Origin: Nakamurella antarctica
GTDB lineage: Bacteria; Actinomycetota; Actinomycetes; Mycobacteriales; Nakamurellaceae
Assembly (NCBI RefSeq): GCF_003860405.1
Contig: NZ_CP034170.1
Span: 186,001 to 250,000 of the forward strand
Length of the DNA: 64,000 bases
Direction: 5' to 3'
A model generated the notes under the pieces. The model was not told the origin of the DNA and made no database searches. It saw nothing but the letters and a program-made list of their open reading frames with translations. The translations under genes and the position numbers were made by a program. This document shows, one piece after another, positions 1-64,000 of the stretch (position 1 is its first letter; every line of letters starts with the position of its first letter).

Positions 1-7
1 GGACCTC

Positions 8-682
8 GTGAACAACCCCGCACGCGCCACGATCTTGGTGGTCGACAACTACGACTCGTTTGTCTACAACCTCGTGCAGTACTTAGAGCAACTCGGCGCC
101 ACCTGCGTGGTGCGCCGCAATGACGAGGTCACGCCGCAAGAAGTGCTGACCCTGGGCGCTGGCGGTGGCTCCGTTGACGGGGTTTTGCTCTCGCCCGGCC
201 CCGGGGTGCCAGCAGAGGCTGGCGTCACCGAAGACATGATCACGTTCTGCGCGGGCAAGGTCCCGGTACTCGGTGTCTGCTTGGGACATCAAGCGATAGC
301 GGAAGTATTTGGCGGCGTCGTGGATCGCGCACCCGAGCTGCTCCATGGCCGGACCTCATTGGTGCACCACAACAGCGCCGGAGTGTTCGAGGACCTGCCG
401 GATCCCTTTACTGCCACCAGGTATCACTCCTTAGCCGTCGTTGACTCCACGGTGCCCGAGGTTCTGGAAGTCACGGCCCGGACTGAGGGCGGGGTGATTA
501 TGGGGTTGCGTCATCGGGTGTACGCGATCGAAGGCGTCCAATTCCATCCCGAGTCGGTGTTGACCCAGGGCGGCCACCGGATGTTGGCGTCCTGGTTAGC
601 CGAATGCGGCTTTCCACAGGCCCGTGACGCCGTCGCGGCCCTCGAGCAGGACGTCGAAGCCCTTCGAGTGTCCGCGCTCTGA
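8..682 (+). CDS. pabA: Class I glutamine amidotransferase, anthranilate/aminodeoxychorismate synthase component II
   Basis: This is the glutaminase subunit that releases ammonia from glutamine for chorismate amination, giving 4-amino-4-deoxychorismate (folate) or anthranilate (tryptophan); it works with a PabB/TrpE partner not seen in this window. The 224-residue protein opens with the family's VDNYDSFVYNLVQYL block, has the oxyanion-loop SPGPGVP segment near residue 62, the nucleophile cysteine in GVCLGHQ near residue 90 and the His/Glu pair in FHPES near residue 181. The start is GTG at base 8, seven bases from the window edge, so an upstream start cannot be excluded. In mycobacteria the equivalent gene (called trpG) also sits beside pknB in the opposite orientation, as here. 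The sequence alone does not tell PabA from TrpG. Confidence 0.93.
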   Translation: MNNPARATILVVDNYDSFVYNLVQYLEQLGATCVVRRNDEVTPQEVLTLGAGGGSVDGVLLSPGPGVPAEAGVTEDMITFCAGKVPVLGVCLGHQAIAEVFGGVVDRAPELLHGRTSLVHHNSAGVFEDLPDPFTATRYHSLAVVDSTVPEVLEVTARTEGGVIMGLRHRVYAIEGVQFHPESVLTQGGHRMLASWLAECGFPQARDAVAALEQDVEALRVSAL

Positions 683-692
683 AAAACGTTTA

Positions 693-1071
693 CTAAGCTG
701 GCCAGGAGGTAAGCATCCAGACGAGGGCCCCAGCGTTGGCCAACGCGGTGATCGCCGGGCCGAATGTCTTTACTCTGTCAGATATCATACGACCGATCGC
801 CGCATCGAATCCCTGAACCAGAATCATCGCCAGTGCGGCTGCGGCTTCGGACGCGATTGACCCAATCAACATGCCGGTGACAGCCAGGACGGAAAGCGCC
901 ATCAATGCTTCTCGCCAATGCGTACATCGATGGAATCCGAGACTCACCGGTCGCAGTTCGGAGCCCGACGAGAGCATACATGCCATTCGCGAGAAAACTG
1001 ACCACGGTTACTGATGCACAGATCCAAAATGCAGCTGATACAGGCTCGCCTTCTGGGCGGGAGCCGCGCAA
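693..1071 (-). pseudogene. Small integral membrane protein, split by a frameshift
   Basis: Two minus-strand frames join into one plausible protein. The first frame starts at TTG 1071 and reads SAAFWICASVTVVSFLANG and then MYALARS; the second continues from about base 905 with LMALSVLAVTGMLIGSIA and runs to ALANAGALVWMLTSWPA at 693. Together they would form about four hydrophobic helices in roughly 120 residues, resembling small unnamed actinobacterial membrane proteins. The break needs one base removed or two added near 903-907 (agc/att/gat). No good ribosome binding site precedes the TTG. It lies between pabA and the surface protein gene. Either it is a real inactivated gene or the sequence has an indel. 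The family assignment is from pattern memory only. Confidence 0.5.
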
Positions 1072-1142
1072 TGGCTGGCTACGGCAAACCGAAAAATTAA
1101 ATTCCGCTATCCGAAATTCACGCAGCAGATCAGAATACTGAC

Positions 1143-1190
1143 ATAAACCTGCACCCGCTCAGCTTTGGTGCTGGGCGGGTGCAGGCTTAT
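1143..1190 (-). terminator. Hairpin after the surface protein gene
   Basis: A perfect 11-bp stem, CCTGCACCCGC paired with GCGGGTGCAGG, with further pairing inside, lies just past the stop codon of the 1416-residue minus-strand gene. The minus strand continues with a short T-rich tail (TTTATG), so it probably ends transcription of that gene. Confidence 0.7.
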
Positions 1191-1209
1191 GTTCTATGTG
1201 GTGCCCGTG

Positions 1210-4200
1210 TCAGGCGCGGCGTCGAGCAACGAGTAGCGTGCCAGCGCCTAAGCCCATCAACAGCAGCGCCCAAGGCAACAATGTGTCGGTGTGGCTTCCC
1301 GTTTCGGGCAAGTATTTCGTTGGAGCCGGTGGTTTGCCGTTGGCAGCACCCCCCGCGACTGCAAGTGAGCTCGTGTTATTGCCGCCTCCGTCTAACTTTG
1401 GTGCGGTAGATGAGGTGGGAGACGTTGTGGAAGCGCTCATTGGCGGCGACGGTGTCGTCGACGAAGTTGGTGTTTGGGTTGAAGTAGTGGGCGGGGTGGT
1501 TGTGGGCGGGGTGGTTGTGGGCGGCGTGGTTGTGGGCGGCGTGGTTGTGGGCGGCGTGGTTGTGGGCGGCGTTACCGTGACCTGGGCGGGATCGTCGTCG
1601 GTAACCGTGTTCTTTTCCAAATCGATCGCCGTGACGGTCGCTGTATTGACGTAACCGGCTGAGATTGATTCTGGGCACAGGAAAGTGAACGAGGCTCCAG
1701 GATCGAGCGCAGCGGGTATCACCTGAGCGACGACGCATGCCTGCAGAGTCGCATCAGTGAGCTTGATCGATGTCAAAGTCTGCTGCCCGCTGTTGGTGAC
1801 TACCAGTTTCCATTGCACGAGACCGCTCAAGCCGACGGAGTAGGAATCGCTATATGGTCCGCCGGTAGCGCCAACAGTTTTGTCGATCGTAATGCTGGAG
1901 GCTCCAACGAATCCGAAGTCAACCGTCAGATTAACATCCCTGTCGGGTAAATCTGTCTTGTTGGGTGATGTTTGCCCCAAGGGTGAACCCCCAGTCAGCA
2001 AGCTGACGACACCGGACTTCACGCCGTTGAGCGCCGGGTTGACGCCGGTGGCCTGATGATCTTTTCCTTCATCGGATCCGTTGCTGGGATCGGCGACGCC
2101 GGCGGGGGCGGCCTTTTTACCCGCTAACGGTCCACCATTTGCGAAATTAATGGAGGGTAAGAAAACGAAGTAGGAGCCGGGGGCTAATCCCTTGACGAAC
2201 CAGCGGCCATCGCTGCCAGTGATTGCGCTGCCGGCGGGGGAATCAGTACCTGGCACCTTTCCTGCGGCATAGATCTGGACGGCGACGCCCGGAACTCCTG
2301 GTTCGCCGGCATCAGCGACCCCGTTGTAGTTCGTGTCCAGAAAGACGAAATCGCCGATGGCTACCTGTCGGATTTGTGGCTGAATTTGGGCGCTGAAGAA
2401 TACCGGCAGAGCAATGTCGCCGAATCGGGCTTCCCAAGAATTTTTGTAAATGTCCCCAGGCTTCGCGGCTGCCGTGGTTTGGAAGTTCAGCAGAATGCTG
2501 AAGTTTCCGGATTTTGCGGGCAGAAAAGCTGGGTTGGTGCTGTTGCCCACAAAGCGCAAAGCTGTGACCGCCGATAGAGTGACGCCGGGGCAGGTTGAGG
2601 CCGCCACAGCTGCGAACGTGCACGGCCATTGTGTCGAACCTAGTGCGGCCGCAGAAGCGGGGTCTACCCGGCCGTCGAGGGTGGCGCCGTCGAGTGCGTC
2701 CAGGGCGCCGGGCGCAGTGGTCGAAACCCACGCCACCTCGCCTTTTGATGAAGGTGTGATGTTTTTGAGAGTGAGACTTCCAGGGGTAACGACGCTGCCC
2801 CGCGTGTCACCAGCGTAGGGAAGGATATCGATGGCGTCGAAGCTGTTCAGGTCGGTTGCGGAGTTGTTGGCGAAATCCAGTTTGTAGGTTGCAACGTCGC
2901 CAGCATCAAGCAGCGGGGTGAGGGCCGCTTTAGAAATCACGGCTTGGTTGCTGCCATTTACGTCGACAGTATTGGCTGACAGGGTGTAATTATTGCTGTA
3001 TCCCCCGATTTCGTCTGGGGTTTGGATTGGAAGTCCTGCCCTATCTGGCGAGTTGACGGAAACATAATTTGTGTAGCTCCCAGTTGCTACTGCTCCGCCA
3101 ATTTGTGCTTTATAGGAGATAACCGCTCTCTTCGTCCACGGCATATCGCCAAGCTTCCACGTCATAGTTTGGTGGCCTGTCGCATCGAAGGCGAGAGTCG
3201 GCTCTGCGGTCGCTGGTGCTGCGGGGTAGGACAGGGGTGTCTGAAATTTCGCGCTGCCGGGAACATAAGTGAAACCCAGCGGCAATGTGTCTGTGGCAGT
3301 CACGTCACTGGTGCTGCCTGCGCCTGCGCCATCTTCGAAAAGGTACCCGGACGACTCCGCTGGCTGGGATTGGACTGTCACAGTCCAAGGGACGTTATCG
3401 CCTACCCCGTAAGTAGTCCCAGCGCCGTCATCATTGGACTTTCCGACGAAGACTGCGCCCCGAATTAAAGTCCACCAAGAAGAATTGAAGCCAGCACTTG
3501 TTGTGTATGCCAGCGGTACGGTGCAATCTGGGTAATTCGTGCATGGCGTCAGGGTCGGGCCCCCGACGGTGTCGGAGAATGCGGCGTAGTTGCGCATTTG
3601 TTGGCCATTGGGTCCGGTTAGTGGCTCCCAAACGAATGTGAACCCGGCGTTTTTCCCTGGTGGCACGGGTTGCAGCAGGGTAATCCGCGACATGTTGAGG
3701 TCCTTGGCGTTAACAACGCCTAGACCTGAGTTCGTGAAGTCGACGTCAGCGGCAGTTACCCAGCCGTCTGCATCACCTGGCATCGGAGCTGGGGCACTGC
3801 AGTCGTTCGAGGATTGGCTTTTGTATTCTTCGCTGTCAGTCGCGACAGTGCGATGAGTTCCCCAAGGCCCAATTCCATACTCTGCAACATAGGTCCCGTT
3901 ATAAGAAACGTTATTTTGAAACTGGAGTGGGTTCGAAGAAAAGGGGACACCGAAAACGTTAGAAGATGAGCCGCTCGGTCGAGCCAAGGTAAATTTGTCG
4001 TTCTCCCATTTGTCGCATAGCTGAACGCCGGCCGGATAGTCCGCGCCGCCTTGATTGATAAGCCCTATTCTGCTCTGAAATTTCGAACCCAGCGCAACGC
4101 CGAGCCCGCGAGTTTCGGTTTTGTAGTATCGACCGTTGACTCTGAGGTCAAGCTGGGTGCAGACCCCGTTGTTGAGTGTGCTCTCAGCGCCGTTGCCGAA

Positions 4201-5460
4201 GTTCGACTTACCCCCGGTGTCGGCCGGATCCCAATTGTTTACTCCACTTCCGGCTAGCCATGGTGATCCTGGGTTGGGCGTTGTGCAGGTTCCAGCGGTG
4301 GTGGTTCCTACTGCGTTGCCGAAGTACATTGTGCCGATTCCGTCGCCGGCGGGGGCGGTGGCCGCGTCGACATCAGTTGCTGGAACCCGGAGCAGCACTT
4401 GCGCAAGTGCGTAATACCCAAGGTGACCGGCGGTCAGGTTCTGGCCATAAACGTCTTTGGTGGGCGGAGCGGCTGGCCTATCGAAATCGGGGCTGAAAGT
4501 CAAAGTGATGGGGGCGCCAGGGTTCGCCTGAACACACGTTGCATTCGCATCCCGCACTTGATAATCCCAATTGAGGGTGGCCGCCGACGCCACCTGCGGC
4601 GCGTTGAACAGCGAGCTGTTTACGATGCTGCAACTTTCGACCATCGTGCTGGAAGTAGTGAAAATGTCGCTGGTGGTCACCGGCGAGGTCAGCGCCGAAT
4701 TGCCTCTGGTGTCAGCGTCGGCGGCCCTCAAACCGATCGTGTAGAGGACGTCGTAGCCGGCGGGCAAGGTCTCCGTCGCTGCGGCGAAGGTGGGCTGGAC
4801 AGGTATGTCTTTAATTAAGTCCCAGCGGGGAGCAGCTGATGTAGTCACCGGCGCTGAAGTTTGCGAAGATGTCGCGCTGCCAAGATTGGTCACTGACGCT
4901 GTTGCGGTGAAACTAATACCGTCACCCATGGAGACTGGAATAAACGCGGGCATTTGAACGGTGCCCGTGGTCGCTACGGTCAACGGCCCTAAATTACAGG
5001 TAAATCCGGTTCTCGGCGTGAGGAAAGTTAGGCCGCCTTTGCAGATGCCGCTGACGGGGTCCGTTGACATCGCGAAGGATTTTTCGACCAATGCGCCGTT
5101 AGATAAAGACACCGTTAGTAAATTGTCACCTCCGGTGAACGGCGGGTTAAAAGAGTAGTCAACGCTGTATTGAACCGAATCGCCGGTGCGGACAAACCCG
5201 TTGTTGGCGTTAAGGTCATCACCCGGCTCCTGGACGTTGTTTCCTGCCACACAGGGAACATCGACGCCATCAGAGCCGTCGTTGCACCAATCTTCAAAAG
5301 GCGCGGTGCCGTCGGTGAGTTTTTGAATCTGTACCTGAAGCTCGTTGGCGCTTGCTGTGGGAGCCGCGACTAATTGCAGGCTCGCTGCAGCTAGGCACAT
5401 CACCCCCACTGTCACAGTGGCTCGTAGTTGAGCGGATCGGGAGAAAGGGAATGTGAACAA
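1210..5460 (-). CDS. Very large LPXTG-anchored surface protein with SdrD B-like and DUF11-type domains
   Basis: This 1416-residue exported protein is expected to be covalently attached to peptidoglycan by a sortase. It starts with a signal peptide (basic residues, a hydrophobic stretch to about residue 36, cleavage near TASANE). The body is built of beta-rich DUF11-like and isopeptide-type repeats (segments such as DIFTTSSTM, LDFANNSATDLNSFDAID, WKLVVTNSGQQTLTSIKLTD), with an SdrD B-like module near residues 1040-1150 (IGDFVFLDTNYNGVADAGEP). A Pro/Thr stalk of repeated TTPPT follows, and the C-terminus is textbook: LPETG, a hydrophobic helix and ARRRA. Function is probably adhesion or cell-cell contact. 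A sortase gene is often found near pknB in other actinobacteria, but none is present here, so the enzyme must be encoded elsewhere. Confidence 0.9.
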   Translation of the reverse strand: MFTFPFSRSAQLRATVTVGVMCLAAASLQLVAAPTASANELQVQIQKLTDGTAPFEDWCNDGSDGVDVPCVAGNNVQEPGDDLNANNGFVRTGDSVQYSVDYSFNPPFTGGDNLLTVSLSNGALVEKSFAMSTDPVSGICKGGLTFLTPRTGFTCNLGPLTVATTGTVQMPAFIPVSMGDGISFTATASVTNLGSATSSQTSAPVTTSAAPRWDLIKDIPVQPTFAAATETLPAGYDVLYTIGLRAADADTRGNSALTSPVTTSDIFTTSSTMVESCSIVNSSLFNAPQVASAATLNWDYQVRDANATCVQANPGAPITLTFSPDFDRPAAPPTKDVYGQNLTAGHLGYYALAQVLLRVPATDVDAATAPAGDGIGTMYFGNAVGTTTAGTCTTPNPGSPWLAGSGVNNWDPADTGGKSNFGNGAESTLNNGVCTQLDLRVNGRYYKTETRGLGVALGSKFQSRIGLINQGGADYPAGVQLCDKWENDKFTLARPSGSSSNVFGVPFSSNPLQFQNNVSYNGTYVAEYGIGPWGTHRTVATDSEEYKSQSSNDCSAPAPMPGDADGWVTAADVDFTNSGLGVVNAKDLNMSRITLLQPVPPGKNAGFTFVWEPLTGPNGQQMRNYAAFSDTVGGPTLTPCTNYPDCTVPLAYTTSAGFNSSWWTLIRGAVFVGKSNDDGAGTTYGVGDNVPWTVTVQSQPAESSGYLFEDGAGAGSTSDVTATDTLPLGFTYVPGSAKFQTPLSYPAAPATAEPTLAFDATGHQTMTWKLGDMPWTKRAVISYKAQIGGAVATGSYTNYVSVNSPDRAGLPIQTPDEIGGYSNNYTLSANTVDVNGSNQAVISKAALTPLLDAGDVATYKLDFANNSATDLNSFDAIDILPYAGDTRGSVVTPGSLTLKNITPSSKGEVAWVSTTAPGALDALDGATLDGRVDPASAAALGSTQWPCTFAAVAASTCPGVTLSAVTALRFVGNSTNPAFLPAKSGNFSILLNFQTTAAAKPGDIYKNSWEARFGDIALPVFFSAQIQPQIRQVAIGDFVFLDTNYNGVADAGEPGVPGVAVQIYAAGKVPGTDSPAGSAITGSDGRWFVKGLAPGSYFVFLPSINFANGGPLAGKKAAPAGVADPSNGSDEGKDHQATGVNPALNGVKSGVVSLLTGGSPLGQTSPNKTDLPDRDVNLTVDFGFVGASSITIDKTVGATGGPYSDSYSVGLSGLVQWKLVVTNSGQQTLTSIKLTDATLQACVVAQVIPAALDPGASFTFLCPESISAGYVNTATVTAIDLEKNTVTDDDPAQVTVTPPTTTPPTTTPPTTTPPTTTPPTTTPPTTSTQTPTSSTTPSPPMSASTTSPTSSTAPKLDGGGNNTSSLAVAGGAANGKPPAPTKYLPETGSHTDTLLPWALLLMGLGAGTLLVARRRA
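1489..1573. repeat. 15-bp tandem repeat encoding the TTPPT stalk
   Basis: About six head-to-tail copies of a 15-base unit (gtggttgtgggcggc with a c/g variant) lie inside the surface protein gene. Read on the minus strand they give TTPPT repeats just before the wall-anchor region. Such exact units can change copy number by slippage and so change stalk length in frame. Confidence 0.9.
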
Positions 5461-6471
5461 GGCCTGCCTTACGTCAGATTTGCGGACTGTAAGGCTGATA
5501 CTAGGCCATCGGGACGAATCAAAAATTCCTCTTTAGACTGGTATTACATCGAGTTTTGGTCGTTTCAGTTACTTACAGTAGTTAGATTTGCGGCCACCGC
5601 GGCGTGTACGCGCAGGCACGGAAGGCGACTAGTGGACTGAAAGAGGCAGAGTATGTCTGCGTCGCTAGAACCGCCTGCGGATTAACCTGCCCAGCGGGCA
5701 GAAGGATCGAGGAGAACAGCTCGGGGTCCGTCAAGTTGAGGTTCATGGAAAACACACTCCCGCGGACCAGCGAAAAGGCTTGTCGCCGCATTGTGGCGAC
5801 AAGCACTATCGAAGCCGAAGAATTACGTACCGCTGTGAGCCGCAAGCTGGCCGGCGACGACAATCGAGGTGTCCTAGTAGTTCTTCACGAGCGCTGCAGG
5901 CGGGATGCGCTCGTGGGGCTTCGTATTGGGTTAGCCCACTCGGCGCCAGCTGGTTGTAGCTGGGGGTATTAAACCGTCGGGAACCTGATTTGAGCGTTAT
6001 TGTTCCCTTGGTTGAATGGACAATATGGATCAGCGCGATGATGGCGGCGAGGGTGGCCTGCTGTTCGATCGTCAATTGTTGCTGCGCTGCTTCTCCCACC
6101 TCTTTTGGTATGTCTTTGGCGGGGGAGACGCCTACTTCTGCTTGACGGCGCCGCCCCGCGCCGCTTTCAGTACCAAGCGGAAGCCGAGGAGGACCAAAAA
6201 TCACGAACCGTTAACCTGTCTCCGCCTCCGTCCAGAACGGACCTATGGGACGGTTCTGAGGCAACCGCCGACAGCGATGGGAGTGATGGAGTAGCGTCCA
6301 GCACGATCATCAAACCGGAAACAGTCGCTTGCAGGTACATGCCGACTAAAGTGCTCTGACGAATTCTTGCTGATTGTGCAGTATTGGCAGTGGAGCAAAA
6401 AGGTCTTGGGCCCCTTCAAAAGCGAGAGATTGAGAACCCGGCTATTTTGTGATCGAACGCCGACTCACCCG
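5461..6471. other. 1-kb stretch without a convincing gene
   Basis: This stretch separates the surface protein gene (start 5460) from the end of the HtrA gene (6472). Open frames of 90-132 residues exist on both strands (for example 5604-5972 plus, 5806-6204 minus), but they overlap each other, have no recognisable domain and no good ribosome binding site. The left part must hold the surface protein promoter. It may contain remnants of a lost gene, possibly the sortase often found at this locus, but I see no sortase motif. Confidence 0.4.
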
Positions 6472-8589
6472 CTAGGAGGCAGATGATGTCCCGAGCGTGA
6501 CGGTGATGGTCTCGGTAGCCGTGCCGCGTAGCAGGGTGACGTCGATCTTCGCGCCGGGCGCGGCGGAGCGGATGGTGGCGACCAACGCATCTGAGGACTC
6601 GGTGGGAATCCCGTTAACCTTGGTGATCACATCTCCCACCTGCAGGCCAGCGGTTTCCGCCGGCCCGGCGGCCGTCAGCTTGCTGATCTGAGCTCCCGTG
6701 GACACAAGCTTGCTAGCAGCGGCATCCGAAACAGAGGCGCCGAGTACGGCATGGGTTGCCGAGCCGGTCTTGATGATCTCGTTCGCGACGCGGGTGGCAG
6801 AGTCGATCGGAATCGCGAAACCGACGCCGATAAAGCCGGACTGGCTCTGCGAATCTGTCGACAGCGAGGCGATGGCGGAGTTGATTCCGATGATTTTGCC
6901 GGACATGTCTACCAGCGGCCCGCCAGAATTGCCGGGGTTGATGGCAGCGTCGGTCTGAATCGCGTTCAATACGGTATCGCTGGACGCGGCAGTCGATTGG
7001 CCGCGCTGTCCGGGTAGCTGCTGCTGTTGCTGCGGTCCACCGCTCTCGGCCGCGGTGCGCACCGGCCGGTTGAGTGCGGAGACGATGCCCGTGGTGACGG
7101 TGGCAGAAAGGCCTAGGGGAGAACCGATGGCGACCACCGGTTCCCCGACGGTCAAGTTTCCGGAAGTTCCCAACGACGCCGGCGTTAATCCGGTGACGTC
7201 AGCAACCTTGATCACAGCGAGGTCGCTGGTCGGATCGGTGCCCACCACTGTGGCGGTACCGGTGGTGCCACCGTTGAACCGCACTGTCAGATCGGTAGCT
7301 CCGGCAACAACATGGTTGTTGGTGAGGATGTAGCCATCCTTGGTAAGGATGACGCCGGAGCCTTCGCCTCCTGACGTTTGTGACGTGGCAATAACCGAAA
7401 CAACGCTCGGAAGGACGGTCGCAGCAACCTGCTCGACACTGCCGGCGGGCGCCGTCGAGCTCGCCGTTTCTGCCGACGAGAGCTGGGTGAGAGAGGTATC
7501 AGCGGGCGCGGCGGAGTTGTTTCCGGACATGCCAGCACCCAGATAGCCGCCGCCGATCCCTGCGCCGAATGCGATTATCAGCGCTGCACCGACCAAGGCT
7601 GCTGATAGGCGCTTTTTACCCGCTACCGGGGGCTGTTGAGGCGTTCCGGCGCTGATGTGCTGGGGCCCGGAGGTCTGTCCCGAGTAGGACCCCGAGGACG
7701 GGAACGAGCCTGCGCCCACGGCGCGCTGCCCGCTGGTGATGCGGGGGTCCCCATCCTGCGGTCGCACGTAGGCGGTCTGGGTGTTGTAACCGGTAGCGGG
7801 ATGGCGAGCAGTGTTGTAGGCCGCAGGGTAGTAGCCAGCGGCGCTGCGGTCCGCGGGGTGATAGCCACCGGAATTACCGGGCGCGTCATAGGGAGAAGGG
7901 TTATAGGAGGATGGGGCGGCTCCATCTCGGACGGACGGCTGGTATCCCTGCGAGCCGCGGCTCTGTGGGTTATATCCCTGCGGGCCATAGCCCGCATCTG
8001 CCCCGGGAGAGGGGTGGGAGCCGTAGGCCGAAGTGGCGCTGCCAGGGGTCGAACCTGGGGCGGGTGCCCACTGCTCGGACTCGACCGGGTTCGACGGGGT
8101 GGGGTAGGCGGCGCCGTAAGACGGGCGACCTTGCACCGGGGGATCGAACTGCTGACCGATAGGGCCCGTTTGGCTGTCGAAGCGAACTTGCGCGGGATAC
8201 GCCGGTGACGAAATAGGTGACGGAGAAGTGGGATAAACAACCATCGCGTCAGCGTCGCCGATCTCGGGGATCGCGCCGTCGGGCTGATCGAGCCGCAGAC
8301 CCCCTAAGTTCCCGGCAACCGCACTTGGGCCGTGTGGTTCGGTGTGATCCGGTTCGAAGACGGGAGTCGGGCTGCCATGTACCGGGCTGCCATGTACCGG
8401 GCTGCCATGTACCGGGCTGCCATGTTCTGGGCTGCCATGTTCTGGGCTGCCATGTTCTGGGCTGCGAAACTCGTCGGCACTGGACTGGCCGGCGCTAGAC
8501 TCCCCGGCGCCGAATGTGCGATCAGACGGCGTGCTGCTCGAGGACGAGGTGTGGTCGGACTGCGCTGGGGGGAAGTTGTTCTCGCTCAT
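6472..8589 (-). CDS. HtrA/DegP-type membrane-anchored serine protease with PDZ domain and repetitive N-terminus
   Basis: This envelope protease should cut misfolded or regulatory proteins outside the membrane. I place the start at ATG 8589 (MSENNFPPAQ), giving 705 residues; the frame is open further upstream, but that extension would run through the pknB terminator. Residues 1-325 are a Pro/Ser/Gly/Tyr-rich cytoplasmic tail with GSPEH/GSPVH repeats. A single membrane helix follows (LSAALVGAALIIAFGAG). The trypsin-like domain carries the catalytic His in ILTNNHVVAG, Asp in TSDLAVIKV and Ser in INPGNSGGPLVD. The C-terminus is one PDZ domain (AGLQVGDVITKVNG). Membrane HtrA proteins with long disordered N-termini are typical of actinobacteria. 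Its position directly after pknB suggests a link to envelope growth, and the tail is rich in possible phosphorylation sites (inference). Confidence 0.92.
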   Translation of the reverse strand: MSENNFPPAQSDHTSSSSSTPSDRTFGAGESSAGQSSADEFRSPEHGSPEHGSPEHGSPVHGSPVHGSPVHGSPTPVFEPDHTEPHGPSAVAGNLGGLRLDQPDGAIPEIGDADAMVVYPTSPSPISSPAYPAQVRFDSQTGPIGQQFDPPVQGRPSYGAAYPTPSNPVESEQWAPAPGSTPGSATSAYGSHPSPGADAGYGPQGYNPQSRGSQGYQPSVRDGAAPSSYNPSPYDAPGNSGGYHPADRSAAGYYPAAYNTARHPATGYNTQTAYVRPQDGDPRITSGQRAVGAGSFPSSGSYSGQTSGPQHISAGTPQQPPVAGKKRLSAALVGAALIIAFGAGIGGGYLGAGMSGNNSAAPADTSLTQLSSAETASSTAPAGSVEQVAATVLPSVVSVIATSQTSGGEGSGVILTKDGYILTNNHVVAGATDLTVRFNGGTTGTATVVGTDPTSDLAVIKVADVTGLTPASLGTSGNLTVGEPVVAIGSPLGLSATVTTGIVSALNRPVRTAAESGGPQQQQQLPGQRGQSTAASSDTVLNAIQTDAAINPGNSGGPLVDMSGKIIGINSAIASLSTDSQSQSGFIGVGFAIPIDSATRVANEIIKTGSATHAVLGASVSDAAASKLVSTGAQISKLTAAGPAETAGLQVGDVITKVNGIPTESSDALVATIRSAAPGAKIDVTLLRGTATETITVTLGTSSAS
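8368..8465. repeat. 15-bp tandem repeat in the HtrA N-terminal tail
   Basis: Three copies of gggctgccatgtacc are followed by three of gggctgccatgttct. On the minus strand they encode three GSPEH units followed by three GSPVH units. The two blocks look like separate local duplications. Confidence 0.9.
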
Positions 8590-8691
8590 GTGTCCAAGGT
8601 GATCCGTCAGTGTGTGCGTTGCATGGGGACCACCTGCGGTGATGCTCAGAGTTGGGTAGCCGTCCACCGCACCGGCCCCAAACATACGACT

Positions 8692-8726
8692 GCCGCCCCC
8701 AGAAGATTCTGGGAGCGGCAGTGGTC
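8692..8726 (-). terminator. Terminator hairpin of the pknB operon
   Basis: CTGCCGC plus CCCAG pairs with CTGGGAGCGGCAG around a short AGATT loop, just after the pknB stop codon. It separates the kinase operon from the HtrA gene and argues that HtrA translation starts downstream, at 8589. Confidence 0.75.
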
Positions 8727-8737
8727 GCTGGTGGGGA

Positions 8738-10933
8738 TCAGCCTCCCGGGGTGGGCGGTGCGCCGCTGGGCGGGGTCGCAGGCGCGGCTGGCGGGACGCC
8801 GACCTCGAAGGCAAATGGTTGGTTGAACTTCACGACAGACCCGGAAGTGGGGTTGGAGCTCACTACCAAGCCCACCTGAGCTGGATCGGCGACCACCCTA
8901 TCGACGGTGGTAAACGTGCCGGTGAAGCCCTGGGAGGCAAGAAGATTCGCAGCAGCCTGGGCGCCGATACCGACGATTCCGCCAGGCACGGTGAGCTTCT
9001 TCTCCACCCCCACTTGGACGTTGATGGCGCCCACTTTGACGAAAGGCGTCCCGGTGGCGGGGTTTTGCTGGATGACTTTGCCGATTTGGGCAGGGTTGGC
9101 AGTCTCGACATCCTGCTTAGTTATCGCGGTGCCGCCTGTCCACCCCGCTTGAATCGCAAGCTGACTTGCCGCATCCGCCGTCTGGTTCTCGAGGTTGGGC
9201 ATGATGAACAGCGAGTTGTCCGAGGTGTAGATGGTGGCCAGGCTTCCCTTGGCCACGGCCACGTTCGGCGGGTCCCCCACAACTTCGAGGACAGTGTCCT
9301 TCGGTTCGACTCCTGCCCGAGGAACAACCGCTGTAGTGAAACCGAGCGCTTCGATCGCTGCTTTCGCTTCCGCGAGCGGCTTGCCCTTAAAGGTGTTCCA
9401 GTCCGGAGGGGTGGCTGTCTCCGGCCCCTTACCGATGACCACCTTGACGATGGAACCGGGCGCGAGTTTGCCCTCGGCAGGATCCTGACTTTGTGCCTTC
9501 CCGAGGGAGCCCGCCGGACCGAAGGCATCACTGAATTCCGGTGTCAGGTTCCCGTCTTTGAGGATCTTTTCCACTTCTTCTTTGGTCTTGCTGACGACGT
9601 TCGGCACATCGACGAGTGCACGTTTGATACCGATGGTCAGCTGAACCTGCTCGGAGGTGTCGCGCAGGGTGTTCGGGCTGGGGTTCTGGTCCACCACCAA
9701 ACCGACCTTGGCGTCGTCGACCTCTTCGGTCAAATCCTGCGGATTGATGGTGAACCCGGCGTCGCGAATAGCCGCCTCCGCCTGCTCCTTGGTGAGATTC
9801 TGGCAATCGGGAACCCTTGCCGGCTGCGCGGGTTCGGGTCGGTTGGCCACGCTGATGGTTACCCAGATCGCAGCGATCAACACCGCGATACAGAGGGCGC
9901 CGACTCCGACAAAGCCCCACACCCGCTTAGATTTTGCTGCCGGGTCCACGTAGTCAGCTTCCACGGCCGCGATACGGGACGGCGGGGCGAGCATCGGCGC
10001 TGCTACGCCGGCGCCGTTACCTACCCGCGCTGGCGTGGCGCGCATGAGTTCGGTTCGTTCGTCGTTGCTCATCACGGGGGTGGCGTGCACGGCTTGCCCG
10101 GAAAGTGCGCGCACCATGTCGCTCCGCATTTCGGCGGCGCTCTGGTAGCGGTTCAAGGGGTTCTTGTTCAGCGCTTTGAGCACGATCGCGTCGAGTTCTG
10201 CCGGCACCGCAGGGTTGACCTCGCTGGGCGCTTTGGCGTCCTCGCGAACGTGCTGGTAGGCAATAGCCACGGGGGAGTCGCCGGTGAACGGCGGTTGGCC
10301 CGTCAACAGTTCGAACAGCACGCAGCCGGTGGCATACACATCGGACCGGGCATCAACAGCCTCGCCGCGCGCCTGCTCCGGGGAGAGGTACTGAGCCGTA
10401 CCGATGACGGCAGCTGTGGCGGTCATGGTGTTCTGACTATCGTTGAGCGCGCGCGCGATACCGAAGTCCATCACCTTGACGGCGCCTGCCTTGGTCAACA
10501 TGATGTTGGCCGGCTTGACGTCGCGATGCACAATTCCGTGGCGATGAGAGAAATCCAGGGCTGCGCAGACATCGGCCATGATCTCCATGGCGCGCTTGGC
10601 CGGGAGTGGGCCTTCCTTTCGCAAGATGTCACGCAAGGTCTGACCGTCGACGTACTCCATCACGATGTAGGAGACGAGCCCCCCTTCGCCCTGGGAGTCG
10701 CCGGTGTCGTAGACGGCAACGATGGCGGGGTGGTTGAGGCTGGCAGCATTCTGCGCTTCACGCCGAAACCTCGTCTGGAAAGAGGGGTCTCGCGCCAAAT
10801 CCGCCCGGAGGACTTTGATGGCGACGTCCCGGCCCAGACGCAGATCGCGACCGCGGTGTACCTCGCTCATGCCGCCGAAACCGAGCGTTTCGCCGATCTG
10901 GTATCTATCACCGAAGATCTTCGGGGCTGTCAT
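8738..10933 (-). CDS. pknB: Ser/Thr protein kinase PknB with five PASTA domains
   Basis: This membrane receptor kinase senses muropeptides or lipid II and phosphorylates cell-wall and division proteins. The 731-residue protein has a kinase domain at about residues 10-275: glycine loop LGFGGMSEVH, lysine in VAIKVL, HRDVKPANIM catalytic loop, DFGIA and an activation loop with threonines (NTMTATAAVIGT). A linker leads to a membrane helix near 337-358 (VWGFVGVGALCIAVLIAA). Outside are five PASTA-type repeats, beginning near DCQNLTKEQAEAAI, VDVPNVVSKTKEE, PDWNTFKGKPLAEA, FIMPNLENQTADAA and TVPGGIVGIGAQ, one more than the four of mycobacterial PknB. A Pro/Gly-rich tail ends the protein. The ATG is preceded by AAGGAAAT. 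A gap of about 136 bases from pknA may allow a separate promoter. Confidence 0.97.
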   Translation of the reverse strand: MTAPKIFGDRYQIGETLGFGGMSEVHRGRDLRLGRDVAIKVLRADLARDPSFQTRFRREAQNAASLNHPAIVAVYDTGDSQGEGGLVSYIVMEYVDGQTLRDILRKEGPLPAKRAMEIMADVCAALDFSHRHGIVHRDVKPANIMLTKAGAVKVMDFGIARALNDSQNTMTATAAVIGTAQYLSPEQARGEAVDARSDVYATGCVLFELLTGQPPFTGDSPVAIAYQHVREDAKAPSEVNPAVPAELDAIVLKALNKNPLNRYQSAAEMRSDMVRALSGQAVHATPVMSNDERTELMRATPARVGNGAGVAAPMLAPPSRIAAVEADYVDPAAKSKRVWGFVGVGALCIAVLIAAIWVTISVANRPEPAQPARVPDCQNLTKEQAEAAIRDAGFTINPQDLTEEVDDAKVGLVVDQNPSPNTLRDTSEQVQLTIGIKRALVDVPNVVSKTKEEVEKILKDGNLTPEFSDAFGPAGSLGKAQSQDPAEGKLAPGSIVKVVIGKGPETATPPDWNTFKGKPLAEAKAAIEALGFTTAVVPRAGVEPKDTVLEVVGDPPNVAVAKGSLATIYTSDNSLFIMPNLENQTADAASQLAIQAGWTGGTAITKQDVETANPAQIGKVIQQNPATGTPFVKVGAINVQVGVEKKLTVPGGIVGIGAQAAANLLASQGFTGTFTTVDRVVADPAQVGLVVSSNPTSGSVVKFNQPFAFEVGVPPAAPATPPSGAPPTPGG

Positions 10934-11069
10934 TTGATTTCCTTATTTACTCTTCTAAGTAACACAACAGTCCATTCTTGCAGTTCCGGCCCACTTTGTG
11001 GGTCCCGTGGTGATCTGGGCGGTTGGCGGTTGTGGGGTTTCGCCAGACCTTGCGTTGCTCGCGACACCC

Positions 11070-12251
11070 TCACCACCACCCGGGAGTGGTCGCGGTGCCG
11101 ACCTCGCTGGCCAGCCCCAACGTTCCGGAGCTGGCAGGGCCCGAAAAATAAAGCACCGTCGTAAACGCTGCCACCAGAGCCAGCACGAGCAGCGCGATCA
11201 CCACTGCGACACCCGTGTGCTGCTGGGCGCGGACGCTGACCGGCGCCACCGGCCGCGGTGCCTGTCGGATTTGCGGCACGGGGGGCGGCAGCGGCATGTT
11301 CGTGGAACTGCGCCCCGCGACGGCAGGCATGACGGCAGTAGTCGCCGGAGTGCGTGTGGCGCGATGCTGCGCAAAGTTCGCAGGGGCGCCGAAATGCCCG
11401 GGCGGCAGGCCAAGCCCGGTACGCACTACTGCCACGGCCGCGGCAAAACTCGCTCCGTCCGGGTAGCGCCGGTTCGGATCTTTCACCAGCGCCTGCGCGA
11501 TCAACTGGGCCACGGGGGTCGGTATGTCGGAAGGAAGCGGCGGCGGTGTGTTCCGGATTTGGGCCGTGGCGACGACGACGGGGTTATCGCCGGTAAATGG
11601 TCGGTAGCCAGCCAGACATTCGAAACCAACAACGCCAAGGGCATAGACATCCGAGGCCGGTCCTGCAGCGCCGCCGCTGGCTTGCTCTGGCGAGAGATAG
11701 TGCGCGGTCCCCATCACCATGCCTGATTTGGTGACAGGAACGTGATGAGCCACTTTCGCAATGCCGAAGTCAGTAATTTTTACCTGGCCCGCCGGCGTGA
11801 TCAGGATGTTCCCGGGTTTGATGTCGCGGTGGATGAGGCCGCGCGCGTGCGCGTCCTGCAGGGCGCGGCCGGACTGTTCCAGCATGTCCAGAACTCTGCC
11901 CAGCGGAATTCGAGGCGTTCGCGCTAGCACCGCTGACAAGGCTTCGCCGCTCACTAATTCCATCACCAGGAAAGCGGTGTCGTTGGGGCCGCCGGGGTAG
12001 GAGAACGTCTCGCCGTAGTCGTAAACGGCCGCGATCCCCGGGTTGTTAAGGGAGGCGGTGATCTGCGCTTCGACTCGGAAACGTTCGACGAATTCTGGGT
12101 CAGCAGTGAGTTCGGGGCGCAGAATTTTCACGGCCACGGTACGAACGAGCGTGCGGTCCGTGGCTTCCCAGACTTCGCCCATGCCGCCGACGGCGATCCG
12201 GCGGTTGAGCCGATAGCGACCCGCCAACAGCAACCCTGGTGTGAGAGCCAT
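11070..12251 (-). CDS. pknA: Ser/Thr protein kinase PknA
   Basis: This second kinase of the cluster controls cell shape and septation, often together with PknB. It has 393 residues, with the kinase domain at about 12-270 (glycine loop IAVGGMGEVWE, VAVKILRPEL lysine, LIHRDIKPGNILIT catalytic loop, ITDFGIAK). A Pro/Ala-rich juxtamembrane linker is followed by one membrane helix near the C-terminus (GVAVVIALLVLALVAAFTTVL) and only about 25 outside residues, so there is no sensor domain. This matches PknA of mycobacteria. The start codon region overlaps the stop codon of pbpA, indicating translational coupling. Confidence 0.96.
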   Translation of the reverse strand: MALTPGLLLAGRYRLNRRIAVGGMGEVWEATDRTLVRTVAVKILRPELTADPEFVERFRVEAQITASLNNPGIAAVYDYGETFSYPGGPNDTAFLVMELVSGEALSAVLARTPRIPLGRVLDMLEQSGRALQDAHARGLIHRDIKPGNILITPAGQVKITDFGIAKVAHHVPVTKSGMVMGTAHYLSPEQASGGAAGPASDVYALGVVGFECLAGYRPFTGDNPVVVATAQIRNTPPPLPSDIPTPVAQLIAQALVKDPNRRYPDGASFAAAVAVVRTGLGLPPGHFGAPANFAQHRATRTPATTAVMPAVAGRSSTNMPLPPPVPQIRQAPRPVAPVSVRAQQHTGVAVVIALLVLALVAAFTTVLYFSGPASSGTLGLASEVGTATTPGWW

Positions 12252-13777
12252 CAGCGTTGACTCGCAATCGCCAGCGCCAGTACTTCGCGGCCGATGGGTG
12301 CGGCGACACGCGACCCGGTAGCGGCCAAGCCTTGGTCGCCGCCGTTCTCGATGAAGACCGCGATGGCTACGGTGGGATTTGCCGCGGGCGCGAAGGCCAC
12401 ATAGGACACGTGCGGTGGTGTGTTCTTGGGGTCGGTGCCATGCTCGGAGGTCCCCGTTTTCGACGCGATCTGCAGGCCCTCGATTTGCCCGGCGCCGAAG
12501 GTGGTTTCTTCGGTGGTGATCATCATCTGCTTCATTTCGGCGGCCACCGCCGCGGGGATGGCGCTGGCGTTCGCGGTGGTGAACTTCGCTTCCGACAAGG
12601 TAGCCAGGTCGGGGCCCGTAGTTTTGGCGATCAAATACGGCGCCATCCGGACGCCATTGTTGGCGATGGTGGCAGCGATGACGGCGCTCTGCAGGGGCGT
12701 CATCGCGACGTCACGCTGTCCGATTCCGGTCTGCGCGAGCGCGGCGTCGTCGACAATAGGTCCGACTCCCGATCCCTTCACCGGCAGCCCACCGGCGACG
12801 CGGTCGCCGTTGGGGAGGCCGATGTTGTAGCTCTCATCGTTGACACCTAGAGCTGCGGCCTGCCGCTTGAGGGCGTCGGCGCCGATGCTGACGGCAAGGT
12901 CGGCGTAGGCGGTGTTACATGAGTACGCCAAAGCTGTGGTCATGGTGACGTCCTGACCGCCGGAGTTACCGCACGTCTCGCCGCCGAAGTTGGACAACGT
13001 GGCGCCTTCGGTGCCGGGCAGGGTAATGCGCGCGACGCCGGTCAGTGGCGTTTCCGGGGTGTATCCCTGGGAAAGAGCGGCCGCGGTGACCACGAGCTTG
13101 AACGTCGAGCCGGGCGGATAGAGCGCCGAAGTGGCCCGGTTGATGAGTGGGCTGGGTGCCCCCGTTGTTTCTATGTTGAGAAGATCGTTGTAAGCGGTTC
13201 GTTGGGTCGCGTCATTGTGGCTGGCCAACGGCGTTGCGTCATACCCGGGGGTGGAGACCATGGCCAGGATGGCACCCGTCTGCGGGTTGAGGGCGACGAC
13301 GGAACCGGTGAGCCCCTTGGCGGTGAGCAGGTCGTAGGCCCGTTGCTGTACTTCTGGCAGCACCGTCAGCTCGACGTTCCCACCTCGCGGATCGCGTCCG
13401 GTCAGGAAGTCCCCGACCCGGTCAGCGAGCAGGTCTGCTGACTCACCCGCTAGCAGATCGTTTTGCGCGCTTTCGATCCCCGTAGGGGAATAGCGTAGCG
13501 AGTAATAGCCGGTCAGATCCGTGAAGGCAGGTCCACCGGGATAGCTTCGCTGGTAGCGGTACGAATCGTCGGAGGCATCGGAACGGGCCAGCACCACCCC
13601 CTGTGTTGCGGTGATGAGGCCGCGTTGCCTACTTGACTCCTCGTAGAGAATCCGGCGATTGTTCGGGTCGGTGCGGTACGCATCCGACTTGACCAGCTGG
13701 ATGTAGGTGATGTTGAGCAGGAGCGCGACGATCAGCACGATGACGACGTTCCCCGTTTTTCGCAGGGTGCGGTTCAT
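12251..13777 (-). CDS. pbpA: Penicillin-binding protein, class B transpeptidase PbpA
   Basis: This septal/elongation peptidoglycan transpeptidase has 508 residues. An N-terminal membrane anchor (VVIVLIVALLLNITYIQLV, residues about 12-30) is followed by the dimerisation domain and the transpeptidase domain with the three expected motifs: STFK (nucleophile serine, in YPPGSTFKLVV), SCN (in LAYSCNTAYADLA) and KTG (in IASKTGTSEHG). It should work with the adjacent SEDS protein RodA. It overlaps both neighbours by a few bases, part of the coupled operon. Confidence 0.96.
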   Translation of the reverse strand: MNRTLRKTGNVVIVLIVALLLNITYIQLVKSDAYRTDPNNRRILYEESSRQRGLITATQGVVLARSDASDDSYRYQRSYPGGPAFTDLTGYYSLRYSPTGIESAQNDLLAGESADLLADRVGDFLTGRDPRGGNVELTVLPEVQQRAYDLLTAKGLTGSVVALNPQTGAILAMVSTPGYDATPLASHNDATQRTAYNDLLNIETTGAPSPLINRATSALYPPGSTFKLVVTAAALSQGYTPETPLTGVARITLPGTEGATLSNFGGETCGNSGGQDVTMTTALAYSCNTAYADLAVSIGADALKRQAAALGVNDESYNIGLPNGDRVAGGLPVKGSGVGPIVDDAALAQTGIGQRDVAMTPLQSAVIAATIANNGVRMAPYLIAKTTGPDLATLSEAKFTTANASAIPAAVAAEMKQMMITTEETTFGAGQIEGLQIASKTGTSEHGTDPKNTPPHVSYVAFAPAANPTVAIAVFIENGGDQGLAATGSRVAAPIGREVLALAIASQR

Positions 13778-15321
13778 GGTCGATCACCGTGGTCCGAGTC
13801 CGACCACGCGCTGTTCCGCAGGTCGCCGACCGGCACCATCTCAGTGGGAGTTTCGGTCAATTGCACGGGTGGTGCCTTGGGCGCGACGGGTGGCGCCGGC
13901 CGTCGCGACCCGTCGGATATCCGCACTAGTAATGCCAGGATGATGTAGTTAGCTAGGAGGCTGGAGCCACCGTACGACAGGAACGGGGTCGTCAAACCGG
14001 TCAGTGGGATTAAGCGCGTCACGCCGCCGACGACGACGAACACTTGGAATGCCAAGGAGAATCCGAGCCCGGCGGCCAGTAACTTTCCGAAGTTGTCTTT
14101 GACTGCCATGCCGATTCGCAGCCCTCGAGAGGCCAGCAAGAGATAGCAGATGAGTACGGCGGCGAGGCCGGCCAAACCCAACTCCTCGCCCAACGCCGCG
14201 GTAATGAAATCGGTGGAAGCGAATGGAACGAAGTCGGGGCGCCCGGCGCCTAGCCCGGTGCCGAACATACCGCCGGTGCCCAGCCCCAACAGCGATTGGA
14301 CGAGTTGGTAGCCGGCGCCGGTGGGATCGCCAAACGGATCGACCCAAATGTTCACCCTGGTCTGGACATGGGAGAACTTGGTGTAGGCGAAGTAGGCGCC
14401 GCCGGAGAATCCGATAAGTCCGATGATCAACCAGCTCACCCGGCCGGTCGCCATGTAGATCATCATCAGGAAGACGCCGAAGAGCAGCAGCGCGGTGCCC
14501 AGGTCCTTCCCGAAGAACAGCACGCCGAGGGCGGCAACGATCGCGATGAGCAGCGGCGCCAGGTCGCGCGCCCGCGGCAGCACGATGCCCAGCACCTTGC
14601 GGCCAGCGGTGGAGAGCACTGTCCGCTTGGTTACTAAATAGGAAGCGGCGAAGATGATCAGCGCGATTTTGGAAAACTCCGCGGGCTGGATTGAGAGGAA
14701 ACCGGGGATCCTGATCCAGATGTTGGCGCCGTTGATGCGAGGGGCCAGCTTCGGGGCCACGATAGAGAGCATCGCCGGGGTTGCTAGGAAAATTAGGCCC
14801 AGGAGCGCCAGTGTGTAGGCGTATTTCTGCAGGTGTGAATGGTGTTTGACCACCATCAACACCACGAGAAACATGATCAGCGCCACGCCGGTCCAGATCA
14901 GCTGAACGGGCGCTTCCGCGCGGGGGACTGGCTGCCCCGAAGTAATAGCTTTTACTTTTTGGGCTAGGTCCAATCTGTGGATCATGACCAAGCCCAAACC
15001 GTTGAGCAGCGCCACCAGCGGCAGCAGCACGGGATCTGCGTAGGTGGCGACGGACCGCACCACCATGTGCGCGATCGCGTAGACCACCAGGAACGCGCCG
15101 CCGTACCAGAGGAGATCCCAGGACACGGCGCGACTTTGGTTCAACTCGACCAAGGTCAAAGCCCCGGTAACAATCAGGGCAACCATGATGAGCAGCATGA
15201 GCTCGCCGCCGCGTCCCGTGTAGGACGGGGCTTTGGCGGGGTGAGCCGCGGGCGAGCCGGGCCCCGCTCCCGCGTTGGCCACGGCTTTGCCGGCAAACCG
15301 GCTCACCGGGCGACTCGGCAA
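13774..15321 (-). CDS. rodA: SEDS-family peptidoglycan glycosyltransferase RodA/FtsW
   Basis: This 515-residue polytopic membrane protein should polymerise lipid II into glycan chains, paired with PbpA. The hydrophobic pattern fits about 10-12 helices, with conserved family stretches such as PAEFSKIALIIFAASYL, GKDLGTALLLFGVF, LGAGRPDFVPFASTDFI, AALGEELGLAG and LTGLTTPFLSYGGSSL. The C-terminal cytoplasmic tail is proline rich. Its start lies inside the end of pstP (about 19 bases of overlap). Gene order makes this the RodA of the pkn cluster rather than FtsW. Confidence 0.95.
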   Translation of the reverse strand: MPSRPVSRFAGKAVANAGAGPGSPAAHPAKAPSYTGRGGELMLLIMVALIVTGALTLVELNQSRAVSWDLLWYGGAFLVVYAIAHMVVRSVATYADPVLLPLVALLNGLGLVMIHRLDLAQKVKAITSGQPVPRAEAPVQLIWTGVALIMFLVVLMVVKHHSHLQKYAYTLALLGLIFLATPAMLSIVAPKLAPRINGANIWIRIPGFLSIQPAEFSKIALIIFAASYLVTKRTVLSTAGRKVLGIVLPRARDLAPLLIAIVAALGVLFFGKDLGTALLLFGVFLMMIYMATGRVSWLIIGLIGFSGGAYFAYTKFSHVQTRVNIWVDPFGDPTGAGYQLVQSLLGLGTGGMFGTGLGAGRPDFVPFASTDFITAALGEELGLAGLAAVLICYLLLASRGLRIGMAVKDNFGKLLAAGLGFSLAFQVFVVVGGVTRLIPLTGLTTPFLSYGGSSLLANYIILALLVRISDGSRRPAPPVAPKAPPVQLTETPTEMVPVGDLRNSAWSDSDHGDRP

Positions 15322-17261
15322 GAAACGCCCGGGACCGCCGCGGGGGCAGAAATGGTGCTCCCTGAGACCGTCGGGGTGAGGACGGTGGTCGCGGTGGTCG
15401 CGGTGGTCGAGGTGGTCGCGGTGGTCGCAGTGGTCGCAGTGGTGAAGTCAGTGGTGCCTGCCGCGCCGCCTGCTGCGTCTGCGGTGGCTGCGTCTGAGGG
15501 TGTGGTGGAGCTCGCGCCGGTCACCGCCGCCGCAGAAGCCGCGGTTCCGGCGCCGATGATGATGCCGCCGGTGTTTCCAAAGTCGCCTCCCGCTGAGCCG
15601 TTGGCGGCAGAGCCCGACTCGGAGTCGGTCGCCGCTGACGGTCCCGGCACCGAGTTGTTTCCTGTCCCCGTCATACCCGGTTCATTTGCTGGGGTGAACC
15701 CGAGACCGCTGGGCACGGGAGGGTTCTCGACGGCAGGGGTGGTGGAACCTGACGAGCCAGACGCGGCCGTACTGCTCGGTGTGTTGGTTCCGGTCGCACC
15801 GCTGCCCAGTGCTTGAGCCCCAGGTTCGGGGCAGAGCGGGAGCAATTGACCATTGAGTCGGACCACAATGGCTCGGGCGTCCTGTAGGTCGGAGGCGTTA
15901 ATCCCGGCGATCACTTGGTCGCGCGCTGCTGGTACGAGGTCTGCGGTGTAAATCGGGACGCAGTCGCCGCCGAGGCCGAGGCAGGAGTTTTCTTGTGCGC
16001 TGGACAGTTCGGCGCCCAACACGGATCCGTCGACTCCCCGAAAGACGGTGACTTGCCCTGCGTTGTCAGCGACGAAATATCGGGTGCCGACCCACTTAAT
16101 ACCGAGTACAGCGCCCACGATCAAAAGCACAACCATTGCGAGCCCGAAACCAGCTCGCCGCATCCACCGGCGGGTTCGGCTTGGGGGCGGGCCCATCAGG
16201 CTTGCGCGCAGCTCGCTGGCAGCGAGTTGCGCGTCCCGTTCGTCGCGTTCCCTGTCCGGGTCGGACTCCAGATCGCCATCGGCGTCCAAATCAGCGTCCG
16301 TGCCATCATCGGTGTCTGGACCGGCCGGACCTCCGCTACTCCCCGGGAGCGGCTCGGCCCCCGCGTCGCCGGGGCGGGCGGCCGCGGCTTGGGCTGCCAG
16401 CTCGCTCACGCTCAGTTCCTGGGGCAAGGCAATGCGAGGCATTCGCCTAGTGAACTTTATCCCGCCCAGGGGTCCGGTGGCGTCTGCGTCTAGTGGGTCG
16501 ATTCCGCCTGTGCTGATCCCGCTGTCGTCGTTGATCTCGCTTCCGACATCAACCACGTCGGCAACGATCACGGTCACGTTGTCTGGTCCACCGCCGCGCA
16601 GTGCCAACTCGATCAGCCGGTCGGCGGCTTCGATCGTCTCGTAACTGGCCAGGGTATCGGCGATGGCCTCGGCGGAGATGACGCCGCAGAGCCCGTCCGA
16701 GCACACGAGGTAGCGGTCGCCGACGTTGGCCTCACGCATTTGCAGAGTTGGTTCGCTCTCGCCGCCGTTGAGTGCGCGCAGAAGCAAGGAGCGCTGCGGG
16801 TGCCGGGACGCTTCGTCTTCGGTGATACGCCCTTCATCAATAAGCGACTGTACGAAGGTGTCATCATGGGTGATTTGCGAGAGCACCCCGCCGCGCCAGA
16901 GGTAGGCACGGGAGTCGCCGACGTGCGCCACCCCCAGTCGTTTTCCGTCGAAAAGTAGCGCGGTGACAGTTGTTCCCATGCCTTCGAGGTCGGGGTCCGC
17001 GAGTACCATTTCGGAGATGGCATTGTTGCCGTCGTGGACCGCTTTCTCGAGTGGGCCGAGGAGGTCCACGCCTGTCGGGTCGACTGCGTCCAGCGGTGCG
17101 AACGCGGCCACTGCCAGCCGGGACGCAGTGTCGCCGGCCACGTGGCCGCCCATGCCGTCGGCGACTACGAGCAGCCTGTCGCCAGCGAAAACGGAGTCTT
17201 GGTTGTTCGCTCGCAAGAGGCCGCGGTCGGTTCGCGCTACATATCGCAGGGTGTGGTTCAT
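15303..17261 (-). CDS. pstP: PP2C-family Ser/Thr phosphatase PstP with a long Thr-rich external tail
   Basis: This is the partner phosphatase that reverses PknA/PknB phosphorylation. The catalytic PP2C domain (residues about 1-240) shows the metal-binding RTDRGLLRANNQDSV, VVADGMGGHVAGD, GDSRAYLWR and GPDNVTVIV motifs. An acidic linker (residues 290-350) precedes one membrane helix (AGFGLAMVVLLIVGAVLGI). The external part of about 250 residues is low-complexity Ser/Thr/Ala/Gly and ends in TTATT repeats, much longer than the mycobacterial tail. The 652-residue length is therefore unusual. Its stop region overlaps rodA, and its start overlaps the end of fhaB by four bases. Confidence 0.95.
   Translation of the reverse strand: MNHTLRYVARTDRGLLRANNQDSVFAGDRLLVVADGMGGHVAGDTASRLAVAAFAPLDAVDPTGVDLLGPLEKAVHDGNNAISEMVLADPDLEGMGTTVTALLFDGKRLGVAHVGDSRAYLWRGGVLSQITHDDTFVQSLIDEGRITEDEASRHPQRSLLLRALNGGESEPTLQMREANVGDRYLVCSDGLCGVISAEAIADTLASYETIEAADRLIELALRGGGPDNVTVIVADVVDVGSEINDDSGISTGGIDPLDADATGPLGGIKFTRRMPRIALPQELSVSELAAQAAAARPGDAGAEPLPGSSGGPAGPDTDDGTDADLDADGDLESDPDRERDERDAQLAASELRASLMGPPPSRTRRWMRRAGFGLAMVVLLIVGAVLGIKWVGTRYFVADNAGQVTVFRGVDGSVLGAELSSAQENSCLGLGGDCVPIYTADLVPAARDQVIAGINASDLQDARAIVVRLNGQLLPLCPEPGAQALGSGATGTNTPSSTAASGSSGSTTPAVENPPVPSGLGFTPANEPGMTGTGNNSVPGPSAATDSESGSAANGSAGGDFGNTGGIIIGAGTAASAAAVTGASSTTPSDAATADAAGGAAGTTDFTTATTATTATTSTTATTATTVLTPTVSGSTISAPAAVPGVSCRVAR
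15375..15445. repeat. Short imperfect tandem repeat in the pstP tail
   Basis: Repeated gtggtcgcg-type units encode TTATTATTSTT-like sequence near the PstP C-terminus. The stretch is low complexity and prone to slippage. Confidence 0.7.
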
Positions 17262-17734
17262 GGCCGTAGCTCGAAGACGGTGCGGCCAATCCGAATCGGC
17301 GTCAAGGCGGGGATCGGTACCGGTGTACTCACCCTTGTTCGGTCTACGTAGGTGCCGTTCGTGGAGCCGAGATCTTCGAGCCAGTAACTCTGTCCTTGCA
17401 GTGTGAGGCGCGCATGTCTGGTGGAAGCAAAGTCGTCATCCAGCACCAAGGTTGAATCGTCGGCGCGACCAATCAAGATGGGGTTTTGGCTCAACGCGAT
17501 CCTGGTGCCGGCCAAATGACCAGCGGTGACGACGAGCTGTCGTGGTGGCCCAGAGGGAGCCGGAGCCGGCCGCGTGTTGCGCTGACGGCGCGCCCGCTTC
17601 GCAGAGGGCTCAGCGACGATGGACGCTGCTGCCACCCGCATGTCGGCACGGATGACGCGAATCACGGCCAGCACAAATAGCCAGAGCAGGATAAGAAATC
17701 CCACCCTGGTGAGTTGGAGTATTACTGCTGGCAC
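17258..17734 (-). CDS. fhaB: Membrane-anchored FHA-domain protein FhaB (FipA)
   Basis: This 158-residue phosphothreonine reader has an N-terminal membrane helix (VGFLILLWLFVLAVIRVIR, residues about 11-29), a basic linker (RARRQRN) and a C-terminal FHA domain (ILIGRADDSTLVLDDDFAS, then HARLTL and LEDLGSTNGTYVD). In mycobacteria this protein links phosphorylated FtsZ and FtsQ and is a PknA/B substrate. It ends four bases into pstP and begins nine bases after fhaA. Confidence 0.94.
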   Translation of the reverse strand: MPAVILQLTRVGFLILLWLFVLAVIRVIRADMRVAAASIVAEPSAKRARRQRNTRPAPAPSGPPRQLVVTAGHLAGTRIALSQNPILIGRADDSTLVLDDDFASTRHARLTLQGQSYWLEDLGSTNGTYVDRTRVSTPVPIPALTPIRIGRTVFELRP

Positions 17735-17743
17735 GTCGGGCGC

Positions 17744-19081
17744 CTACCCGTGTTGGTTAAAAATGATGGTCGAATGCCCGATCCGGATAACGTCACCGTC
17801 TGCGAGTTGCCAGGTCTGGACTCGGGAGTTGTTGACGGTGGTGCCATTCGTCGAACCCAAATCGTGCATCACAGCGACGTGTCCATCGAAGTAAATGTCG
17901 ATGTGGCGCCTCGACACCGAGGTGTCGGGTAGCCGGAACGCGGCATCTTGGCCGCGGCCCACCACGTTCTGGCCCGAAACGAGTTGATAGGACCGTCCCG
18001 ACCCGTCATCGGCACGCAAAATTGCGACAACCTGCGGGGGCGGCGAATTCTGCGAATACTGGCCCTGCGGGTTGTACTGGCCCTGCTGTTCGTACTGGCC
18101 CTGCGGGTTGTACTGGCTCTGCTGTTCGTACTGGCCCTGCGGGTTGTACTGGCCCTGCGGGTTGTACTGGCTCTGCGGGTTGAATTGACCCCGCTCGTCG
18201 TACTGTGCGGGTTGGCCGTACTGGTCCGACTGCGGGCGTCCGTAGGGCGGTTGCCCAGAGGGCGGCGGCTGGTGACCAGCCTGCTGGGAGGAGGGTTGCG
18301 GGTAAGGCGGCGGCGCATATAACGGCTGTTGGGGCGGCATCTGGCCGTAGACGGGTTGCCCATAAGCAGGCTGCTGATAGGCGGGGTGCTCGAAGGGTGT
18401 CGGCTGCCCTCCAGCCGGCAACTGCTGGTCGTACTGATTGCTATGGGGAGGGTGGCCAACCGACGCCTCGTATCCGTGCCCAGCGGGATTCGGGTCCTGG
18501 TAGGCAGGGCGACCGAACTGATCCGCGTTGTAATGATCTGCGCGGTTGTCGTAAGCCTCAGGCGCTGGCGAGTCTGCTGGGACAAATTGGCCGGCCCGAT
18601 CCGGATGCTGAGAATCCGGCTGCTGCTGCCGGTTCGGATCAGCTGGCGGCTGAGTCATCTGCACTCCTGGGCTCGGGGGTGGTGCTTGTTGACGTCGTCC
18701 CGGGCGGCCCACATCGGGGTCAACCAGGGAACTCACACGGAACTGGCCCGTGTGCAATACATCTGACTCTTCCAGCACCACGTCCACATCACCAAAGGTG
18801 TACCAGCCTTGCTCGGCGACGTACTCCTGAACGGTGTCGGCGAGAGCCTGGGCAACGCGCCGGTCGTCGTCGCCGAGACCCTGGCGGTCTGTGGGCCCGA
18901 GGGTGACGGTGAAGCGGTTGGGTGAGACCGTGCGGCCACCCTGATGTTGCAGGTGGGATGTCGCCTCGGTCTGTAAGGCGGTGATAACTTCGTCGGGGTG
19001 CACGGTGCCGCCGAAGAGACGGGCGAAGGTGTTTCCGACAGCTCCCTGTAGGCGCCGCTCAAAACCTTGAATGATGCCCAT
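17744..19081 (-). CDS. fhaA: FHA-domain protein FhaA with DUF3662 domain and Q/N/G/Y-rich repeat linker
   Basis: This cytoplasmic phospho-reader binds phosphorylated MviN and PknB partners in mycobacteria. I choose the ATG at 19081 (MGIIQGFERRLQ) because AAGGAGGTGGGA precedes it; the frame is open further upstream. The 445 residues comprise an N-terminal DUF3662 domain (about 1-125), a long disordered linker rich in Pro, Gln, Tyr and Gly with QGQYNPQ/QYEQQ repeats, and a C-terminal FHA domain (VVGRGQDAAFRLPDTSVSRR, HDLGSTNGTTVNN). It is the first gene of the operon. Confidence 0.94.
   Translation of the reverse strand: MGIIQGFERRLQGAVGNTFARLFGGTVHPDEVITALQTEATSHLQHQGGRTVSPNRFTVTLGPTDRQGLGDDDRRVAQALADTVQEYVAEQGWYTFGDVDVVLEESDVLHTGQFRVSSLVDPDVGRPGRRQQAPPPSPGVQMTQPPADPNRQQQPDSQHPDRAGQFVPADSPAPEAYDNRADHYNADQFGRPAYQDPNPAGHGYEASVGHPPHSNQYDQQLPAGGQPTPFEHPAYQQPAYGQPVYGQMPPQQPLYAPPPYPQPSSQQAGHQPPPSGQPPYGRPQSDQYGQPAQYDERGQFNPQSQYNPQGQYNPQGQYEQQSQYNPQGQYEQQGQYNPQGQYSQNSPPPQVVAILRADDGSGRSYQLVSGQNVVGRGQDAAFRLPDTSVSRRHIDIYFDGHVAVMHDLGSTNGTTVNNSRVQTWQLADGDVIRIGHSTIIFNQHG
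18061..18185. repeat. Tandem repeats encoding the Q/N/Y-rich FhaA linker
   Basis: Units of gttgtactggccctgcgg alternate with gttcgtactggccctgct variants. On the minus strand they give QYNPQG and QYEQQG repeats, about eight in all. Confidence 0.85.
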
Positions 19082-19414
19082 TCCCACCTCCTTCTCGTCC
19101 GCTAGCCACGCTGAGGTACGCAGTGAAGCGATTGCGCCGCAGTCGCCTGCGTTGTGCCGAACCACCCGCCGAACTTCTGATTTTGCTCAGGAAGCGATCA
19201 GCTTGGTAGCCCACACACTTGGCAACGCTTCCGCTTGATGTTACTGGGGACGCGTGAGGACGAGGTACGTTGCGCCAATCTGCGAACTTTCCTCAGATCG
19301 GCTGAGCGGGGTCCAGGGGCGCGGTTGATGGGCCATGGGCGCGGCGCATTTCAGTGCGTGATCGTCCGGAACGCACCTGCTTTATCGGATCCTTTCGGAC
19401 TCTGGCAGGGATAC
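19082..19414. other. Intergenic region upstream of fhaA
   Basis: About 330 bases between the end of the GtrA-like gene and fhaA hold no open frame I can support. The region should contain the main promoter of the fhaA-to-pknB operon on the minus strand. In M. tuberculosis a tRNA-Leu lies near this spot; none is visible here. Confidence 0.5.
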
Positions 19415-19912
19415 TTACGCGCCCGCGGGCTGCGCAATCACGCGGGGTGCGCTAACCGGCGAATGCTGGTGCTTGCCGAACCACCAGCGCAAAGCCACGT
19501 AACGAGCCACACCTACTGCTCCGTTCACGGAGATAAGAACGATCAGGCTCATCGTGCCGTTGGTGTCCACAGTGGCGAGCACCAACGTGCTTGCCACGAG
19601 CGCGACGAGACTGAAGGCAGCGGCGACTGAAAGGTCGCGTTGTCGCGAATCTTTGTCGTGCACTTTGAAGGTAACGGATCTGTGGGCTCTGTTTGCTACC
19701 ACAGTGGATAGGGTCCAAGAGATGATGTTGGCCCAGACGGTAGAGGTAATCAGTGCTAGGCCGGCGAACATACCAAGCTGGATAACGGTTGCTATGCCAC
19801 CGATCCCGATAAATCGCGACAGCTGGCTTTTGCTGGCGCCGGCTCCCCTGAAAGAGACGTTATCGGCTGCGTCGGGGGCGCAGGGCTTGTCCGATGCGAA
19901 GCAGATATGCAT
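19415..19912 (-). CDS. GtrA-family membrane protein
   Basis: This 165-residue protein has four predicted helices (IGIGGIATVIQLGMFAGLALI; ANIISWTLSTVVANRAHRSVTF; VAAAFSLVALVASTLVLATV; LIVLISVNGAVGVARYVALRWWF) and the basic loop after helix two typical of GtrA, a family of small proteins that move or assist undecaprenyl-linked sugars for surface glycans. The C-terminal RWWFGKH fits the family. The first 30 residues before LSRFIGIG are not helical and the true start may be downstream. No glycosyltransferase partner is adjacent. Confidence 0.85.
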   Translation of the reverse strand: MHICFASDKPCAPDAADNVSFRGAGASKSQLSRFIGIGGIATVIQLGMFAGLALITSTVWANIISWTLSTVVANRAHRSVTFKVHDKDSRQRDLSVAAAFSLVALVASTLVLATVDTNGTMSLIVLISVNGAVGVARYVALRWWFGKHQHSPVSAPRVIAQPAGA

Positions 19913-20098
19913 CGGAACCTCATTTCGGGTGCGCTGTTGGGCTAGGGATTGTTATCTGTGCTTCGTAACAGAACGCTGGGGCGGCGAGAATATGCCAGTT
20001 AACATTTGTGATCTCGGCCATAAGCTAGAGGGCATTTGGTCGAGCGGATGTGGTGAGGCGGCAAGGCCCGGCAACACAGGGGAGTAAAAGGTCTCACG

Positions 20099-20635
20099 CT
20101 AACCGACAAGTGAGCGCAAGTACCGGCCAACAAAATGACGCTGGACGCGCCGCGACACTGGGCCCCCGAGTCGCGTTAGCCGGTTTCCGGCGCGCGAGAA
20201 GGAGCGGATCTGAAAAGTCACCGATTCACTTCCCGGGTCGCGCGAGATGACGAACAATTCCTCGCCGATTTCTGGGTGCCCCTGCAACGCACCGTAGGCG
20301 AAGCCGCAACGGTGCTCTTCGTCGATCACGTACACCACTCGGCAGGGAGCCTGGAGCCGCCATGGCCCGAACCGGATCAATTGATCGACAATGGCGCCTT
20401 CGGTGACCTGCGCTGAAGAAACCGTCGCCCCGATGCCGGCGCGAGTAAGCACCTGCCAACTCATCAGGGTGAGGCGCGCTTCGTCGAAAACCGTTGCGCC
20501 ACTTCCTATCTGCCGCTGCTGATCGATGTGGTGATACCCAGGGGGTAGCGGCCCCCGGGTAGCGCCGAGCTCCGAATAGTTATAGGGCAACAGCGCGAGT
20601 TGGGCGGCGGCGGCGGCAGTAAGAAATTCGGGCAT
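20099..20635 (-). CDS. DUF1990 family protein
   Basis: I start at ATG 20635 (MPEFLTAAAA), 26 bases after the stop of the upstream hydrolase, giving 178 residues. The sequence matches DUF1990: NYSELGATRGPLPPGYHH near the start, a VYVIDEEHRCGFAYGALQGH core and a C-terminal FSRAGNRLTRLGGPVSRRVQ segment. The family is widespread in actinobacteria and has no firmly known function. It appears to form a two-gene operon with the alpha/beta hydrolase. Confidence 0.85.
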   Translation of the reverse strand: MPEFLTAAAAAQLALLPYNYSELGATRGPLPPGYHHIDQQRQIGSGATVFDEARLTLMSWQVLTRAGIGATVSSAQVTEGAIVDQLIRFGPWRLQAPCRVVYVIDEEHRCGFAYGALQGHPEIGEELFVISRDPGSESVTFQIRSFSRAGNRLTRLGGPVSRRVQRHFVGRYLRSLVG

Positions 20636-20660
20636 GGGGGGATTATCGCTTGGCTGCAGG

Positions 20661-21545
20661 TCAACGTGAGTCAGCTTGCGGGTCGCTGCGTTGTAACAGC
20701 GTTTCTTGGAGGAATTCATCGAGGACGCGGTTGAATCTGTCGGGTTCGTCGAGTTGCGGAAAGTGCCCGGACCGCGGAAAGACGCTGACTTTGGCGTGCG
20801 GGAGTGCGGCGGCCAAGCTGTCAGCGTGCGTCGAGGGGATCATCCGGTCACGCCTCCCCCAGACCAGCAGCACCGGCATAGTGGCCAGGCCTGGCAGTTT
20901 GTTCACAGCAGTGACGCGTTGCCCGCTCACGTCGATGACGGCGCGGCTAGAAGCGAGAAAGGCGCGGCGCGTTTCGCCGTCAGCCAAGGTGGAAAGACTT
21001 TGCCACGCCAGTAGGGAACCGGGGCTCAGACTTGGGAGTCCAGTCCATGCCCAGGCTTTCAAAGCGAAGTCGACGCTGTGACGCACGGGTGTCGATGCGA
21101 CGATGGGGATGATCAGTTCGCTGCCCGGCAGGGTTGCGGCGCGAAGTGCGGCGTTGAGTTCCAGTCCAAGACCGCCGGAGCTGACAAGCACCACCCGCGC
21201 TGTCAAAGCCGGAAAAAGGTAGGCGAATTGCATAACAATCCCGCCACCCCATGAATGTCCAATAATGGTGGCAGAGTCAATACCCAAGTGCGCCAACAGG
21301 TCTCGCAAAGTGGCCGCGTGGGCGCCGAGGGAGTAGTCGCCCAGCGGCTTGGCGCTGGCACCGTGCCCGAAGAGATCAGGTGCGATGACGCGATAGCGCT
21401 TGCTGAAGGCCTCAATCTGCGGGAGCCACGCTTCGTGTGAACTCATCAACCCATGCACCAGGAGAAGGGCGGGTCCGGAGCCGACGTCCACGAAGGCGAG
21501 TTTTTCACCGTCCAGCTCGGTTGACGTCACGTGCGGTACTTCCAT
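20661..21545 (-). CDS. Alpha/beta hydrolase
   Basis: The start is ATG 21545 (MEVPHVTSTELDGEKL); the longer open frame upstream belongs to different, partly out-of-frame sequence. The 294 residues carry the fold's features: LLVHGLMSSHEAW oxyanion loop, VIAPDLFGHGAS strand, GHSWGGG nucleophile elbow (Ser near residue 107), the acidic residue in VWGRRDRMIPSTHA and the catalytic His in PRSGHFPQLDEP. The substrate is unknown; general similarity is to epoxide-hydrolase/haloperoxidase-like esterases. Confidence 0.9.
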   Translation of the reverse strand: MEVPHVTSTELDGEKLAFVDVGSGPALLLVHGLMSSHEAWLPQIEAFSKRYRVIAPDLFGHGASAKPLGDYSLGAHAATLRDLLAHLGIDSATIIGHSWGGGIVMQFAYLFPALTARVVLVSSGGLGLELNAALRAATLPGSELIIPIVASTPVRHSVDFALKAWAWTGLPSLSPGSLLAWQSLSTLADGETRRAFLASSRAVIDVSGQRVTAVNKLPGLATMPVLLVWGRRDRMIPSTHADSLAAALPHAKVSVFPRSGHFPQLDEPDRFNRVLDEFLQETLLQRSDPQADSR

Positions 21546-21577
21546 GACGTCCCCTACTCTTTGCCGGTGAGGCCAGC

Positions 21578-22006
21578 CTAGGCGGTGGTGGACCGCCGAC
21601 GGGCGGCGGCTGCCGCGGCGTCGTCGGCGCGTGCGACGTGTGGCCCCTGTCCGAGAACGGCTGCCAGAAATCTGCCTTCCGTCAGCCCACTCCCGCGTGG
21701 ATGCGCCCAGCGCCCCCGCAGGAGCGTCGATGCGAAGCGCTTGGTCGGAGATGACAGCGGATTTGTTCGTGATGACGTGAGCGTTGACGCTGCCGTCAAA
21801 GCAATCGACAGCACCAAGGAAACGCCCCCGCTGGGAATAAATGCTCAGCTTTCCTTCGTTCTGGCAGGTAATTGCCAGGCGGAGTTCGGCAGCATCCGTT
21901 GATCCCGTGATCGCCACTGCACCAGGCCCAGCCCCCCCGCAGCCGCGGCGATCAGCGCGCGGTACCGCGTCCGGCTGGAATGAAAAGTAGCGGGTGCTTC
22001 GATTAT
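21578..22006 (-). pseudogene. Decayed lipoprotein gene, pieces in three frames
   Basis: Three minus-strand frames give consecutive pieces of what looks like one exported protein. The first (about 22006-21945) reads APATFHSSRTRYRALIA and the second carries GCGGAGPGAVAITGS; joined with one added base they give a classic LIAAGC lipobox. The second frame continues with AELRLAITCQNEGKLSIYS and CFDGSVNAHVITNKSAV to about 21690. A third frame then supplies GLTEGRFLAAVLGQGPHV and stops at 21578. No start codon is visible at the expected place (ATA). The mature part resembles small actinobacterial lipoproteins with a paired-cysteine beta domain. Sequencing indels are the alternative explanation. Confidence 0.4.
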
Positions 22007-22377
22007 TGCCCGGTTTCTACCAAACCTCTTCGATAGGCGCGAGGCGATCTATAGATGGCGGAGGCGCCCCTATGGGTCGAAAAGAATTTTGTCCGTTTTG
22101 CGTGATGAACGCCTAGCCGCCGCGTCCCTGTCTATAGAAAGCAGCGAACAGCGAGACTTGCGCAAAGTTGTGCTCGTCAGAAGTGGTTTCTACCCGCGAG
22201 GTGGGTATCTAAGCCGGATTTCATCTCGAGCGGGGAGATCACCGTGGGTGGCGCCGACGCCCGGCTCCACCCACGGATCGACTCCCAAACTATGGCGCGA
22301 CATCTGGGTAAAGAGGCCTAATGTTGGCGGGCTGAACCTACCGGCGGTCAACAATTCATGCGCTGCGGGTGCGCCGG
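22007..22377. other. Intergenic region, nothing recognised
   Basis: About 370 bases between the decayed lipoprotein gene and the end of the oxidoreductase gene. I see no supported open frame, RNA gene or clear hairpin. Confidence 0.4.
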
Positions 22378-23493
22378 TTACGGAAGAGTAACCACAATTT
22401 TCGATGCGGACACGCCTGCAAGCAGGATGTCCATCGCGCGTTGGATGTCGGATAAGTCGTTCCCGACGACGGTGGGGTTCGGCGCCGCAACGTAGCGGCC
22501 CTCCGACAGCGCATCGGGCAAATAGTCACGGTAGATCGCTGTACTGACCTCGTTGTTCTTGAGCGATGTCCCGGCGATGTATTTGATGCGGATGCGCCGG
22601 CTTCGGGATCGAAACTGGAGTGCGATGTTCGAGCTGATCAATCGAACTGTCACACGGAGTTTCTCCGGCCACCCACCCGTGGCTAAGCCAGCGAACGATA
22701 CGGGCGGGGTAGCGATCGAGAGAAACCTGTTACCCGGGAGACGACCCAAAATGCGCACGCATGATGGGGCACCCGTAGCGCCGAAAGAGATTGCCCCGGC
22801 TAGGGTTCGGCCTGTGAAGGCCTCCATAATGTCTGCCTCTACGGTCGCGCTGTGGTAGTCGAAGACCTGAGAAGCGCCGAGGGCTGTGACGAATTCGAAG
22901 TTGCGCGGGGAGGCGGTGGTGATGACGTCGTATCCGGCGGCGACCGCTAGCTGGATCGCATTGCATCCGACGCTGGTCGATCCTCCCCACACCAACACGG
23001 TCTGTCCGGTCGCAGCAGGATTCGCCGATGGGAGTTGTAGCCCTAGATTGTCGCTTTGAAAGAGGCCGCTGGACGCAGATGACACCGCCAGGGGAAGGAC
23101 TGCAGCATTCTCGTAGGGCATGGACTTCGGAATTGGCGCCGTCATTCGCTCCAGCAGAACGCTGTAGGACTGGAATGCCCCCTGGGCCGGATCATTGGTG
23201 TCCTTATCCGTACCCACCGCGTGGCCGAAAACCCGATCGCCGATCTGGAAGCGGGTGACTTGGGGCCCGATCTCGACGACCTCGCCCGCAACATCTGAGC
23301 CAAGGACCGCTGGATACTTCAACCAACCAAACAGCAGACTGCCCTCGACCTGGATGATCCAATCAACGGGATTGACGGCCACGGCGTGGTTGCGCACCAA
23401 GATCTGGCCAGCCGCAGGACGCGGATAGGTAGCTGGACCGACCTCGAGTTTGGCGTGCTTGTGGCGAATCCAGGCGGCGGTATTGGTCGGCAT
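22378..23493 (-). CDS. Medium-chain dehydrogenase/reductase, quinone-oxidoreductase/enoyl-reductase-like
   Basis: The start at ATG 23493 (MPTNTAAWIRH) has GAGGAG eight bases upstream, giving 371 residues. The N-terminal GroES-like domain contains NHAVAVNPVDWIIQ and YPAVLGSDVAGEVVEIG. The Rossmann domain has VLVWGGSTSVGCNAIQLAVAAG (NADPH site) and a C-terminal FRSRSRRIRIKYI region. It lacks the cysteine-rich structural zinc loop, as in the zinc-free quinone reductase and ToxD-type trans-enoyl reductase groups. It is a single gene with an unknown substrate. Confidence 0.88.
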   Translation of the reverse strand: MPTNTAAWIRHKHAKLEVGPATYPRPAAGQILVRNHAVAVNPVDWIIQVEGSLLFGWLKYPAVLGSDVAGEVVEIGPQVTRFQIGDRVFGHAVGTDKDTNDPAQGAFQSYSVLLERMTAPIPKSMPYENAAVLPLAVSSASSGLFQSDNLGLQLPSANPAATGQTVLVWGGSTSVGCNAIQLAVAAGYDVITTASPRNFEFVTALGASQVFDYHSATVEADIMEAFTGRTLAGAISFGATGAPSCVRILGRLPGNRFLSIATPPVSFAGLATGGWPEKLRVTVRLISSNIALQFRSRSRRIRIKYIAGTSLKNNEVSTAIYRDYLPDALSEGRYVAAPNPTVVGNDLSDIQRAMDILLAGVSASKIVVTLP

Positions 23494-23657
23494 GACGGGC
23501 ACTCCTCATCGGGACCTCGGTGCATTAGAGGCAATCTCCACCGCGATTAGTGATCTTTTGCGAACGCGCGCACTTAGCGTAGGTCAGGGCCGCGATGGGC
23601 CTTCACCCAGGTCAATCGTCACCTCTCCCGATTCCACTGCCAGAGCCGGGCAACGCG

Positions 23658-24668
23658 TCATCGAGTGACGCGATCAAGAAACGCGACCGTCGAGGCAAGG
23701 GCCAATTGTGAATTCGCGAGGTCCAAATGGAACTGATACTCGTGCGGCAGTTCCGGTGTGGTGTCGTCGGGGTAGAACACGGAGGTCACGTCGACTCCGA
23801 GATCGGACAGTCTTGCCGCCATGGGCTTTGATTGCATCGCAGTGAGCGGGTCGGCGTTGCCTCCCGAGATCCACGTCGCGGGGAAGTCGCTCGTCACATG
23901 ATCGAGGACTCCCATCAAGGCGCCGCCTGGGGTGCCCGACCACTCGCGCCGACCCAAGTACGCCCACAGCGCGGTGCGAAACCCCCATCCACCGATCCCA
24001 GGCGCTTCGGGAATGCCGCTCACGTCAAAGATGCCGCACTGCAGGACGACGGCCCGAAGTTGACCTGGAGTGAGTGCGGGTGGAATTGCGACCCTGGCGG
24101 TGTAATCCGGGTTCGAGATCATCGTTGCTAGCTGGGCAGCGAGCTGCGCCCCGGCTGAGTCACCCGCAAGGACGATCCGGTTCGGATCGATGCGGTATTC
24201 CGCGGCGTGCTCGACAACGAACCGTAGAGCGTCATTGAGCTGGCCAAGCGCGGTTGGATAGATGGCCTCGGGTGCAACCGTGTAATTGACAGCGACGGTC
24301 GTATAGCCACTCGAAGAGATAATTTTCGCGTACGGGCTGACGTCGGATTTGTCGCCCGAGATCCAGGCCCCGCCGTGTATCCAGACCATTGCGGGGAAGG
24401 GACCCGCCGAGTCGGACGGGATAAAGATGTCGCACGTAGTGTCAGCGCCACCCTTGCCGTAGGCGACGTCAAGTATCTCGACCACGCCAGCGGATGGTTC
24501 ATAGGGCCGCATTTTCTCCGCAGTTTTGCGACCTTCACTCTCAAATAGCGCCCGAATCAGTAGGCACGCAGGCCAGGGACTGATCCGACTGAAAAACGTT
24601 GTAGCCATACCCATAGTGAGAAACCCCAGTGGAATCCAGTGCCGCTTCATCGAGATCCACGGTGTCAT
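23658..24668 (-). CDS. Alpha/beta hydrolase fold-3 esterase (HSL family) with N-terminal membrane segment
   Basis: This 336-residue esterase/lipase belongs to the hormone-sensitive-lipase group. It shows the HGGAW oxyanion motif (in VWIHGGAWISGDKS), the nucleophile elbow GDSAGAQLA, the acid in SGGNADPLTAMQ and the His in LPHEYQFHLDL. The first about 40 residues are hydrophobic (PLGFLTMGMATTFF) and probably anchor the enzyme in the membrane or act as an export signal. It ends about 165 bases from the start of the oxidoreductase gene. Confidence 0.88.
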   Translation of the reverse strand: MTPWISMKRHWIPLGFLTMGMATTFFSRISPWPACLLIRALFESEGRKTAEKMRPYEPSAGVVEILDVAYGKGGADTTCDIFIPSDSAGPFPAMVWIHGGAWISGDKSDVSPYAKIISSSGYTTVAVNYTVAPEAIYPTALGQLNDALRFVVEHAAEYRIDPNRIVLAGDSAGAQLAAQLATMISNPDYTARVAIPPALTPGQLRAVVLQCGIFDVSGIPEAPGIGGWGFRTALWAYLGRREWSGTPGGALMGVLDHVTSDFPATWISGGNADPLTAMQSKPMAARLSDLGVDVTSVFYPDDTTPELPHEYQFHLDLANSQLALASTVAFLDRVTR

Positions 24669-24677
24669 GGCTCCAGG

Positions 24678-25265
24678 CTAATGGACGCGCCATTCGTCCT
24701 TGGTGACTTGCCACAGGCCCTCGATGCCGGTCCCGGCCGGGCCTTGCGCAATGCAAGAGGGCCGGTCGGGAAGACGGCGGAACCCGAGTGTGGCGGGGAT
24801 GCGGGCGCTGGCCAGGTTGTTCACGTCATGGGTGATCTGGACTCGTTCGATACCGGGCACGGTGAAGGCAAGATCGGTGAGCGCTCTGCTGGCAGCGGTG
24901 GCGATGCCCTGGTTGAGATGGTCGCGGGCGACCCAGTAGCCGATCTCGAGTCCGCCGGGTCCGGGCCGGCGATGCAGCCCCCCGGAGCCGACGAGCTGAC
25001 CTGCGCGCCATATTCCGACGGTCAGATCACCACCGCTGGCCCAGTCGGCGGCCCAAGTCTCCAGGAGCTCACGTCGCTGATCCAGCGTTTGCGGCTCCAG
25101 CGCGATCCACGCCATGTAGGGACGGAGATGGTCGACGTTCGCGGGTATGACGGCGTGCAGCGCGGCGGCTTCTTCCGGTTGCCACAGGTGCAGGTCAAGC
25201 CCGTATCGCTGTGTCTGTTTCGGGAGGCGGTGGGCGGAGGCGGCTGTTGTCCCCGGATCAGTCAT
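24678..25265 (-). CDS. GNAT-family N-acetyltransferase (RimJ/RimL type)
   Basis: I start at ATG 25265 (MTDPGTTAASAHRL), giving 195 residues; the longer open frame upstream overlaps the tRNA remnant and is not credible. RimJ/RimL-like features are LHLWQPEEAAALHAVI at the start, LVGSGGLHRRPGPGGLEIGYW in the middle, the acetyl-CoA loop in ARDHLNQGIATAASRAL and VNNLASARIPATLGFRR near the end. It probably acetylates a protein N-terminus or a small molecule; the target is unknown. It is the last host gene before the integrated element. Confidence 0.88.
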   Translation of the reverse strand: MTDPGTTAASAHRLPKQTQRYGLDLHLWQPEEAAALHAVIPANVDHLRPYMAWIALEPQTLDQRRELLETWAADWASGGDLTVGIWRAGQLVGSGGLHRRPGPGGLEIGYWVARDHLNQGIATAASRALTDLAFTVPGIERVQITHDVNNLASARIPATLGFRRLPDRPSCIAQGPAGTGIEGLWQVTKDEWRVH

Positions 25266-25356
25266 AGCCCCACACACTAAGGGTGAACAAGACCTCACAG
25301 CGAGCCGAATACTGTGCATCCGCCAACGGGCCCGGCTTAGCACCCCCCAAAAAACA

Positions 25357-25403
25357 ACAATCCCCGCACCACCACCAAAGAAGCGGTGATCTGCGGGGAT
25401 TGT
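25357..25403 (-). terminator. Original tRNA-Leu terminator, now stranded left of the element
   Basis: ACAATCCCCGCA pairs with TGCGGGGATTGT, and on the minus strand the stem is followed by TGTTTTTTGG. It would have ended transcription of the minus-strand tRNA-Leu before the 12.9-kb element separated them. Confidence 0.75.
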
Positions 25404-25436
25404 GTAAACCCAATGCCGGTAGTTCTGTGAACTACC

Positions 25437-25462
25437 CACTGTGCGCGAGGGGGGAGTTGAAC
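25437..25462. other. Left attachment site (attL), tRNA 3' fragment
   Basis: Twenty-six bases (cactgtgcgcgagg... to ttgaac) identical to the acceptor and T-arm part of tRNA-Leu at 38351-38376. Beyond base 25462 the match is lost (tccgatg against cccccac), so this is a remnant and not a functional tRNA. Confidence 0.92.
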
Positions 25463-25654
25463 TCCGATGCACACACCAACACGCCGATACCTGAAGGTAC
25501 ATCAGACAGTCTCTGATCAGGGCGAACAGTGAACCAACCTAACAGCGACCAACAAGCAGATACATCCGAGACCGTCAACGGCGACACATAGCGTGACACA
25601 TGGAGCCAGCGGCACAAGGTGAATTTGGAACCCATCGCGTAAGAACAGTCCCGC

Positions 25655-25858
25655 CTAGTCGATCAGTCTCACGACCCATCCTTCTTCTGTTGTTGGTGCT
25701 GCGTCTTGGATGTGGTCGTTGGCGCAGAACATTGGCGGGAGTGGGTGGAAGCCTTTGGCTTGGTTTGGTGGTGGGTTGATAGTGATGTGTTGTCGGAGGA
25801 TTGCGTCGCAGTCTGCGTTTTGGCAATGGGCGTTGGTGTTCTCGGCTATCCAGGGCAT
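25655..25858 (-). CDS. Small Cys/His-containing protein of the element
   Basis: This 67-residue gene starts at ATG 25858 after AAAGGAAAC. The spaced pattern HCQNADCDAIL and later FCANDHI suggests a small zinc-binding knuckle. It is the last gene of the element on the left, 11 bases after the two-helix membrane protein gene. I do not recognise the family. Confidence 0.6.
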   Translation of the reverse strand: MPWIAENTNAHCQNADCDAILRQHITINPPPNQAKGFHPLPPMFCANDHIQDAAPTTEEGWVVRLID

Positions 25859-25869
25859 GGGTGTTTCCT

Positions 25870-26583
25870 TTAGGTGGTTGTTTCGTTTGGTTGCAGTGCT
25901 TCGACTGCCTCTACTAGCTTGCCGAGATGGTTGTTGTGGGTTTTCATTCGCCCTGGGATGGACTCTGAGCTTTCGACGGTGATTCTTGCGATGTGGGGTT
26001 CGACGTTGAGGGGCATTGTGTCGGAGTATTCGCGGCCAGAGTCGTCCTGGTATTTCAGGTGGATGGTCGTTTGTTTCGGGAGTTTGTGCCGGTTGACGTA
26101 GTCGTGTTCGTCGCCTTTAGGGACGCTTTGCCACCAAACGTTTTCGAGGTGTTGCCCTGGTCCGAATACTGCGATTGGGTCGGCGTACTGCCGCCGTATG
26201 TAGTAGCTGGCCAGGTGTGGCCTGCCGTTTTCGATGGGTAGCTCCGGCGTGAACGCGACTCGGAGGTTCCTTGCCATTGATGGGCCGGCGTTTCTGATGA
26301 CTAGTTCCAATGCATCACTGTTTGGCGCTGTTCGGAACTCGGCGAGGATCATGGGGCGACTACGGTCGCGGCTGTCTTTGGCAGTGCTTTGGAGGGCACC
26401 AGCGGCGATCACGGCGGTGACGACGGCAGCGATTGCAGCGAGGCCCGTCCCGTACTTGTTCGACCACTCCCAGACGTTGGTCATTCCTCCGGTAATAATG
26501 CCGACGAGGATTAGGACCGCTACCAGCCCGACGATGCTGAATCGGAGCCAGTGCTTTCGGATCGGGTTCGTTTCTGTAGCCAT
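25870..26583 (-). CDS. Two-helix membrane protein of unknown function
   Basis: The 237-residue product has two N-terminal membrane helices (RFSIVGLVAVLILVGIITGG and GLAAIAAVVTAVIAAGALQ) and a soluble beta-rich remainder containing VIRNAGPSMARNLRVAF, a pattern common in unnamed membrane-anchored proteins of actinobacteria. It is separated from the terminase genes by about 240 bases with a possible terminator, so it may be a cargo gene with its own promoter. Membrane-anchored single proteins at the edge of such elements sometimes block other phages, but there is no direct evidence for that here. Confidence 0.7.
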   Translation of the reverse strand: MATETNPIRKHWLRFSIVGLVAVLILVGIITGGMTNVWEWSNKYGTGLAAIAAVVTAVIAAGALQSTAKDSRDRSRPMILAEFRTAPNSDALELVIRNAGPSMARNLRVAFTPELPIENGRPHLASYYIRRQYADPIAVFGPGQHLENVWWQSVPKGDEHDYVNRHKLPKQTTIHLKYQDDSGREYSDTMPLNVEPHIARITVESSESIPGRMKTHNNHLGKLVEAVEALQPNETTT

Positions 26584-26776
26584 CGAGCGGTCCTTACCTC
26601 GTGCCCGGACCGCCTTTCGCGGAGGGCTGGGTGGTCAAGTTAGCGCGTTCTGGGGGGCATTGGATAGGAGCTCCGTTTTCTGTCATTCTGCTGCTCCTCT
26701 GAACGAGTGGACGAAGGCTGCGAAGTCAAGTATCCATAAGCACCTCTTAGGCCCTCCGTTCGGTGTGCGCACTAGG

Positions 26777-26817
26777 CTGTTTCCCGCTTCCCTACACATA
26801 GGTTGGGAAACGGGCAA
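26777..26817 (-). terminator. Possible terminator after the terminase nuclease gene
   Basis: GTTTCCC (26779-26785) pairs with GGGAAAC (26805-26811), seven bases beyond the stop side of the gene ending at 26824. There is no strong T run, so the call is tentative. Confidence 0.45.
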
Positions 26818-26823
26818 CAGTGC

Positions 26824-27468
26824 TTATTGCTCGTCGTGGTCGACCAGGCGTAGGTCGCTGATGTTCTGTAGGTAGAGCATTGCGAGCATGAGGGCGGTCG
26901 CTAGGTCGCCGTGGCCGTCTTTGTCGTCGGTGTCGTAGGTGGTGTTGCCGGATGCGCTGACTTTCTGCCGGAACGATGCGAGCTCACGTTCTAGTACGTC
27001 TCCGAGTAGTAGGCCGGTGGCGATCTTCAGCCGGCCCCGCTGCAGGGGTACAACCACCGCGTCCCCCATGTTGCGTTTGATCGTTGAGGTGATGGTGATC
27101 GCCCGGTAGGTGTTTTGGTTCATCTCCCCGGCCCTGTACTTCTCCCAGAACAGGTCTTTGACTGCCCGTCCGACACCTGTTGCGTCAAACCTGAATGAGG
27201 TGTTGGCGTGGTAGCGGTGCCTGGGGTGGCGCAGGATTTCGGCTGTTTCGTCCACGACCTGGGGGTAGGAGGTGCCGAGCGGCCATTTCTTCAGGTACCG
27301 GACGTGGTGTTGGGTGATGGAGCCGTGGGGGATGCGTTCGAGGTGCGGTGTTTCGGCGTAGTTGGCGCGGCTGTATCCCGGCGGGAGGGCGGTGAGGTGT
27401 TCGACCACGGCGAGTGCGCTGTAGTCCTGGGCTTGGCCGAGGTCGAGCCCGATTGTGTATGCGGCCAT
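26824..27468 (-). CDS. Terminase large subunit, nuclease part as a separate gene
   Basis: The 214-residue protein starts at ATG 27468, sharing one base with the stop codon of the ATPase gene (TAATG). It has the RNase H-like nuclease pattern of large terminases: a first acidic strand in TIGLDLGQAQDYSALAV, FRFDATGVGRAVKDLF in the middle and the C-terminal HGDLATALMLAMLY with an acidic residue. In most phages this domain is fused to the packaging ATPase; here the two are separate polypeptides that presumably assemble. Upstream in-frame sequence is antisense-like and not part of the gene. Confidence 0.8.
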   Translation of the reverse strand: MAAYTIGLDLGQAQDYSALAVVEHLTALPPGYSRANYAETPHLERIPHGSITQHHVRYLKKWPLGTSYPQVVDETAEILRHPRHRYHANTSFRFDATGVGRAVKDLFWEKYRAGEMNQNTYRAITITSTIKRNMGDAVVVPLQRGRLKIATGLLLGDVLERELASFRQKVSASGNTTYDTDDKDGHGDLATALMLAMLYLQNISDLRLVDHDEQ

Positions 27469-28217
27469 TAGTACTCCAAGGGTGTGACGTTGTGGGTGAA
27501 TGCGGCCCGGATCAGTTCGGTGTTGAACATTTGGGAGTCGGTGTCTCCGAACTGGCATTCGTAGTCGGATGCGAACACATACGCGCCGAGGGCAGCTTTG
27601 ATTTGGGCGATCCTGTTGGCGCTGTATTGCGCGGATTCGTAGGCGGTGACCTTGTGTCGTTCCCAGCCGTTGCCGAGGTCGGTGTCGAGCTTGTGGAACC
27701 ATCCCCGGCGTCCCCACGGCGTTGATAGGGCGATGATCTGCCCGTCCGAGGCGACCATGGGTAGGACGCTGGCGAATATGTCGTCGTCCACCCGTGACGC
27801 TTCGTCCAGGATCAGCAGTCGTGCCCCGGCGAAACCTCTGGATGTGCCTTCGGTGCCTGGTAGGGACACGATGCGGGAGCCGTTCTCCAACTCGAGGGTG
27901 GACTCGGAGTCGGCTTTGGCTTTCACTGGCCTGCCGCACGCGTTGTAGACCGCTCTGCAGCGGCGCAACATCTCATTGGACTGTCGTTGCCCTGGGGAGA
28001 ACAGCAGGACCAACGAGTTGGGCCTGTAGAGGGCTGTGTGAACGCTTTTGATTGCGGTGGTGGTGGTTTTACCGACTTGCCTGGCGCAGTTGACCACGAC
28101 CCTGCTGGCGATGGTCCGCAACAGTCGCTCTTGCCATGGTTCAGCCACAAACTCGACCCGGCGCCCGAAGGCAACCGGGTCGAGTGCGGCAGCTGCGTCG
28201 GCTGCGAATGCGTTCAC
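27468..28217 (-). CDS. Terminase large subunit, ATPase part
   Basis: This 249-residue DNA-packaging motor ATPase has the entry FVAEPWQERLLRTI (adenine-binding region), Walker A-like NCARQVGKTTTTA, strand SLVLLFSPGQRQSNEML, Walker B LLILDEASRVDDD and coupling motif LSTPWGRRGWF. It ends at NVTPLEY where the nuclease domain would normally continue; the next gene begins in the stop codon. It starts four bases inside the small-subunit-like gene (ATGA overlap). All motor motifs look intact. Confidence 0.88.
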   Translation of the reverse strand: MNAFAADAAAALDPVAFGRRVEFVAEPWQERLLRTIASRVVVNCARQVGKTTTTAIKSVHTALYRPNSLVLLFSPGQRQSNEMLRRCRAVYNACGRPVKAKADSESTLELENGSRIVSLPGTEGTSRGFAGARLLILDEASRVDDDIFASVLPMVASDGQIIALSTPWGRRGWFHKLDTDLGNGWERHKVTAYESAQYSANRIAQIKAALGAYVFASDYECQFGDTDSQMFNTELIRAAFTHNVTPLEY

Positions 28218-28693
28218 GCTTCTATCGCCTGCAACCGGTTGGCGACAGCGAGCGCGGCGTCGGGGAACAAGCTCAGGGCCTCAAAGATCGCGCCACGAGC
28301 CTGTATCCAGTCGGGCAAGGTTGCCAGGTTGATGACGACCTTCGTTGATTCGTCCAATTCCCCGGTGAGCTTGGCCAGCAGTTCGATCATGGAGCGCAGT
28401 TCCTTCGCTGCGCTGACGCTGAGAGCGCCGTTGCCTTTGGCGCGGGCATCTTCGAGGGTGTACTTGATTTCCTTGTAGATGTCCTCGAGCCGGTCGATTG
28501 CTCGCCTGGGTCCGGCTTCCTCGTTAATGACCCTTGCGAGGGCCTTGCTGATGTGCGAGCGGTGCCGGCGAACTGCGTCTTTGAGCAGCCCGTATTTCGC
28601 CCCGATAGCGGCGTAGGTTCCCCCTCCCATCACGATGTCGGCGTCGAGTTCGGCGCGTCTTGGGTGGGTGCATCCACCACAGGGCGGCGGCAT
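28214..28693 (-). CDS. Small-terminase-like DNA-binding protein
   Basis: This 159-residue protein lies directly before the terminase ATPase, the usual place for the small subunit that recognises packaging sites. It begins with a Cys/His cluster (PCGGCTHPRRAELD), then a helix-turn-helix-like segment (YAAIGAKYGLLKDAVRRHRSH), followed by long helices. The start codon overlaps the upstream stop (TGATG). The assignment rests on position and the HTH; no family-specific motif was recognised. Confidence 0.6.
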   Translation of the reverse strand: MPPPCGGCTHPRRAELDADIVMGGGTYAAIGAKYGLLKDAVRRHRSHISKALARVINEEAGPRRAIDRLEDIYKEIKYTLEDARAKGNGALSVSAAKELRSMIELLAKLTGELDESTKVVINLATLPDWIQARGAIFEALSLFPDAALAVANRLQAIEA

Positions 28694-29361
28694 CAGTCGG
28701 TGGACAGCGCGTCGTTGATCGCCCGGTAACCCGCCGGGTCCTCGGCGTGGATCGCGGCGAGGTGTTCGTATGCCTTGGGGCCGCTTGTGTTGCCTTCGGA
28801 TATCAAGGTTACGAGGCCGTCCCAGGCCGCTGCGGACTTGTTTGCGGCGTCCGCCTGGCGTACCGCGACGTAAGCACCCGGCTCGGGCTCTAGGTCAGCG
28901 AGGCGATCAATCACGGCCTCGCCTATCCAGCTTGTTTCGGGTTCGGTGAATCCGCGTCCATCGGTGGGCGGTGCCTGACGTGACTGTTCGTAGGTGGGTC
29001 CCCAGTCGGCAATGGCTTTGAGAATTTCGGGGTCATTGGTGCTGGCGATCACAGACTGCAAGTCCCGTCCGCTTTCGAGCAGCATCATTGCTTTCTTCCA
29101 AGCCTGCTCCTGCCGAATCAGCAGGTTCTCGGGGGCTTTCATGGATGACTGCGCTTTGGTTTTCGCTGCGGCGTACTGCTGTGCTGCTGCCGCGGCTCGC
29201 GGGTTCATTACGCCGGAGGCAACCCGGTGGGCTGAGGCCATACCCTCGGCGCGGAGTTCGTTGATGCGCTGGACGCTCAGGTTCGGGTCGGTGAACTTCT
29301 TCGCGGCTTTCATTGCTGCGATGAAGGCGAGGGTGGTTTCGAGGTTCTTGTTGTCGGTCAT
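28693..29361 (-). CDS. Helical protein of unknown function between tape measure and terminase genes
   Basis: This 222-residue gene starts at ATG 29361 with AGGAGAC upstream (MTDNKNLETTLAFIAAMKAA). An uninterrupted frame makes it look like the C-terminus of the tape-measure gene, but that is an artefact of the frameshift at 29579-29583. It is alanine-rich and mostly helical, with a Gln/Lys-rich middle (AAAAQQYAAAKTKAQ). The position could fit a scaffold, a tail chaperone or an unrelated regulator; no family was recognised. Confidence 0.75.
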   Translation of the reverse strand: MTDNKNLETTLAFIAAMKAAKKFTDPNLSVQRINELRAEGMASAHRVASGVMNPRAAAAAQQYAAAKTKAQSSMKAPENLLIRQEQAWKKAMMLLESGRDLQSVIASTNDPEILKAIADWGPTYEQSRQAPPTDGRGFTEPETSWIGEAVIDRLADLEPEPGAYVAVRQADAANKSAAAWDGLVTLISEGNTSGPKAYEHLAAIHAEDPAGYRAINDALSTD

Positions 29362-29422
29362 TCTGTCTCCTAGATGAGGGTTGTACTGGTACTTCTGAGG
29401 GTGTGATCGGGGTGGGTAGGGG

Positions 29423-32340
29423 TCAGTAGCGGCTCCCCACGATTGCGCGGCTCGATTCGGCGTTGGATTCGCGGATTTGCACCTTGGCGTGACCGCGCAC
29501 GAACTCAGCGAGGTCGCCGTGCCCTTCGATGGTGAGAACCACTTCCTGGCGGCTCGAGGTATTGCCGCCACCTGGCATCCCCCGCCCGCGTAGCCGGCGA
29601 GAACTTCGCGAGGAACACGGCGCTGCTGGATGGCGGTCATGGCCTGGACGCCGTAGTAATCCACGGACGGTTCGGGTTGGATGAACTCCCCGGAACGGAC
29701 CTTGATCGGTTTGCCGTTGACCATTCCGAGCAGGTTGTCCATCGTTGGGTCCACGGGTGAAACACCCGGCAGGAGACCGCCCTGGGCGTATCCCATCAAC
29801 GCTGCTACCGACCCGCCTGTGTATCCGCCGATGCTGTTCACTGCGTCGTGGACAGCTTTCCCGACGCTGTTGTTGAGAAGGATCGTCCCTGAGATGGTGA
29901 AGTACTTGTTCGCCACCGCCTTGTTATTCACTGAGTCAATATCGGCCTTCGACTTTTCGATGCCGTTAGCGATTACCGTCAGCTCCTTGTCGGTAAGTTT
30001 CACTCCCTCAACGATGCCGAGCTTGTCAGCCAAGGCACCGGCAGCAGCCACGCCACCGTCCATGCCTTTGTTGTTCTCAATGAACATGGCCCGAGCATTG
30101 TCAGCGGCTGATCTGGCACCTGCGAACGCCGTCCCGAGGTCCCCGTTCTTCAACCCCAAAGCCAGCGCGGAAGCTGTGGATGCATCGGCGGCTTCCCGCT
30201 GCTTATCGAGGGAGTCTTTCCACTTCGACCCAGCCTCGGTGACGGTGTTGATCGACCCATCGGCGTTGATCAGCGACTCAATGTGACCCTCGGTGGCCTT
30301 CGTGGCGTCGTCGAATGCCTTCTTGCCGTCGCGCATCGCGTCGTTCAAGTCCTGCTCAACTTGCTCGGCTGACTTGTTGATGCCGAGCATCCGATCGATG
30401 GAGTCGGTGAGCCCTTTTGCGGACAGGTCGAAGTCGGCTGCGGCTTGTGCACCGTCCTTGAATCCCTGTTCCATCTCCGTCAGCGGCGGGTTCGCTGCCC
30501 GCAACAACCCGGCGAGATCAGCGATGCCACCCTTGGCATCGAGGATTGCCTCGCCCATGAACGCCCCGGACTTGCCCAGGCCAGCGGCTGCCTCATCGGC
30601 TTTGCGGAATGCGGCGCTGCTGTAATCCACGTCCTTGGCCAGCAATGCACCAATTCCTGAACCCTGCACTGTCCCAACGACTTTCTCCACAATGCCGAGG
30701 GCTTCGGCCATGCTCCGCATCGTGCTTCCCATGGACTCACCGACCCACTTGAGCCCATCCCCAACAAAGCTGATGGCTTCAATGAAGGGGGTTAGGGCAC
30801 CGACCGCGAACCCCAACGCCGGGGTCATGTCGTTTAGGAACCCGATTGTTGACTCCGCGAATGGCAGCAGTTTCTCCCCGATAGCAATTGCTGTTAGCTC
30901 CAACTGATGCGTGAGCGCGGAGAGCCCAGAGTTTGCGGTGTCGTTAGCCTGGTCGGTGGCCTTCTGTGCCTGACCGTTGAACACACCCAAACCGGTACTC
31001 GCTGAGTCGAGGGACTTGAGGAATCCCGGAATCTTGCTGATGCCCAGGTCCTCCAGTGGCGTACCGAACAGCGCAATGGCGGTGTTGGCCTGGATCGTTG
31101 GGTCCTTGATCTTGACCAGGCCGCCGATGATCTTGTCGAACGCGCTGCGTGCGGTTTCCCCACCGGCCAGAATGTCACCTGCCATGGTTTTGGCTGACAG
31201 CCCGATGGTGCCGTAGGCGGCAACGCTCGTTGACGACATATCCGTTGATCGGATCGTGAACTCCTTGATGGAGTCCCCGGCCTTGTCCATGGCGATCGCG
31301 CCGTCAGCGGAGGCGTCAGCGATCAAACCCAAAGCCTGGGTGCCGCTGATCCCTAACGACTCGAAATAGGTGGAGTACTCCCCAACTACGTCGAGCAGGT
31401 CGCCCCGCATGTCCGTGGTCGTTTTCTGTGCAGCCTTGGTGAGCATGTCGAATGCTTCCTGTGCATCCTTTGCCAGGCCCGTTTTGATCAGCCGGCCAAC
31501 GGTTGCCGTGACCCTCTCTGATTCCTCGCCCGTCACCGTGACAAGGGTGGTGACGAATGTGGCGAACTTCTGCAACTCCGCGTCCGAGGCATCACCTAGC
31601 CCTGAGATGTTGGTGATGACACCGGCCAGGATGCCATTTAGTTCACTGATGGACTCACCGAAACCCTGCCCGTAAAGGTCACCGGCGATCTTCCCCACCC
31701 GGGCGGACTCATCGGCAGTCAGATCAAGTTGGGCCTGTAGCTTGGCTTGCCCTTCCTGAAAGTCCATTGCGGCCACGAGGGACGCGACCAGGGCTGCGCC
31801 GATAGCAGCGCCTGCGACCGTGGCCTTCCCGGCACCGGAGGAACCGAACTCTTTGATCTTGCCCAGCATCCCGCCCGTTGCGCCGTCCAGGCTGTCGCCC
31901 AAACCTCCGAGTCCGGATTCCAGGCCTGCACTGATTTCGCCACCAGATGACCTGGCTTCACTGCCACCTTCGGAGCCGATGCGGCTGATGTCGGAGCGAA
32001 CCCCACCGGCGACACCATCAACAACCGAGGACAGGCCGGACAGCCCCGACTCCAAGCCCGCGCTAATCTCCCGGCCCGCTGACGTGGCCGCTGAGCCACC
32101 TTGGGAACCAACCTGGTTGATGTCACCTACGACCCCGCCCGCGCTGTTCGGGATAGCGGCGGAGAGACCGGATAGGCCAGCTTCAAGCCCGGAAGTCATG
32201 CTCCGCCCGGCCTGGGTAGCTGCGCTCTCACCTTCCGTGCCGAGGGCTTTGATAGCGGCGATGCCTTGAGCGGCCCCTGATTCTGTTGCTGACGCATCAA
32301 CTTTCAGATATGCGACAAGCGTGCCTAGATCAAGACTCAT
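29423..32340 (-). pseudogene. Phage tail tape-measure protein, frame broken near its C-terminus
   Basis: With the frame restored this is a tape-measure protein of about 972 residues, which sets tail length and is threaded through the tail tube; at 0.15 nm per helical residue it implies a tail near 145 nm. The N-terminus (MSLDLGTLVAYLKVDA) and the core (FQEGQAKLQAQLDLTADESA, FTIRSTDMSSTSVAAYG, GLSALTHQLELTAIAIG) are typical. At the G run corresponding to 29579-29583 the frame slips: an added G restores AGGGMPGGGNTSSRQEVVLT and a stop at 29423. Without it translation runs into the next gene and gives a 1215-residue fusion. A sequencing error, a mutation or recoding are all possible. Confidence 0.85.
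31870..32210. repeat. Three imperfect repeats in the tape-measure N-terminus
   Basis: A unit of about 35-40 residues of the type AGREISAGLESGLSGLSSVV...GSEGGS occurs three times in succession, visible also as repeated DNA. Repeat number directly alters length in tape-measure proteins. Confidence 0.7.
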
Positions 32341-32578
32341 TTGGTGCTCCTAGGGTTTTTTGCTGCGCAAGGTTGCGCAGCGTTTCGATTAGTTCTGACT
32401 CGTACTGCTGGGACTGGGTGCGCCACTCAGTCACTTCGGCTTCGCAAGCCCGAAACTTGGTGCGCCACCTGGCGCTCTCAGCCCGCAACTCACGGATTTC
32501 CTCCCAGATGCAGGCGGCGTCGTCCCTCGAGACAGCGCCCACCCGAGTCATGGCGTCCCAGAGGCGGTCAGTGATCAC
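32330..32578 (-). CDS. Small coiled-coil protein
   Basis: This 82-residue protein has a GTG start at 32578 that overlaps the stop of the RepA-like gene (GTGA); it ends 11 bases inside the tape-measure gene. The sequence from CIWEEIRELRAESARW to YESELIETLRNLAQQ is a continuous heptad-like helix rich in Glu, Arg and Leu. It may oligomerise; a role as accessory to its neighbours is a guess. Confidence 0.7.
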   Translation of the reverse strand: MITDRLWDAMTRVGAVSRDDAACIWEEIRELRAESARWRTKFRACEAEVTEWRTQSQQYESELIETLRNLAQQKTLGAPNES

Positions 32579-33942
32579 GCCGCACCTTGGCCGATGATGC
32601 AGATGACGCACCTTCCGCCTGATGTGCGAATCGCGGCTTGGCACTCGGAACAAGTGCGAGTGCCCAAGGGAGCAGCCAAGGGAGCGAAGGGTGCAGTGTG
32701 CGTGTGCGTGCTCGCTTCGCTCCCTTCCTGCTCCCTTGGAGGTTCGGTGTTCGTTAGTCGCCAGTGCCAGGGACCGTTGAATTCAGGCTTGTAGGCTTCG
32801 ATCCCCAGCCGAGCCTTTGCACGTTTGGTCTGATCCTTGGAGTACCCGGCGGCATCGGCGGCGCTGTAGACCTCGGTCGCTCGGTAGTTCGCTTCGGTGA
32901 GTAACGAAGTAAGCCAGCTGTCGATGGAGCGCTGCCCGCTCGAGTCCTCGCCCGGCCTGCCTTCGGCGTTGGCTCGCATGATGTCCCGAACCGAACGCTC
33001 CGAGGTGCTGCCGGTGAACTCGTACCGTGACACCCAAGCTGTGCCGTCGTCGGTTTCCACCGGCGTCGGGATGATCTTGTATTGCAGCGACGGCAGGTTG
33101 TCCCGTCCCAAGTTGTTCTTGGTGGTGCTCATCACGAACGTCGGCTCGGATGTTTCGTCCGCGTCCTCGGCTGCTTCCTCTCGGGCGAACCCGATCCCGG
33201 CCCTAATGAGTTGCCCGAAGGCAGCAGCACCTTGGATCGCCAACAACGGGTCGCCTGATGGTGCCGACTTGTTGAAGTGGGCCAGGCCCACGACAGCGCA
33301 CTTGGTCCGGTCGGCCATTTCCACCAATGGGTCCAGGGCAGCCCGAACTTCCTTGCCCCGGTAGTCGTTGATTTCAGCGCCCAGGGCAGACAACAACGGG
33401 TCGCAGACCAGCAGGCCGACGTTGTTCTTCTCAATCAACCGGCCGAGCGCTTTGGTGTCGGTCGGCAAAGTCAGCTGCGCGTGCTCGTTGTTGTCTGTCA
33501 CAACGTCCACGAAGTAGACCCTGGACATATCAGCGCCAGCAGCGAGCAGGCGCGGCCCGATGGTCATCTCCCTCGAGTCCTCATTGGCGGCGATGATCAC
33601 CGACTTCGGCTTGCCATAGTGGGTTCCGGGCAGGGTCCCGGTGGTCAGGCGTGCCACCAACCACAGGGTGAACTGGGACTTGCCGATCCCGGCTTGCCCG
33701 GCGGCGATAGTGAGAGAGCCGACCGGGATTCTTCCCTCGGAGTCCTGCGGGGCAGCACCTTTGGGGGCCGTGTCCCATAACCAAGTTGGCTTACGCATCC
33801 GAATCTTCGAAGCCGCTGTGAGCGTCAATTCCCGCACAGGCTTCGGTGTCGCCTTCGCCCCGAGCGTCACGATTTCGGGCATGTCCAGATCGGCAGGTTC
33901 GGCTTCGATGGTGTCCGGCCAGAACACTGTTGGCGCGTTCAC
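32575..33942 (-). CDS. RepA-like hexameric AAA/RecA-fold ATPase with C-terminal zinc ribbon
   Basis: The 455-residue protein resembles the AAA_25/RepA helicase group of plasmids and phages. Walker A is AGQAGIGKSQFTLW near residue 90, the following strand is VIIAANEDSREM, and Walker B lies in NVGLLVCDPLLSALGAEIND, followed by the conserved VGLAHFNKSAPS. The C-terminal third carries a winged-helix-like YKSADAAGYSKDQ-type segment and a zinc ribbon, CSECQAAIRTSGGRCVIC. It probably loads on the element's origin or drives its replication after excision. The start is coupled to the previous gene by a four-base overlap (33939-33942). Confidence 0.82.
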   Translation of the reverse strand: MNAPTVFWPDTIEAEPADLDMPEIVTLGAKATPKPVRELTLTAASKIRMRKPTWLWDTAPKGAAPQDSEGRIPVGSLTIAAGQAGIGKSQFTLWLVARLTTGTLPGTHYGKPKSVIIAANEDSREMTIGPRLLAAGADMSRVYFVDVVTDNNEHAQLTLPTDTKALGRLIEKNNVGLLVCDPLLSALGAEINDYRGKEVRAALDPLVEMADRTKCAVVGLAHFNKSAPSGDPLLAIQGAAAFGQLIRAGIGFAREEAAEDADETSEPTFVMSTTKNNLGRDNLPSLQYKIIPTPVETDDGTAWVSRYEFTGSTSERSVRDIMRANAEGRPGEDSSGQRSIDSWLTSLLTEANYRATEVYSAADAAGYSKDQTKRAKARLGIEAYKPEFNGPWHWRLTNTEPPREQEGSEASTHTHTAPFAPLAAPLGTRTCSECQAAIRTSGGRCVICIIGQGAA

Positions 33943-34628
33943 TGTGCATCCGTTCCGGTGACTGTGTCGAGGCCAGCGTTGACACGGCTCAGACCCTCGT
34001 GGACAGCCTCAAGCTCCGTCAGGACCGCAAGACCTAGCTCGGCCAAACTCCCTGTGAGAGCGGCCTTGTGGACCCGATCGACCGCTGCCAAGCAATCACG
34101 GCGAACAGCGTGCTCGGCAACACAAACCGCCAAGTACTCGCCACTAATTGCGGGCGGTGCGGACAGGGAAAGACTTGCGACGAACGATGACAAGTCCATG
34201 TGTGGGCTGGCGCCAGGACGAATCAAGGCTCGGCTCACTGCAAACTCGGGGATGGTGACCATGGAGACCGGGATGCCCTCGGAGTCCATCTTGCGCATCA
34301 AGTTCTCAACGAACCGACACTTGGCCTCGACAACATCGGAAACACCATAAAGCGATCGCATCTTCTCGCGGCCCTGTTTCGTGGCGTTGATCTGTGCGGC
34401 AACCAAACCCATCTCAGCCGATGTCGAATCGACTAGCTCGGGGCGGGTTCGTACTCGGGTACTGCTCGTAACTGAGGGGCAGCCTGTGCCATGGTGAGGC
34501 TCAATTCTGCGCATACGTGCGCGAAGACTGGGTTGGCCACAAAGGTGTGGCGTTGGCCTGCCTTGGGACACCCGGTCCCTTGCCAGTACTAGGTCCACGT
34601 CCAGCAGACCCTTGAAACGGCAACACAT
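33939..34628 (-). CDS. Unknown protein of the element, possible compensated frameshift in the N-terminal third
   Basis: From ATG 34628 (MCCRFKGLLDVD) the frame stays open for 229 residues to 33939, two bases after the upstream small gene. The C-terminal two thirds (from ELVDSTSAEMGLVAAQ) are well formed and helical. Between about 34575 and 34440, however, the annotated frame is Arg/Ser-rich, whereas another frame reads GCPKAGQRHTFVANPVFAHV and AQAAPQLRAVPEYEPAP, which looks far more protein-like. One G too many near 34575 and one C too few at 34440-34443 would produce exactly this. The family is not recognised. Confidence 0.6.
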   Translation of the reverse strand: MCCRFKGLLDVDLVLARDRVSQGRPTPHLCGQPSLRARMRRIEPHHGTGCPSVTSSTRVRTRPELVDSTSAEMGLVAAQINATKQGREKMRSLYGVSDVVEAKCRFVENLMRKMDSEGIPVSMVTIPEFAVSRALIRPGASPHMDLSSFVASLSLSAPPAISGEYLAVCVAEHAVRRDCLAAVDRVHKAALTGSLAELGLAVLTELEAVHEGLSRVNAGLDTVTGTDAQ

Positions 34629-34629
34629 G

Positions 34630-34785
34630 TCAGGCTTTTTCGTCGGTGCGCCAATGGTCAAGCTTGACCATTGTGGCGACAGCCTCGTCATAGCCGAACT
34701 GGCGGCCACTTTCCCAAAGCTCGTTGGCTTGGGCCTTGGTGAGAGTGACTGTCCGTGCCTTCTTTTTGGCGACTTTCTTGCTCAT
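34630..34785 (-). CDS. Small basic protein, 51 residues
   Basis: This short gene overlaps the preceding stop codon (ATGA at 34782-34785) and ends just before the next start. It begins MSKKVAKKKARTVTLTKAQA and ends KLDHWRTDEKA. The lysine-rich N-terminus may bind nucleic acid. It is not recognised, but the tight coupling and normal composition support a real gene. Confidence 0.65.
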   Translation of the reverse strand: MSKKVAKKKARTVTLTKAQANELWESGRQFGYDEAVATMVKLDHWRTDEKA

Positions 34786-35453
34786 GCGCGCTTCGCTCCC
34801 GTCAGAAGGTCAGCGGCACCCGTAGAGGTGGACGCGATGATGGAGCCGAGCACGATGAGACCACCGAACTGGACGGCGGTCTCAGCGGACAGCGCCGACA
34901 ACTGAGCGCCGTCGAACTCGATGCGGGCCTGTCCGGTGAACAGGCCATGGGCACGGTAGCGGGTAACCCTGATCGACACTGTTTCGCCTGAGATGGTTTG
35001 CACCGAATCGAGTTCCTGCTCGCAGTACTCATTAGGTCCAGCGGGATGACCTGACTTGCACCACTTCTCACACCGGGCGATCTTCGGCCCGAACCAGAAC
35101 CGGCCCTCGATGGCGTCCAGGCCCTGCCCAGGCAGCCCATCCTGAGCCTGTTCCAAGGACGCCACAACATCGGCAACGCTGGCGGCACCGGCGATACGAA
35201 CAACACGCCGATCGCCAGCATCAACCTCAACAGTGACAGGGAAACCCGGTGCCACCACAGGCACGTCAGCTTCGACGTACACGCGACAGTCGCGCTCCAA
35301 CACCCAGGCACATAACACCGTGAGCGGGACGACATCTGCGACCAGGTCAGCCCCGGCGTTGAACAGTGCGTTGGCCTGACCAATCTTGTCCATGCCGTCG
35401 AAGAACCCAGGGAACTCGAGGGCATCAGCGAAAGTCGTTGCGGCGGCGCTCAC
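34782..35453 (-). CDS. Unknown protein with a Cys-rich segment
   Basis: This 223-residue protein begins at GTG 35453 (overlapping the upstream stop, GTGA). The first half is acidic and beta-rich; residues about 127-145 contain CEKWCKSGHPAGPNEYCEQE, a possible metal-binding loop; the end is hydrophobic (FGGLIVLGSIIASTSTGAA). The segment ISGETVSIRVTRYRA may be part of a beta barrel. Family and function are not recognised. It is conserved in operon position only. Confidence 0.65.
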   Translation of the reverse strand: MSAAATTFADALEFPGFFDGMDKIGQANALFNAGADLVADVVPLTVLCAWVLERDCRVYVEADVPVVAPGFPVTVEVDAGDRRVVRIAGAASVADVVASLEQAQDGLPGQGLDAIEGRFWFGPKIARCEKWCKSGHPAGPNEYCEQELDSVQTISGETVSIRVTRYRAHGLFTGQARIEFDGAQLSALSAETAVQFGGLIVLGSIIASTSTGAADLLTGAKRA

Positions 35454-35617
35454 AGGACAACCTCTTTCAAAGCGGCCAACAACTCACGCGCTTCGGAATC
35501 ATTCAGGAACACAGTCCCCGAAATGCCGAACGTGATCTGCACTGGCTGCGCGAAAGAATCCACACGCTCAGCAACAATCGGAGCCAGGATCAGCGACCGG
35601 GACTCGATGCGGGCCAT
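35450..35617 (-). CDS. Small protein, 55 residues
   Basis: Translation starts at ATG 35617, overlapping the stop of the 44-residue gene upstream (TGATG). It begins MARIESRSLILAPIVAERV and ends NDSEARELLAALKEVVL, a beta strand region followed by a helix. Similar short proteins are common in actinobacterial integrative elements, but I cannot assign a role. Confidence 0.6.
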   Translation of the reverse strand: MARIESRSLILAPIVAERVDSFAQPVQITFGISGTVFLNDSEARELLAALKEVVL

Positions 35618-35751
35618 CAGCGGGACACCCGAACGCGAGCGACAGCCGGCAACGGACTGCGGGGAAGACTCCCAGTAGAACGCACGATGAACTGGGTGAA
35701 CGCATTCACCGGGACCGCCGGTGTGGGTGGGACGTTGTAACCTTGATTCAT
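35617..35751 (-). CDS. Small protein, 44 residues
   Basis: An excellent ribosome binding site (GAAGGAG, seven bases before ATG 35751) supports this short gene, which begins MNQGYNVPPTPAVPVNAF and ends in a basic segment. Function unknown; it is the second gene of the minus-strand operon. Confidence 0.6.
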   Translation of the reverse strand: MNQGYNVPPTPAVPVNAFTQFIVRSTGSLPRSPLPAVARVRVSR

Positions 35752-35840
35752 TACTGAACTCCTTCTTGCGGAATGGGTGCGGTGATTGGCCACCGGGAGC
35801 GACAACTCCTTGGTGGCCGTTTTGTTTTCGGTCTGCACGA

Positions 35841-36062
35841 TCAGGCCGCCGGACTGGCAACGCCGTCGAGAATCCGAATGAACTGCTCGCGGGGAATCAG
35901 TACGCGCCTCCCGATGCGGATCGCCGGAAAGGTGCCTTCCTCGATCGCCCGATCCAAAGTCCGAACGTCTACGTCCAGCACCTCCGCGCCTTCGGTACGT
36001 GTGAGAGCAGCTGTGGTCATCTTCCGAACGTCGGCAAGTGTGAGCTTTTTCGACTTGGACAT
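35841..36062 (-). CDS. Excisionase/AlpA-like winged-helix DNA-binding protein
   Basis: The 73-residue product starts at ATG 36062 with GGAGGTGG in front. The segment MTTAALTRTEGAEVLDVDVRTLDRAIEEG is a MerR-like helix-turn-helix, followed by the small wing FPAIRIGRRVLIPREQF typical of the excisionase/AlpA group (DNA-binding domain, excisionase family). It is the first gene of the minus-strand operon and is divergent from the repressor and integrase, the usual place for a recombination directionality factor. Confidence 0.85.
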   Translation of the reverse strand: MSKSKKLTLADVRKMTTAALTRTEGAEVLDVDVRTLDRAIEEGTFPAIRIGRRVLIPREQFIRILDGVASPAA

Positions 36063-36084
36063 CTCCACCTCCTTTTCAATACGC

Positions 36085-36099
36085 GACACAATTTGTGTC
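36085..36099. promoter_or_regulatory. Palindromic operator between excisionase-like and repressor genes
   Basis: GACACAA-T-TTGTGTC is a perfect palindrome in the divergent control region. A related, weaker pair of half-sites (TGTGT at 36150-36154 and ACACA at 36162-36166) straddles the repressor start codon. They are the likely binding sites for the XRE protein. Confidence 0.65.
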
Positions 36100-36158
36100 T
36101 TACTCAGTAGACCACTCGATGTATCCAAATGTCAAGATGTCCACTAGAGTGTGTTTCT

Positions 36159-36938
36159 ATGACACAGGTAGACGGGACTGACGTAGAGCCAACTTGGGGA
36201 ATTGACTGGAGTCGAATGGTCGGTGAGCAGATAAAGATCTGGCGTGGTCGGCGGGGACTGTCTGCTCAGCAGCTTGCTGATCGAACTCGGACTCTCGGCT
36301 ACACCGTTAGCCGAAACACCATCGCTTCACTGGAAAGTGGGAGGAAAGAGACCGTGCCGATTCAGGAGCTCGTGACCATCGCACGCACGCTGGAAGTTGC
36401 GCCGCTGGCTCTGTTGTTTCCGGTGGGGACCATCGACACAGTCGGTGTGCCAGGTCCAGACCGAATCTCAACCTGGGAGGCGGCTCTCTGGTTCTCCGGT
36501 GAAGTTCGCAAACTTACAAGCGCCGACGACCCCATGCATCAAGACTGGGGACGAGGGGAATACAGCCTGGGCTATGAGGAATGGGATGCCGGAGAAACAC
36601 ACGGAATCTGGGAGTACTACATCGAACCGCGAAACGACGCTGGCGCACTGTCAGACCTCCGCCTCGCGGAAGCCGAACTGACGAAGTGGCGAGCCCTGAT
36701 GCCGCTGGTCAAGCACGCTTTCCTGGTCTTTACTACGGCCAAAACTGACTCCGTGATCGATACCTGGCAGTCCGTGTTCCAGTACGTCGGTCAACAGGCA
36801 GACAAGCATTGGCAAGTTATGGAGGCGCACCGAGCGAAAGCCAGGACGTACCCAGTCCCCGCCGACCTACACAACATGGAATCCGAGGAAGCCGACCACG
36901 CCAAACTGTTGCGACTCCTAGCCGGCGAATCCTCATGA
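36159..36938 (+). CDS. XRE-family transcriptional regulator (element repressor)
   Basis: I start at ATG 36159 (MTQVDGTDVEPTWG), giving 259 residues; there is no Shine-Dalgarno, so the mRNA may be leaderless, as is common in actinobacteria. The helix-turn-helix spans about residues 22-72 (LSAQQLADRTRTLGYTVSRNTIASLESG). The rest is an unassigned domain (TWEAALWFSGEVRKLTS to NMESEEADHAKLLRLL). It faces away from the excisionase-like operon across a palindrome and is coupled to the integrase by an ATGA overlap, so repressor and integrase are produced together. Confidence 0.85.
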   Translation: MTQVDGTDVEPTWGIDWSRMVGEQIKIWRGRRGLSAQQLADRTRTLGYTVSRNTIASLESGRKETVPIQELVTIARTLEVAPLALLFPVGTIDTVGVPGPDRISTWEAALWFSGEVRKLTSADDPMHQDWGRGEYSLGYEEWDAGETHGIWEYYIEPRNDAGALSDLRLAEAELTKWRALMPLVKHAFLVFTTAKTDSVIDTWQSVFQYVGQQADKHWQVMEAHRAKARTYPVPADLHNMESEEADHAKLLRLLAGESS

Positions 36939-38209
36939 CTACCCGCAAACGGCAAGCAGGGGACGGCAGCATCAACGCCTACACAACCCAAGCCGGCACC
37001 CGCTACCGCTTCGAAACCCGACTACCCGTAGACCCCGACAACCCCGATGCAGGCACCAAGCGCATCGTGCGCGGAGGGTTCACCACCCGCACCGAGGCAG
37101 CCACCGAAGGCCGACGCATCCTCACCGGCACATCAACCACGACAGCCAGGAAGAAAGGGGCGGCGACCTTCGGGGACTTCATCACCAAATGGCTCGCAGG
37201 CCTAGACCTGGCCGAAATAACCATGGCCGGATACCGCAAGCTCGCACGCCTACACATCACCCCCGCCCTCGGTGCGCTCACCATCCCTAAGGTGACACCG
37301 ACGACCCTTGCCAAGCACTACCGGGAACTCGAGGCACACGGCAGGAAGGACGCCACCCGCACCGGTCAGGCACTCTCAGCCAACACCGTCCTCAAGGTCC
37401 ACGTCCTCATCGGGCAGATGCTCGAGGCAGCAGTCAGCGACAACCTAGTCACCCGTAACGCAGCCAGGCACAAGGACGCCAGGCCGCCGTCACCCAAGAC
37501 AGTCAGGGCGCAGAAGCCAGAGATACACCCATGGGAATCGGAGCAGGTGAAAGCGTTCCTCGCATGGTCCAAGCAGGCAGGGGATGGGAGATATTGGGCG
37601 TGGGCCGTAGCGGTCCGTACCGGCGCTAGGCGTGGGGAAGTACTGGGACTTCAATGGCGCGACCTAGACCAAACAGCCAGCACCATCAGCATCAGGCGAT
37701 CCGTTGTCCTGGTGAAGGACCACCAACAGGGTGAGCACCTGGCCGTGAAGCCACCGAAGTCGGGTAAGTCCAGGGTCATCGCCTTGGACGCGGCGACCAT
37801 GAAGCTACTGCAGGAATGGAAACTACAACGGGCATCACTGTCCCTCGAACTTGCAACACCCGGCGCATACGTGTTCGGTGATCTGTCCAATAAGCCGCAG
37901 CACCCTGAACGCTTCTCACGGCAGTTTCAGCGGTCAGTGGAGCAATGCCGCCGGGCGCAGATGCAGGCAGCGCAGAAGGCAGCAGGGGAGGGAAGGCCGG
38001 CTGATCTGACAGGGCTGGTCCCCACGGTCAGGCTCCACGACCTACGGCACACGCACGCCACGTTGCTACTGCAGCAGGGGGTCAGCCCGAAGGTGATTCA
38101 GGAACGACTCGGACACGCCAACATCAGCATTACCCTCGACATTTACAGTCACGTCCTGCCGACCATGCAGGCATCAGCGGCCGACCTCCTGGCCGCCGTC
38201 CTCGCCTAA
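36935..38209 (+). CDS. Tyrosine recombinase integrase
   Basis: The enzyme integrates and excises the element at the tRNA-Leu site. ATG 36935 overlaps the repressor stop codon; the protein has 424 residues. An arm-binding N-terminus (QAGDGSINAYTTQAGTRYRFE) is followed by a core-binding domain (ATFGDFITKWLAGLDLAEIT) and the catalytic domain with Arg in VRTGARRGEVLGLQW, HDLRHTHATLLLQQG (His and Arg), GHANISITLDIYSHV with the nucleophile Tyr near residue 405. All catalytic residues are present. It ends about 140 bases from the attachment site. Confidence 0.95.
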   Translation: MTTRKRQAGDGSINAYTTQAGTRYRFETRLPVDPDNPDAGTKRIVRGGFTTRTEAATEGRRILTGTSTTTARKKGAATFGDFITKWLAGLDLAEITMAGYRKLARLHITPALGALTIPKVTPTTLAKHYRELEAHGRKDATRTGQALSANTVLKVHVLIGQMLEAAVSDNLVTRNAARHKDARPPSPKTVRAQKPEIHPWESEQVKAFLAWSKQAGDGRYWAWAVAVRTGARRGEVLGLQWRDLDQTASTISIRRSVVLVKDHQQGEHLAVKPPKSGKSRVIALDAATMKLLQEWKLQRASLSLELATPGAYVFGDLSNKPQHPERFSRQFQRSVEQCRRAQMQAAQKAAGEGRPADLTGLVPTVRLHDLRHTHATLLLQQGVSPKVIQERLGHANISITLDIYSHVLPTMQASAADLLAAVLA

Positions 38210-38304
38210 CCGATGCGCGTTCCAGCCACTTCGGACACATGCAAGGACGCGGATCTTGACCCGAATAAACGCGCTTGACACATAACTTGACACATGGAAA
38301 CGAC

Positions 38305-38347
38305 GAAAGCCCCCGATCTGCGACGTAACCGCAGGTCAGGGGCTTTC
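38305..38347. terminator. Element-supplied terminator for tRNA-Leu (and integrase)
   Basis: GAAAGCCCC plus ATCTGCG pairs with CGCAGGT plus GGGGCTTTC. It lies four bases inside the right attachment site and can end transcription of the integrase on the plus strand and of tRNA-Leu on the minus strand, replacing the original terminator now at 25357-25403. Confidence 0.75.
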
Positions 38348-38350
38348 TTG

Positions 38351-38376
38351 CACTGTGCGCGAGGGGGGAGTTGAAC
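38351..38376. other. Right attachment site (attR), in tRNA-Leu
   Basis: The second copy of the 26-bp direct repeat, inside the functional tRNA gene next to the integrase. The crossover must lie within these 26 bases. Confidence 0.92.
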
Positions 38377-38438
38377 CCCCACGTCCTTTCGAACACACGG
38401 ACCTGAACCGTGCGCGTCTGCCATTTCGCCACTCGCGC
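38356..38438 (-). tRNA. tRNA-Leu (anticodon CAG)
   Basis: The minus strand folds as a class II tRNA: acceptor GCGCGAG/CTCGCGC, D-arm GGCGAAATGGCAGACGC, anticodon stem with loop TTCAGGT (CAG), a long variable arm and the T-arm GGGGGTTCAACTCCCCC. The 3' part of the gene is the right attachment site; integration preserved the complete sequence. CCA is not encoded. Confidence 0.95.
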
Positions 38439-38517
38439 GAGTAACTCGCCTGAGATTATCACGCATCGATGGGCGCTCGACACACACTGCGATCGGAGGG
38501 TGGTGTGCCGGGGACCG

Positions 38518-40959
38518 TCAGCCCCGACCGGCCCAGCTGACAATGCCAGCTGTGTGATCAGGCCCGAGATCTGCACTCCCCTGCGCCCCGACATCAAGTG
38601 CGTGCTCGATGGTCTCGGCGTCGATGGCATGCGAAAACAGGTACCCCTGCGCGTACGGACAGCCCAGGGACTCGAGGATCTTTGCTTGCTCCTCGCGTTC
38701 CACGCCTTCGGCAATGACGTCCACCCCAAGGCTTTGACCAAGCTTGATGAGGGCCTGCAGAAACCTGACCGCCGCCGGATCCTTGTCGAGTCTTGTCACA
38801 AAACAGATGTCGATCTTGAGCACTTGTACCGGTATTTGTTGTAGGTGGAATAGCGACGAAGCGCCGGTACCGAAATCGTCCAACGCCAACAGGACGCCGA
38901 GTGTGCACAGTCGACCCGTGACGTTTGCTGCGACGTCGAGGTCCGTCAAAAGCGCGTCCTCGGTAATTTCAAGCATCAATTGTTGGGGCAGGAGCCCGTG
39001 GAGTTCGAGGACTGCGGCGACCCGATCGGGAAACTCGCTGTCGGTAATCAAGCTGGGCGGGATGTTGACCGCAACACGCAGGTTTCGGTGACCCACTAGC
39101 TCAGACCAGCGGGCAACGTCGGCGCACGCCCGCCCGAGGATGTGGTCGGTAAGTGCGGGCATCAGGTGGGAGCGCGCCGCCAACGGAATGAATTCTGCTG
39201 GGGGGATTTCTGCCCCCGCGTGCTCCCAGCGGGCCAAGGCTTCGAAGACGACGGTTCGTCGAGAGCTCAATTCGACAATGGGTTGGTATAGCACTGTGAT
39301 GGTGCCCTCGTGGACAGCCCTCGACAACGGGCCACGCAGTCGGAGGTCGGAGCTCGTGGCCAGCGCCATCGACGGGTGGTACATCGCCATTTGGCCTTTG
39401 CCAGCGCGTTTCGCCGAATACATGGCGACATCCACCCGGCTCATCAGCGACTCAACTGTGGGAGCTTCGTCTTCGGCAGGCACCTCGATCACGCCGACGC
39501 TCGCCCCAATCAGAACCGATGTGCCAGCCAGTTGGAAGGGTTCTTGGAACGCATCCATCACGCGGGTGGCAACAAGCGTGGCTTCTCCGCCATCCTCGAT
39601 CAGGATGGCGAATTCGTCGCCGCCCAACCTGGCAAGGGTGTCGCCGGTGCGCAGAGCTCCGCGAAGCCTTTCGGCAATCCGGATCAAGAGCTCGTCACCC
39701 GCCGCGTGCCCCAGCGAGTCATTCACGCCTTTGAAGTCATCGAGATCGCAATACAACAGTGCCAGCGGACGCATATCGCGCCGATGCAGGTCCAGTGCGT
39801 GGGCGAGGCGGTTGGAGAAGAGTGCGCGGTTAGCCACACCGGTGAGCTGGTCGGAGAATGCTTGCTGCTGCAGTTTGTGTCCCCGGGCAGCTACTTCGGC
39901 CAGCAGTCTGTGGTTTTCCCGCATTGTCAGGTACTGGCGGGCCAGAACTGCGAGCGCGACGCTAGCCAGAGCGAACCTCTCGACACTGCCGAGAGGGTGT
40001 CCGTAGAGGTACCGAACAAACAGCACTACCGCAGCGATGAACAGTGGGGTGTACGGAAGCATGGTCGCCCCCGCCGGGACGTCGGTGTGCGCTTCACCCC
40101 CGATTTCGGTGCTCGGTTTGCTGGAAACGGCGGCTCCAGCGAGCAGGATGAACGCCGCAAGCCAGCCAAGGTCGACGTACGTTCCAGTGATGTAGGAGTC
40201 AGTGGCGGTTTGGTAGGCGAAGGCGCTATCCGACAACGACATGGCGGTCATCGCCAGGGTGATGAGCACCAAGCTTGGGCGTTGCACTGTGGGTCGGGCG
40301 AGAACTGAAAGTGCTAGTGCCACTAGAAGAATGTCACTGAGCGGGTAGGCGAAGGAGACGATGAGTTCCCATTCGCCGGGATGCCCGGCCTGCGCCATCG
40401 CGTTCAAAACAACTGATCCAGAAATTGCCAGCAACGCGCCCGCTGCGACGCAGCCGTCGAGAAAGCTGCGGGAGCGAGCCTCGGAACTGCTAGGCCCGGG
40501 GAACAGGAAGAGGGCAGCGCAGGCTGCCACCGGGAACAGGAGGTATCCGGCATCGGCTACTGAGGGAAACGGGGATTCGACGTGGGCAATCAGCTCATAC
40601 CAACACCACACTGCTTGCCCGAGCATCCAACTTCCGAGACCAACGGCGAAGGCGATCCACGCGAGGCGCAATCGGCCGATGCTGCGTCGCGCGGCGAACG
40701 CAGCGCAGGTCGCTCCAATCCCCGACGCTATTAACTGGCTCAGGTTGCCGACCACGCCCATGACGTTGTCCCCGCCGGGTCTTACGACAAAGGTGACCAC
40801 CAGTAGTACGCACGAGAGTGCCGCTAGCCCCCGCCAGAACGGCAGCGCGCTGACGCGAAGCGTGCGCAAGTCGACTGGCATAGCTGTGGGTAACCTTTCT
40901 GTGGCACCGCCCATTGTCGCCTGTTCAGCGGCCGAATGGCGGGAATATTCGCTGCTCAT
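38518..40959 (-). CDS. Membrane-bound GGDEF-EAL protein (cyclic di-GMP turnover)
   Basis: The 813-residue protein starts at ATG 40959 (MSSEYSRHSAAEQ, preceded by GAGAGAAAG). Roughly the first 340 residues contain about eight to ten membrane helices. A GGDEF domain follows with the intact signature ARLGGDEFAILIED and DDFKGVNDSLGHAAGD, so it may make c-di-GMP. The C-terminal EAL domain has VFEALARWEH, NIPPSLI, ITEDALL, DDFGTGASSLFHLQ and LKIDICFV, suggesting intact phosphodiesterase residues. Dual enzymes of this membrane type occur widely in actinobacteria. It is a single gene just right of the integrated element. Confidence 0.94.
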   Translation of the reverse strand: MSSEYSRHSAAEQATMGGATERLPTAMPVDLRTLRVSALPFWRGLAALSCVLLVVTFVVRPGGDNVMGVVGNLSQLIASGIGATCAAFAARRSIGRLRLAWIAFAVGLGSWMLGQAVWCWYELIAHVESPFPSVADAGYLLFPVAACAALFLFPGPSSSEARSRSFLDGCVAAGALLAISGSVVLNAMAQAGHPGEWELIVSFAYPLSDILLVALALSVLARPTVQRPSLVLITLAMTAMSLSDSAFAYQTATDSYITGTYVDLGWLAAFILLAGAAVSSKPSTEIGGEAHTDVPAGATMLPYTPLFIAAVVLFVRYLYGHPLGSVERFALASVALAVLARQYLTMRENHRLLAEVAARGHKLQQQAFSDQLTGVANRALFSNRLAHALDLHRRDMRPLALLYCDLDDFKGVNDSLGHAAGDELLIRIAERLRGALRTGDTLARLGGDEFAILIEDGGEATLVATRVMDAFQEPFQLAGTSVLIGASVGVIEVPAEDEAPTVESLMSRVDVAMYSAKRAGKGQMAMYHPSMALATSSDLRLRGPLSRAVHEGTITVLYQPIVELSSRRTVVFEALARWEHAGAEIPPAEFIPLAARSHLMPALTDHILGRACADVARWSELVGHRNLRVAVNIPPSLITDSEFPDRVAAVLELHGLLPQQLMLEITEDALLTDLDVAANVTGRLCTLGVLLALDDFGTGASSLFHLQQIPVQVLKIDICFVTRLDKDPAAVRFLQALIKLGQSLGVDVIAEGVEREEQAKILESLGCPYAQGYLFSHAIDAETIEHALDVGAQGSADLGPDHTAGIVSWAGRG

Positions 40960-41164
40960 CTTTCTCTCACCCAGCTGCGCAGCCGATGGCGGGCACAGCT
41001 GCCGAGATCTTGACCTTCGGTGACGGGGTTGTGCCGGGGATTAGCTCCGAGGGGGAAGCGGCCGCTGAAGAGCAGCGAAAAAAAGTCGTCGTGCGGACGC
41101 CGGTGCGCCCCCCATTCACCCGAGGTATCTGATTCGATGGTGTTCATCATTCCCCGGCGGCTCC

Positions 41165-42118
41165 ATGGCCAGTGGTCGCCCGTCACTGTCAGGTCAGGAG
41201 TTTCCCGCCGTGCCAAGACAGGCCGAATATCCCCACGCCAAGCACTTTGTTCTACATCTGAGCGACACACACCTGCTCCCGGGCGGCGCCCCGTTATACG
41301 GGCATATCAATAATGCCGGCTACCTGCGCCAGTTGCTGGCGTCGTTAGAAGCGGCGGGGACCAAACCGGAGGCCATCATTGTCACCGGCGACCTCACGGA
41401 TAAGGGTGAGCCGCAGGCGTACGCGGCGCTGCGGGAGATCGTCGACCCGGTGGCGGAACGTCTAGGGACCCGGGTTATTTGGGTGATGGGTAACCATGAC
41501 GATCGCGCTAATTTCCGCACTGAGCTGCTGGCAGACGGCCCCAGTGTCCAGCCTATTGACCAGGTTTTCGACGTCAACGGACTCCGGGTCATCACACTCG
41601 ATTCCACCGTTCCGGGTTTCCACTACGGGGAGGTCAGCGACCAGCAATTGGAGTGGCTGGCGGCCGAACTCGGCACGCCAGCGCCGCACGGCACGATCCT
41701 GGCAATGCACCACGCTCCGCTGCCGTGCATCCTGGATCTAGCGGTTCTGGTCGAACTGCGAGACCAGGAAAAGTTGAAGCGGGTTATCACCGGCAGCGAC
41801 GTTCGGACGATCCTCGCGGGTCATCTGCACTTTTCGACGCATGGAACATTCGCGGGGATCCCGGTCTCGGTCGCCGCCGCCACGTGTTACACGCAAGACT
41901 TGGTGGTTGCTGTCGGCGGTATGCGCAGGCAAGACGCCGCGCAGGCCTACAACCTGGTGCACGTGTACGGCGACACCGTGGTGCACTCCGTGGTTCCGAT
42001 GGTGCAGCACCAGACCTTCGGCGCTGTCGACGCCGAGGAGGTGGGGGATCGGCTGCGCGAGGCCGATGTGGTGATCGCGCCACCCGGTTCGCCCACCACG
42101 TCGAACTTTGTCTTCTAG
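41165..42118 (+). CDS. cpdA: Class III cyclic-nucleotide phosphodiesterase, Rv0805/CpdA type
   Basis: This binuclear metallophosphoesterase probably hydrolyses cAMP or related cyclic nucleotides. It has 317 residues, with metal-binding motifs LHLSDTHLL, VTGDLTDKGEPQAY, VMGNHDDRANF, LAMHHAPLP and LAGHLHFSTHG, and the Rv0805-type VSVAAATCYTQDLVV segment. The match to M. tuberculosis Rv0805 extends over nearly the whole length from residue 20. The start at 41165 (ATG GCC AGT) has no strong ribosome binding site; a start near the PHAKHFVLHLSD segment is possible. It converges with the Stealth gene (four-base overlap of the ends), as in M. tuberculosis. Confidence 0.93.
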   Translation: MASGRPSLSGQEFPAVPRQAEYPHAKHFVLHLSDTHLLPGGAPLYGHINNAGYLRQLLASLEAAGTKPEAIIVTGDLTDKGEPQAYAALREIVDPVAERLGTRVIWVMGNHDDRANFRTELLADGPSVQPIDQVFDVNGLRVITLDSTVPGFHYGEVSDQQLEWLAAELGTPAPHGTILAMHHAPLPCILDLAVLVELRDQEKLKRVITGSDVRTILAGHLHFSTHGTFAGIPVSVAAATCYTQDLVVAVGGMRRQDAAQAYNLVHVYGDTVVHSVVPMVQHQTFGAVDAEEVGDRLREADVVIAPPGSPTTSNFVF

Positions 42119-43707
42119 TGCCGTGCCGTGTGCGGCGACAGTCCTAGTTCCGAGGCAGCTTCGGGTACTTCCCAGGGTGCAGGGATCGGGAAGTAACGGT
42201 CCAGGAACAGCCGCACCGTCGCGGCCCGTTCCTCTTCGGGTACCTCGGGGAAGCTGCCGTCGTTCAGGCAGAAGAAGTCGAGTGAGCGGCTCTTGAGTAA
42301 GCCGGTGAGGGAGCGCAAACCCGAAGTAGACGTGGTGTCAACGTATTTCAGGCGCGCCCTGTCTTGGACCACTGCCCGCCCCGTCATCAGTGCGTAATAG
42401 TGGTAGAGCGAATTAGTTACTGAGATGTCGGTGGCGCTGCGGAATTTACTGGCCTGGGTGCGAGCGAAGTCTTCCGCGAATTCGGTTTCCATTTCGACCA
42501 ACACGCTTTTTCGCAGAGGGGTCGCGGCGTGTTCCAAATGACGGGTCGTCACCTTGCCGAACCTGTGGAGAAGGAGGGCCCGGTTGACCCTGGCCGCGTT
42601 TTCGTAGCCGCTGCGTTGCGGGTCGGAATCGCCCACACCGATGCGCAGTGGAGCTTGCAGGAACTTCGTCAAACCGCCGGGGGAGAAGAACATCTCGGGG
42701 CGGACAGGCCGACCGAAGAACATATCGTCGTTGGAGTACAAGAAGTGCTCGCTGAGGCCCACGATGTGCTGCAGTTGGCTTTCCACCGCGTGCGAGTTGT
42801 GCGTGGGCAAGGCATTTTGGTTGGAGAAATGATCGCTGCCGCGAACAAGGGTGACCTTGGGGTGTTCGTCGAGCCACTGCGGCCGCGGCGAATCGGTGGC
42901 AATGAAGATGTGGCGGATCCACGGTGCGAACAAGTAGATAGACCGCAGCGCGTATTTCAACTCGTCCAGTTGGCGAAACCTGGAATCGGCGTCGTCGCCT
43001 TCGCCCACCACGTAACTGTCCATCCGGCGGGCGCGGGCTCGCTGAAACTCCGCTGACGAACCATCTACCCAGGAGAACACGATGTCGATATCGAAGGTGA
43101 TGTCGGTCGCGAACTCGGCGAACATATTCTCGAGCGTCGGCCAGGTGGCGCCGTACTTCAGGACGGTGGTGTGCGGGGCTTCGTCCCGCATCACGCGCTT
43201 GCGCGTGAGCGAATTATCCACGGGCGCGATAATGGAGTTTTTGCGCATTGACCACATCTCGAGCTGAACCCCCGACGAGGCGCCGTATTTCAGGCCTCCG
43301 CGAAGTTCTACGCGCGGCCGGAACAACCGGAAGATGCGGCACCTCCCTCTTTCTGACGGCCATCCCGCCGACATCAGGAAGGGTTCCTTGTCCTTGCCAT
43401 CTGCAGGCTTGGCGTAGAACGGTTCGTTTGCCAATGACGCGCTCAACGCCGTCATGATCGCGACGCGCTGGCGCCAGTTGACCGCGAGCACGGGGCGCTC
43501 ATCGTTGCCGCGCACCAGCAGGTATTCGAATCCGCCCGCATCGAGAACATCTTTGATGGCTAACAGGTCGGCAATCATTGCCTGCTGGGGGGTCAGCTCG
43601 CTGTTGACGAGCGTCAAACGCCCTTGGTGCATGACAATATCGTCGCGTTGCAACAGCTTCGAGGGTTCTTCCGCGCCGGAGCGAGCCTCGGCGGCGACAG
43701 ATTTCAT
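42115..43707 (-). CDS. Stealth-family sugar-phosphate transferase (CpsY-like)
   Basis: The family makes phosphodiester-linked capsule or wall polysaccharides by moving hexose-1-phosphate units. The 530-residue protein has conserved region 1 in DIDIVFSWVDGSSAEF, region 2 in DELKYALRSIYLFAPWIRHI and FIATDSP, region 3 in LYSNDDMFFGRPV and a C-terminal region 4 with LNDGSFPEVPEEER. The N-terminal about 200 residues are the less conserved extension also seen in the mycobacterial protein Rv0806c (CpsY), whose gene lies beside Rv0805. Its promoter must lie between 43707 and 44049, shared with the divergent ABC transporter gene. Confidence 0.92.
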   Translation of the reverse strand: MKSVAAEARSGAEEPSKLLQRDDIVMHQGRLTLVNSELTPQQAMIADLLAIKDVLDAGGFEYLLVRGNDERPVLAVNWRQRVAIMTALSASLANEPFYAKPADGKDKEPFLMSAGWPSERGRCRIFRLFRPRVELRGGLKYGASSGVQLEMWSMRKNSIIAPVDNSLTRKRVMRDEAPHTTVLKYGATWPTLENMFAEFATDITFDIDIVFSWVDGSSAEFQRARARRMDSYVVGEGDDADSRFRQLDELKYALRSIYLFAPWIRHIFIATDSPRPQWLDEHPKVTLVRGSDHFSNQNALPTHNSHAVESQLQHIVGLSEHFLYSNDDMFFGRPVRPEMFFSPGGLTKFLQAPLRIGVGDSDPQRSGYENAARVNRALLLHRFGKVTTRHLEHAATPLRKSVLVEMETEFAEDFARTQASKFRSATDISVTNSLYHYYALMTGRAVVQDRARLKYVDTTSTSGLRSLTGLLKSRSLDFFCLNDGSFPEVPEEERAATVRLFLDRYFPIPAPWEVPEAASELGLSPHTARH

Positions 43708-44048
43708 AATGGACCCCCTCGATACAGCGGTTGCGCCTCGTTAGAGCTACTGCGAACACAGCAATTCGGTTGTCGAAAAGTATTCGCCCGAGGCGTGAAT
43801 CCGCTGGCGGGTCTGGTGGACACCCGCTGCTGTCGATGACGGCGCGACACGCTGGGACGTCTCCATTCTAGCCCGCGCGGCGCGCCACGATATTTTTTGC
43901 GCCGCCAGCGGAAGAGTTCGCTCGGAGGTGGCACCGCGACGTCGAGAGCGCCGATGATGGAAGCTGCGCGGGCCGCACCCTCGCATGCCGTAGCACCGGG
44001 CACCGCTTCGGTGGTGGCCACACCCACGCAGTTGAGGAGCATTTCACA
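43708..44048. other. Divergent promoter region, nothing else recognised
   Basis: About 340 bases between two divergent genes. Open frames of about 80-110 residues on the minus strand overlap one another and have no recognisable domain. Confidence 0.4.
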
Positions 44049-45947
44049 GTGCGAGATAGCGCGAGTTTCTCGATGATGCGCGCCGCTCGGCGCGAGCCAG
44101 GTATTGAACGCAAGCCGTTGGCCAAGGGCCTCGCGAGGCGGGTCCTCACGTTTGCCCGTCCGTTTCGCCGGTTGCTCGCAATGTTTACCGTTCTGGTCGT
44201 CTTCGCTGCGTTGATCAGCGTGGCCACCCCGTTACTGGCCGGCCGAGTTGTCAACGAGATCACCAGCAATGGGCGCGTGTCTGTTGTCGTGTGGACGGCG
44301 ATCTTTATCGCGGGGCTGGCGGTCGTTGATGCCGTGCTCTCGTATGTGCAGCGCTGGTACTCGGCGCGTATCGGTGAGGGGCTGATTTTTAAGCTGCGCT
44401 CTGCGGTCTTCACGCACATTCAATCGATGCCGCTGGCATTTTTCACGCGCACCCAGACCGGCGCGTTGGTGAGCCGCCTCAACAACGACGTTCTGGGGGC
44501 GCAACAGGCATTCACGTCCACCCTGTCCGGGATCGTTAGCAACGCTGTCAGCCTCGTCATCACCGCCACCGTGATGTTTACGCTGTCGTGGCAAATCACC
44601 GCGCTGGCCCTGGTGTTGCTACCGGTATTCGTATTCCCCGCCAAGCGCGTCGGCCGCCAGCTACAAACGATCACCAGGGAGTCCTACAGCCTGAACGCGT
44701 CGATGAACACGACGATGACGGAGCGCTTCAACGTCTCGGGCGCGTTGCTGGTGAAGCTGTTCGGTCGTCCGCAGGTCGAGGCGCAGTCGTTTTCGGATAA
44801 AGCGCAGCGGGTCCGCGATATCGGCATCAGGTCGGCTATGTATGCACGGGCGTTATTCGTCGCGTTGAGTCTGGTGGCAGCGTTGGCGCAGGCGCTGGTC
44901 TACGGCCTCGGCGGGTACTACGCGCTGACCGGACAGCTCTCTGCGGGCACCGTGGTCACGCTGGCATTGTTGCTTTCTCGGCTGTACGGGCCGTTGATGG
45001 CGCTGTCGAATGTGCGTATAGATGTGATGAGCGCGCTCGTTAGTTTTGAGCGAGTGTTTGAGGTGTTGGATCTGCCGCCGATGGTTGCCGATGCACCCGG
45101 CGCCGTGGAGCTGGCGGATGCCACCGCCGCGGACGTCACGTTCACCGATGTTCGGTTCTCTTACCCGCGAGCAGCGGAGGTGTCCCTTGCGTCCCTAGAG
45201 GACGTCGCCGTTCTTGACCAGTCCTCTCCCGCAGAAGTGTTGAAGGGCCTCACTTTTACCGCACATGCCGGCCAGATGTTGGCGCTGGTTGGCCATTCCG
45301 GGGCGGGCAAGACCACTATCAGCCAGCTGATCCCGCGTATTTATGACGTCCGCGGCGGCGCCATTCGCATCGGGGAGCAAGACGTCCGCGGTGTGACCCA
45401 GCAATCCCTGCGCGATGCTATCGGCGTTGTGAGCCAGGACGCGCACCTGTTCCATGACACCATCGGCGCCAACCTGCGGTATGCAAAGCCGACCGCCACG
45501 GATGACGAAATCTGGGAAGCATTGCGGGCAGCCAACATCGCTGACAAGATCGCCGAGCTACCGGAACGACTCGACACGCTGGTCGGCGATCGCGGGTATC
45601 GACTTTCCGGTGGGGAGAAGCAACGTGTCGCAATCGCCAGGCTGCTCCTCAAGTCCCCGAGCATTGTGATCCTCGACGAGGCAACGGCGCACCTGGATAG
45701 CGAGAGTGAACACGCGGTTCAGGGCGCCTTGGCGGTGGCTCTGGCAGGCCGCACCAGTATCGTGATAGCGCACCGCCTCTCGACAATCCGTGCAGCACAC
45801 CAGGTGTTGGTGATCGACGACGGACGAATTGTGGAATCCGGTACTCACTCAGACCTGTTGGAACTCGGGGGAGCGTACGCAGAGCTCTACCGAACTCAGT
45901 TTGCTGAGCCCGGATATCGAAACACCGGAGGCGAAGGTGGCTCGTGA
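44049..45947 (+). CDS. ABC exporter, fused permease and ATPase
   Basis: The 632-residue half-transporter forms a homodimer or heterodimer. Six membrane helices (first [18 protein letters not shown]) with the intracellular segment [20 protein letters not shown] make up residues about 40-330. The nucleotide-binding domain has Walker [15 protein letters not shown]-loop [12 protein letters not shown], signature [16 protein letters not shown], Walker [18 protein letters not shown] and the switch His in [10 protein letters not shown]. An unusual insert ([15 protein letters not shown]) lies between the A-loop region and Walker A. The substrate is unknown; drug or lipid export is usual in this family. 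It overlaps smpB by 11 bases. Confidence 0.93.
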
Positions 45948-46416
45948 CACCACCGGTCGAAAGCTGATCGCCTCCAACAAGAAAGCTCGACACGACTACC
46001 TCGTTATCGACACTATCGAGGCGGGGATTGTGCTGACCGGTACCGAGGTGAAATCGCTTCGGGAGGGCCGCGCATCTCTCGTCGAGGGGTACGCCACCAT
46101 CACCGACAACGAAGTGTGGCTTCGCAACGTCCACATTCTCGAATACCTTCAGGGAACATGGACCAATCACGCGGCGCGGCGGCCCCGCAAGCTCTTGCTG
46201 CACCGCCGGCAGATCGCCAAACTTGCCGCCGAGGTCCGCGACGGCGGACATGCATTGGTGCCCCTGAGTTTGTATTTCCTTGACGGCAAGGTAAAGCTCG
46301 AGCTGGCTTTGGCCAAGGGTAAGAAAACATACGACAAGCGTCACGCGTTGGCCGAACGCGACGCCAACCGCGAGATTCAACGCGAAGTGAGTCGGCGCTA
46401 CAAGGGCCAAATCTGA
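45937..46416 (+). CDS. smpB: SsrA-binding protein SmpB
   Basis: SmpB binds tmRNA and delivers it to stalled ribosomes. The start is GTG 45937 ([14 protein letters not shown]) preceded by GGAGGCGAA, giving 159 residues. The family motifs are [51 protein letters not shown] and the basic C-terminal tail [20 protein letters not shown]. The gene is translationally linked to the ABC exporter. No tmRNA gene follows it, as it does in some genomes. Confidence 0.97.
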
Positions 46417-46424
46417 CCTCTAGC

Positions 46425-46546
46425 AATATATCTCACTGTAGTTCACTACTACAGACGGCGAGCCCGCCTTTACGCTTCGGCGGGAACTACCAGCACCCTC
46501 GGGCGGGACAATGTAGTTCGGGGTGCCCGAGGCCAAAAGATATATT
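46425..46546 (+). ncRNA. Candidate structured RNA or attenuator after smpB
   Basis: The 122 bases form a nested set of inverted repeats. An outer 9-bp stem (AATATATCT with AGATATATT) encloses three hairpins: CTGTAGT/ACTACAG (46436-46454), CCCGCC/GGCGGG (46463-46484) and CCTCGGGC/GCCCGAGG (46497-46532). In addition, GAACTAC at 46484-46490 can pair with either GTAGTTC at 46438-46444 or the one at 46513-46519, which would compete with the hairpins. This could be a switch-like RNA, the smpB terminator, or a small palindromic insertion. The strand and the product are inferred only from neighbouring genes. Confidence 0.4.
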
Positions 46547-46547
46547 A

Positions 46548-46585
46548 ACGACAACAAAGATTGTCGTTGACAACGCAGGTTGTCG
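46548..46585. promoter_or_regulatory. Two operators GACAAC-N4-RTTGTC
   Basis: Two copies of a 16-bp inverted repeat, GACAACAAAGATTGTC at 46550-46565 and GACAACGCAGGTTGTC at 46569-46584, lie 19 bases apart, about 20 bases before the short gene at 46603. The same motif precedes the HTH gene at 47218, so both are probably bound by that protein. The second copy starts with TTGACA, a possible -35 box. Confidence 0.7.
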
Positions 46586-46602
46586 TGGTGCACACTTCCC
46601 AC

Positions 46603-46722
46603 ATGCCAATCAGCGAGCAGTTCCAAAACATCGCCTCAGCCCTCGCCAGGGTGATAGCTGGCAGCACCGGAAGGCCTCGCGGCCGGCTGATCATCAAGCG
46701 GCGCAGGCGCTCTGGGCGCTAA
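46603..46722 (+). CDS. Possible 39-residue basic peptide
   Basis: ATG 46603 opens a short frame reading MPISEQFQNIASALARVIAG and ending in a strongly basic tail (KRRRRSGR). It lies directly after the two operators and before the YiaA-like gene. There is no clear ribosome binding site; the transcript may be leaderless. An amphipathic helix plus a basic tail could bind RNA, DNA or membrane. Support comes from position only. Confidence 0.45.
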   Translation: MPISEQFQNIASALARVIAGSTGRPRGRLIIKRRRRSGR

Positions 46723-46783
46723 GCCAGCCGCATTTCCGCACCTCCCATCGCAGCAAACCACCCACACTCAAAGGAGCACCACC

Positions 46784-47080
46784 ATGTCCACACCCAAGGT
46801 CGCAGCAAAAAACACTTCAGCATTCTTCGGCGCTTCCATCGCCTTTCTCGGACTGACCGGCATCTGGAACATCGGGAACCTCTGGATGCTCAACATCACC
46901 GTGCAAGACCGGTACACGATCGGCATGGGCATCATCGCCTCGATGTTTGCTGTGGTGGTGGTGTCCAAGGTGGTCCGCGACAAGGAAGATGCCAACGACT
47001 TCGTGAACGGCATTCGCCAGGCCCGTTACGAAGAGGTGCTGGCCAATGCCCCGGCCCCTGGCCTTGGCCAAACGTATTAA
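46784..47080 (+). CDS. YiaA/YiaB-family two-helix membrane protein
   Basis: This 98-residue protein has AAAGGAG in front of ATG 46784. Two membrane helices (AFFGASIAFLGLTGIWNIGN and IGMGIIASMFAVVVVSKVVR) with the conserved SKVVRDKEDANDF end match the YiaA/YiaB domain, whose function is unknown. It probably shares the operator-controlled promoter with the 39-residue peptide upstream. Confidence 0.8.
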   Translation: MSTPKVAAKNTSAFFGASIAFLGLTGIWNIGNLWMLNITVQDRYTIGMGIIASMFAVVVVSKVVRDKEDANDFVNGIRQARYEEVLANAPAPGLGQTY

Positions 47081-47110
47081 CCCGATTTTTCGCGTGCGCA
47101 CGCGATAAAC

Positions 47111-47147
47111 CAGAGGCGCCCAGGCCACGCCGGCCAGGGCGCCTCTG
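47111..47147 (+). terminator. Terminator hairpin after the YiaA-like gene
   Basis: CAGAGGCGCC pairs with GGCGCCTCTG, with an additional inner GGCC/GGCC pairing, 30 bases after the stop codon. The tail is only weakly T-rich. Confidence 0.65.
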
Positions 47148-47167
47148 CCGTTTCCGCTCCGGCTCCC

Positions 47168-47189
47168 ATCGACAACGACAGTTGTCGAT
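47168..47189. promoter_or_regulatory. Operator copy upstream of the HTH gene
   Basis: ATCGACAAC-GACA-GTTGTCGAT is a perfect palindrome containing GACAAC-N4-GTTGTC, the third copy of this motif within 650 bases. It ends 28 bases before the start codon at 47218 and suggests autoregulation. Confidence 0.7.
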
Positions 47190-47217
47190 GAGAGCGATTG
47201 TCCGGCACACTCAAGTA

Positions 47218-47610
47218 ATGGAGCTCACCGAGATGTACGACTACATCGAGAACCTCATCGACAAAGCAGCAACCCAGGCCAACGGCGACACGGACGACAG
47301 TACTGAGTTCGCGCTCGATCTGACGAAGATCGAACTCATCTCGAAGGCGCGGGTGGCGCTAGACATCATCGAGGCGTTGGCAGTACACCGCCTGCGTACT
47401 TCACTGCCGCAGGCTAGCTATGGCGACATCGGCGAATCCCAGGGAATTAGCAAGCAGGCCAGCAGGATTCGGCACACGAAGTTGGAGCAAGTGCTTAAAG
47501 TCCACCAGATCGATGGCAAGCGGCACGCCATGGCAAAAGTGGTGGCGCCGACCAAACATCGTCGAGCAGCAAAGCCCACCCGGGTGACTCGGAAAGAATT
47601 GCAAAGCTAA
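47218..47610 (+). CDS. Small HTH DNA-binding protein, probable regulator of the GACAAC operators
   Basis: The 130-residue protein starts at ATG 47218 (MELTEMYDYIENL); an earlier ATG at 47182 falls inside the operator and is less likely. Residues about 62-90 (LPQASYGDIGESQGISKQASRIRHTK) form a sigma-region-4-like helix-turn-helix. The N-terminus is acidic and helical, and the C-terminus basic (KHRRAAKPTRVTRKEL). It is flanked by a palindrome also found twice in front of the neighbouring small genes, so it is probably their repressor or activator. Family name not known to me. Confidence 0.7.
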   Translation: MELTEMYDYIENLIDKAATQANGDTDDSTEFALDLTKIELISKARVALDIIEALAVHRLRTSLPQASYGDIGESQGISKQASRIRHTKLEQVLKVHQIDGKRHAMAKVVAPTKHRRAAKPTRVTRKELQS

Positions 47611-47685
47611 AGCAATCGCATATTTTGCGGGCAAACTCTTCCCGCACTACGACCGCGCGCCACCTGATGGTGGCATCATCGGCCC

Positions 47686-49191
47686 ATGGCCATATCAAAC
47701 GAAGAAAGCATCGCGTACCCAGCTCCCGGGTCGCGCCCGTCGCGTAGCGCCACCGAACACATCTCGCCGCACGTCGTCGTATTGTTCGGCGCAACCGGAG
47801 ACCTGGCGCGCCGCAAGCTGTTGCCCGGCCTCACGCACCTCGCGCTGTCGTCGTTGACGCCGGAAATTCAGATCGTCGGGACCTCGCTGGAGGCCTTCGA
47901 CGATGAGTCGTTCCGTGAGTTTGCGCGGCAGGCGGTGTCGGAGTTCAGCACCCACGCGCTGTCGGATGCGCAGTGGGACTGCTTTGCCAAGAACCTGCAT
48001 TACGTGCCGCAAAGTGCGGGGCCTGCGGAGTTGGCCGCGGCGGTCCTGCGGGCGGAAACCGAACTCGGAGATGACGTCCTTCGGCTGCACTATCTTTCTG
48101 TGCCGCCGAAAGCGGCGCTCGCGGTAATCAAAATGTTGAAAGACGCAGACCTCGTGGCCCGCTCGCGCGTCATTATGGAGAAGCCTTTCGGTACCGATCT
48201 GGAAAGCGCGATCCACCTTAACGACCAGGTCCACGAAACGTTTTTCGAGAGTCAGATCTTCCGCATCGACCATTTTCTCGGCAAAGAGCCAGCCCAGAAC
48301 ATTCTGGCGTTCAGGTTTGCGAATGGCCTGTTCGAGCCGATTTGGAACCGCAACTTCATCGATCACATTCAGATCGATATTCCGGAGACACAGGGACTTG
48401 ACCGCCGCGCGGAGTTCTACGAGTCCACCGGCGCCTACAAGGATATGGTCGTCACCCACCTCCTTCAGGTGATGGCTTTCGTCGCCATGGAACCGCCGAC
48501 CGCGCTCGAGCCGCGCGCTATTAGCGAAGAGAAGAACAAAGTATTCAGGTCAATGTTGCCTGTTCGGCCGAGCGATGTAGTGCGGGGCCAGTACAGCGGA
48601 TACCGCGACGAGCACGGCGTGGCGCCTGACTCGGACACCGAGACTTTTATCGCGCTGAAGGTGCGGATCGACAATTGGCGGTGGGCGGGTGTGCCGTTCT
48701 ATCTGCGGACGGGTAAGAAAATGGCGGAGGGGCAGCGGATTATTTCGATCGCTTTCCGGGAGGCGCCGAAGAGCATGTTCCCGCCGGGGTCCGGCGTGGG
48801 ATCTCAGGGACCGGATCATTTGACGTTCGATCTCGCGGATGCATCAAAGGTATCTCTGTCCTTCTACGGCAAGCGGCCTGGACCCGGGATGCGGCTGGAC
48901 AAGTTGTCAATGCAGTTCGCGACGCAGGAGACGGACCACTCCGCGGATGTGCTTGAGGCGTACGAGCGGCTGATTCTTGACGCGATGCGCGGCGACCACA
49001 CGCTGTTCACCACTGCCGAGGGCATCGAAAGCCTGTGGGAGCGTTCAATTCCCCTGCTGGACGACCCACCTGCGGTGAAGACTTACGCCCCCGGGACATG
49101 GGGACCGAATGCCATCCATCAGCTGGTTGCTCCCCACGCGTGGCGGTTGCCCTTCGAACGCACCTGGCGCGAGAAGAAGTCCACGTCCTAG
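47686..49191 (+). CDS. zwf: Glucose-6-phosphate 1-dehydrogenase
   Basis: This enzyme oxidises glucose-6-phosphate to 6-phosphogluconolactone with NADP, the entry to the pentose phosphate route. The 501 residues carry the nucleotide-binding [19 protein letters not shown] near residue 30, [14 protein letters not shown], the catalytic [10 protein letters not shown] near residue 197 and [12 protein letters not shown]. The last residues ([13 protein letters not shown]) fit actinobacterial forms. It stands alone, without opcA or tal/tkt neighbours, so it may be a second, non-operonic copy. Confidence 0.96.
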
Positions 49192-49195
49192 GGCA

Positions 49196-50380
49196 TCAGA
49201 CCCGGGCTCTGTTGGCTGCCGACACGGCGAGGGGGGTTGCCACCAGGATCAAAATTCCGCAGCCAGCAAATGTCCAAGAAAATCCTGCTCCCGCGCTGGC
49301 GACGAGCCCGACGAGGAGGGCTCCGATAGCTGTTCCCGAATCGAACGCCGCGTTCCACATGGCACTTGCGGTGGCTTGCCGGTCCGGGCCTGCAAGTGCA
49401 AATGCGAGCAACAGCGTCAGGTTTTGTGCTGATCCGTAGCTAATTCCCAGGAAGAATGCGCCAGCCAGCACCAAGGCCCCACTGCTCTGAGCGATGCCGA
49501 GAGCCAGTGCCACCATGCCAACTGCGCCGCAGGTGATTCCCACGGGAAGCAACAACCGGGAGCCAGTGCGATCGAACAAGAGGCCGACGCCCCATCTGCT
49601 TACAGCGGCGACCAGACCCAGGATCACCAAGGCCAAAGTGGTAACGGTGGCGCTGGTGTTGACGATGGGTAGGAACGTCAGGACCGCACCGCCCGCGAGG
49701 GTGATGACCAGCAATACGAGGGTGATTCCGGTGATCGCGCGGACACTTTTCCCCAGCGGGGTGACGGGTTGGTTTGCCGGAGTTTCTTCGTGGGGTTTGA
49801 ACTGCGCGAACCCCCTCACCAGGAAAAGTGCCAAGACGGGCGCGGCTCCGAATAGCGCGACCCAGTAGAAGTTCCCGGCGTTGGTCACGGCGACGCCGAC
49901 GGGGACACAGATGAGATTCGGGATTGCGATGGCGAGGCCGTAAATGCCGATTACTTCGCCACGTCGGCGGGCTGGGACCATGCCGGCGGCAGCAATCGGC
50001 ATCATCACTGTGATCACCCCGAAACCCGCGCCGCGGACGGCGGAAACCACCAGTAGCCACCACAGGTCATGGCTCAGCAGGTAGAACGGGCTCGCGCCGC
50101 CGAGGGCGATCAGGCCAGCAGCGAGGGTGACGCCAACGCCGAGGGTCCGGATCATCGCCGGAACCAGGAGTTGGGTAGCTACGGTGCAGGCGAGCATGAC
50201 GGTGGTAACGAGGCCGGCAGAGCCTTCGCTGGCCCCGCCGGCAACTGCCCACAGCGGGAGAGACGACAGCGTGAAGAAGAAACTGACAAAAGCGAAAATG
50301 CTGACGAGGACGAGCCTTTGGACGTCAGACTGCGCCCAGAGGGAGCCTGACGTTTTTTGCGGGGTAGGGTCAGATGACAT
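49196..50380 (-). CDS. Major facilitator superfamily transporter
   Basis: I start at ATG 50380 (MSSDPTPQKTSGS), giving 394 residues; the open frame upstream is arginine- and leucine-rich in an atypical way. About twelve helices are visible, starting with VLVSIFAFVSFFFTLSSLPL. The loop after helix two resembles the MFS signature (AAGMVPARRRGEVIGIYG for the second half of the N-domain). The substrate is unknown; drug export is common for this size. It converges with zwf, with only four bases between the ends. Confidence 0.87.
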   Translation of the reverse strand: MSSDPTPQKTSGSLWAQSDVQRLVLVSIFAFVSFFFTLSSLPLWAVAGGASEGSAGLVTTVMLACTVATQLLVPAMIRTLGVGVTLAAGLIALGGASPFYLLSHDLWWLLVVSAVRGAGFGVITVMMPIAAAGMVPARRRGEVIGIYGLAIAIPNLICVPVGVAVTNAGNFYWVALFGAAPVLALFLVRGFAQFKPHEETPANQPVTPLGKSVRAITGITLVLLVITLAGGAVLTFLPIVNTSATVTTLALVILGLVAAVSRWGVGLLFDRTGSRLLLPVGITCGAVGMVALALGIAQSSGALVLAGAFFLGISYGSAQNLTLLLAFALAGPDRQATASAMWNAAFDSGTAIGALLVGLVASAGAGFSWTFAGCGILILVATPLAVSAANRARV

Positions 50381-50712
50381 GACGGGGGGTGCTGCACTTC
50401 CCAGAGATTTCCGGCCCAGGCAGGTTCTAAAAGTGTTGGGACACCAGCGAAGTACCAGGGAAGCCCGGGCCGACGGCCGCAGACTGCGACCCCAGCTTAT
50501 AGGTCGCACGCACCGGCTGCGAGTTTCGAAGGTGGGGGGACAGCTCCGTAGACAAAGCGCAGGCTGGCATCGGTCTCAGTGTCGATGGGTTCATCGGCGC
50601 TAGCTCGCTGGCCAGCGCAGCGGCCGTCGCCTTGTTGACGCGCACCCTCATTCCGGGCCTGCCAGCCGGCGACCGAGGTGCTGGTTGCCAAGTGTGCGGG
50701 CACTGCCCAGCA
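50381..50712. other. Intergenic region with a doubtful split small frame
   Basis: The region between the MFS gene start and the end of the SNF2 gene. On the minus strand an open frame from 50651 (MRVRVNKATAAALASELA) becomes more protein-like if joined with a different frame (SADEPIDTETDASLRFVYGA, stop near 50500). A frameshifted small gene is possible, but there is no family match. Confidence 0.3.
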
Positions 50713-53700
50713 TCAGCTCAGAAGCCCTCGGATATCCGACGCGGTCAGTGCGCCGGCAGGTACCCCGCCGGAGTCCATCACGCTGGAAAATAGCTTCGCC
50801 TTGCTCGCTTTGAGCGCCATCACCTTTTCTTCGATGGTGCCCTTGGCAACGAGCCGATACACCATGACGTTCTTGGTTTGACCGATCCGGTGCACCCGGT
50901 CAACCGCCTGTGCCTCGGAGGCCGGGTTCCACCAGGGGTCGAGCAATATGCAGTAGTCAGCCTCGGTGAGGTTGAGGCCAAAGCCGCCGGCTTTCAGGCT
51001 GATGAGGAACACGGGTGCACGCCCAGACTTGAAGCGGTCTAGCACTTCTGGCCGATCACGGGTCGACCCGTCGAGGTAGCAATAGTCGAAACCGGCCGAT
51101 TCCAGGCGACCTCGCACCTTCGTCAAGAAACCGGTAAATTGACTAAACACCAGGACTCGGTGTCCCTCGGCAACGATATCGTCGAGTTGCTCAAGTAAGG
51201 CGTCGAGCTTGGTCGAAGGAATGGCGGAGTATTTTTCATCGATCAGGCTTGCGTCCAGGCTGAGCCGGCGCAGGAGGGTCAGCGACCGGAAGATCTCGAA
51301 CCGATTCTTATCCATGTCGTTGATGAGCCCGAGCACTTTCTGCCGCTCTCGCTGTAGATGGGTCTGGTAGACCTTTCGGTGCTGGGGGTTGAGTTCCAAC
51401 TCGATGGTCTGCTCCTGCTTCGGTGGCAGATCTTTCGCTACCTGATCCTTGGTGCGGCGCAACATCAATGGTCGGATGCGGCGCCGAAGCTGGGCGAGCT
51501 TCTCAGCCTCGACACCCTTTTCGATGGGCTTTTGGTAGTACTCGGCAAAACGTTGCGGGGTGGCGAACAAGCCCGGGGCGGTGATCGAGAACAGCGACCA
51601 CAGCTCCATCAGGTTGTTTTCCATGGGCGTGCCGGTGATCGCGAGCTTGAAGGGTGTGGTGAGTTTCTTGGCGCACTTATAGCCTTGGGACAGGTGGTTT
51701 TTCACAAATTGGGCTTCATCCAGGATCAGACCCGCCCACTCCAGGCTGTCGTAGGCGGCAAACTCAAGGCGGAACAACGCATATGACGTGATCACGATGT
51801 CGGCACCCTCGACCACATCCGCGAGCTCGATGCCGCGCTTCTTGCCGGTCCCGGTGACCGCAACGGTAGACAGGGTAGGGGCAAACCGCTTCGTTTCCGC
51901 TTGCCAGTTCCCGACGACGCTGGTCGGAGCGACCACCAGAAACGGCCGCCGAGTCCTACCTTGGTGGACAGCGCGAGTGATCAGCGCGAGCGCCTGAATG
52001 GTTTTACCCAAACCCATGTCGTCAGCCAGAATGCCGCCCAGCCCGCTGTCGCAGAGGAAGCTGAGCCAGTCGTACCCATCCTGCTGGTAGGGCCGCAGTG
52101 TCACGTCCATCGTCGGTGCGAGCTCCTGATGCGTCAACTCGCCGACGTTGTTCAGGGCGCTGACCGATTCCTGCCACGCCCTCGCTTGGTCGTCGACGAC
52201 GCCGAGCGCATGGAGGTCATTCCAGAGGCTGGCCTGGTATCGACTGATACGGACTGACTTCTCGCCCGGATCGAGCAGCAGCCGGGCCTCCTCGATGAGC
52301 ACCCGGAGTTGCTCGAAAGCTGTTGTTGCCAAGCGAAAGTAGGTGCCATCTTCCATGATCATGTGGTCTTGGCCGCGGGCCAAGGCTAGAAAAATCTCCC
52401 GCAGCGGCACGTCCGCGCCGTCCACGCTGACGCTGATCTCGAGATCCAACCAGTCTCTGCCCTGAGCCGATTCGCTGCCAGCGATGGCAATAACGGCATC
52501 GGATTCTGCAGCGCGGTAGGTCGCTTCCCCTAGTACCACCAGCTCGAGACCATCAAGGTTCTGCAGTACCGGCAAGAGTTCGGCGAGGAATTCCAGCATC
52601 TGTAGGCCAGCTAGTTTCTTCTCCGGTGTAATTCTGCCAGCGTCAAACAGAGCGGGCAAAGCAAGGACCGATGACGACAAGCGCTGCAGTACAGCGCTTT
52701 CGAATTCCAAATCTCGGTAGGTGACCCGCTGTGCGCCCGGGTAAAGCCCCTGCCTGGTCGAATCGCCGAAGTAGTTCCAATTCCATCGAATGTGAAGTTC
52801 GTGCCCAGGCAGATGCTCCACGACCAGTTCGAGTTTTGGGAGTGGCGGTTCGGGAATAGTGAACGACTCGTCAGTGGAGGTGAGGTGCACCCTGCGGCGC
52901 AGCGCGGGAAGATAGGTGGCGACGAACCGGTCAATCTCGGGGTTCGCAATTTCCTGTGTGCCAGCCTGAAAAACGGAGCGCAACTCTTTGCGGACAGTCG
53001 ATTCCAGTGGCGTGATGGTCAGATAGAGGTCCTTGATAGATGCGGCCAGATCCCCGGCGATCCATGAGACCACCGCGGTGGCAGGGGATCCGAGTAATAG
53101 GCACGATTCGGATCGGACAGGCCCGACCGCGGCGGCAACGATGGGACGCAAGGAAATACCGTTGCTCGCGCGGGAGATATCGAGGGCAATCCTGACTGGC
53201 CGCGCTTCGACCTGAACTGCTGATTGCTCCTTATCGGAGCCGATCAGGGTGATCCCGACCTCGCCCGCCCGGGCGAGCAGGTCCCAGAACGCCGCCCCGG
53301 CGATGTCCTCCAAGTACAGCCACGATGTCGGTGCGTAGTACGAGCCACCGGCGGCTATCGCGGCGATTGAGCTGAGCCATTTCAGATGCGCGGCATTGGG
53401 TTGGCTGCGGCCGTATCCGAAATAGTGCAGATTCGACCATCCGATTCCCGTTCGAACCCACTTACCCTTGCTGCCACGCTGAACGGGACGAATCCCCAAA
53501 GTGGAAGGTCGCAGCTGCGCACCCGCCAGCGGTGTGGACGCATATCGGCTGGCAGGCGCCATCAACTCGAATTGCAGGCCAAGCGGGACCTCGCCGGTTG
53601 CGGGTTCGTCATCGGGCTGCTCGATGAGTCCGGCCAGCGATCGTTCCCAGGCTGGCTTCGGCGGGGGAGCGTGGCGGCTGCCGAGTCCGCTGATGATCAG

Positions 53701-54057
53701 CGCTGCGATGTGTTTGCACTTCATCCGCACAGGGCACGAACACACCCCGGTGAGGGCCGCGATGGACTCGCCGCGCATTACCAGCGAAACGCTTGCCCGG
53801 TAGGGGGTTCGGGCCGTGCCCTGTACCTGGCCGACGACAGTAAGCGGTTCTTCGGTGACAGCGACGTCGATAACGGCGCCGCGGCGGACATAGTCCAGCC
53901 CTTTCTGCAAGGTGGCGCCGCCGACGAGTCGGCTCAGCGACAGTACGTCAATCACCGTGGGCAGCCGATCATCGTCAGAGGCAATGGGGAGGCAGTTGTC
54001 GACACAGGCGCAGCCTACTGAGAAGAACCGACGCTGCACACCGCCGCACAGCACCAC
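50713..54057 (-). CDS. SNF2-family DNA translocase with SWIM zinc finger
   Basis: This large helicase-like ATPase may remodel protein-DNA complexes. The N-terminal SWIM motif is CSCPVRMKCKH near residue 125. After an alpha/beta region of about 500 residues, the SNF2 core has Walker A DDMGLGKTIQALAL, motif II LDEAQFVKN, motif III LAITGTPMENN, and the second lobe VLVFSQFTGFLTKV, LISLKAGGFGLNLTEADYCI and VDRVHRIGQTKNV. The long frame gives 1114 residues. The first about 30 residues (VLCGGVQRRFF) look unnatural; a GTG near base 53968 (MIDVLSLSRLVGG) is a more likely start. A single gene with no obvious partner. Confidence 0.92.
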   Translation of the reverse strand: MVLCGGVQRRFFSVGCACVDNCLPIASDDDRLPTVIDVLSLSRLVGGATLQKGLDYVRRGAVIDVAVTEEPLTVVGQVQGTARTPYRASVSLVMRGESIAALTGVCSCPVRMKCKHIAALIISGLGSRHAPPPKPAWERSLAGLIEQPDDEPATGEVPLGLQFELMAPASRYASTPLAGAQLRPSTLGIRPVQRGSKGKWVRTGIGWSNLHYFGYGRSQPNAAHLKWLSSIAAIAAGGSYYAPTSWLYLEDIAGAAFWDLLARAGEVGITLIGSDKEQSAVQVEARPVRIALDISRASNGISLRPIVAAAVGPVRSESCLLLGSPATAVVSWIAGDLAASIKDLYLTITPLESTVRKELRSVFQAGTQEIANPEIDRFVATYLPALRRRVHLTSTDESFTIPEPPLPKLELVVEHLPGHELHIRWNWNYFGDSTRQGLYPGAQRVTYRDLEFESAVLQRLSSSVLALPALFDAGRITPEKKLAGLQMLEFLAELLPVLQNLDGLELVVLGEATYRAAESDAVIAIAGSESAQGRDWLDLEISVSVDGADVPLREIFLALARGQDHMIMEDGTYFRLATTAFEQLRVLIEEARLLLDPGEKSVRISRYQASLWNDLHALGVVDDQARAWQESVSALNNVGELTHQELAPTMDVTLRPYQQDGYDWLSFLCDSGLGGILADDMGLGKTIQALALITRAVHQGRTRRPFLVVAPTSVVGNWQAETKRFAPTLSTVAVTGTGKKRGIELADVVEGADIVITSYALFRLEFAAYDSLEWAGLILDEAQFVKNHLSQGYKCAKKLTTPFKLAITGTPMENNLMELWSLFSITAPGLFATPQRFAEYYQKPIEKGVEAEKLAQLRRRIRPLMLRRTKDQVAKDLPPKQEQTIELELNPQHRKVYQTHLQRERQKVLGLINDMDKNRFEIFRSLTLLRRLSLDASLIDEKYSAIPSTKLDALLEQLDDIVAEGHRVLVFSQFTGFLTKVRGRLESAGFDYCYLDGSTRDRPEVLDRFKSGRAPVFLISLKAGGFGLNLTEADYCILLDPWWNPASEAQAVDRVHRIGQTKNVMVYRLVAKGTIEEKVMALKASKAKLFSSVMDSGGVPAGALTASDIRGLLS

Positions 54058-54273
54058 CGCCGCCTCACCGCCGCACAGCCGAGCGGAGCGTCTGAGGGGC
54101 GCGGGCAGAACTCATGCTTTTCTCACTTGCGCCGAGCTTGGATTCGGCGAACCCATCCCCAGTTGTGTCAGTACCTACGAGCGAAGGGGAGTTTCCTCTC
54201 GGTGCTGATCGCCCTCGGTGCCGGAGGGAAAGCTTGCGTAGGGCAACGCATTCCAAGATTCGGACTGCGATCC

Positions 54274-56313
54274 CTAGCCGACTTTGACCACCAAGAATGT
54301 GGGTAAGTCACCGACCACCGTCGTCTCCAGCGGGCTGGTCCGCACACCAAACGAGTGTCCTGCAACCTTGAGGCCGTCGACGCTGAGGCTGCCAGCGCTC
54401 GGTGACGGATTTAGCGTCATCGTCTCGCCGGGAACGTCTACGCGCAGGCCGAGAATGCTTTGCAACAACACCGCTGCCGAAGCCGCTGACCAGGCTTGCG
54501 GACGGCAGGACGCGGAATAGGGAACCAGCGCCGCAGTGTCGTCAAAAACGCCGAAAAGCTCCGGCATCCGCCCGTAAAAGGCGGTGCCAGCGGTCAGCAG
54601 ACCTTCGGTGAGCACCGCGGCTTGCGCGATCAGACCTTCTCTCGTCATGCCGTCGATCACAATCGCCGTGTCGTGGGGCCAGACCGAGCCGCAGTGGTAG
54701 CTCAGTTCCGAATAACCGCCGCCGGTCGACGACATCGTCCGTAGCCCATACGCTGTCGCCATGGTCGGGTCGACCATGCGATCGGCCACGATGATGGCTT
54801 CGGCGGGATCCAAGATGCCGGTACCTAAGAGATGGCCCATGTTTGAAGTGACTGAATCCACGAGTTGTTTGTGGCCATCGAGTGCGATCCCAAGGTAGGA
54901 GCCGCGCTCGTCTGAGGTCCAGAACGACTGGTGCACGGCGGCTTTGAGCCTGGCAGCGTATGCCAGCCACTGGCTAGCGCCGGGCCGGCCGAAGGCTTCC
55001 AGCAGCGCCGCCCCCGCGATGGCTGCCTGGTAGGCGTAGCCCTGGACCTCCACCAAAGCGACGGGCCCTTCGGCGATCCGGCCATCGGCAAACCGCACCG
55101 AATCCCCGGAGTCTTTCCAACCCTGGTTCGTCAGGCCGCGGCCGGATCGGTCGATGTACTCCAGGAAGCCATCACCGTCGCTGTCACCGTAATTTGCCAG
55201 CCACGCGAGCGCAGCCTCGGCTGCTGGCAACAGTTCTCGGACGTGCTCATCTGCTAATCCCCACCGCCAAGCATCGTGCAGGAGGCAAATCCAGAGCGGC
55301 GTGGCGTCGATGGTGCCGTAGTAGAGCGGAGGCAGGAACGTGTGCGACACCTCGGACGGTGCGCGCCGGAGCTCGTGCGGAATCTTGCCGGGTTCCTCGG
55401 CCGTGTCGAGCACCACCGATGTGCCCTGGTAGGCAGCGAGAGTCCGCAGGGTTCCTAACGCCATTTCCGTCCCGAGCGGCAGCAGCATTCGGGCCGCCCA
55501 GATGGAGTCGCGGCCGAAAAGTGTGAGGTACCAGGGGGAGCCGGCGGCGAAGAACTCGTCGTTCGGGGCCAGTCCGGTGCAGAGCCGAAGTCCCTTGAGA
55601 TCGGCAATGCTGGTGGTGATCAGCGGCGCCAGTCTTCGGTCGTCTGCCATCACGTGCGGGGCGGTGAACGGCGCTGCACCCAGCGGCGCGGTAACTGCTG
55701 CGCCGTCGTCGGCGACTTCTACCGACCAGCCGCATGAGCGCGCAGACCTGGCTGGTACGAACAAGTTCCACGTGGCAACCACGTCATTGCCCTCGATCAC
55801 CAGGTCAGCGTCATCTGCCTGGACCCATACGGTGGTCTGGGCGGCGGCGAACAGTGCTCGGGTGCCTTGCAAAACGGGTGTGCGCGGTTGCGAGTGCAGA
55901 CCGGATTTGACCATCTCCATATCCGCGAGATCAGTGGCCAGTCGTAGCTCCAGGGTCAGGTGCCAATCGGTAAACCCAGCGTTATGGAGCACAAAGTTTT
56001 CTTGGCACCCCGTGGCCAGCGCCTTTCGGCGCCGGCGCAGCCACCTGATCGGGTCCGGTGTGGGGTCTTCGACAGAGCGAGTCACAGCAACAAACTCAGC
56101 TTCGGCTGCGCCCAGTATCTGGTGGCTGACCGGTTCCAAAGCAGCCCCGGAAACGGACACCACGGCCTGGCCGATAGCTCGCAAATCTGCGGCAAAGATG
56201 CCCTGTGCGCCCACCGGGTGGATCTGGCCATCCTTGCCCGACAGGCTGACGGTCGGCGCAGCCAGACAGGTCACCAGATCGTGGAGGAACGGCTGCAGAC
56301 CTTGCTGAGTCAT
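54274..56313 (-). CDS. Glycogen debranching enzyme-like amylo-alpha-1,6-glucosidase
   Basis: I start at ATG 56313 (MTQQGLQPFLHDL), giving 679 residues. The N-terminal domain (about 1-240) is the beta-sandwich of the debranching-enzyme N-terminal family; the C-terminal part is an (alpha/alpha)6 barrel of the amylo-1,6-glucosidase type with FGRDSIWAARMLLPLGTE, IPHELRRAP, WICLLHDAWRWG, NQGWKDSGDS and YHCGSVWPHDTAIVIDGMTREG. It should remove branch or terminal glucose residues from imported oligosaccharides. It is divergent from a LacI regulator and transporter genes, suggesting cytoplasmic processing of the transported sugar. Confidence 0.85.
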   Translation of the reverse strand: MTQQGLQPFLHDLVTCLAAPTVSLSGKDGQIHPVGAQGIFAADLRAIGQAVVSVSGAALEPVSHQILGAAEAEFVAVTRSVEDPTPDPIRWLRRRRKALATGCQENFVLHNAGFTDWHLTLELRLATDLADMEMVKSGLHSQPRTPVLQGTRALFAAAQTTVWVQADDADLVIEGNDVVATWNLFVPARSARSCGWSVEVADDGAAVTAPLGAAPFTAPHVMADDRRLAPLITTSIADLKGLRLCTGLAPNDEFFAAGSPWYLTLFGRDSIWAARMLLPLGTEMALGTLRTLAAYQGTSVVLDTAEEPGKIPHELRRAPSEVSHTFLPPLYYGTIDATPLWICLLHDAWRWGLADEHVRELLPAAEAALAWLANYGDSDGDGFLEYIDRSGRGLTNQGWKDSGDSVRFADGRIAEGPVALVEVQGYAYQAAIAGAALLEAFGRPGASQWLAYAARLKAAVHQSFWTSDERGSYLGIALDGHKQLVDSVTSNMGHLLGTGILDPAEAIIVADRMVDPTMATAYGLRTMSSTGGGYSELSYHCGSVWPHDTAIVIDGMTREGLIAQAAVLTEGLLTAGTAFYGRMPELFGVFDDTAALVPYSASCRPQAWSAASAAVLLQSILGLRVDVPGETMTLNPSPSAGSLSVDGLKVAGHSFGVRTSPLETTVVGDLPTFLVVKVG

Positions 56314-56440
56314 GGCGGAGCACTCGATTCTTCCGGGAAGAAGTAGGCCCGGCCCCACTGGTAGAAACGGGCGAATTTTTGATTACGTTTTGGCAAAGAG
56401 CTTGACAGGCTATGTGACTCAGCCGACACTTCGACCTTAG

Positions 56441-56485
56441 TTGGATCGATCCAACGGACGCAAGCCTGAAATTGGAACGATCCAT
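56441..56485. promoter_or_regulatory. LacI-type operators in the divergent sugar promoter region
   Basis: TTGGATCGATCCAA (56441-56454) is a perfect 14-bp palindrome with the central CG typical of LacI-family sites. A second, imperfect copy, TTGGAACGATCCAT (56472-56485), lies 31 bases downstream, three helical turns. They sit between the debranching gene (56313) and the LacI gene (56511) and probably control both. A TTGACA box at 56402 may be part of the plus-strand promoter. Confidence 0.75.
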
Positions 56486-56510
56486 TAGGACCAATCGTCA
56501 AGGAGGACGA

Positions 56511-57590
56511 GTGACCGATACGGCAACCAATAACACCGCAAGCACTCCTGCCTCGGCCTCGAAAGCCACCCTCGACTCGGTAGCAAAGCTGGCTTGTGTC
56601 TCCCGCCAGACAGTGTCGAACGTGATGAACTCCCCGGCATTGGTGAAGGCAGAAACAGCGGAGCGGGTCCATCAGGCCATCAAACAACTGGGGTACCGGC
56701 CGAACCTAGCCGCTAAGCGCTTGCGCACGGGCCAATCCCGGTTGATCGGCCTGCGAATCGTCGGTGTCGACGGCGACGCGGTCTTTGACCGTTTCCTACA
56801 CGCGCTGACCGATGCGGCAGCGCTTCGTGATTACCGCATCATTTTGTACACCTCACCGACTGACGCGGGAGAGATCGCCGCTTTCGACGAACTCCTCGAT
56901 CGCTGGGACATCGACGGCATCGTGCTCACTAGCACCCACCGCGGCGACGTGCGTACCGATCACCTGGCCACCAAGGGCATTCCGTGTGTGACCTTCGGCC
57001 GCCCCTGGGACGACTCGGACCACCACTCCTGGGTGGATGTCGATGGACGCGCCGGCACCAAAGCTGCGACCGAAACGTTGATCGCAGCTGGCCATCGACG
57101 GATCGGGTTTTTGGGCTGGCAGCCAGACTCCGACGTCGGCAACGATCGTGAGGCTGGGTGGCGCGAGGCGATGCGCGAAGCCAATCTTGACTGCTGCGAA
57201 CCGGTGCGACGCGACAACACTCTGGATTCCGCCCGGATGGGCGCCCGCGAAATGCTGGCGCCTGCAGTGGCCGATTCCGACCTGCCGGTCACCGACGCTT
57301 TGACAGCGGTGGTGTGCGTGTCCGACGTCATGGCACTGGGAATGCTAGCCGAGCTCGCCGCCCAAGGGCGTCCCACCGGGATTTCGATCGTCGGCTTCGA
57401 TAACTCGACCGTGGCTGCCAGCAATGGGTTGAGTTCGGTGGATCAACCACTGGTGGCGGTGGCCGATCACTGCGCCCGGCTGCTCATCGACCAAATTGAA
57501 CGGCCATCCGGCGCTACAGCCGCGCTGGAGCGGATTCTGCTCCCGCCGAAATTTATCCCTCGGGCCTCTTCGCGGCCACCAGACCAGTAG
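56511..57590 (+). CDS. LacI-family transcriptional regulator
   Basis: The start is GTG 56511 with AAGGAGG five bases upstream, giving 359 residues; the longer frame would run through the operator. The HTH lies at residues 15-60 (ATLDSVAKLACVSRQTVSNV, hinge NLAAKRLRTGQSRLIGLRI). The periplasmic-binding-like core includes DGIVLTSTHRGD, IPCVTFGRPWD, HRRIGFLGWQP, VCVSDVMALGMLAEL and SIVGFDNSTVAASNGLSSV. It probably represses the divergent debranching gene and the downstream transporter operon until the sugar is present. Confidence 0.94.
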   Translation: MTDTATNNTASTPASASKATLDSVAKLACVSRQTVSNVMNSPALVKAETAERVHQAIKQLGYRPNLAAKRLRTGQSRLIGLRIVGVDGDAVFDRFLHALTDAAALRDYRIILYTSPTDAGEIAAFDELLDRWDIDGIVLTSTHRGDVRTDHLATKGIPCVTFGRPWDDSDHHSWVDVDGRAGTKAATETLIAAGHRRIGFLGWQPDSDVGNDREAGWREAMREANLDCCEPVRRDNTLDSARMGAREMLAPAVADSDLPVTDALTAVVCVSDVMALGMLAELAAQGRPTGISIVGFDNSTVAASNGLSSVDQPLVAVADHCARLLIDQIERPSGATAALERILLPPKFIPRASSRPPDQ

Positions 57591-57683
57591 TCGTCGCCTC
57601 GCAATGTCCCCCTAGTTTTCCTGCACCAAACCACGCGGACCTGAATCCAGTGCCGTGCCCCTTGGCCTTAAGGAGCCTGCGTC

Positions 57684-59030
57684 ATGAGAAGTACCCGCTT
57701 AGTAAAATCTGCTGTGGCTGGCACCATCGCCGCCACATTATTGTTGGTCTCCGCGTGCGGTAGCTCCGACTCAACCGCTGGCAGCTCGAGCAGCTCCAGC
57801 AGTGCAGCACCCGCAGCAAGCAGCGCAGATGGTTCGACCGCCGATACCCCTGCCGCCTCTGGTAGCGAGATGGCCCCGGCTTCCTCGAGCGCGGCACCTG
57901 TTGCCGGCGGCGCTGAGCTATCCGTGCTGATCGGTAGCTCCGGCCAGGTCGAAACTGACGCTCTGATGTCCGCCACCGACGCGTGGGGCAAGGACACCGG
58001 CAACAAGGTCACAGTCGCGCCCGCTCAGGATCTCGGACAGCAACTGGCCCAGGGCTTCTCGTCCAATACCCCACCCGATCTCTTTTACGTAGGGGCTGAT
58101 CAGGTCGCAAACTATGCCAAGGCTGACAACATTGCTCAGTACGCCGACGGCCTCAGCAACGCCAGCGATTTCTACCCGGCGCTCAAGGACTCATTCACCT
58201 ACGACGGCAAATTCTATTGCGCACCCAAAGATATGTCGACCCTGGCGCTGTTCATCAACAATGACCTTTGGGCCAAGGCTGGCCTGACCGATGCTGACAT
58301 TCCGAAGAATTGGGATGACCTGGCGAAAGTAGCTAAGAAGCTGACGGTTAACGGTGTGGCTGGCCTCGCGCTCGCCCCCGAACGCGACCGGATCGACGCG
58401 TTCCTGGTGCAGAACGGCGCCTACCTGACCGATGATGCGGGAAAAATCACCGCCAACGACCCGAAGAACGTCGAGGCACTGACGTTTGTCAAAAAAATGA
58501 TGACGGATGGCGTCGTCAAGACGCCGGCAGAGCTCAGTGCTGGATGGGCGGGAGAGGCTTTCGGCAAGCAAGCTGCCGCGATGACGATTGAGGGCAACTG
58601 GCTGCTCGGCGCCATGGGCAAGGACTTCCCGACAGTCAAGTACACCGTGGCAGAACTTCCCGCCGGCCCGACTGGCACGAAGGGCACTTTGGTATTCACC
58701 AACTGCTGGGGTATCTCCGCCACCACCAAGTTCCCCGAGCAGGCCAAGGCTCTCGTCGAGTACTTGACAGGCAGCGATCAGCAGATGACCTTCGCCAAGG
58801 CGTTCGGCGTCATCCCGTCAGTCGAATCAGCAAAGGACACCTATCTCAAGGAATTCCCAAAAAATAAGCCGTTCGTTGACGGTGTCGGGTATGCCCGCGG
58901 TGTCGTCAACTTCCCTGGGGTCACCGCTGAGTTGGCCGAATTCAACGCCCAGCTGCAGGCTCTCGCTACCGGCGATCCGCAGACCATTCTGGACGATTTG
59001 CAGAAAAACCTCGAGGCCGCGATCGGTTGA
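57684..59030 (+). CDS. Sugar ABC transporter substrate-binding lipoprotein
   Basis: The lipoprotein signal MRSTRLVKSAVAGTIAATLL is followed by the lipobox VSAC and a low-complexity Ser/Ala linker of about 50 residues. The mature part (from AELSVLIGSSGQVETDALM) is the family-1 maltose-type fold: WGKDTGNKVTVAPAQDLG, PPDLFYVGADQVANYA, FYCAPKDMSTLALFINNDLW, AAAMTIEGNWLLGAMGKDF and CWGISATTKFPEQAKALVEY. 448 residues, with AAGGAG before the ATG. It is the first gene of the transporter operon after lacI. Confidence 0.93.
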   Translation: MRSTRLVKSAVAGTIAATLLLVSACGSSDSTAGSSSSSSSAAPAASSADGSTADTPAASGSEMAPASSSAAPVAGGAELSVLIGSSGQVETDALMSATDAWGKDTGNKVTVAPAQDLGQQLAQGFSSNTPPDLFYVGADQVANYAKADNIAQYADGLSNASDFYPALKDSFTYDGKFYCAPKDMSTLALFINNDLWAKAGLTDADIPKNWDDLAKVAKKLTVNGVAGLALAPERDRIDAFLVQNGAYLTDDAGKITANDPKNVEALTFVKKMMTDGVVKTPAELSAGWAGEAFGKQAAAMTIEGNWLLGAMGKDFPTVKYTVAELPAGPTGTKGTLVFTNCWGISATTKFPEQAKALVEYLTGSDQQMTFAKAFGVIPSVESAKDTYLKEFPKNKPFVDGVGYARGVVNFPGVTAELAEFNAQLQALATGDPQTILDDLQKNLEAAIG

Positions 59031-59080
59031 TCTCATTCTCGATGTGACAACCAAAAACAGCACGAGGGGAGTGAACAGCA

Positions 59081-60292
59081 ATGTCGATAGTTGAAGCCAG
59101 TAGGGACAAAGGCGCGCAAGACCCGAAGGCGATGAAGCCTGCAGCGCGCAAGCGTAAAGCGGCATCCATCCGTGGATCGCAGAACAGGACGGGGTGGCTC
59201 TTCATGGCCCCAGCTGCCATCATCCTCGTGCTGTTTTTGGTGGTTCCCATTTTTGGAGCTGTGTGGGTTTCACTCAGCGATTGGAAAGGCAAGGGATCAC
59301 CGCTTGGTGCCGAATTTGTGGGATTTAAACATTATGAAGCACTGCTAAGCGGTGGAGGTCTGGCTCAGAAGGACTTGGGCACCTCGCTGCGCAACAATAT
59401 GTTTTACGTCATTCTGGTGGTCCCGCTTCAGACGTTACTAGCACTCACCCTGGCGGTAATTCTCAATAAGCGCCGACTCAAGGGCAGAGGTTTCTTTCGG
59501 ACGGCGTTCTACTTTCCATCCGTCACATCGTCGGTGGCTATCTCGCTGGTCTTTCTTTTCTTGTTCACAGCTTCTGGCGCGATCAACAAAATCTTGGCCT
59601 GGCTCGGAGTCAACGGCCCGAACTGGTTCGCCGACCCGCGCGGCGTGGGCCACCTTGTGCTCAACGCCTGGGGAATCGTCGACATGAACAACCCGCCTGC
59701 GTGGATGTCGAACGGCAGCTTCATGGGGCTGGACTTGTTTCAGTGGATCTCAGGTCCGTCAGTGGCGATGTGCGCCATCATCGCGCTTGCCGTGTGGACT
59801 ACGGGTGGCACGTTTATGTTGATGTTCTTAGCCGCGCTCCAGGATGTTCCGGTCGATGTCGATGAGGCCGCGATGGTGGACGGTGCCACGGCGTGGCAGC
59901 GTTTCCGCTTCGTGACGGTGCCAGCATTAAAGCCGACTTTTTACCTGGTGATCACACTTGGACTCATCGGGACCTGGCAGGTTTTCGACCAGATCTACCT
60001 GATGGGTAAAGGCGGCCCAGCCAAGTCAACGCTCACCCCAGCGTTTTTGAGCTACCAAAGTTCATTCAATGACGGCAAGTGGGGGCAAGGCACGGCTATT
60101 GCGTTCATTCTCTTCGCCATCATCATTGTGATGAGCGGCATTCAGCGCTTCGTGATGCGGGACAACAAAAAGCTACCGAAGCGCAAACGGATGGTCTTTG
60201 TAGAAACTCCCGCCACCAGCGCCGGTGTCGCAGGGGCCACAGCCACCGCGACCACGTTGAGCAAGACCACCCCATCGAAGGACAAGATATGA
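59081..60292 (+). CDS. Sugar ABC transporter permease (MalF/UgpA type)
   Basis: This 403-residue inner-membrane permease has about seven helices, starting with LFMAPAAIILVLFLVVPIFG. The EAA-loop that contacts the ATPase is visible as DVPVDVDEAAMVDGATAWQR. It has a basic N-terminal tail and an Ala/Thr-rich C-terminal tail. It ends with an ATGA overlap into the second permease gene. The partner ATPase is not in the window; actinobacteria commonly share one MsiK-type ATPase among several sugar importers. Confidence 0.93.
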   Translation: MSIVEASRDKGAQDPKAMKPAARKRKAASIRGSQNRTGWLFMAPAAIILVLFLVVPIFGAVWVSLSDWKGKGSPLGAEFVGFKHYEALLSGGGLAQKDLGTSLRNNMFYVILVVPLQTLLALTLAVILNKRRLKGRGFFRTAFYFPSVTSSVAISLVFLFLFTASGAINKILAWLGVNGPNWFADPRGVGHLVLNAWGIVDMNNPPAWMSNGSFMGLDLFQWISGPSVAMCAIIALAVWTTGGTFMLMFLAALQDVPVDVDEAAMVDGATAWQRFRFVTVPALKPTFYLVITLGLIGTWQVFDQIYLMGKGGPAKSTLTPAFLSYQSSFNDGKWGQGTAIAFILFAIIIVMSGIQRFVMRDNKKLPKRKRMVFVETPATSAGVAGATATATTLSKTTPSKDKI

Positions 60293-61173
60293 CGACGACG
60301 CTTTCCGGCCGCGATACGTCAGTTCACTCGGCCGAACTTCAGAAGAAACGGGGCTTCTCCACTGCGTGGTTGGTGTACCTAGCGCTGATATTTTTCGCGT
60401 TGATCTACCTCTTTCCTTTCTTCATCCAGATCGGAACCTCGTTCAAGACCGATGTAGAGGCGACCGCCACCCCGTTGAACCCGATTCCCAAGATGTGGAC
60501 CACGGCGGCCTTCCAAACGCTGGCCCAAGCCGACTTCCCTCGGTGGTTTATGAACTCGACAATCGTCACACTCAGCGTGACGGTGGGGCGAGTGCTGATC
60601 GATTCGCTGGCCGGATATGCGTTGGCGCGCTTGCACTTCACTGGACGGAAGGCAATCGGCCTCTTGATCATTTCCGTGATGGCCGTGCCTGGCGTCGTAT
60701 TGCTGATCCCGAAGTACCTGGTGCTGGTGCAGCTCAACATGTACGACACCTACGCCGGCATGATCATCCCGCTCCTTGCTGACGCCGCCGGCATTTTCAT
60801 CATGCGCCAGTTCTTCATCTCTATTCCGTTGGAGGTGGAGGAGGCAGCTCGAATCGATGGAGCAAGTACGTTGCGGACCTTCTGGTCGGTGGTGTTGCCG
60901 ATGGCTCGCCCAGCTGTGATCACCTTGACCATCCTGTCGTTTCAGGGGTCGTGGAACGAGTTCAGTTACTTCATCGTCTCCCGTAAGGATCCGGCCTTGA
61001 ACACTCTCACCAGCGGGGTGGCCTCGCTGACTTCGGGAGCGCTAGGCAGTGGCAACATGTTCCCGGTCAAAATGGCTGCTGCGTTGCTCATGACGATCCC
61101 CGTGGCGTTGGTGTTCTTCTTCTTCCAACGCTTCTTCGTGCAGGGGGCTGGGGCTGGGGCTGTGAAGGGGTAA
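60289..61173 (+). CDS. Sugar ABC transporter permease (MalG/UgpE type)
   Basis: The start is ATG 60289, overlapping the preceding stop, giving 294 residues; a longer open frame through the end of the preceding gene is not used. Six helices begin with WLVYLALIFFALIYLFPFF. The EAA motif is IPLEVEEAARIDGASTLRTF. With the upstream permease it forms the heterodimeric channel. The end, VFFFFQRFFVQGAGAGAVKG, is the usual MalG-type terminus. Confidence 0.93.
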   Translation: MTTTLSGRDTSVHSAELQKKRGFSTAWLVYLALIFFALIYLFPFFIQIGTSFKTDVEATATPLNPIPKMWTTAAFQTLAQADFPRWFMNSTIVTLSVTVGRVLIDSLAGYALARLHFTGRKAIGLLIISVMAVPGVVLLIPKYLVLVQLNMYDTYAGMIIPLLADAAGIFIMRQFFISIPLEVEEAARIDGASTLRTFWSVVLPMARPAVITLTILSFQGSWNEFSYFIVSRKDPALNTLTSGVASLTSGALGSGNMFPVKMAAALLMTIPVALVFFFFQRFFVQGAGAGAVKG

Positions 61174-61203
61174 GAGGGCCCCGTTGTGAGGTGCTGCTTA
61201 CTG

Positions 61204-61248
61204 GGGGCCCGCGAATGGTTCGGTTACTACCGTGCCAATGCGGGCCCC
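61204..61248 (+). terminator. Terminator of the sugar transporter operon
   Basis: GGGGCCCGC pairs with GCGGGCCCC, followed by TTT, 30 bases after the last stop codon. Confidence 0.8.
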
Positions 61249-62068
61249 TTTGCATCGCAGTGCCGGGCGTCGAGGCGCTCCAAAGCGCTGCCTGGTTGCC
61301 GTTCCGAGGGGCCGCTCCCACCACCAACATCTGGGACCATCAGCCCGCCCTCAGCGGGCTAATGATCCCGAAACCCATCGCGGGACGCTTCCCCGGGTCT
61401 TGGCCAAAGCCGTCCCCGCTGCGCATCGGTAGCGGCGCAATACGCCTTATGACGCGAAATCCCTGGACACAATTTCTACACGGGTTGCCCGGGCTGGCCC
61501 CCTGACCTGCTGAGTTGACGAAGCCTGGATCACCCCCTAATGTTTACGAAGTTGCCCCGCCCGAGTTCGCGTGAAGATGTCACAGTCTGATGAGCGAGTC
61601 GGCCCAAGCGTTAGACGAAAGTCTGGACCATGGGGGCAGCGAACCCCAGGAAGTCGAACTCCGGTGACGGAGTGGGGCGGAGCTTGTTTATGACAGGCTT
61701 TGGACGGCATCCATAGTGGAATAACAGTCGCAGTCGCAAGATTGAGACAGCACCCCGGATATGGCTTAGAGGTCATGGGTGGTGTGTGTTTGTTCTTTGA
61801 GAACTCAACAGCGTACCGAAAGTCAGTGCCAATTGTTTTATCTTGGTGCGCTCTCGTTGTTTTCCTGTCCTGGCTTGTGTGCCTGGGGTGGGTGTGGGGG
61901 TGTGTTGGGTTGTTTTTGGTTTCGGATTGTATTGGCGAATTCAATTTTATTGTTTTTGTCAGTGTTTTTTCGATTCAGTGATCGCAGGCTTTTGAGTTGC
62001 CTGTTTTCTTTCTTTTGTTGATCATTGCTCGTCTTCCTTTTCTGGTTGGTGGGTGTGGTTTATATACA
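61249..62068 (+). promoter_or_regulatory. Leader and promoter region of the rRNA operon
   Basis: No supported protein gene lies here. The rRNA promoters should be between about 61540 and 61780. A leader element TTTGTTCTTTGAGAACTCAAC at 61789-61809, of the kind that precedes actinobacterial rRNA genes, is repeated in similar form in the 16S-23S spacer. From about 61850 to 62030 the plus strand is very rich in T and G, unlike the rest of the window. Confidence 0.6.
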
Positions 62069-63984
<1,916 letters not shown>

Positions 63985-64000
63985 GTCAAGTTAATAAGGG
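63985..64000 (+). rRNA. rrl: Probable first bases of 23S ribosomal RNA (cut by the window end)
   Basis: The final AAGTTAATAAGGG matches the usual start of actinobacterial 23S rRNA (normally continuing with CGCA(C/T)GGTGGATGCC). Only a few bases are present, so the boundary is approximate. Confidence 0.5.

What the first reader, a model, noticed from the sequence alone, without database searches (positions are those of the whole stretch)
25437..38376. 12.9-kb tRNA-integrated element with packaging and tail-length genes but no particle genes
The sequence shows a clean integration (26-bp repeats, intact tyrosine integrase, excisionase-like gene, XRE repressor) and a compact operon with many overlapping start/stop codons. 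It contains a complete terminase motor, a small-terminase-like gene, a full-size tape-measure gene and a RepA-like ATPase. Every other structural and lysis gene is absent. Random prophage decay rarely leaves a tightly coupled operon of mostly open genes, so a phage satellite that supplies its own packaging specificity and its own tail-length ruler to particles made by a helper phage is a credible, unusual explanation. Known satellites typically redirect capsid size or packaging; carrying a tape measure without capsid genes would be new to me.
Basis: partly seen in the sequence, partly recalled or inferred. Interest (0 to 1): 0.78.

Follow-up and report, generated by a model that had tools for sequence, protein, structure and literature searches.

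The report
Phage satellite with own tail ruler
A small DNA island in an actinobacterium most likely travels inside particles built mainly by another virus, bringing its own DNA-packaging motor and tail-length ruler; similar islands bring a ruler, a shell protein or a tail fibre, which suggests a swap-one-part strategy.

Summary
Window 25437-38376 is a 12.9-kb island in tRNA-Leu with 26-bp ends, integrase, repressor, excisionase, AAA replication protein, small-terminase-like gene, a two-gene large terminase and a tape measure protein (TMP). No capsid, portal, tail-tube or lysis gene was detected. Caveat: the last 51 TMP codons are out of frame.

The two-gene terminase is natural, not broken. 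I found nine such islands in eight genomes of the order, with a TMP but no capsid or portal detected; eight of nine carry a large terminase and seven of nine TMP frames are open. The TMPs derive from several phage lineages, and their place in the operon differs. Sister islands with related terminases (61-64% identity) carry a capsid protein instead. The window's own genome holds a second island, with a capsid protein, at a site where another genome has a TMP island.

Most likely this is a satellite that packages itself and builds chimeric tails on helper parts. The principle is known from Vibrio PLE satellites (PMC12987554, 2026). New are the actinobacterial lineages, the motor-plus-ruler combination without capsid genes, and the apparent swapping of single structural parts. 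Helper, excision and transfer are untested.

The parts
25437..25462 (.). attL-type 26-bp repeat
   Evidence: identical to 38351-38376
38351..38376 (.). 26-bp repeat at the 3' end of tRNA-Leu
38355..38438 (-). tRNA-Leu(cag), integration target
   Evidence: ARAGORN
36929..38209 (+). tyrosine integrase (exact start codon not fixed)
   Evidence: Pfam Phage_integrase 1.9e-23
36129..36938 (+). XRE-type repressor, divergent from the operon
   Evidence: PHROG transcriptional repressor 3.1e-07 (scanned from 36147); 46% to the G110a regulator over 121 aa
35841..36128 (-). AlpA/excisionase-like HTH_17 protein, first gene of the leftward operon
35450..35773 (-). small gene of unknown function (start uncertain)
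   Evidence: no PHROG hit
34782..35453 (-). gene of unknown function, 223 aa
   Evidence: no PHROG or Pfam hit
34630..34785 (-). small gene of unknown function
   Evidence: no PHROG hit
33939..34436 (-). gene of unknown function (start uncertain)
   Evidence: one weak PHROG hit, 0.026
32575..33942 (-). RepA-like AAA_25 replication protein
   Evidence: Pfam 1.5e-24; phrog_10729 2e-49
32330..32653 (-). small coiled-coil-like protein between replication gene and TMP; real start probably downstream
   Evidence: no confident PHROG hit; similar small genes in G009, L016, L019 seen by eye
29581..32340 (-). tail tape measure protein, main reading frame (920 codons)
   Evidence: phrog_1272, phrog_28 about 1e-25; PhageMin_Tail
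29423..29578 (-). displaced last 51 codons of the tape measure gene, in another frame
   Evidence: codon-position GC; no PHROG hit alone
28693..29361 (-). all-helical protein shared by several islands, function unknown
   Evidence: homologues in G110 (two), G014, G120, L018; model pLDDT 88.3, no fold match
28214..28693 (-). small terminase-like protein (HTH plus helices)
   Evidence: 8-member family directly before TerL; PHROG none; fold search inconclusive
27468..28217 (-). large terminase ATPase subunit (own gene)
   Evidence: phrog_7579 8.3e-56; Terminase_6N 5.6e-13
26824..27468 (-). large terminase nuclease subunit (own gene, TAATG overlap)
   Evidence: phrog_27743 1e-24, phrog_5909 2.4e-07
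25870..26583 (-). protein with a hydrophobic N-terminus (by eye), candidate cargo; similar protein in the G014 island
   Evidence: phrog_9607 2.4e-09, unknown function; G014 similarity seen by eye
25655..25858 (-). small gene of unknown function
   Evidence: no hit

Best explanation
The island is a phage satellite. Shown by sequence: it is integrated in tRNA-Leu and has integrase and repressor on one strand, with an excisionase-led replication and morphogenesis operon on the other. It encodes its own terminase (TerS-like plus two-gene TerL) and a tape measure protein, and no other head, tail-tube or lysis gene was detected. Inferred: a helper siphophage induces it; it excises and replicates with its own AAA protein; its terminase packages its DNA through the helper's portal into helper-made heads; its TMP replaces the helper's, so the particle carries a chimeric tail. 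The island thereby controls two specificity points (which DNA enters the head and which ruler sits in the tail) and leaves the bulk parts to the helper. Related islands make the same kind of bargain with a different part (capsid protein, once with a recognised scaffold; or a tail fibre). In this particular copy the TMP end is displaced by a frame change, so its ruler may be impaired.
For: Nine TMP islands without a capsid or portal detected: window, G009, G110 (two), G012, G120, G053, G116, G287. 45 further ORFs of five of them (G009, G110a, G110b, G012, G120), chosen from a greedy ORF call, gave no portal, capsid, tail-tube or lysis family in PHROGs at 1e-3, apart from one head-tail-connector-like hit in G110b. 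Five of nine are bounded by exact repeats (window 26 bp; G009 at least 22 bp; G110a 44; G110b 44; G053 48). Seven of nine TMP frames are open, 784-1299 codons as called (some starts uncertain). TMPs were captured more than once: the island label needs 4 changes on a 60-row tree, at least 3 forced by well-supported branches; the G009 TMP is sister to the TMP of a presumed prophage of another genome of the genus (100/100; 52% identity over 303 aa), while the G009 terminase groups with the window's (100/100). TMP lies before TerS in the window and after TerL in G009 and G110a. G009 and G120 also carry a tail assembly chaperone (phrog_3860, 1.1e-08 and 4.9e-19), a partner that PLEs also carry. Precedent: PLE TMP is incorporated into satellite virions and needed for efficient transduction (PMC12987554).
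Against: No induction, excision, particle or transfer data exist for any of these islands. The helper is unknown, and no co-resident prophage was seen (no second TMP relative; no PF04860 portal; other portal families not searched). The TMP frame is interrupted in the window and in G009. No tail assembly chaperone was recognised in the window island. TerS is assigned by position and conservation only. Several islands with related terminases carry no recognised TMP (G006, L020, G081; L016 and L019 have a capsid protein). The shuffle test of the TMP tree label is not informative (49 of 500 as low).
Confidence: 0.74

Rival explanations
1. Deletion remnant of an ordinary prophage: terminase and tape measure happen to survive between deletions.
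For: TMP frame interrupted here and in G009; TMP relatives lie in what read like ordinary phage tail operons (L184, L186, L189).
Against: Comparable gene sets with different order and TMPs of several lineages in nine islands; exact att repeats in five; closest terminases belong to other islands, not to viral contigs.
Confidence: 0.12
2. The satellite is real, but the TMP acts mainly as a weapon: it titrates helper tail assembly and reduces helper yield, rather than being built into satellite tails.
For: An interrupted TMP in 2 of 9 islands might still interfere; PLE11 attacks helper tail assembly with another protein (PMC12987554).
Against: Seven of nine TMPs are open over their length and two islands have a recognised chaperone; in PLEs the satellite TMP is found in satellite virions.
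Confidence: 0.12
3. The island is a domesticated packaging cassette of the host and no longer moves.
For: No helper recognised in the genome; TMP frame change.
Against: Several integration sites (tRNA-Leu cag in the window, tRNA-Leu gag in G009, tRNA-Thr cgt in G110a and G053, tRNA-Met in G110b), sporadic presence (two-gene terminase at over 390 bits in 4 of 397 genomes), open integrase and excisionase genes.
Confidence: 0.02

Closest known systems
PLE satellites of Vibrio cholerae (PMC12987554)
   Same: TMP on the satellite (and a chaperone in two islands here), no capsid set, helper supplies the rest of head and tail.
   Different: No PLE sequence was compared; siphovirus-type TMPs related to actinophage ones; the window island also carries a terminase motor. 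The PLE mechanism is experimental, this one inferred.
Capsid-forming PICIs (cf-PICIs), as described in passages of PMC10690885; the original paper is not held
   Same: Own TerS and TerL; some cf-PICIs carry predicted tmp genes (PMC12987554, legend of Extended Data Fig. 10).
   Different: cf-PICIs encode capsid, protease, portal and connectors; the window island shows none. The sister islands L016 and L019 have a capsid protein but no portal seen.
Classical PICIs (SaPI type)
   Same: Integrase plus repressor divergent from excisionase, replication gene and TerS; no full structural set (general layout recalled).
   Different: Own TerL and TMP; actinobacterial; induction untested.
Streptomyces satellites MulchRoom and MiniFlayer (PMC10690885, passages)
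   Same: Actinobacterial satellites with packaging genes.
   Different: They carry portal, capsid, scaffold and adapter; 'tape measure' has no occurrence in that paper.

Membership tests
Phage-inducible chromosomal island (PICI), broad sense | Site-specific integration with integrase and att repeats | tested here: met
Phage-inducible chromosomal island (PICI), broad sense | Repressor divergent from an excisionase/AlpA and replication module | tested here: met
   gene order
Phage-inducible chromosomal island (PICI), broad sense | No complete set of structural and lysis genes | tested here: met
Phage-inducible chromosomal island (PICI), broad sense | Induction and mobilisation by a helper phage | not testable with these tools
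   no experiment
Capsid-forming PICI | Own TerS and TerL | tested here: met
   (TerS by position and conservation only)
Capsid-forming PICI | Own capsid, portal, protease and connectors | tested here: not met
   no such hit among window genes
PLE-type tail-modifying satellite | Own tape measure protein | tested here: met
   with the last 51 codons out of frame
PLE-type tail-modifying satellite | Own tail assembly chaperone | tested here: inconclusive
   none recognised in the window; present in G009 and G120
PLE-type tail-modifying satellite | Satellite TMP in satellite virions; chimeric tails | not testable with these tools
   needs particles
PLE family by descent | Sequence homology to PLE genes | not tested
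   no PLE sequence was compared

The most novel reading that the evidence does not exclude
Actinobacteria host a modular class of satellites that usually own the specificity of packaging and, in addition, swap one particle-defining part of the helper for their own: the tail ruler, the capsid protein, or a tail fibre. Ruler and capsid variants both occur in a tRNA/tyrosine-integrase lineage and in a serine-integrase lineage at the tad pilus locus. In the window's genome a ruler satellite and a capsid satellite live together, so one helper infection could yield particles with two satellite-supplied size determinants.
Probability: 0.33. Interest if true: 0.8.

Novelty: new variant of a known kind. 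Interest (0 to 1): 0.66.

Why it matters
PMC12987554 (2026) calls PLEs the first satellites known to alter tail assembly and says that the benefit remains to be deciphered. Nine islands with rulers of several origins in one bacterial order suggest that replacing the ruler is a more general, repeatedly selected satellite strategy. Islands that share a terminase clade but differ in TMP versus capsid protein give a natural comparison for asking what a ruler swap buys: tail length, helper interference, escape from exclusion, or fit to a host.

Tried and rejected
Rejected: broken TerL (natural two-gene family). Rejected: TMP copied from a co-resident prophage (no second relative in the genome). Considered: programmed frameshift for the TMP frame change; by eye no canonical slippery site, so mutation or assembly error is preferred; not decidable here. 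Led nowhere: fold search of the shared helical protein (no match at E 0.001 in PDB or BFVD); fold search of the TerS-like model (pTM 0.38; small terminase 6ejq only at E 3.4); empty-site search with the flanking GGDEF gene (many paralogues, 17 of 17 genomes); literature on two-gene terminases (0 papers with all five terms). A first att pattern was a wrong guess (0 matches). Not followed: G002 (RepA-like gene plus IS-interrupted TMP, undetermined), G319:C56 (surroundings not fetched), G319:C33 and L018 (contig ends). L015 (second G012 TMP, presumed prophage) was not read gene by gene. Of the loci L021-L138 most were used only for the terminase tree.
Full report
What is there. The window lies in a one-contig 3.38-Mb genome. 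The tool calls G009 'same genus'; its contig C16 (295,108 bases) agrees in length and hit place with a contig of Nakamurella leprariae YIM 132084 (L017), so the host is a Nakamurella by that kinship. The island spans 25437-38376, between two identical 26-bp repeats, one inside the 3' end of a tRNA-Leu. Integrase and an XRE regulator read rightward; the other assigned genes read leftward as one overlapping operon starting with an excisionase-like gene.

Packaging genes. The large terminase is made of two genes, ATPase and nuclease, that overlap as TAATG. PHROGs has separate families of matching length (phrog_7579, 239 positions; phrog_27743, 233 positions), and a two-gene arrangement is seen in G009, G006, G110a, L016, L019, L018, L020 and L008. 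It is therefore natural. The gene before it is a small HTH-plus-helix protein conserved in eight loci upstream of TerL; I call it TerS-like because of its place, since neither PHROGs nor a fold search confirmed it.

Tape measure. The ORF 28693-32340 hits tape measure families up to residue 912. Codon-position GC shows that the TMP frame stops looking like a gene near 29580 and that a 51-codon ORF in another frame takes over; the original frame then runs into a separate gene, 28693-29361. Without the displacement TMP would end at 29423, about 972 codons. The last 51 codons are displaced in this copy or this assembly.

Relatives by terminase. A search of 101 relatives gave 6 of 101 genomes with a match. 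A search of 397 genomes of the order with a 7-row alignment gave 88 of 397 at E 0.001; four matches (G000, G009, G006, G110) exceed 390 bits, seven more (G053, two in G319, a second in G110, G116, G081, G287) lie at 107-127 bits, and the rest score 43 bits or less. Of these 11 places I read the surroundings of 10. Seven carry a TMP (G000, G009, both in G110, G053, G116, G287), two do not (G006, G081) and one ends at a contig end (G319:C33). A class-level sample gave 1 of 394 at 1e-40, the window itself. A pattern scan of the species-genome collection gave 44 confirmed loci, among them Arthrobacter castelli (L016, 61%) and Brevibacterium antiquum (L019, 64%). Two more TMP islands came from other searches: G012 from a TMP search (6 of 101 genomes; of its other matches G001 and G085 read like ordinary prophages, one G012 match is a presumed prophage, G002 is undetermined) and G120 from a search with the helical gene (4 of 397 genomes).

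TMP islands. (a) N. leprariae G009: tRNA-Leu(gag), att motif at 11941 and 25142 of the joined stretch, 13.2 kb, TerS-TerL-TMP-chaperone; its TMP is interrupted by a frame change. (b) G110a: tRNA-Thr(cgt), 44-bp repeats, 15.1 kb, TerS-TerL-WhiB-helical gene-small gene-TMP, open frame. (c) G110b, same genome: tRNA-Met, 44-bp repeats, 15.2 kb, one-piece TerL, helical gene, TMP open. (d) G053: tRNA-Thr(cgt), 48-bp repeats, 16.9 kb, one-piece TerL, TMP-like protein of 1299 aa (phrog_7025, only 4.4e-05). (e) G012: serine integrase, AAA protein (by eye), TMP of 1229 aa, one-piece TerL (5.2e-53), between tad/Flp-like genes. (f) G116 and (g) G287: serine integrase next to tad/Flp-like genes, TerL, TMP (5.7e-52 and 4.9e-90). 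(h) G120: serine integrase, helical gene, chaperone, TMP, no terminase seen. With the window this makes nine TMP islands in eight genomes; eight of nine have a TerL. Direct repeats were searched and not found for G012 and G120 and not searched for G116 and G287, so the ends of these four are not fixed.

Islands with another part. L016 (37-bp repeats, 9.55 kb) and L019 (57-bp repeats, 9.05 kb) carry TerS, two-gene TerL and a capsid protein (phrog_10, 5.8e-33 and 1.4e-37); a scaffold hit was obtained for L016 (5.9e-05) and not sought for L019. G081 carries a tail fibre protein (1e-31) after TerL. G006 (44-bp repeats, 12.4 kb) and Thermoleophilia L020 (45-bp repeats, 12.0 kb) carry terminase but no TMP or capsid recognised by reading. 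G014 (23-bp repeats, 8.0 kb) carries the helical gene but no terminase recognised.

The second island of the window's genome. PF05065 gave one match in the own genome, at 2.21 Mb; PF04860 gave none. That place is another island (L247): serine integrase, a gene read as primase, WhiB, a scaffold-like gene by position, capsid protein (1.8e-32) and TerS (1.6e-20); no portal or TMP seen. Its integrase is 62% identical to that of the G012 TMP island, and both lie between homologous tad genes (50-68%). G116, G287 and G319 integrases form a second set (65-70% among themselves, 38-42% to the first; G120 27-29%).

More than one capture. On a 60-row TMP tree the island label (window, G110a, G009, G012, and the undetermined G002) needs four changes, at least three forced by supported branches; the shuffle test is not informative for a label that is not clustered (49 of 500 as low). 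The TerL ATPase tree used 117 of 130 rows; 13 with short or missing matches were dropped, among them the one-piece TerLs of G110b, G053 and G081, and its bootstrap had not settled. It puts window, G110a, G009, L016 and L019 in one clade at 100/100 without any viral contig; G006, L018 and L020 fall elsewhere. So one terminase clade carries TMP in three members and capsid protein in two, and its TMPs do not follow it. By blastp the nine TMPs fall into two sets without a hit between them at 1e-5 (window, G110a, G012, G116, G009; and G110b, G120, G053, G287).

The shared helical protein. Gene 28693-29361 has relatives in 4 of 397 genomes searched, the window's included (G000, G014, G110 twice, G120), plus L018. 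The model is confident (pLDDT 88.3) but matches nothing. It occurs with and without TMP (G014), so it is more likely a general satellite factor than a tail part. That is inference.

How it most likely works. After helper entry the repressor is relieved, the island excises and replicates, its terminase selects its own DNA, and its TMP is used with helper tube, tip and head proteins. Why a ruler? Three uses fit: a tail of another length, withdrawal of tail capacity from the helper, and escape from exclusion systems that recognise the helper's TMP during DNA entry. None is tested. In PLEs the satellite tails are about 10 nm shorter, and removing tmp lowers transduction by roughly 96% (PLE1), 99% (PLE4) and 99.9% (PLE11) (PMC12987554).

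Prior knowledge. [quoted passage not shown] 10; figure not seen). PMC10690885 (passages) describes Streptomyces satellites with capsid genes. PMC10023795 (passages) says that small actinobacterial elements under 15 kb could be satellites and that validation lags. PMC12908700 (passages) is a meeting report without relevance here. Searches combining satellite, tape measure, capsid-forming and actinobacterial terms listed no report of this arrangement (titles and abstracts seen); the library holds open-licence PMC papers only.

Limits. Everything beyond gene content is inferred. Genes were called by open frame, codon-position GC and profile hits. 'No capsid or portal' means no PHROG hit among the genes scanned and nothing recognised by reading; the 45-ORF scan covered five islands, and not every gene of G053, G116, G287, G006, G081 and L020 was scanned.

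Noticed in passing
L247 (G000:C1:2202000-2221900), 5619-13496: Second satellite-like island in the window's own genome: serine integrase, WhiB, capsid protein, TerS; no portal or TMP seen.
   Followed up: partly
G012 (L180/L181), G000 (L247), G116 (L257), G287 (L258): The tad/Flp pilus locus is a repeated insertion site for serine-integrase islands with either TMP or capsid protein.
   Followed up: partly
L170/L171 and L242/L243 (one genome, G110): Two TMP islands with TMPs of unconnected sets and different terminase types live in one genome.
   Followed up: partly
L014 (G081) 9790-11385: An island with terminase carries a tail fibre protein as its only other recognised structural gene.
   Followed up: partly
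window 28693-29361; L170, L242, L244, L245, L018: Confidently modelled all-helical protein family of these islands with no fold match; function open.
   Followed up: partly
window 25870-26583 and L244:12830-13441: Similar proteins (by eye) at the end of two otherwise different islands; candidate cargo.
   Followed up: no
L021-L057 and L060-L135: Relatives of the ATPase-only terminase gene occur in viral contigs and in genomes of Planctomycetota, Acidobacteriota, Pseudomonadota and methanogenic archaea.
   Followed up: no
L179 (G002) 5692-17465: RepA-like gene and a TMP cut by an insertion sequence; possibly a decayed TMP island.
   Followed up: no
L170:15296-15580, L243:1003-1311, L257:16973-17500, L247:9724-10146: WhiB-like regulators recur in these islands (L170 and L247 by PHROGs, the others by eye).
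   Followed up: no
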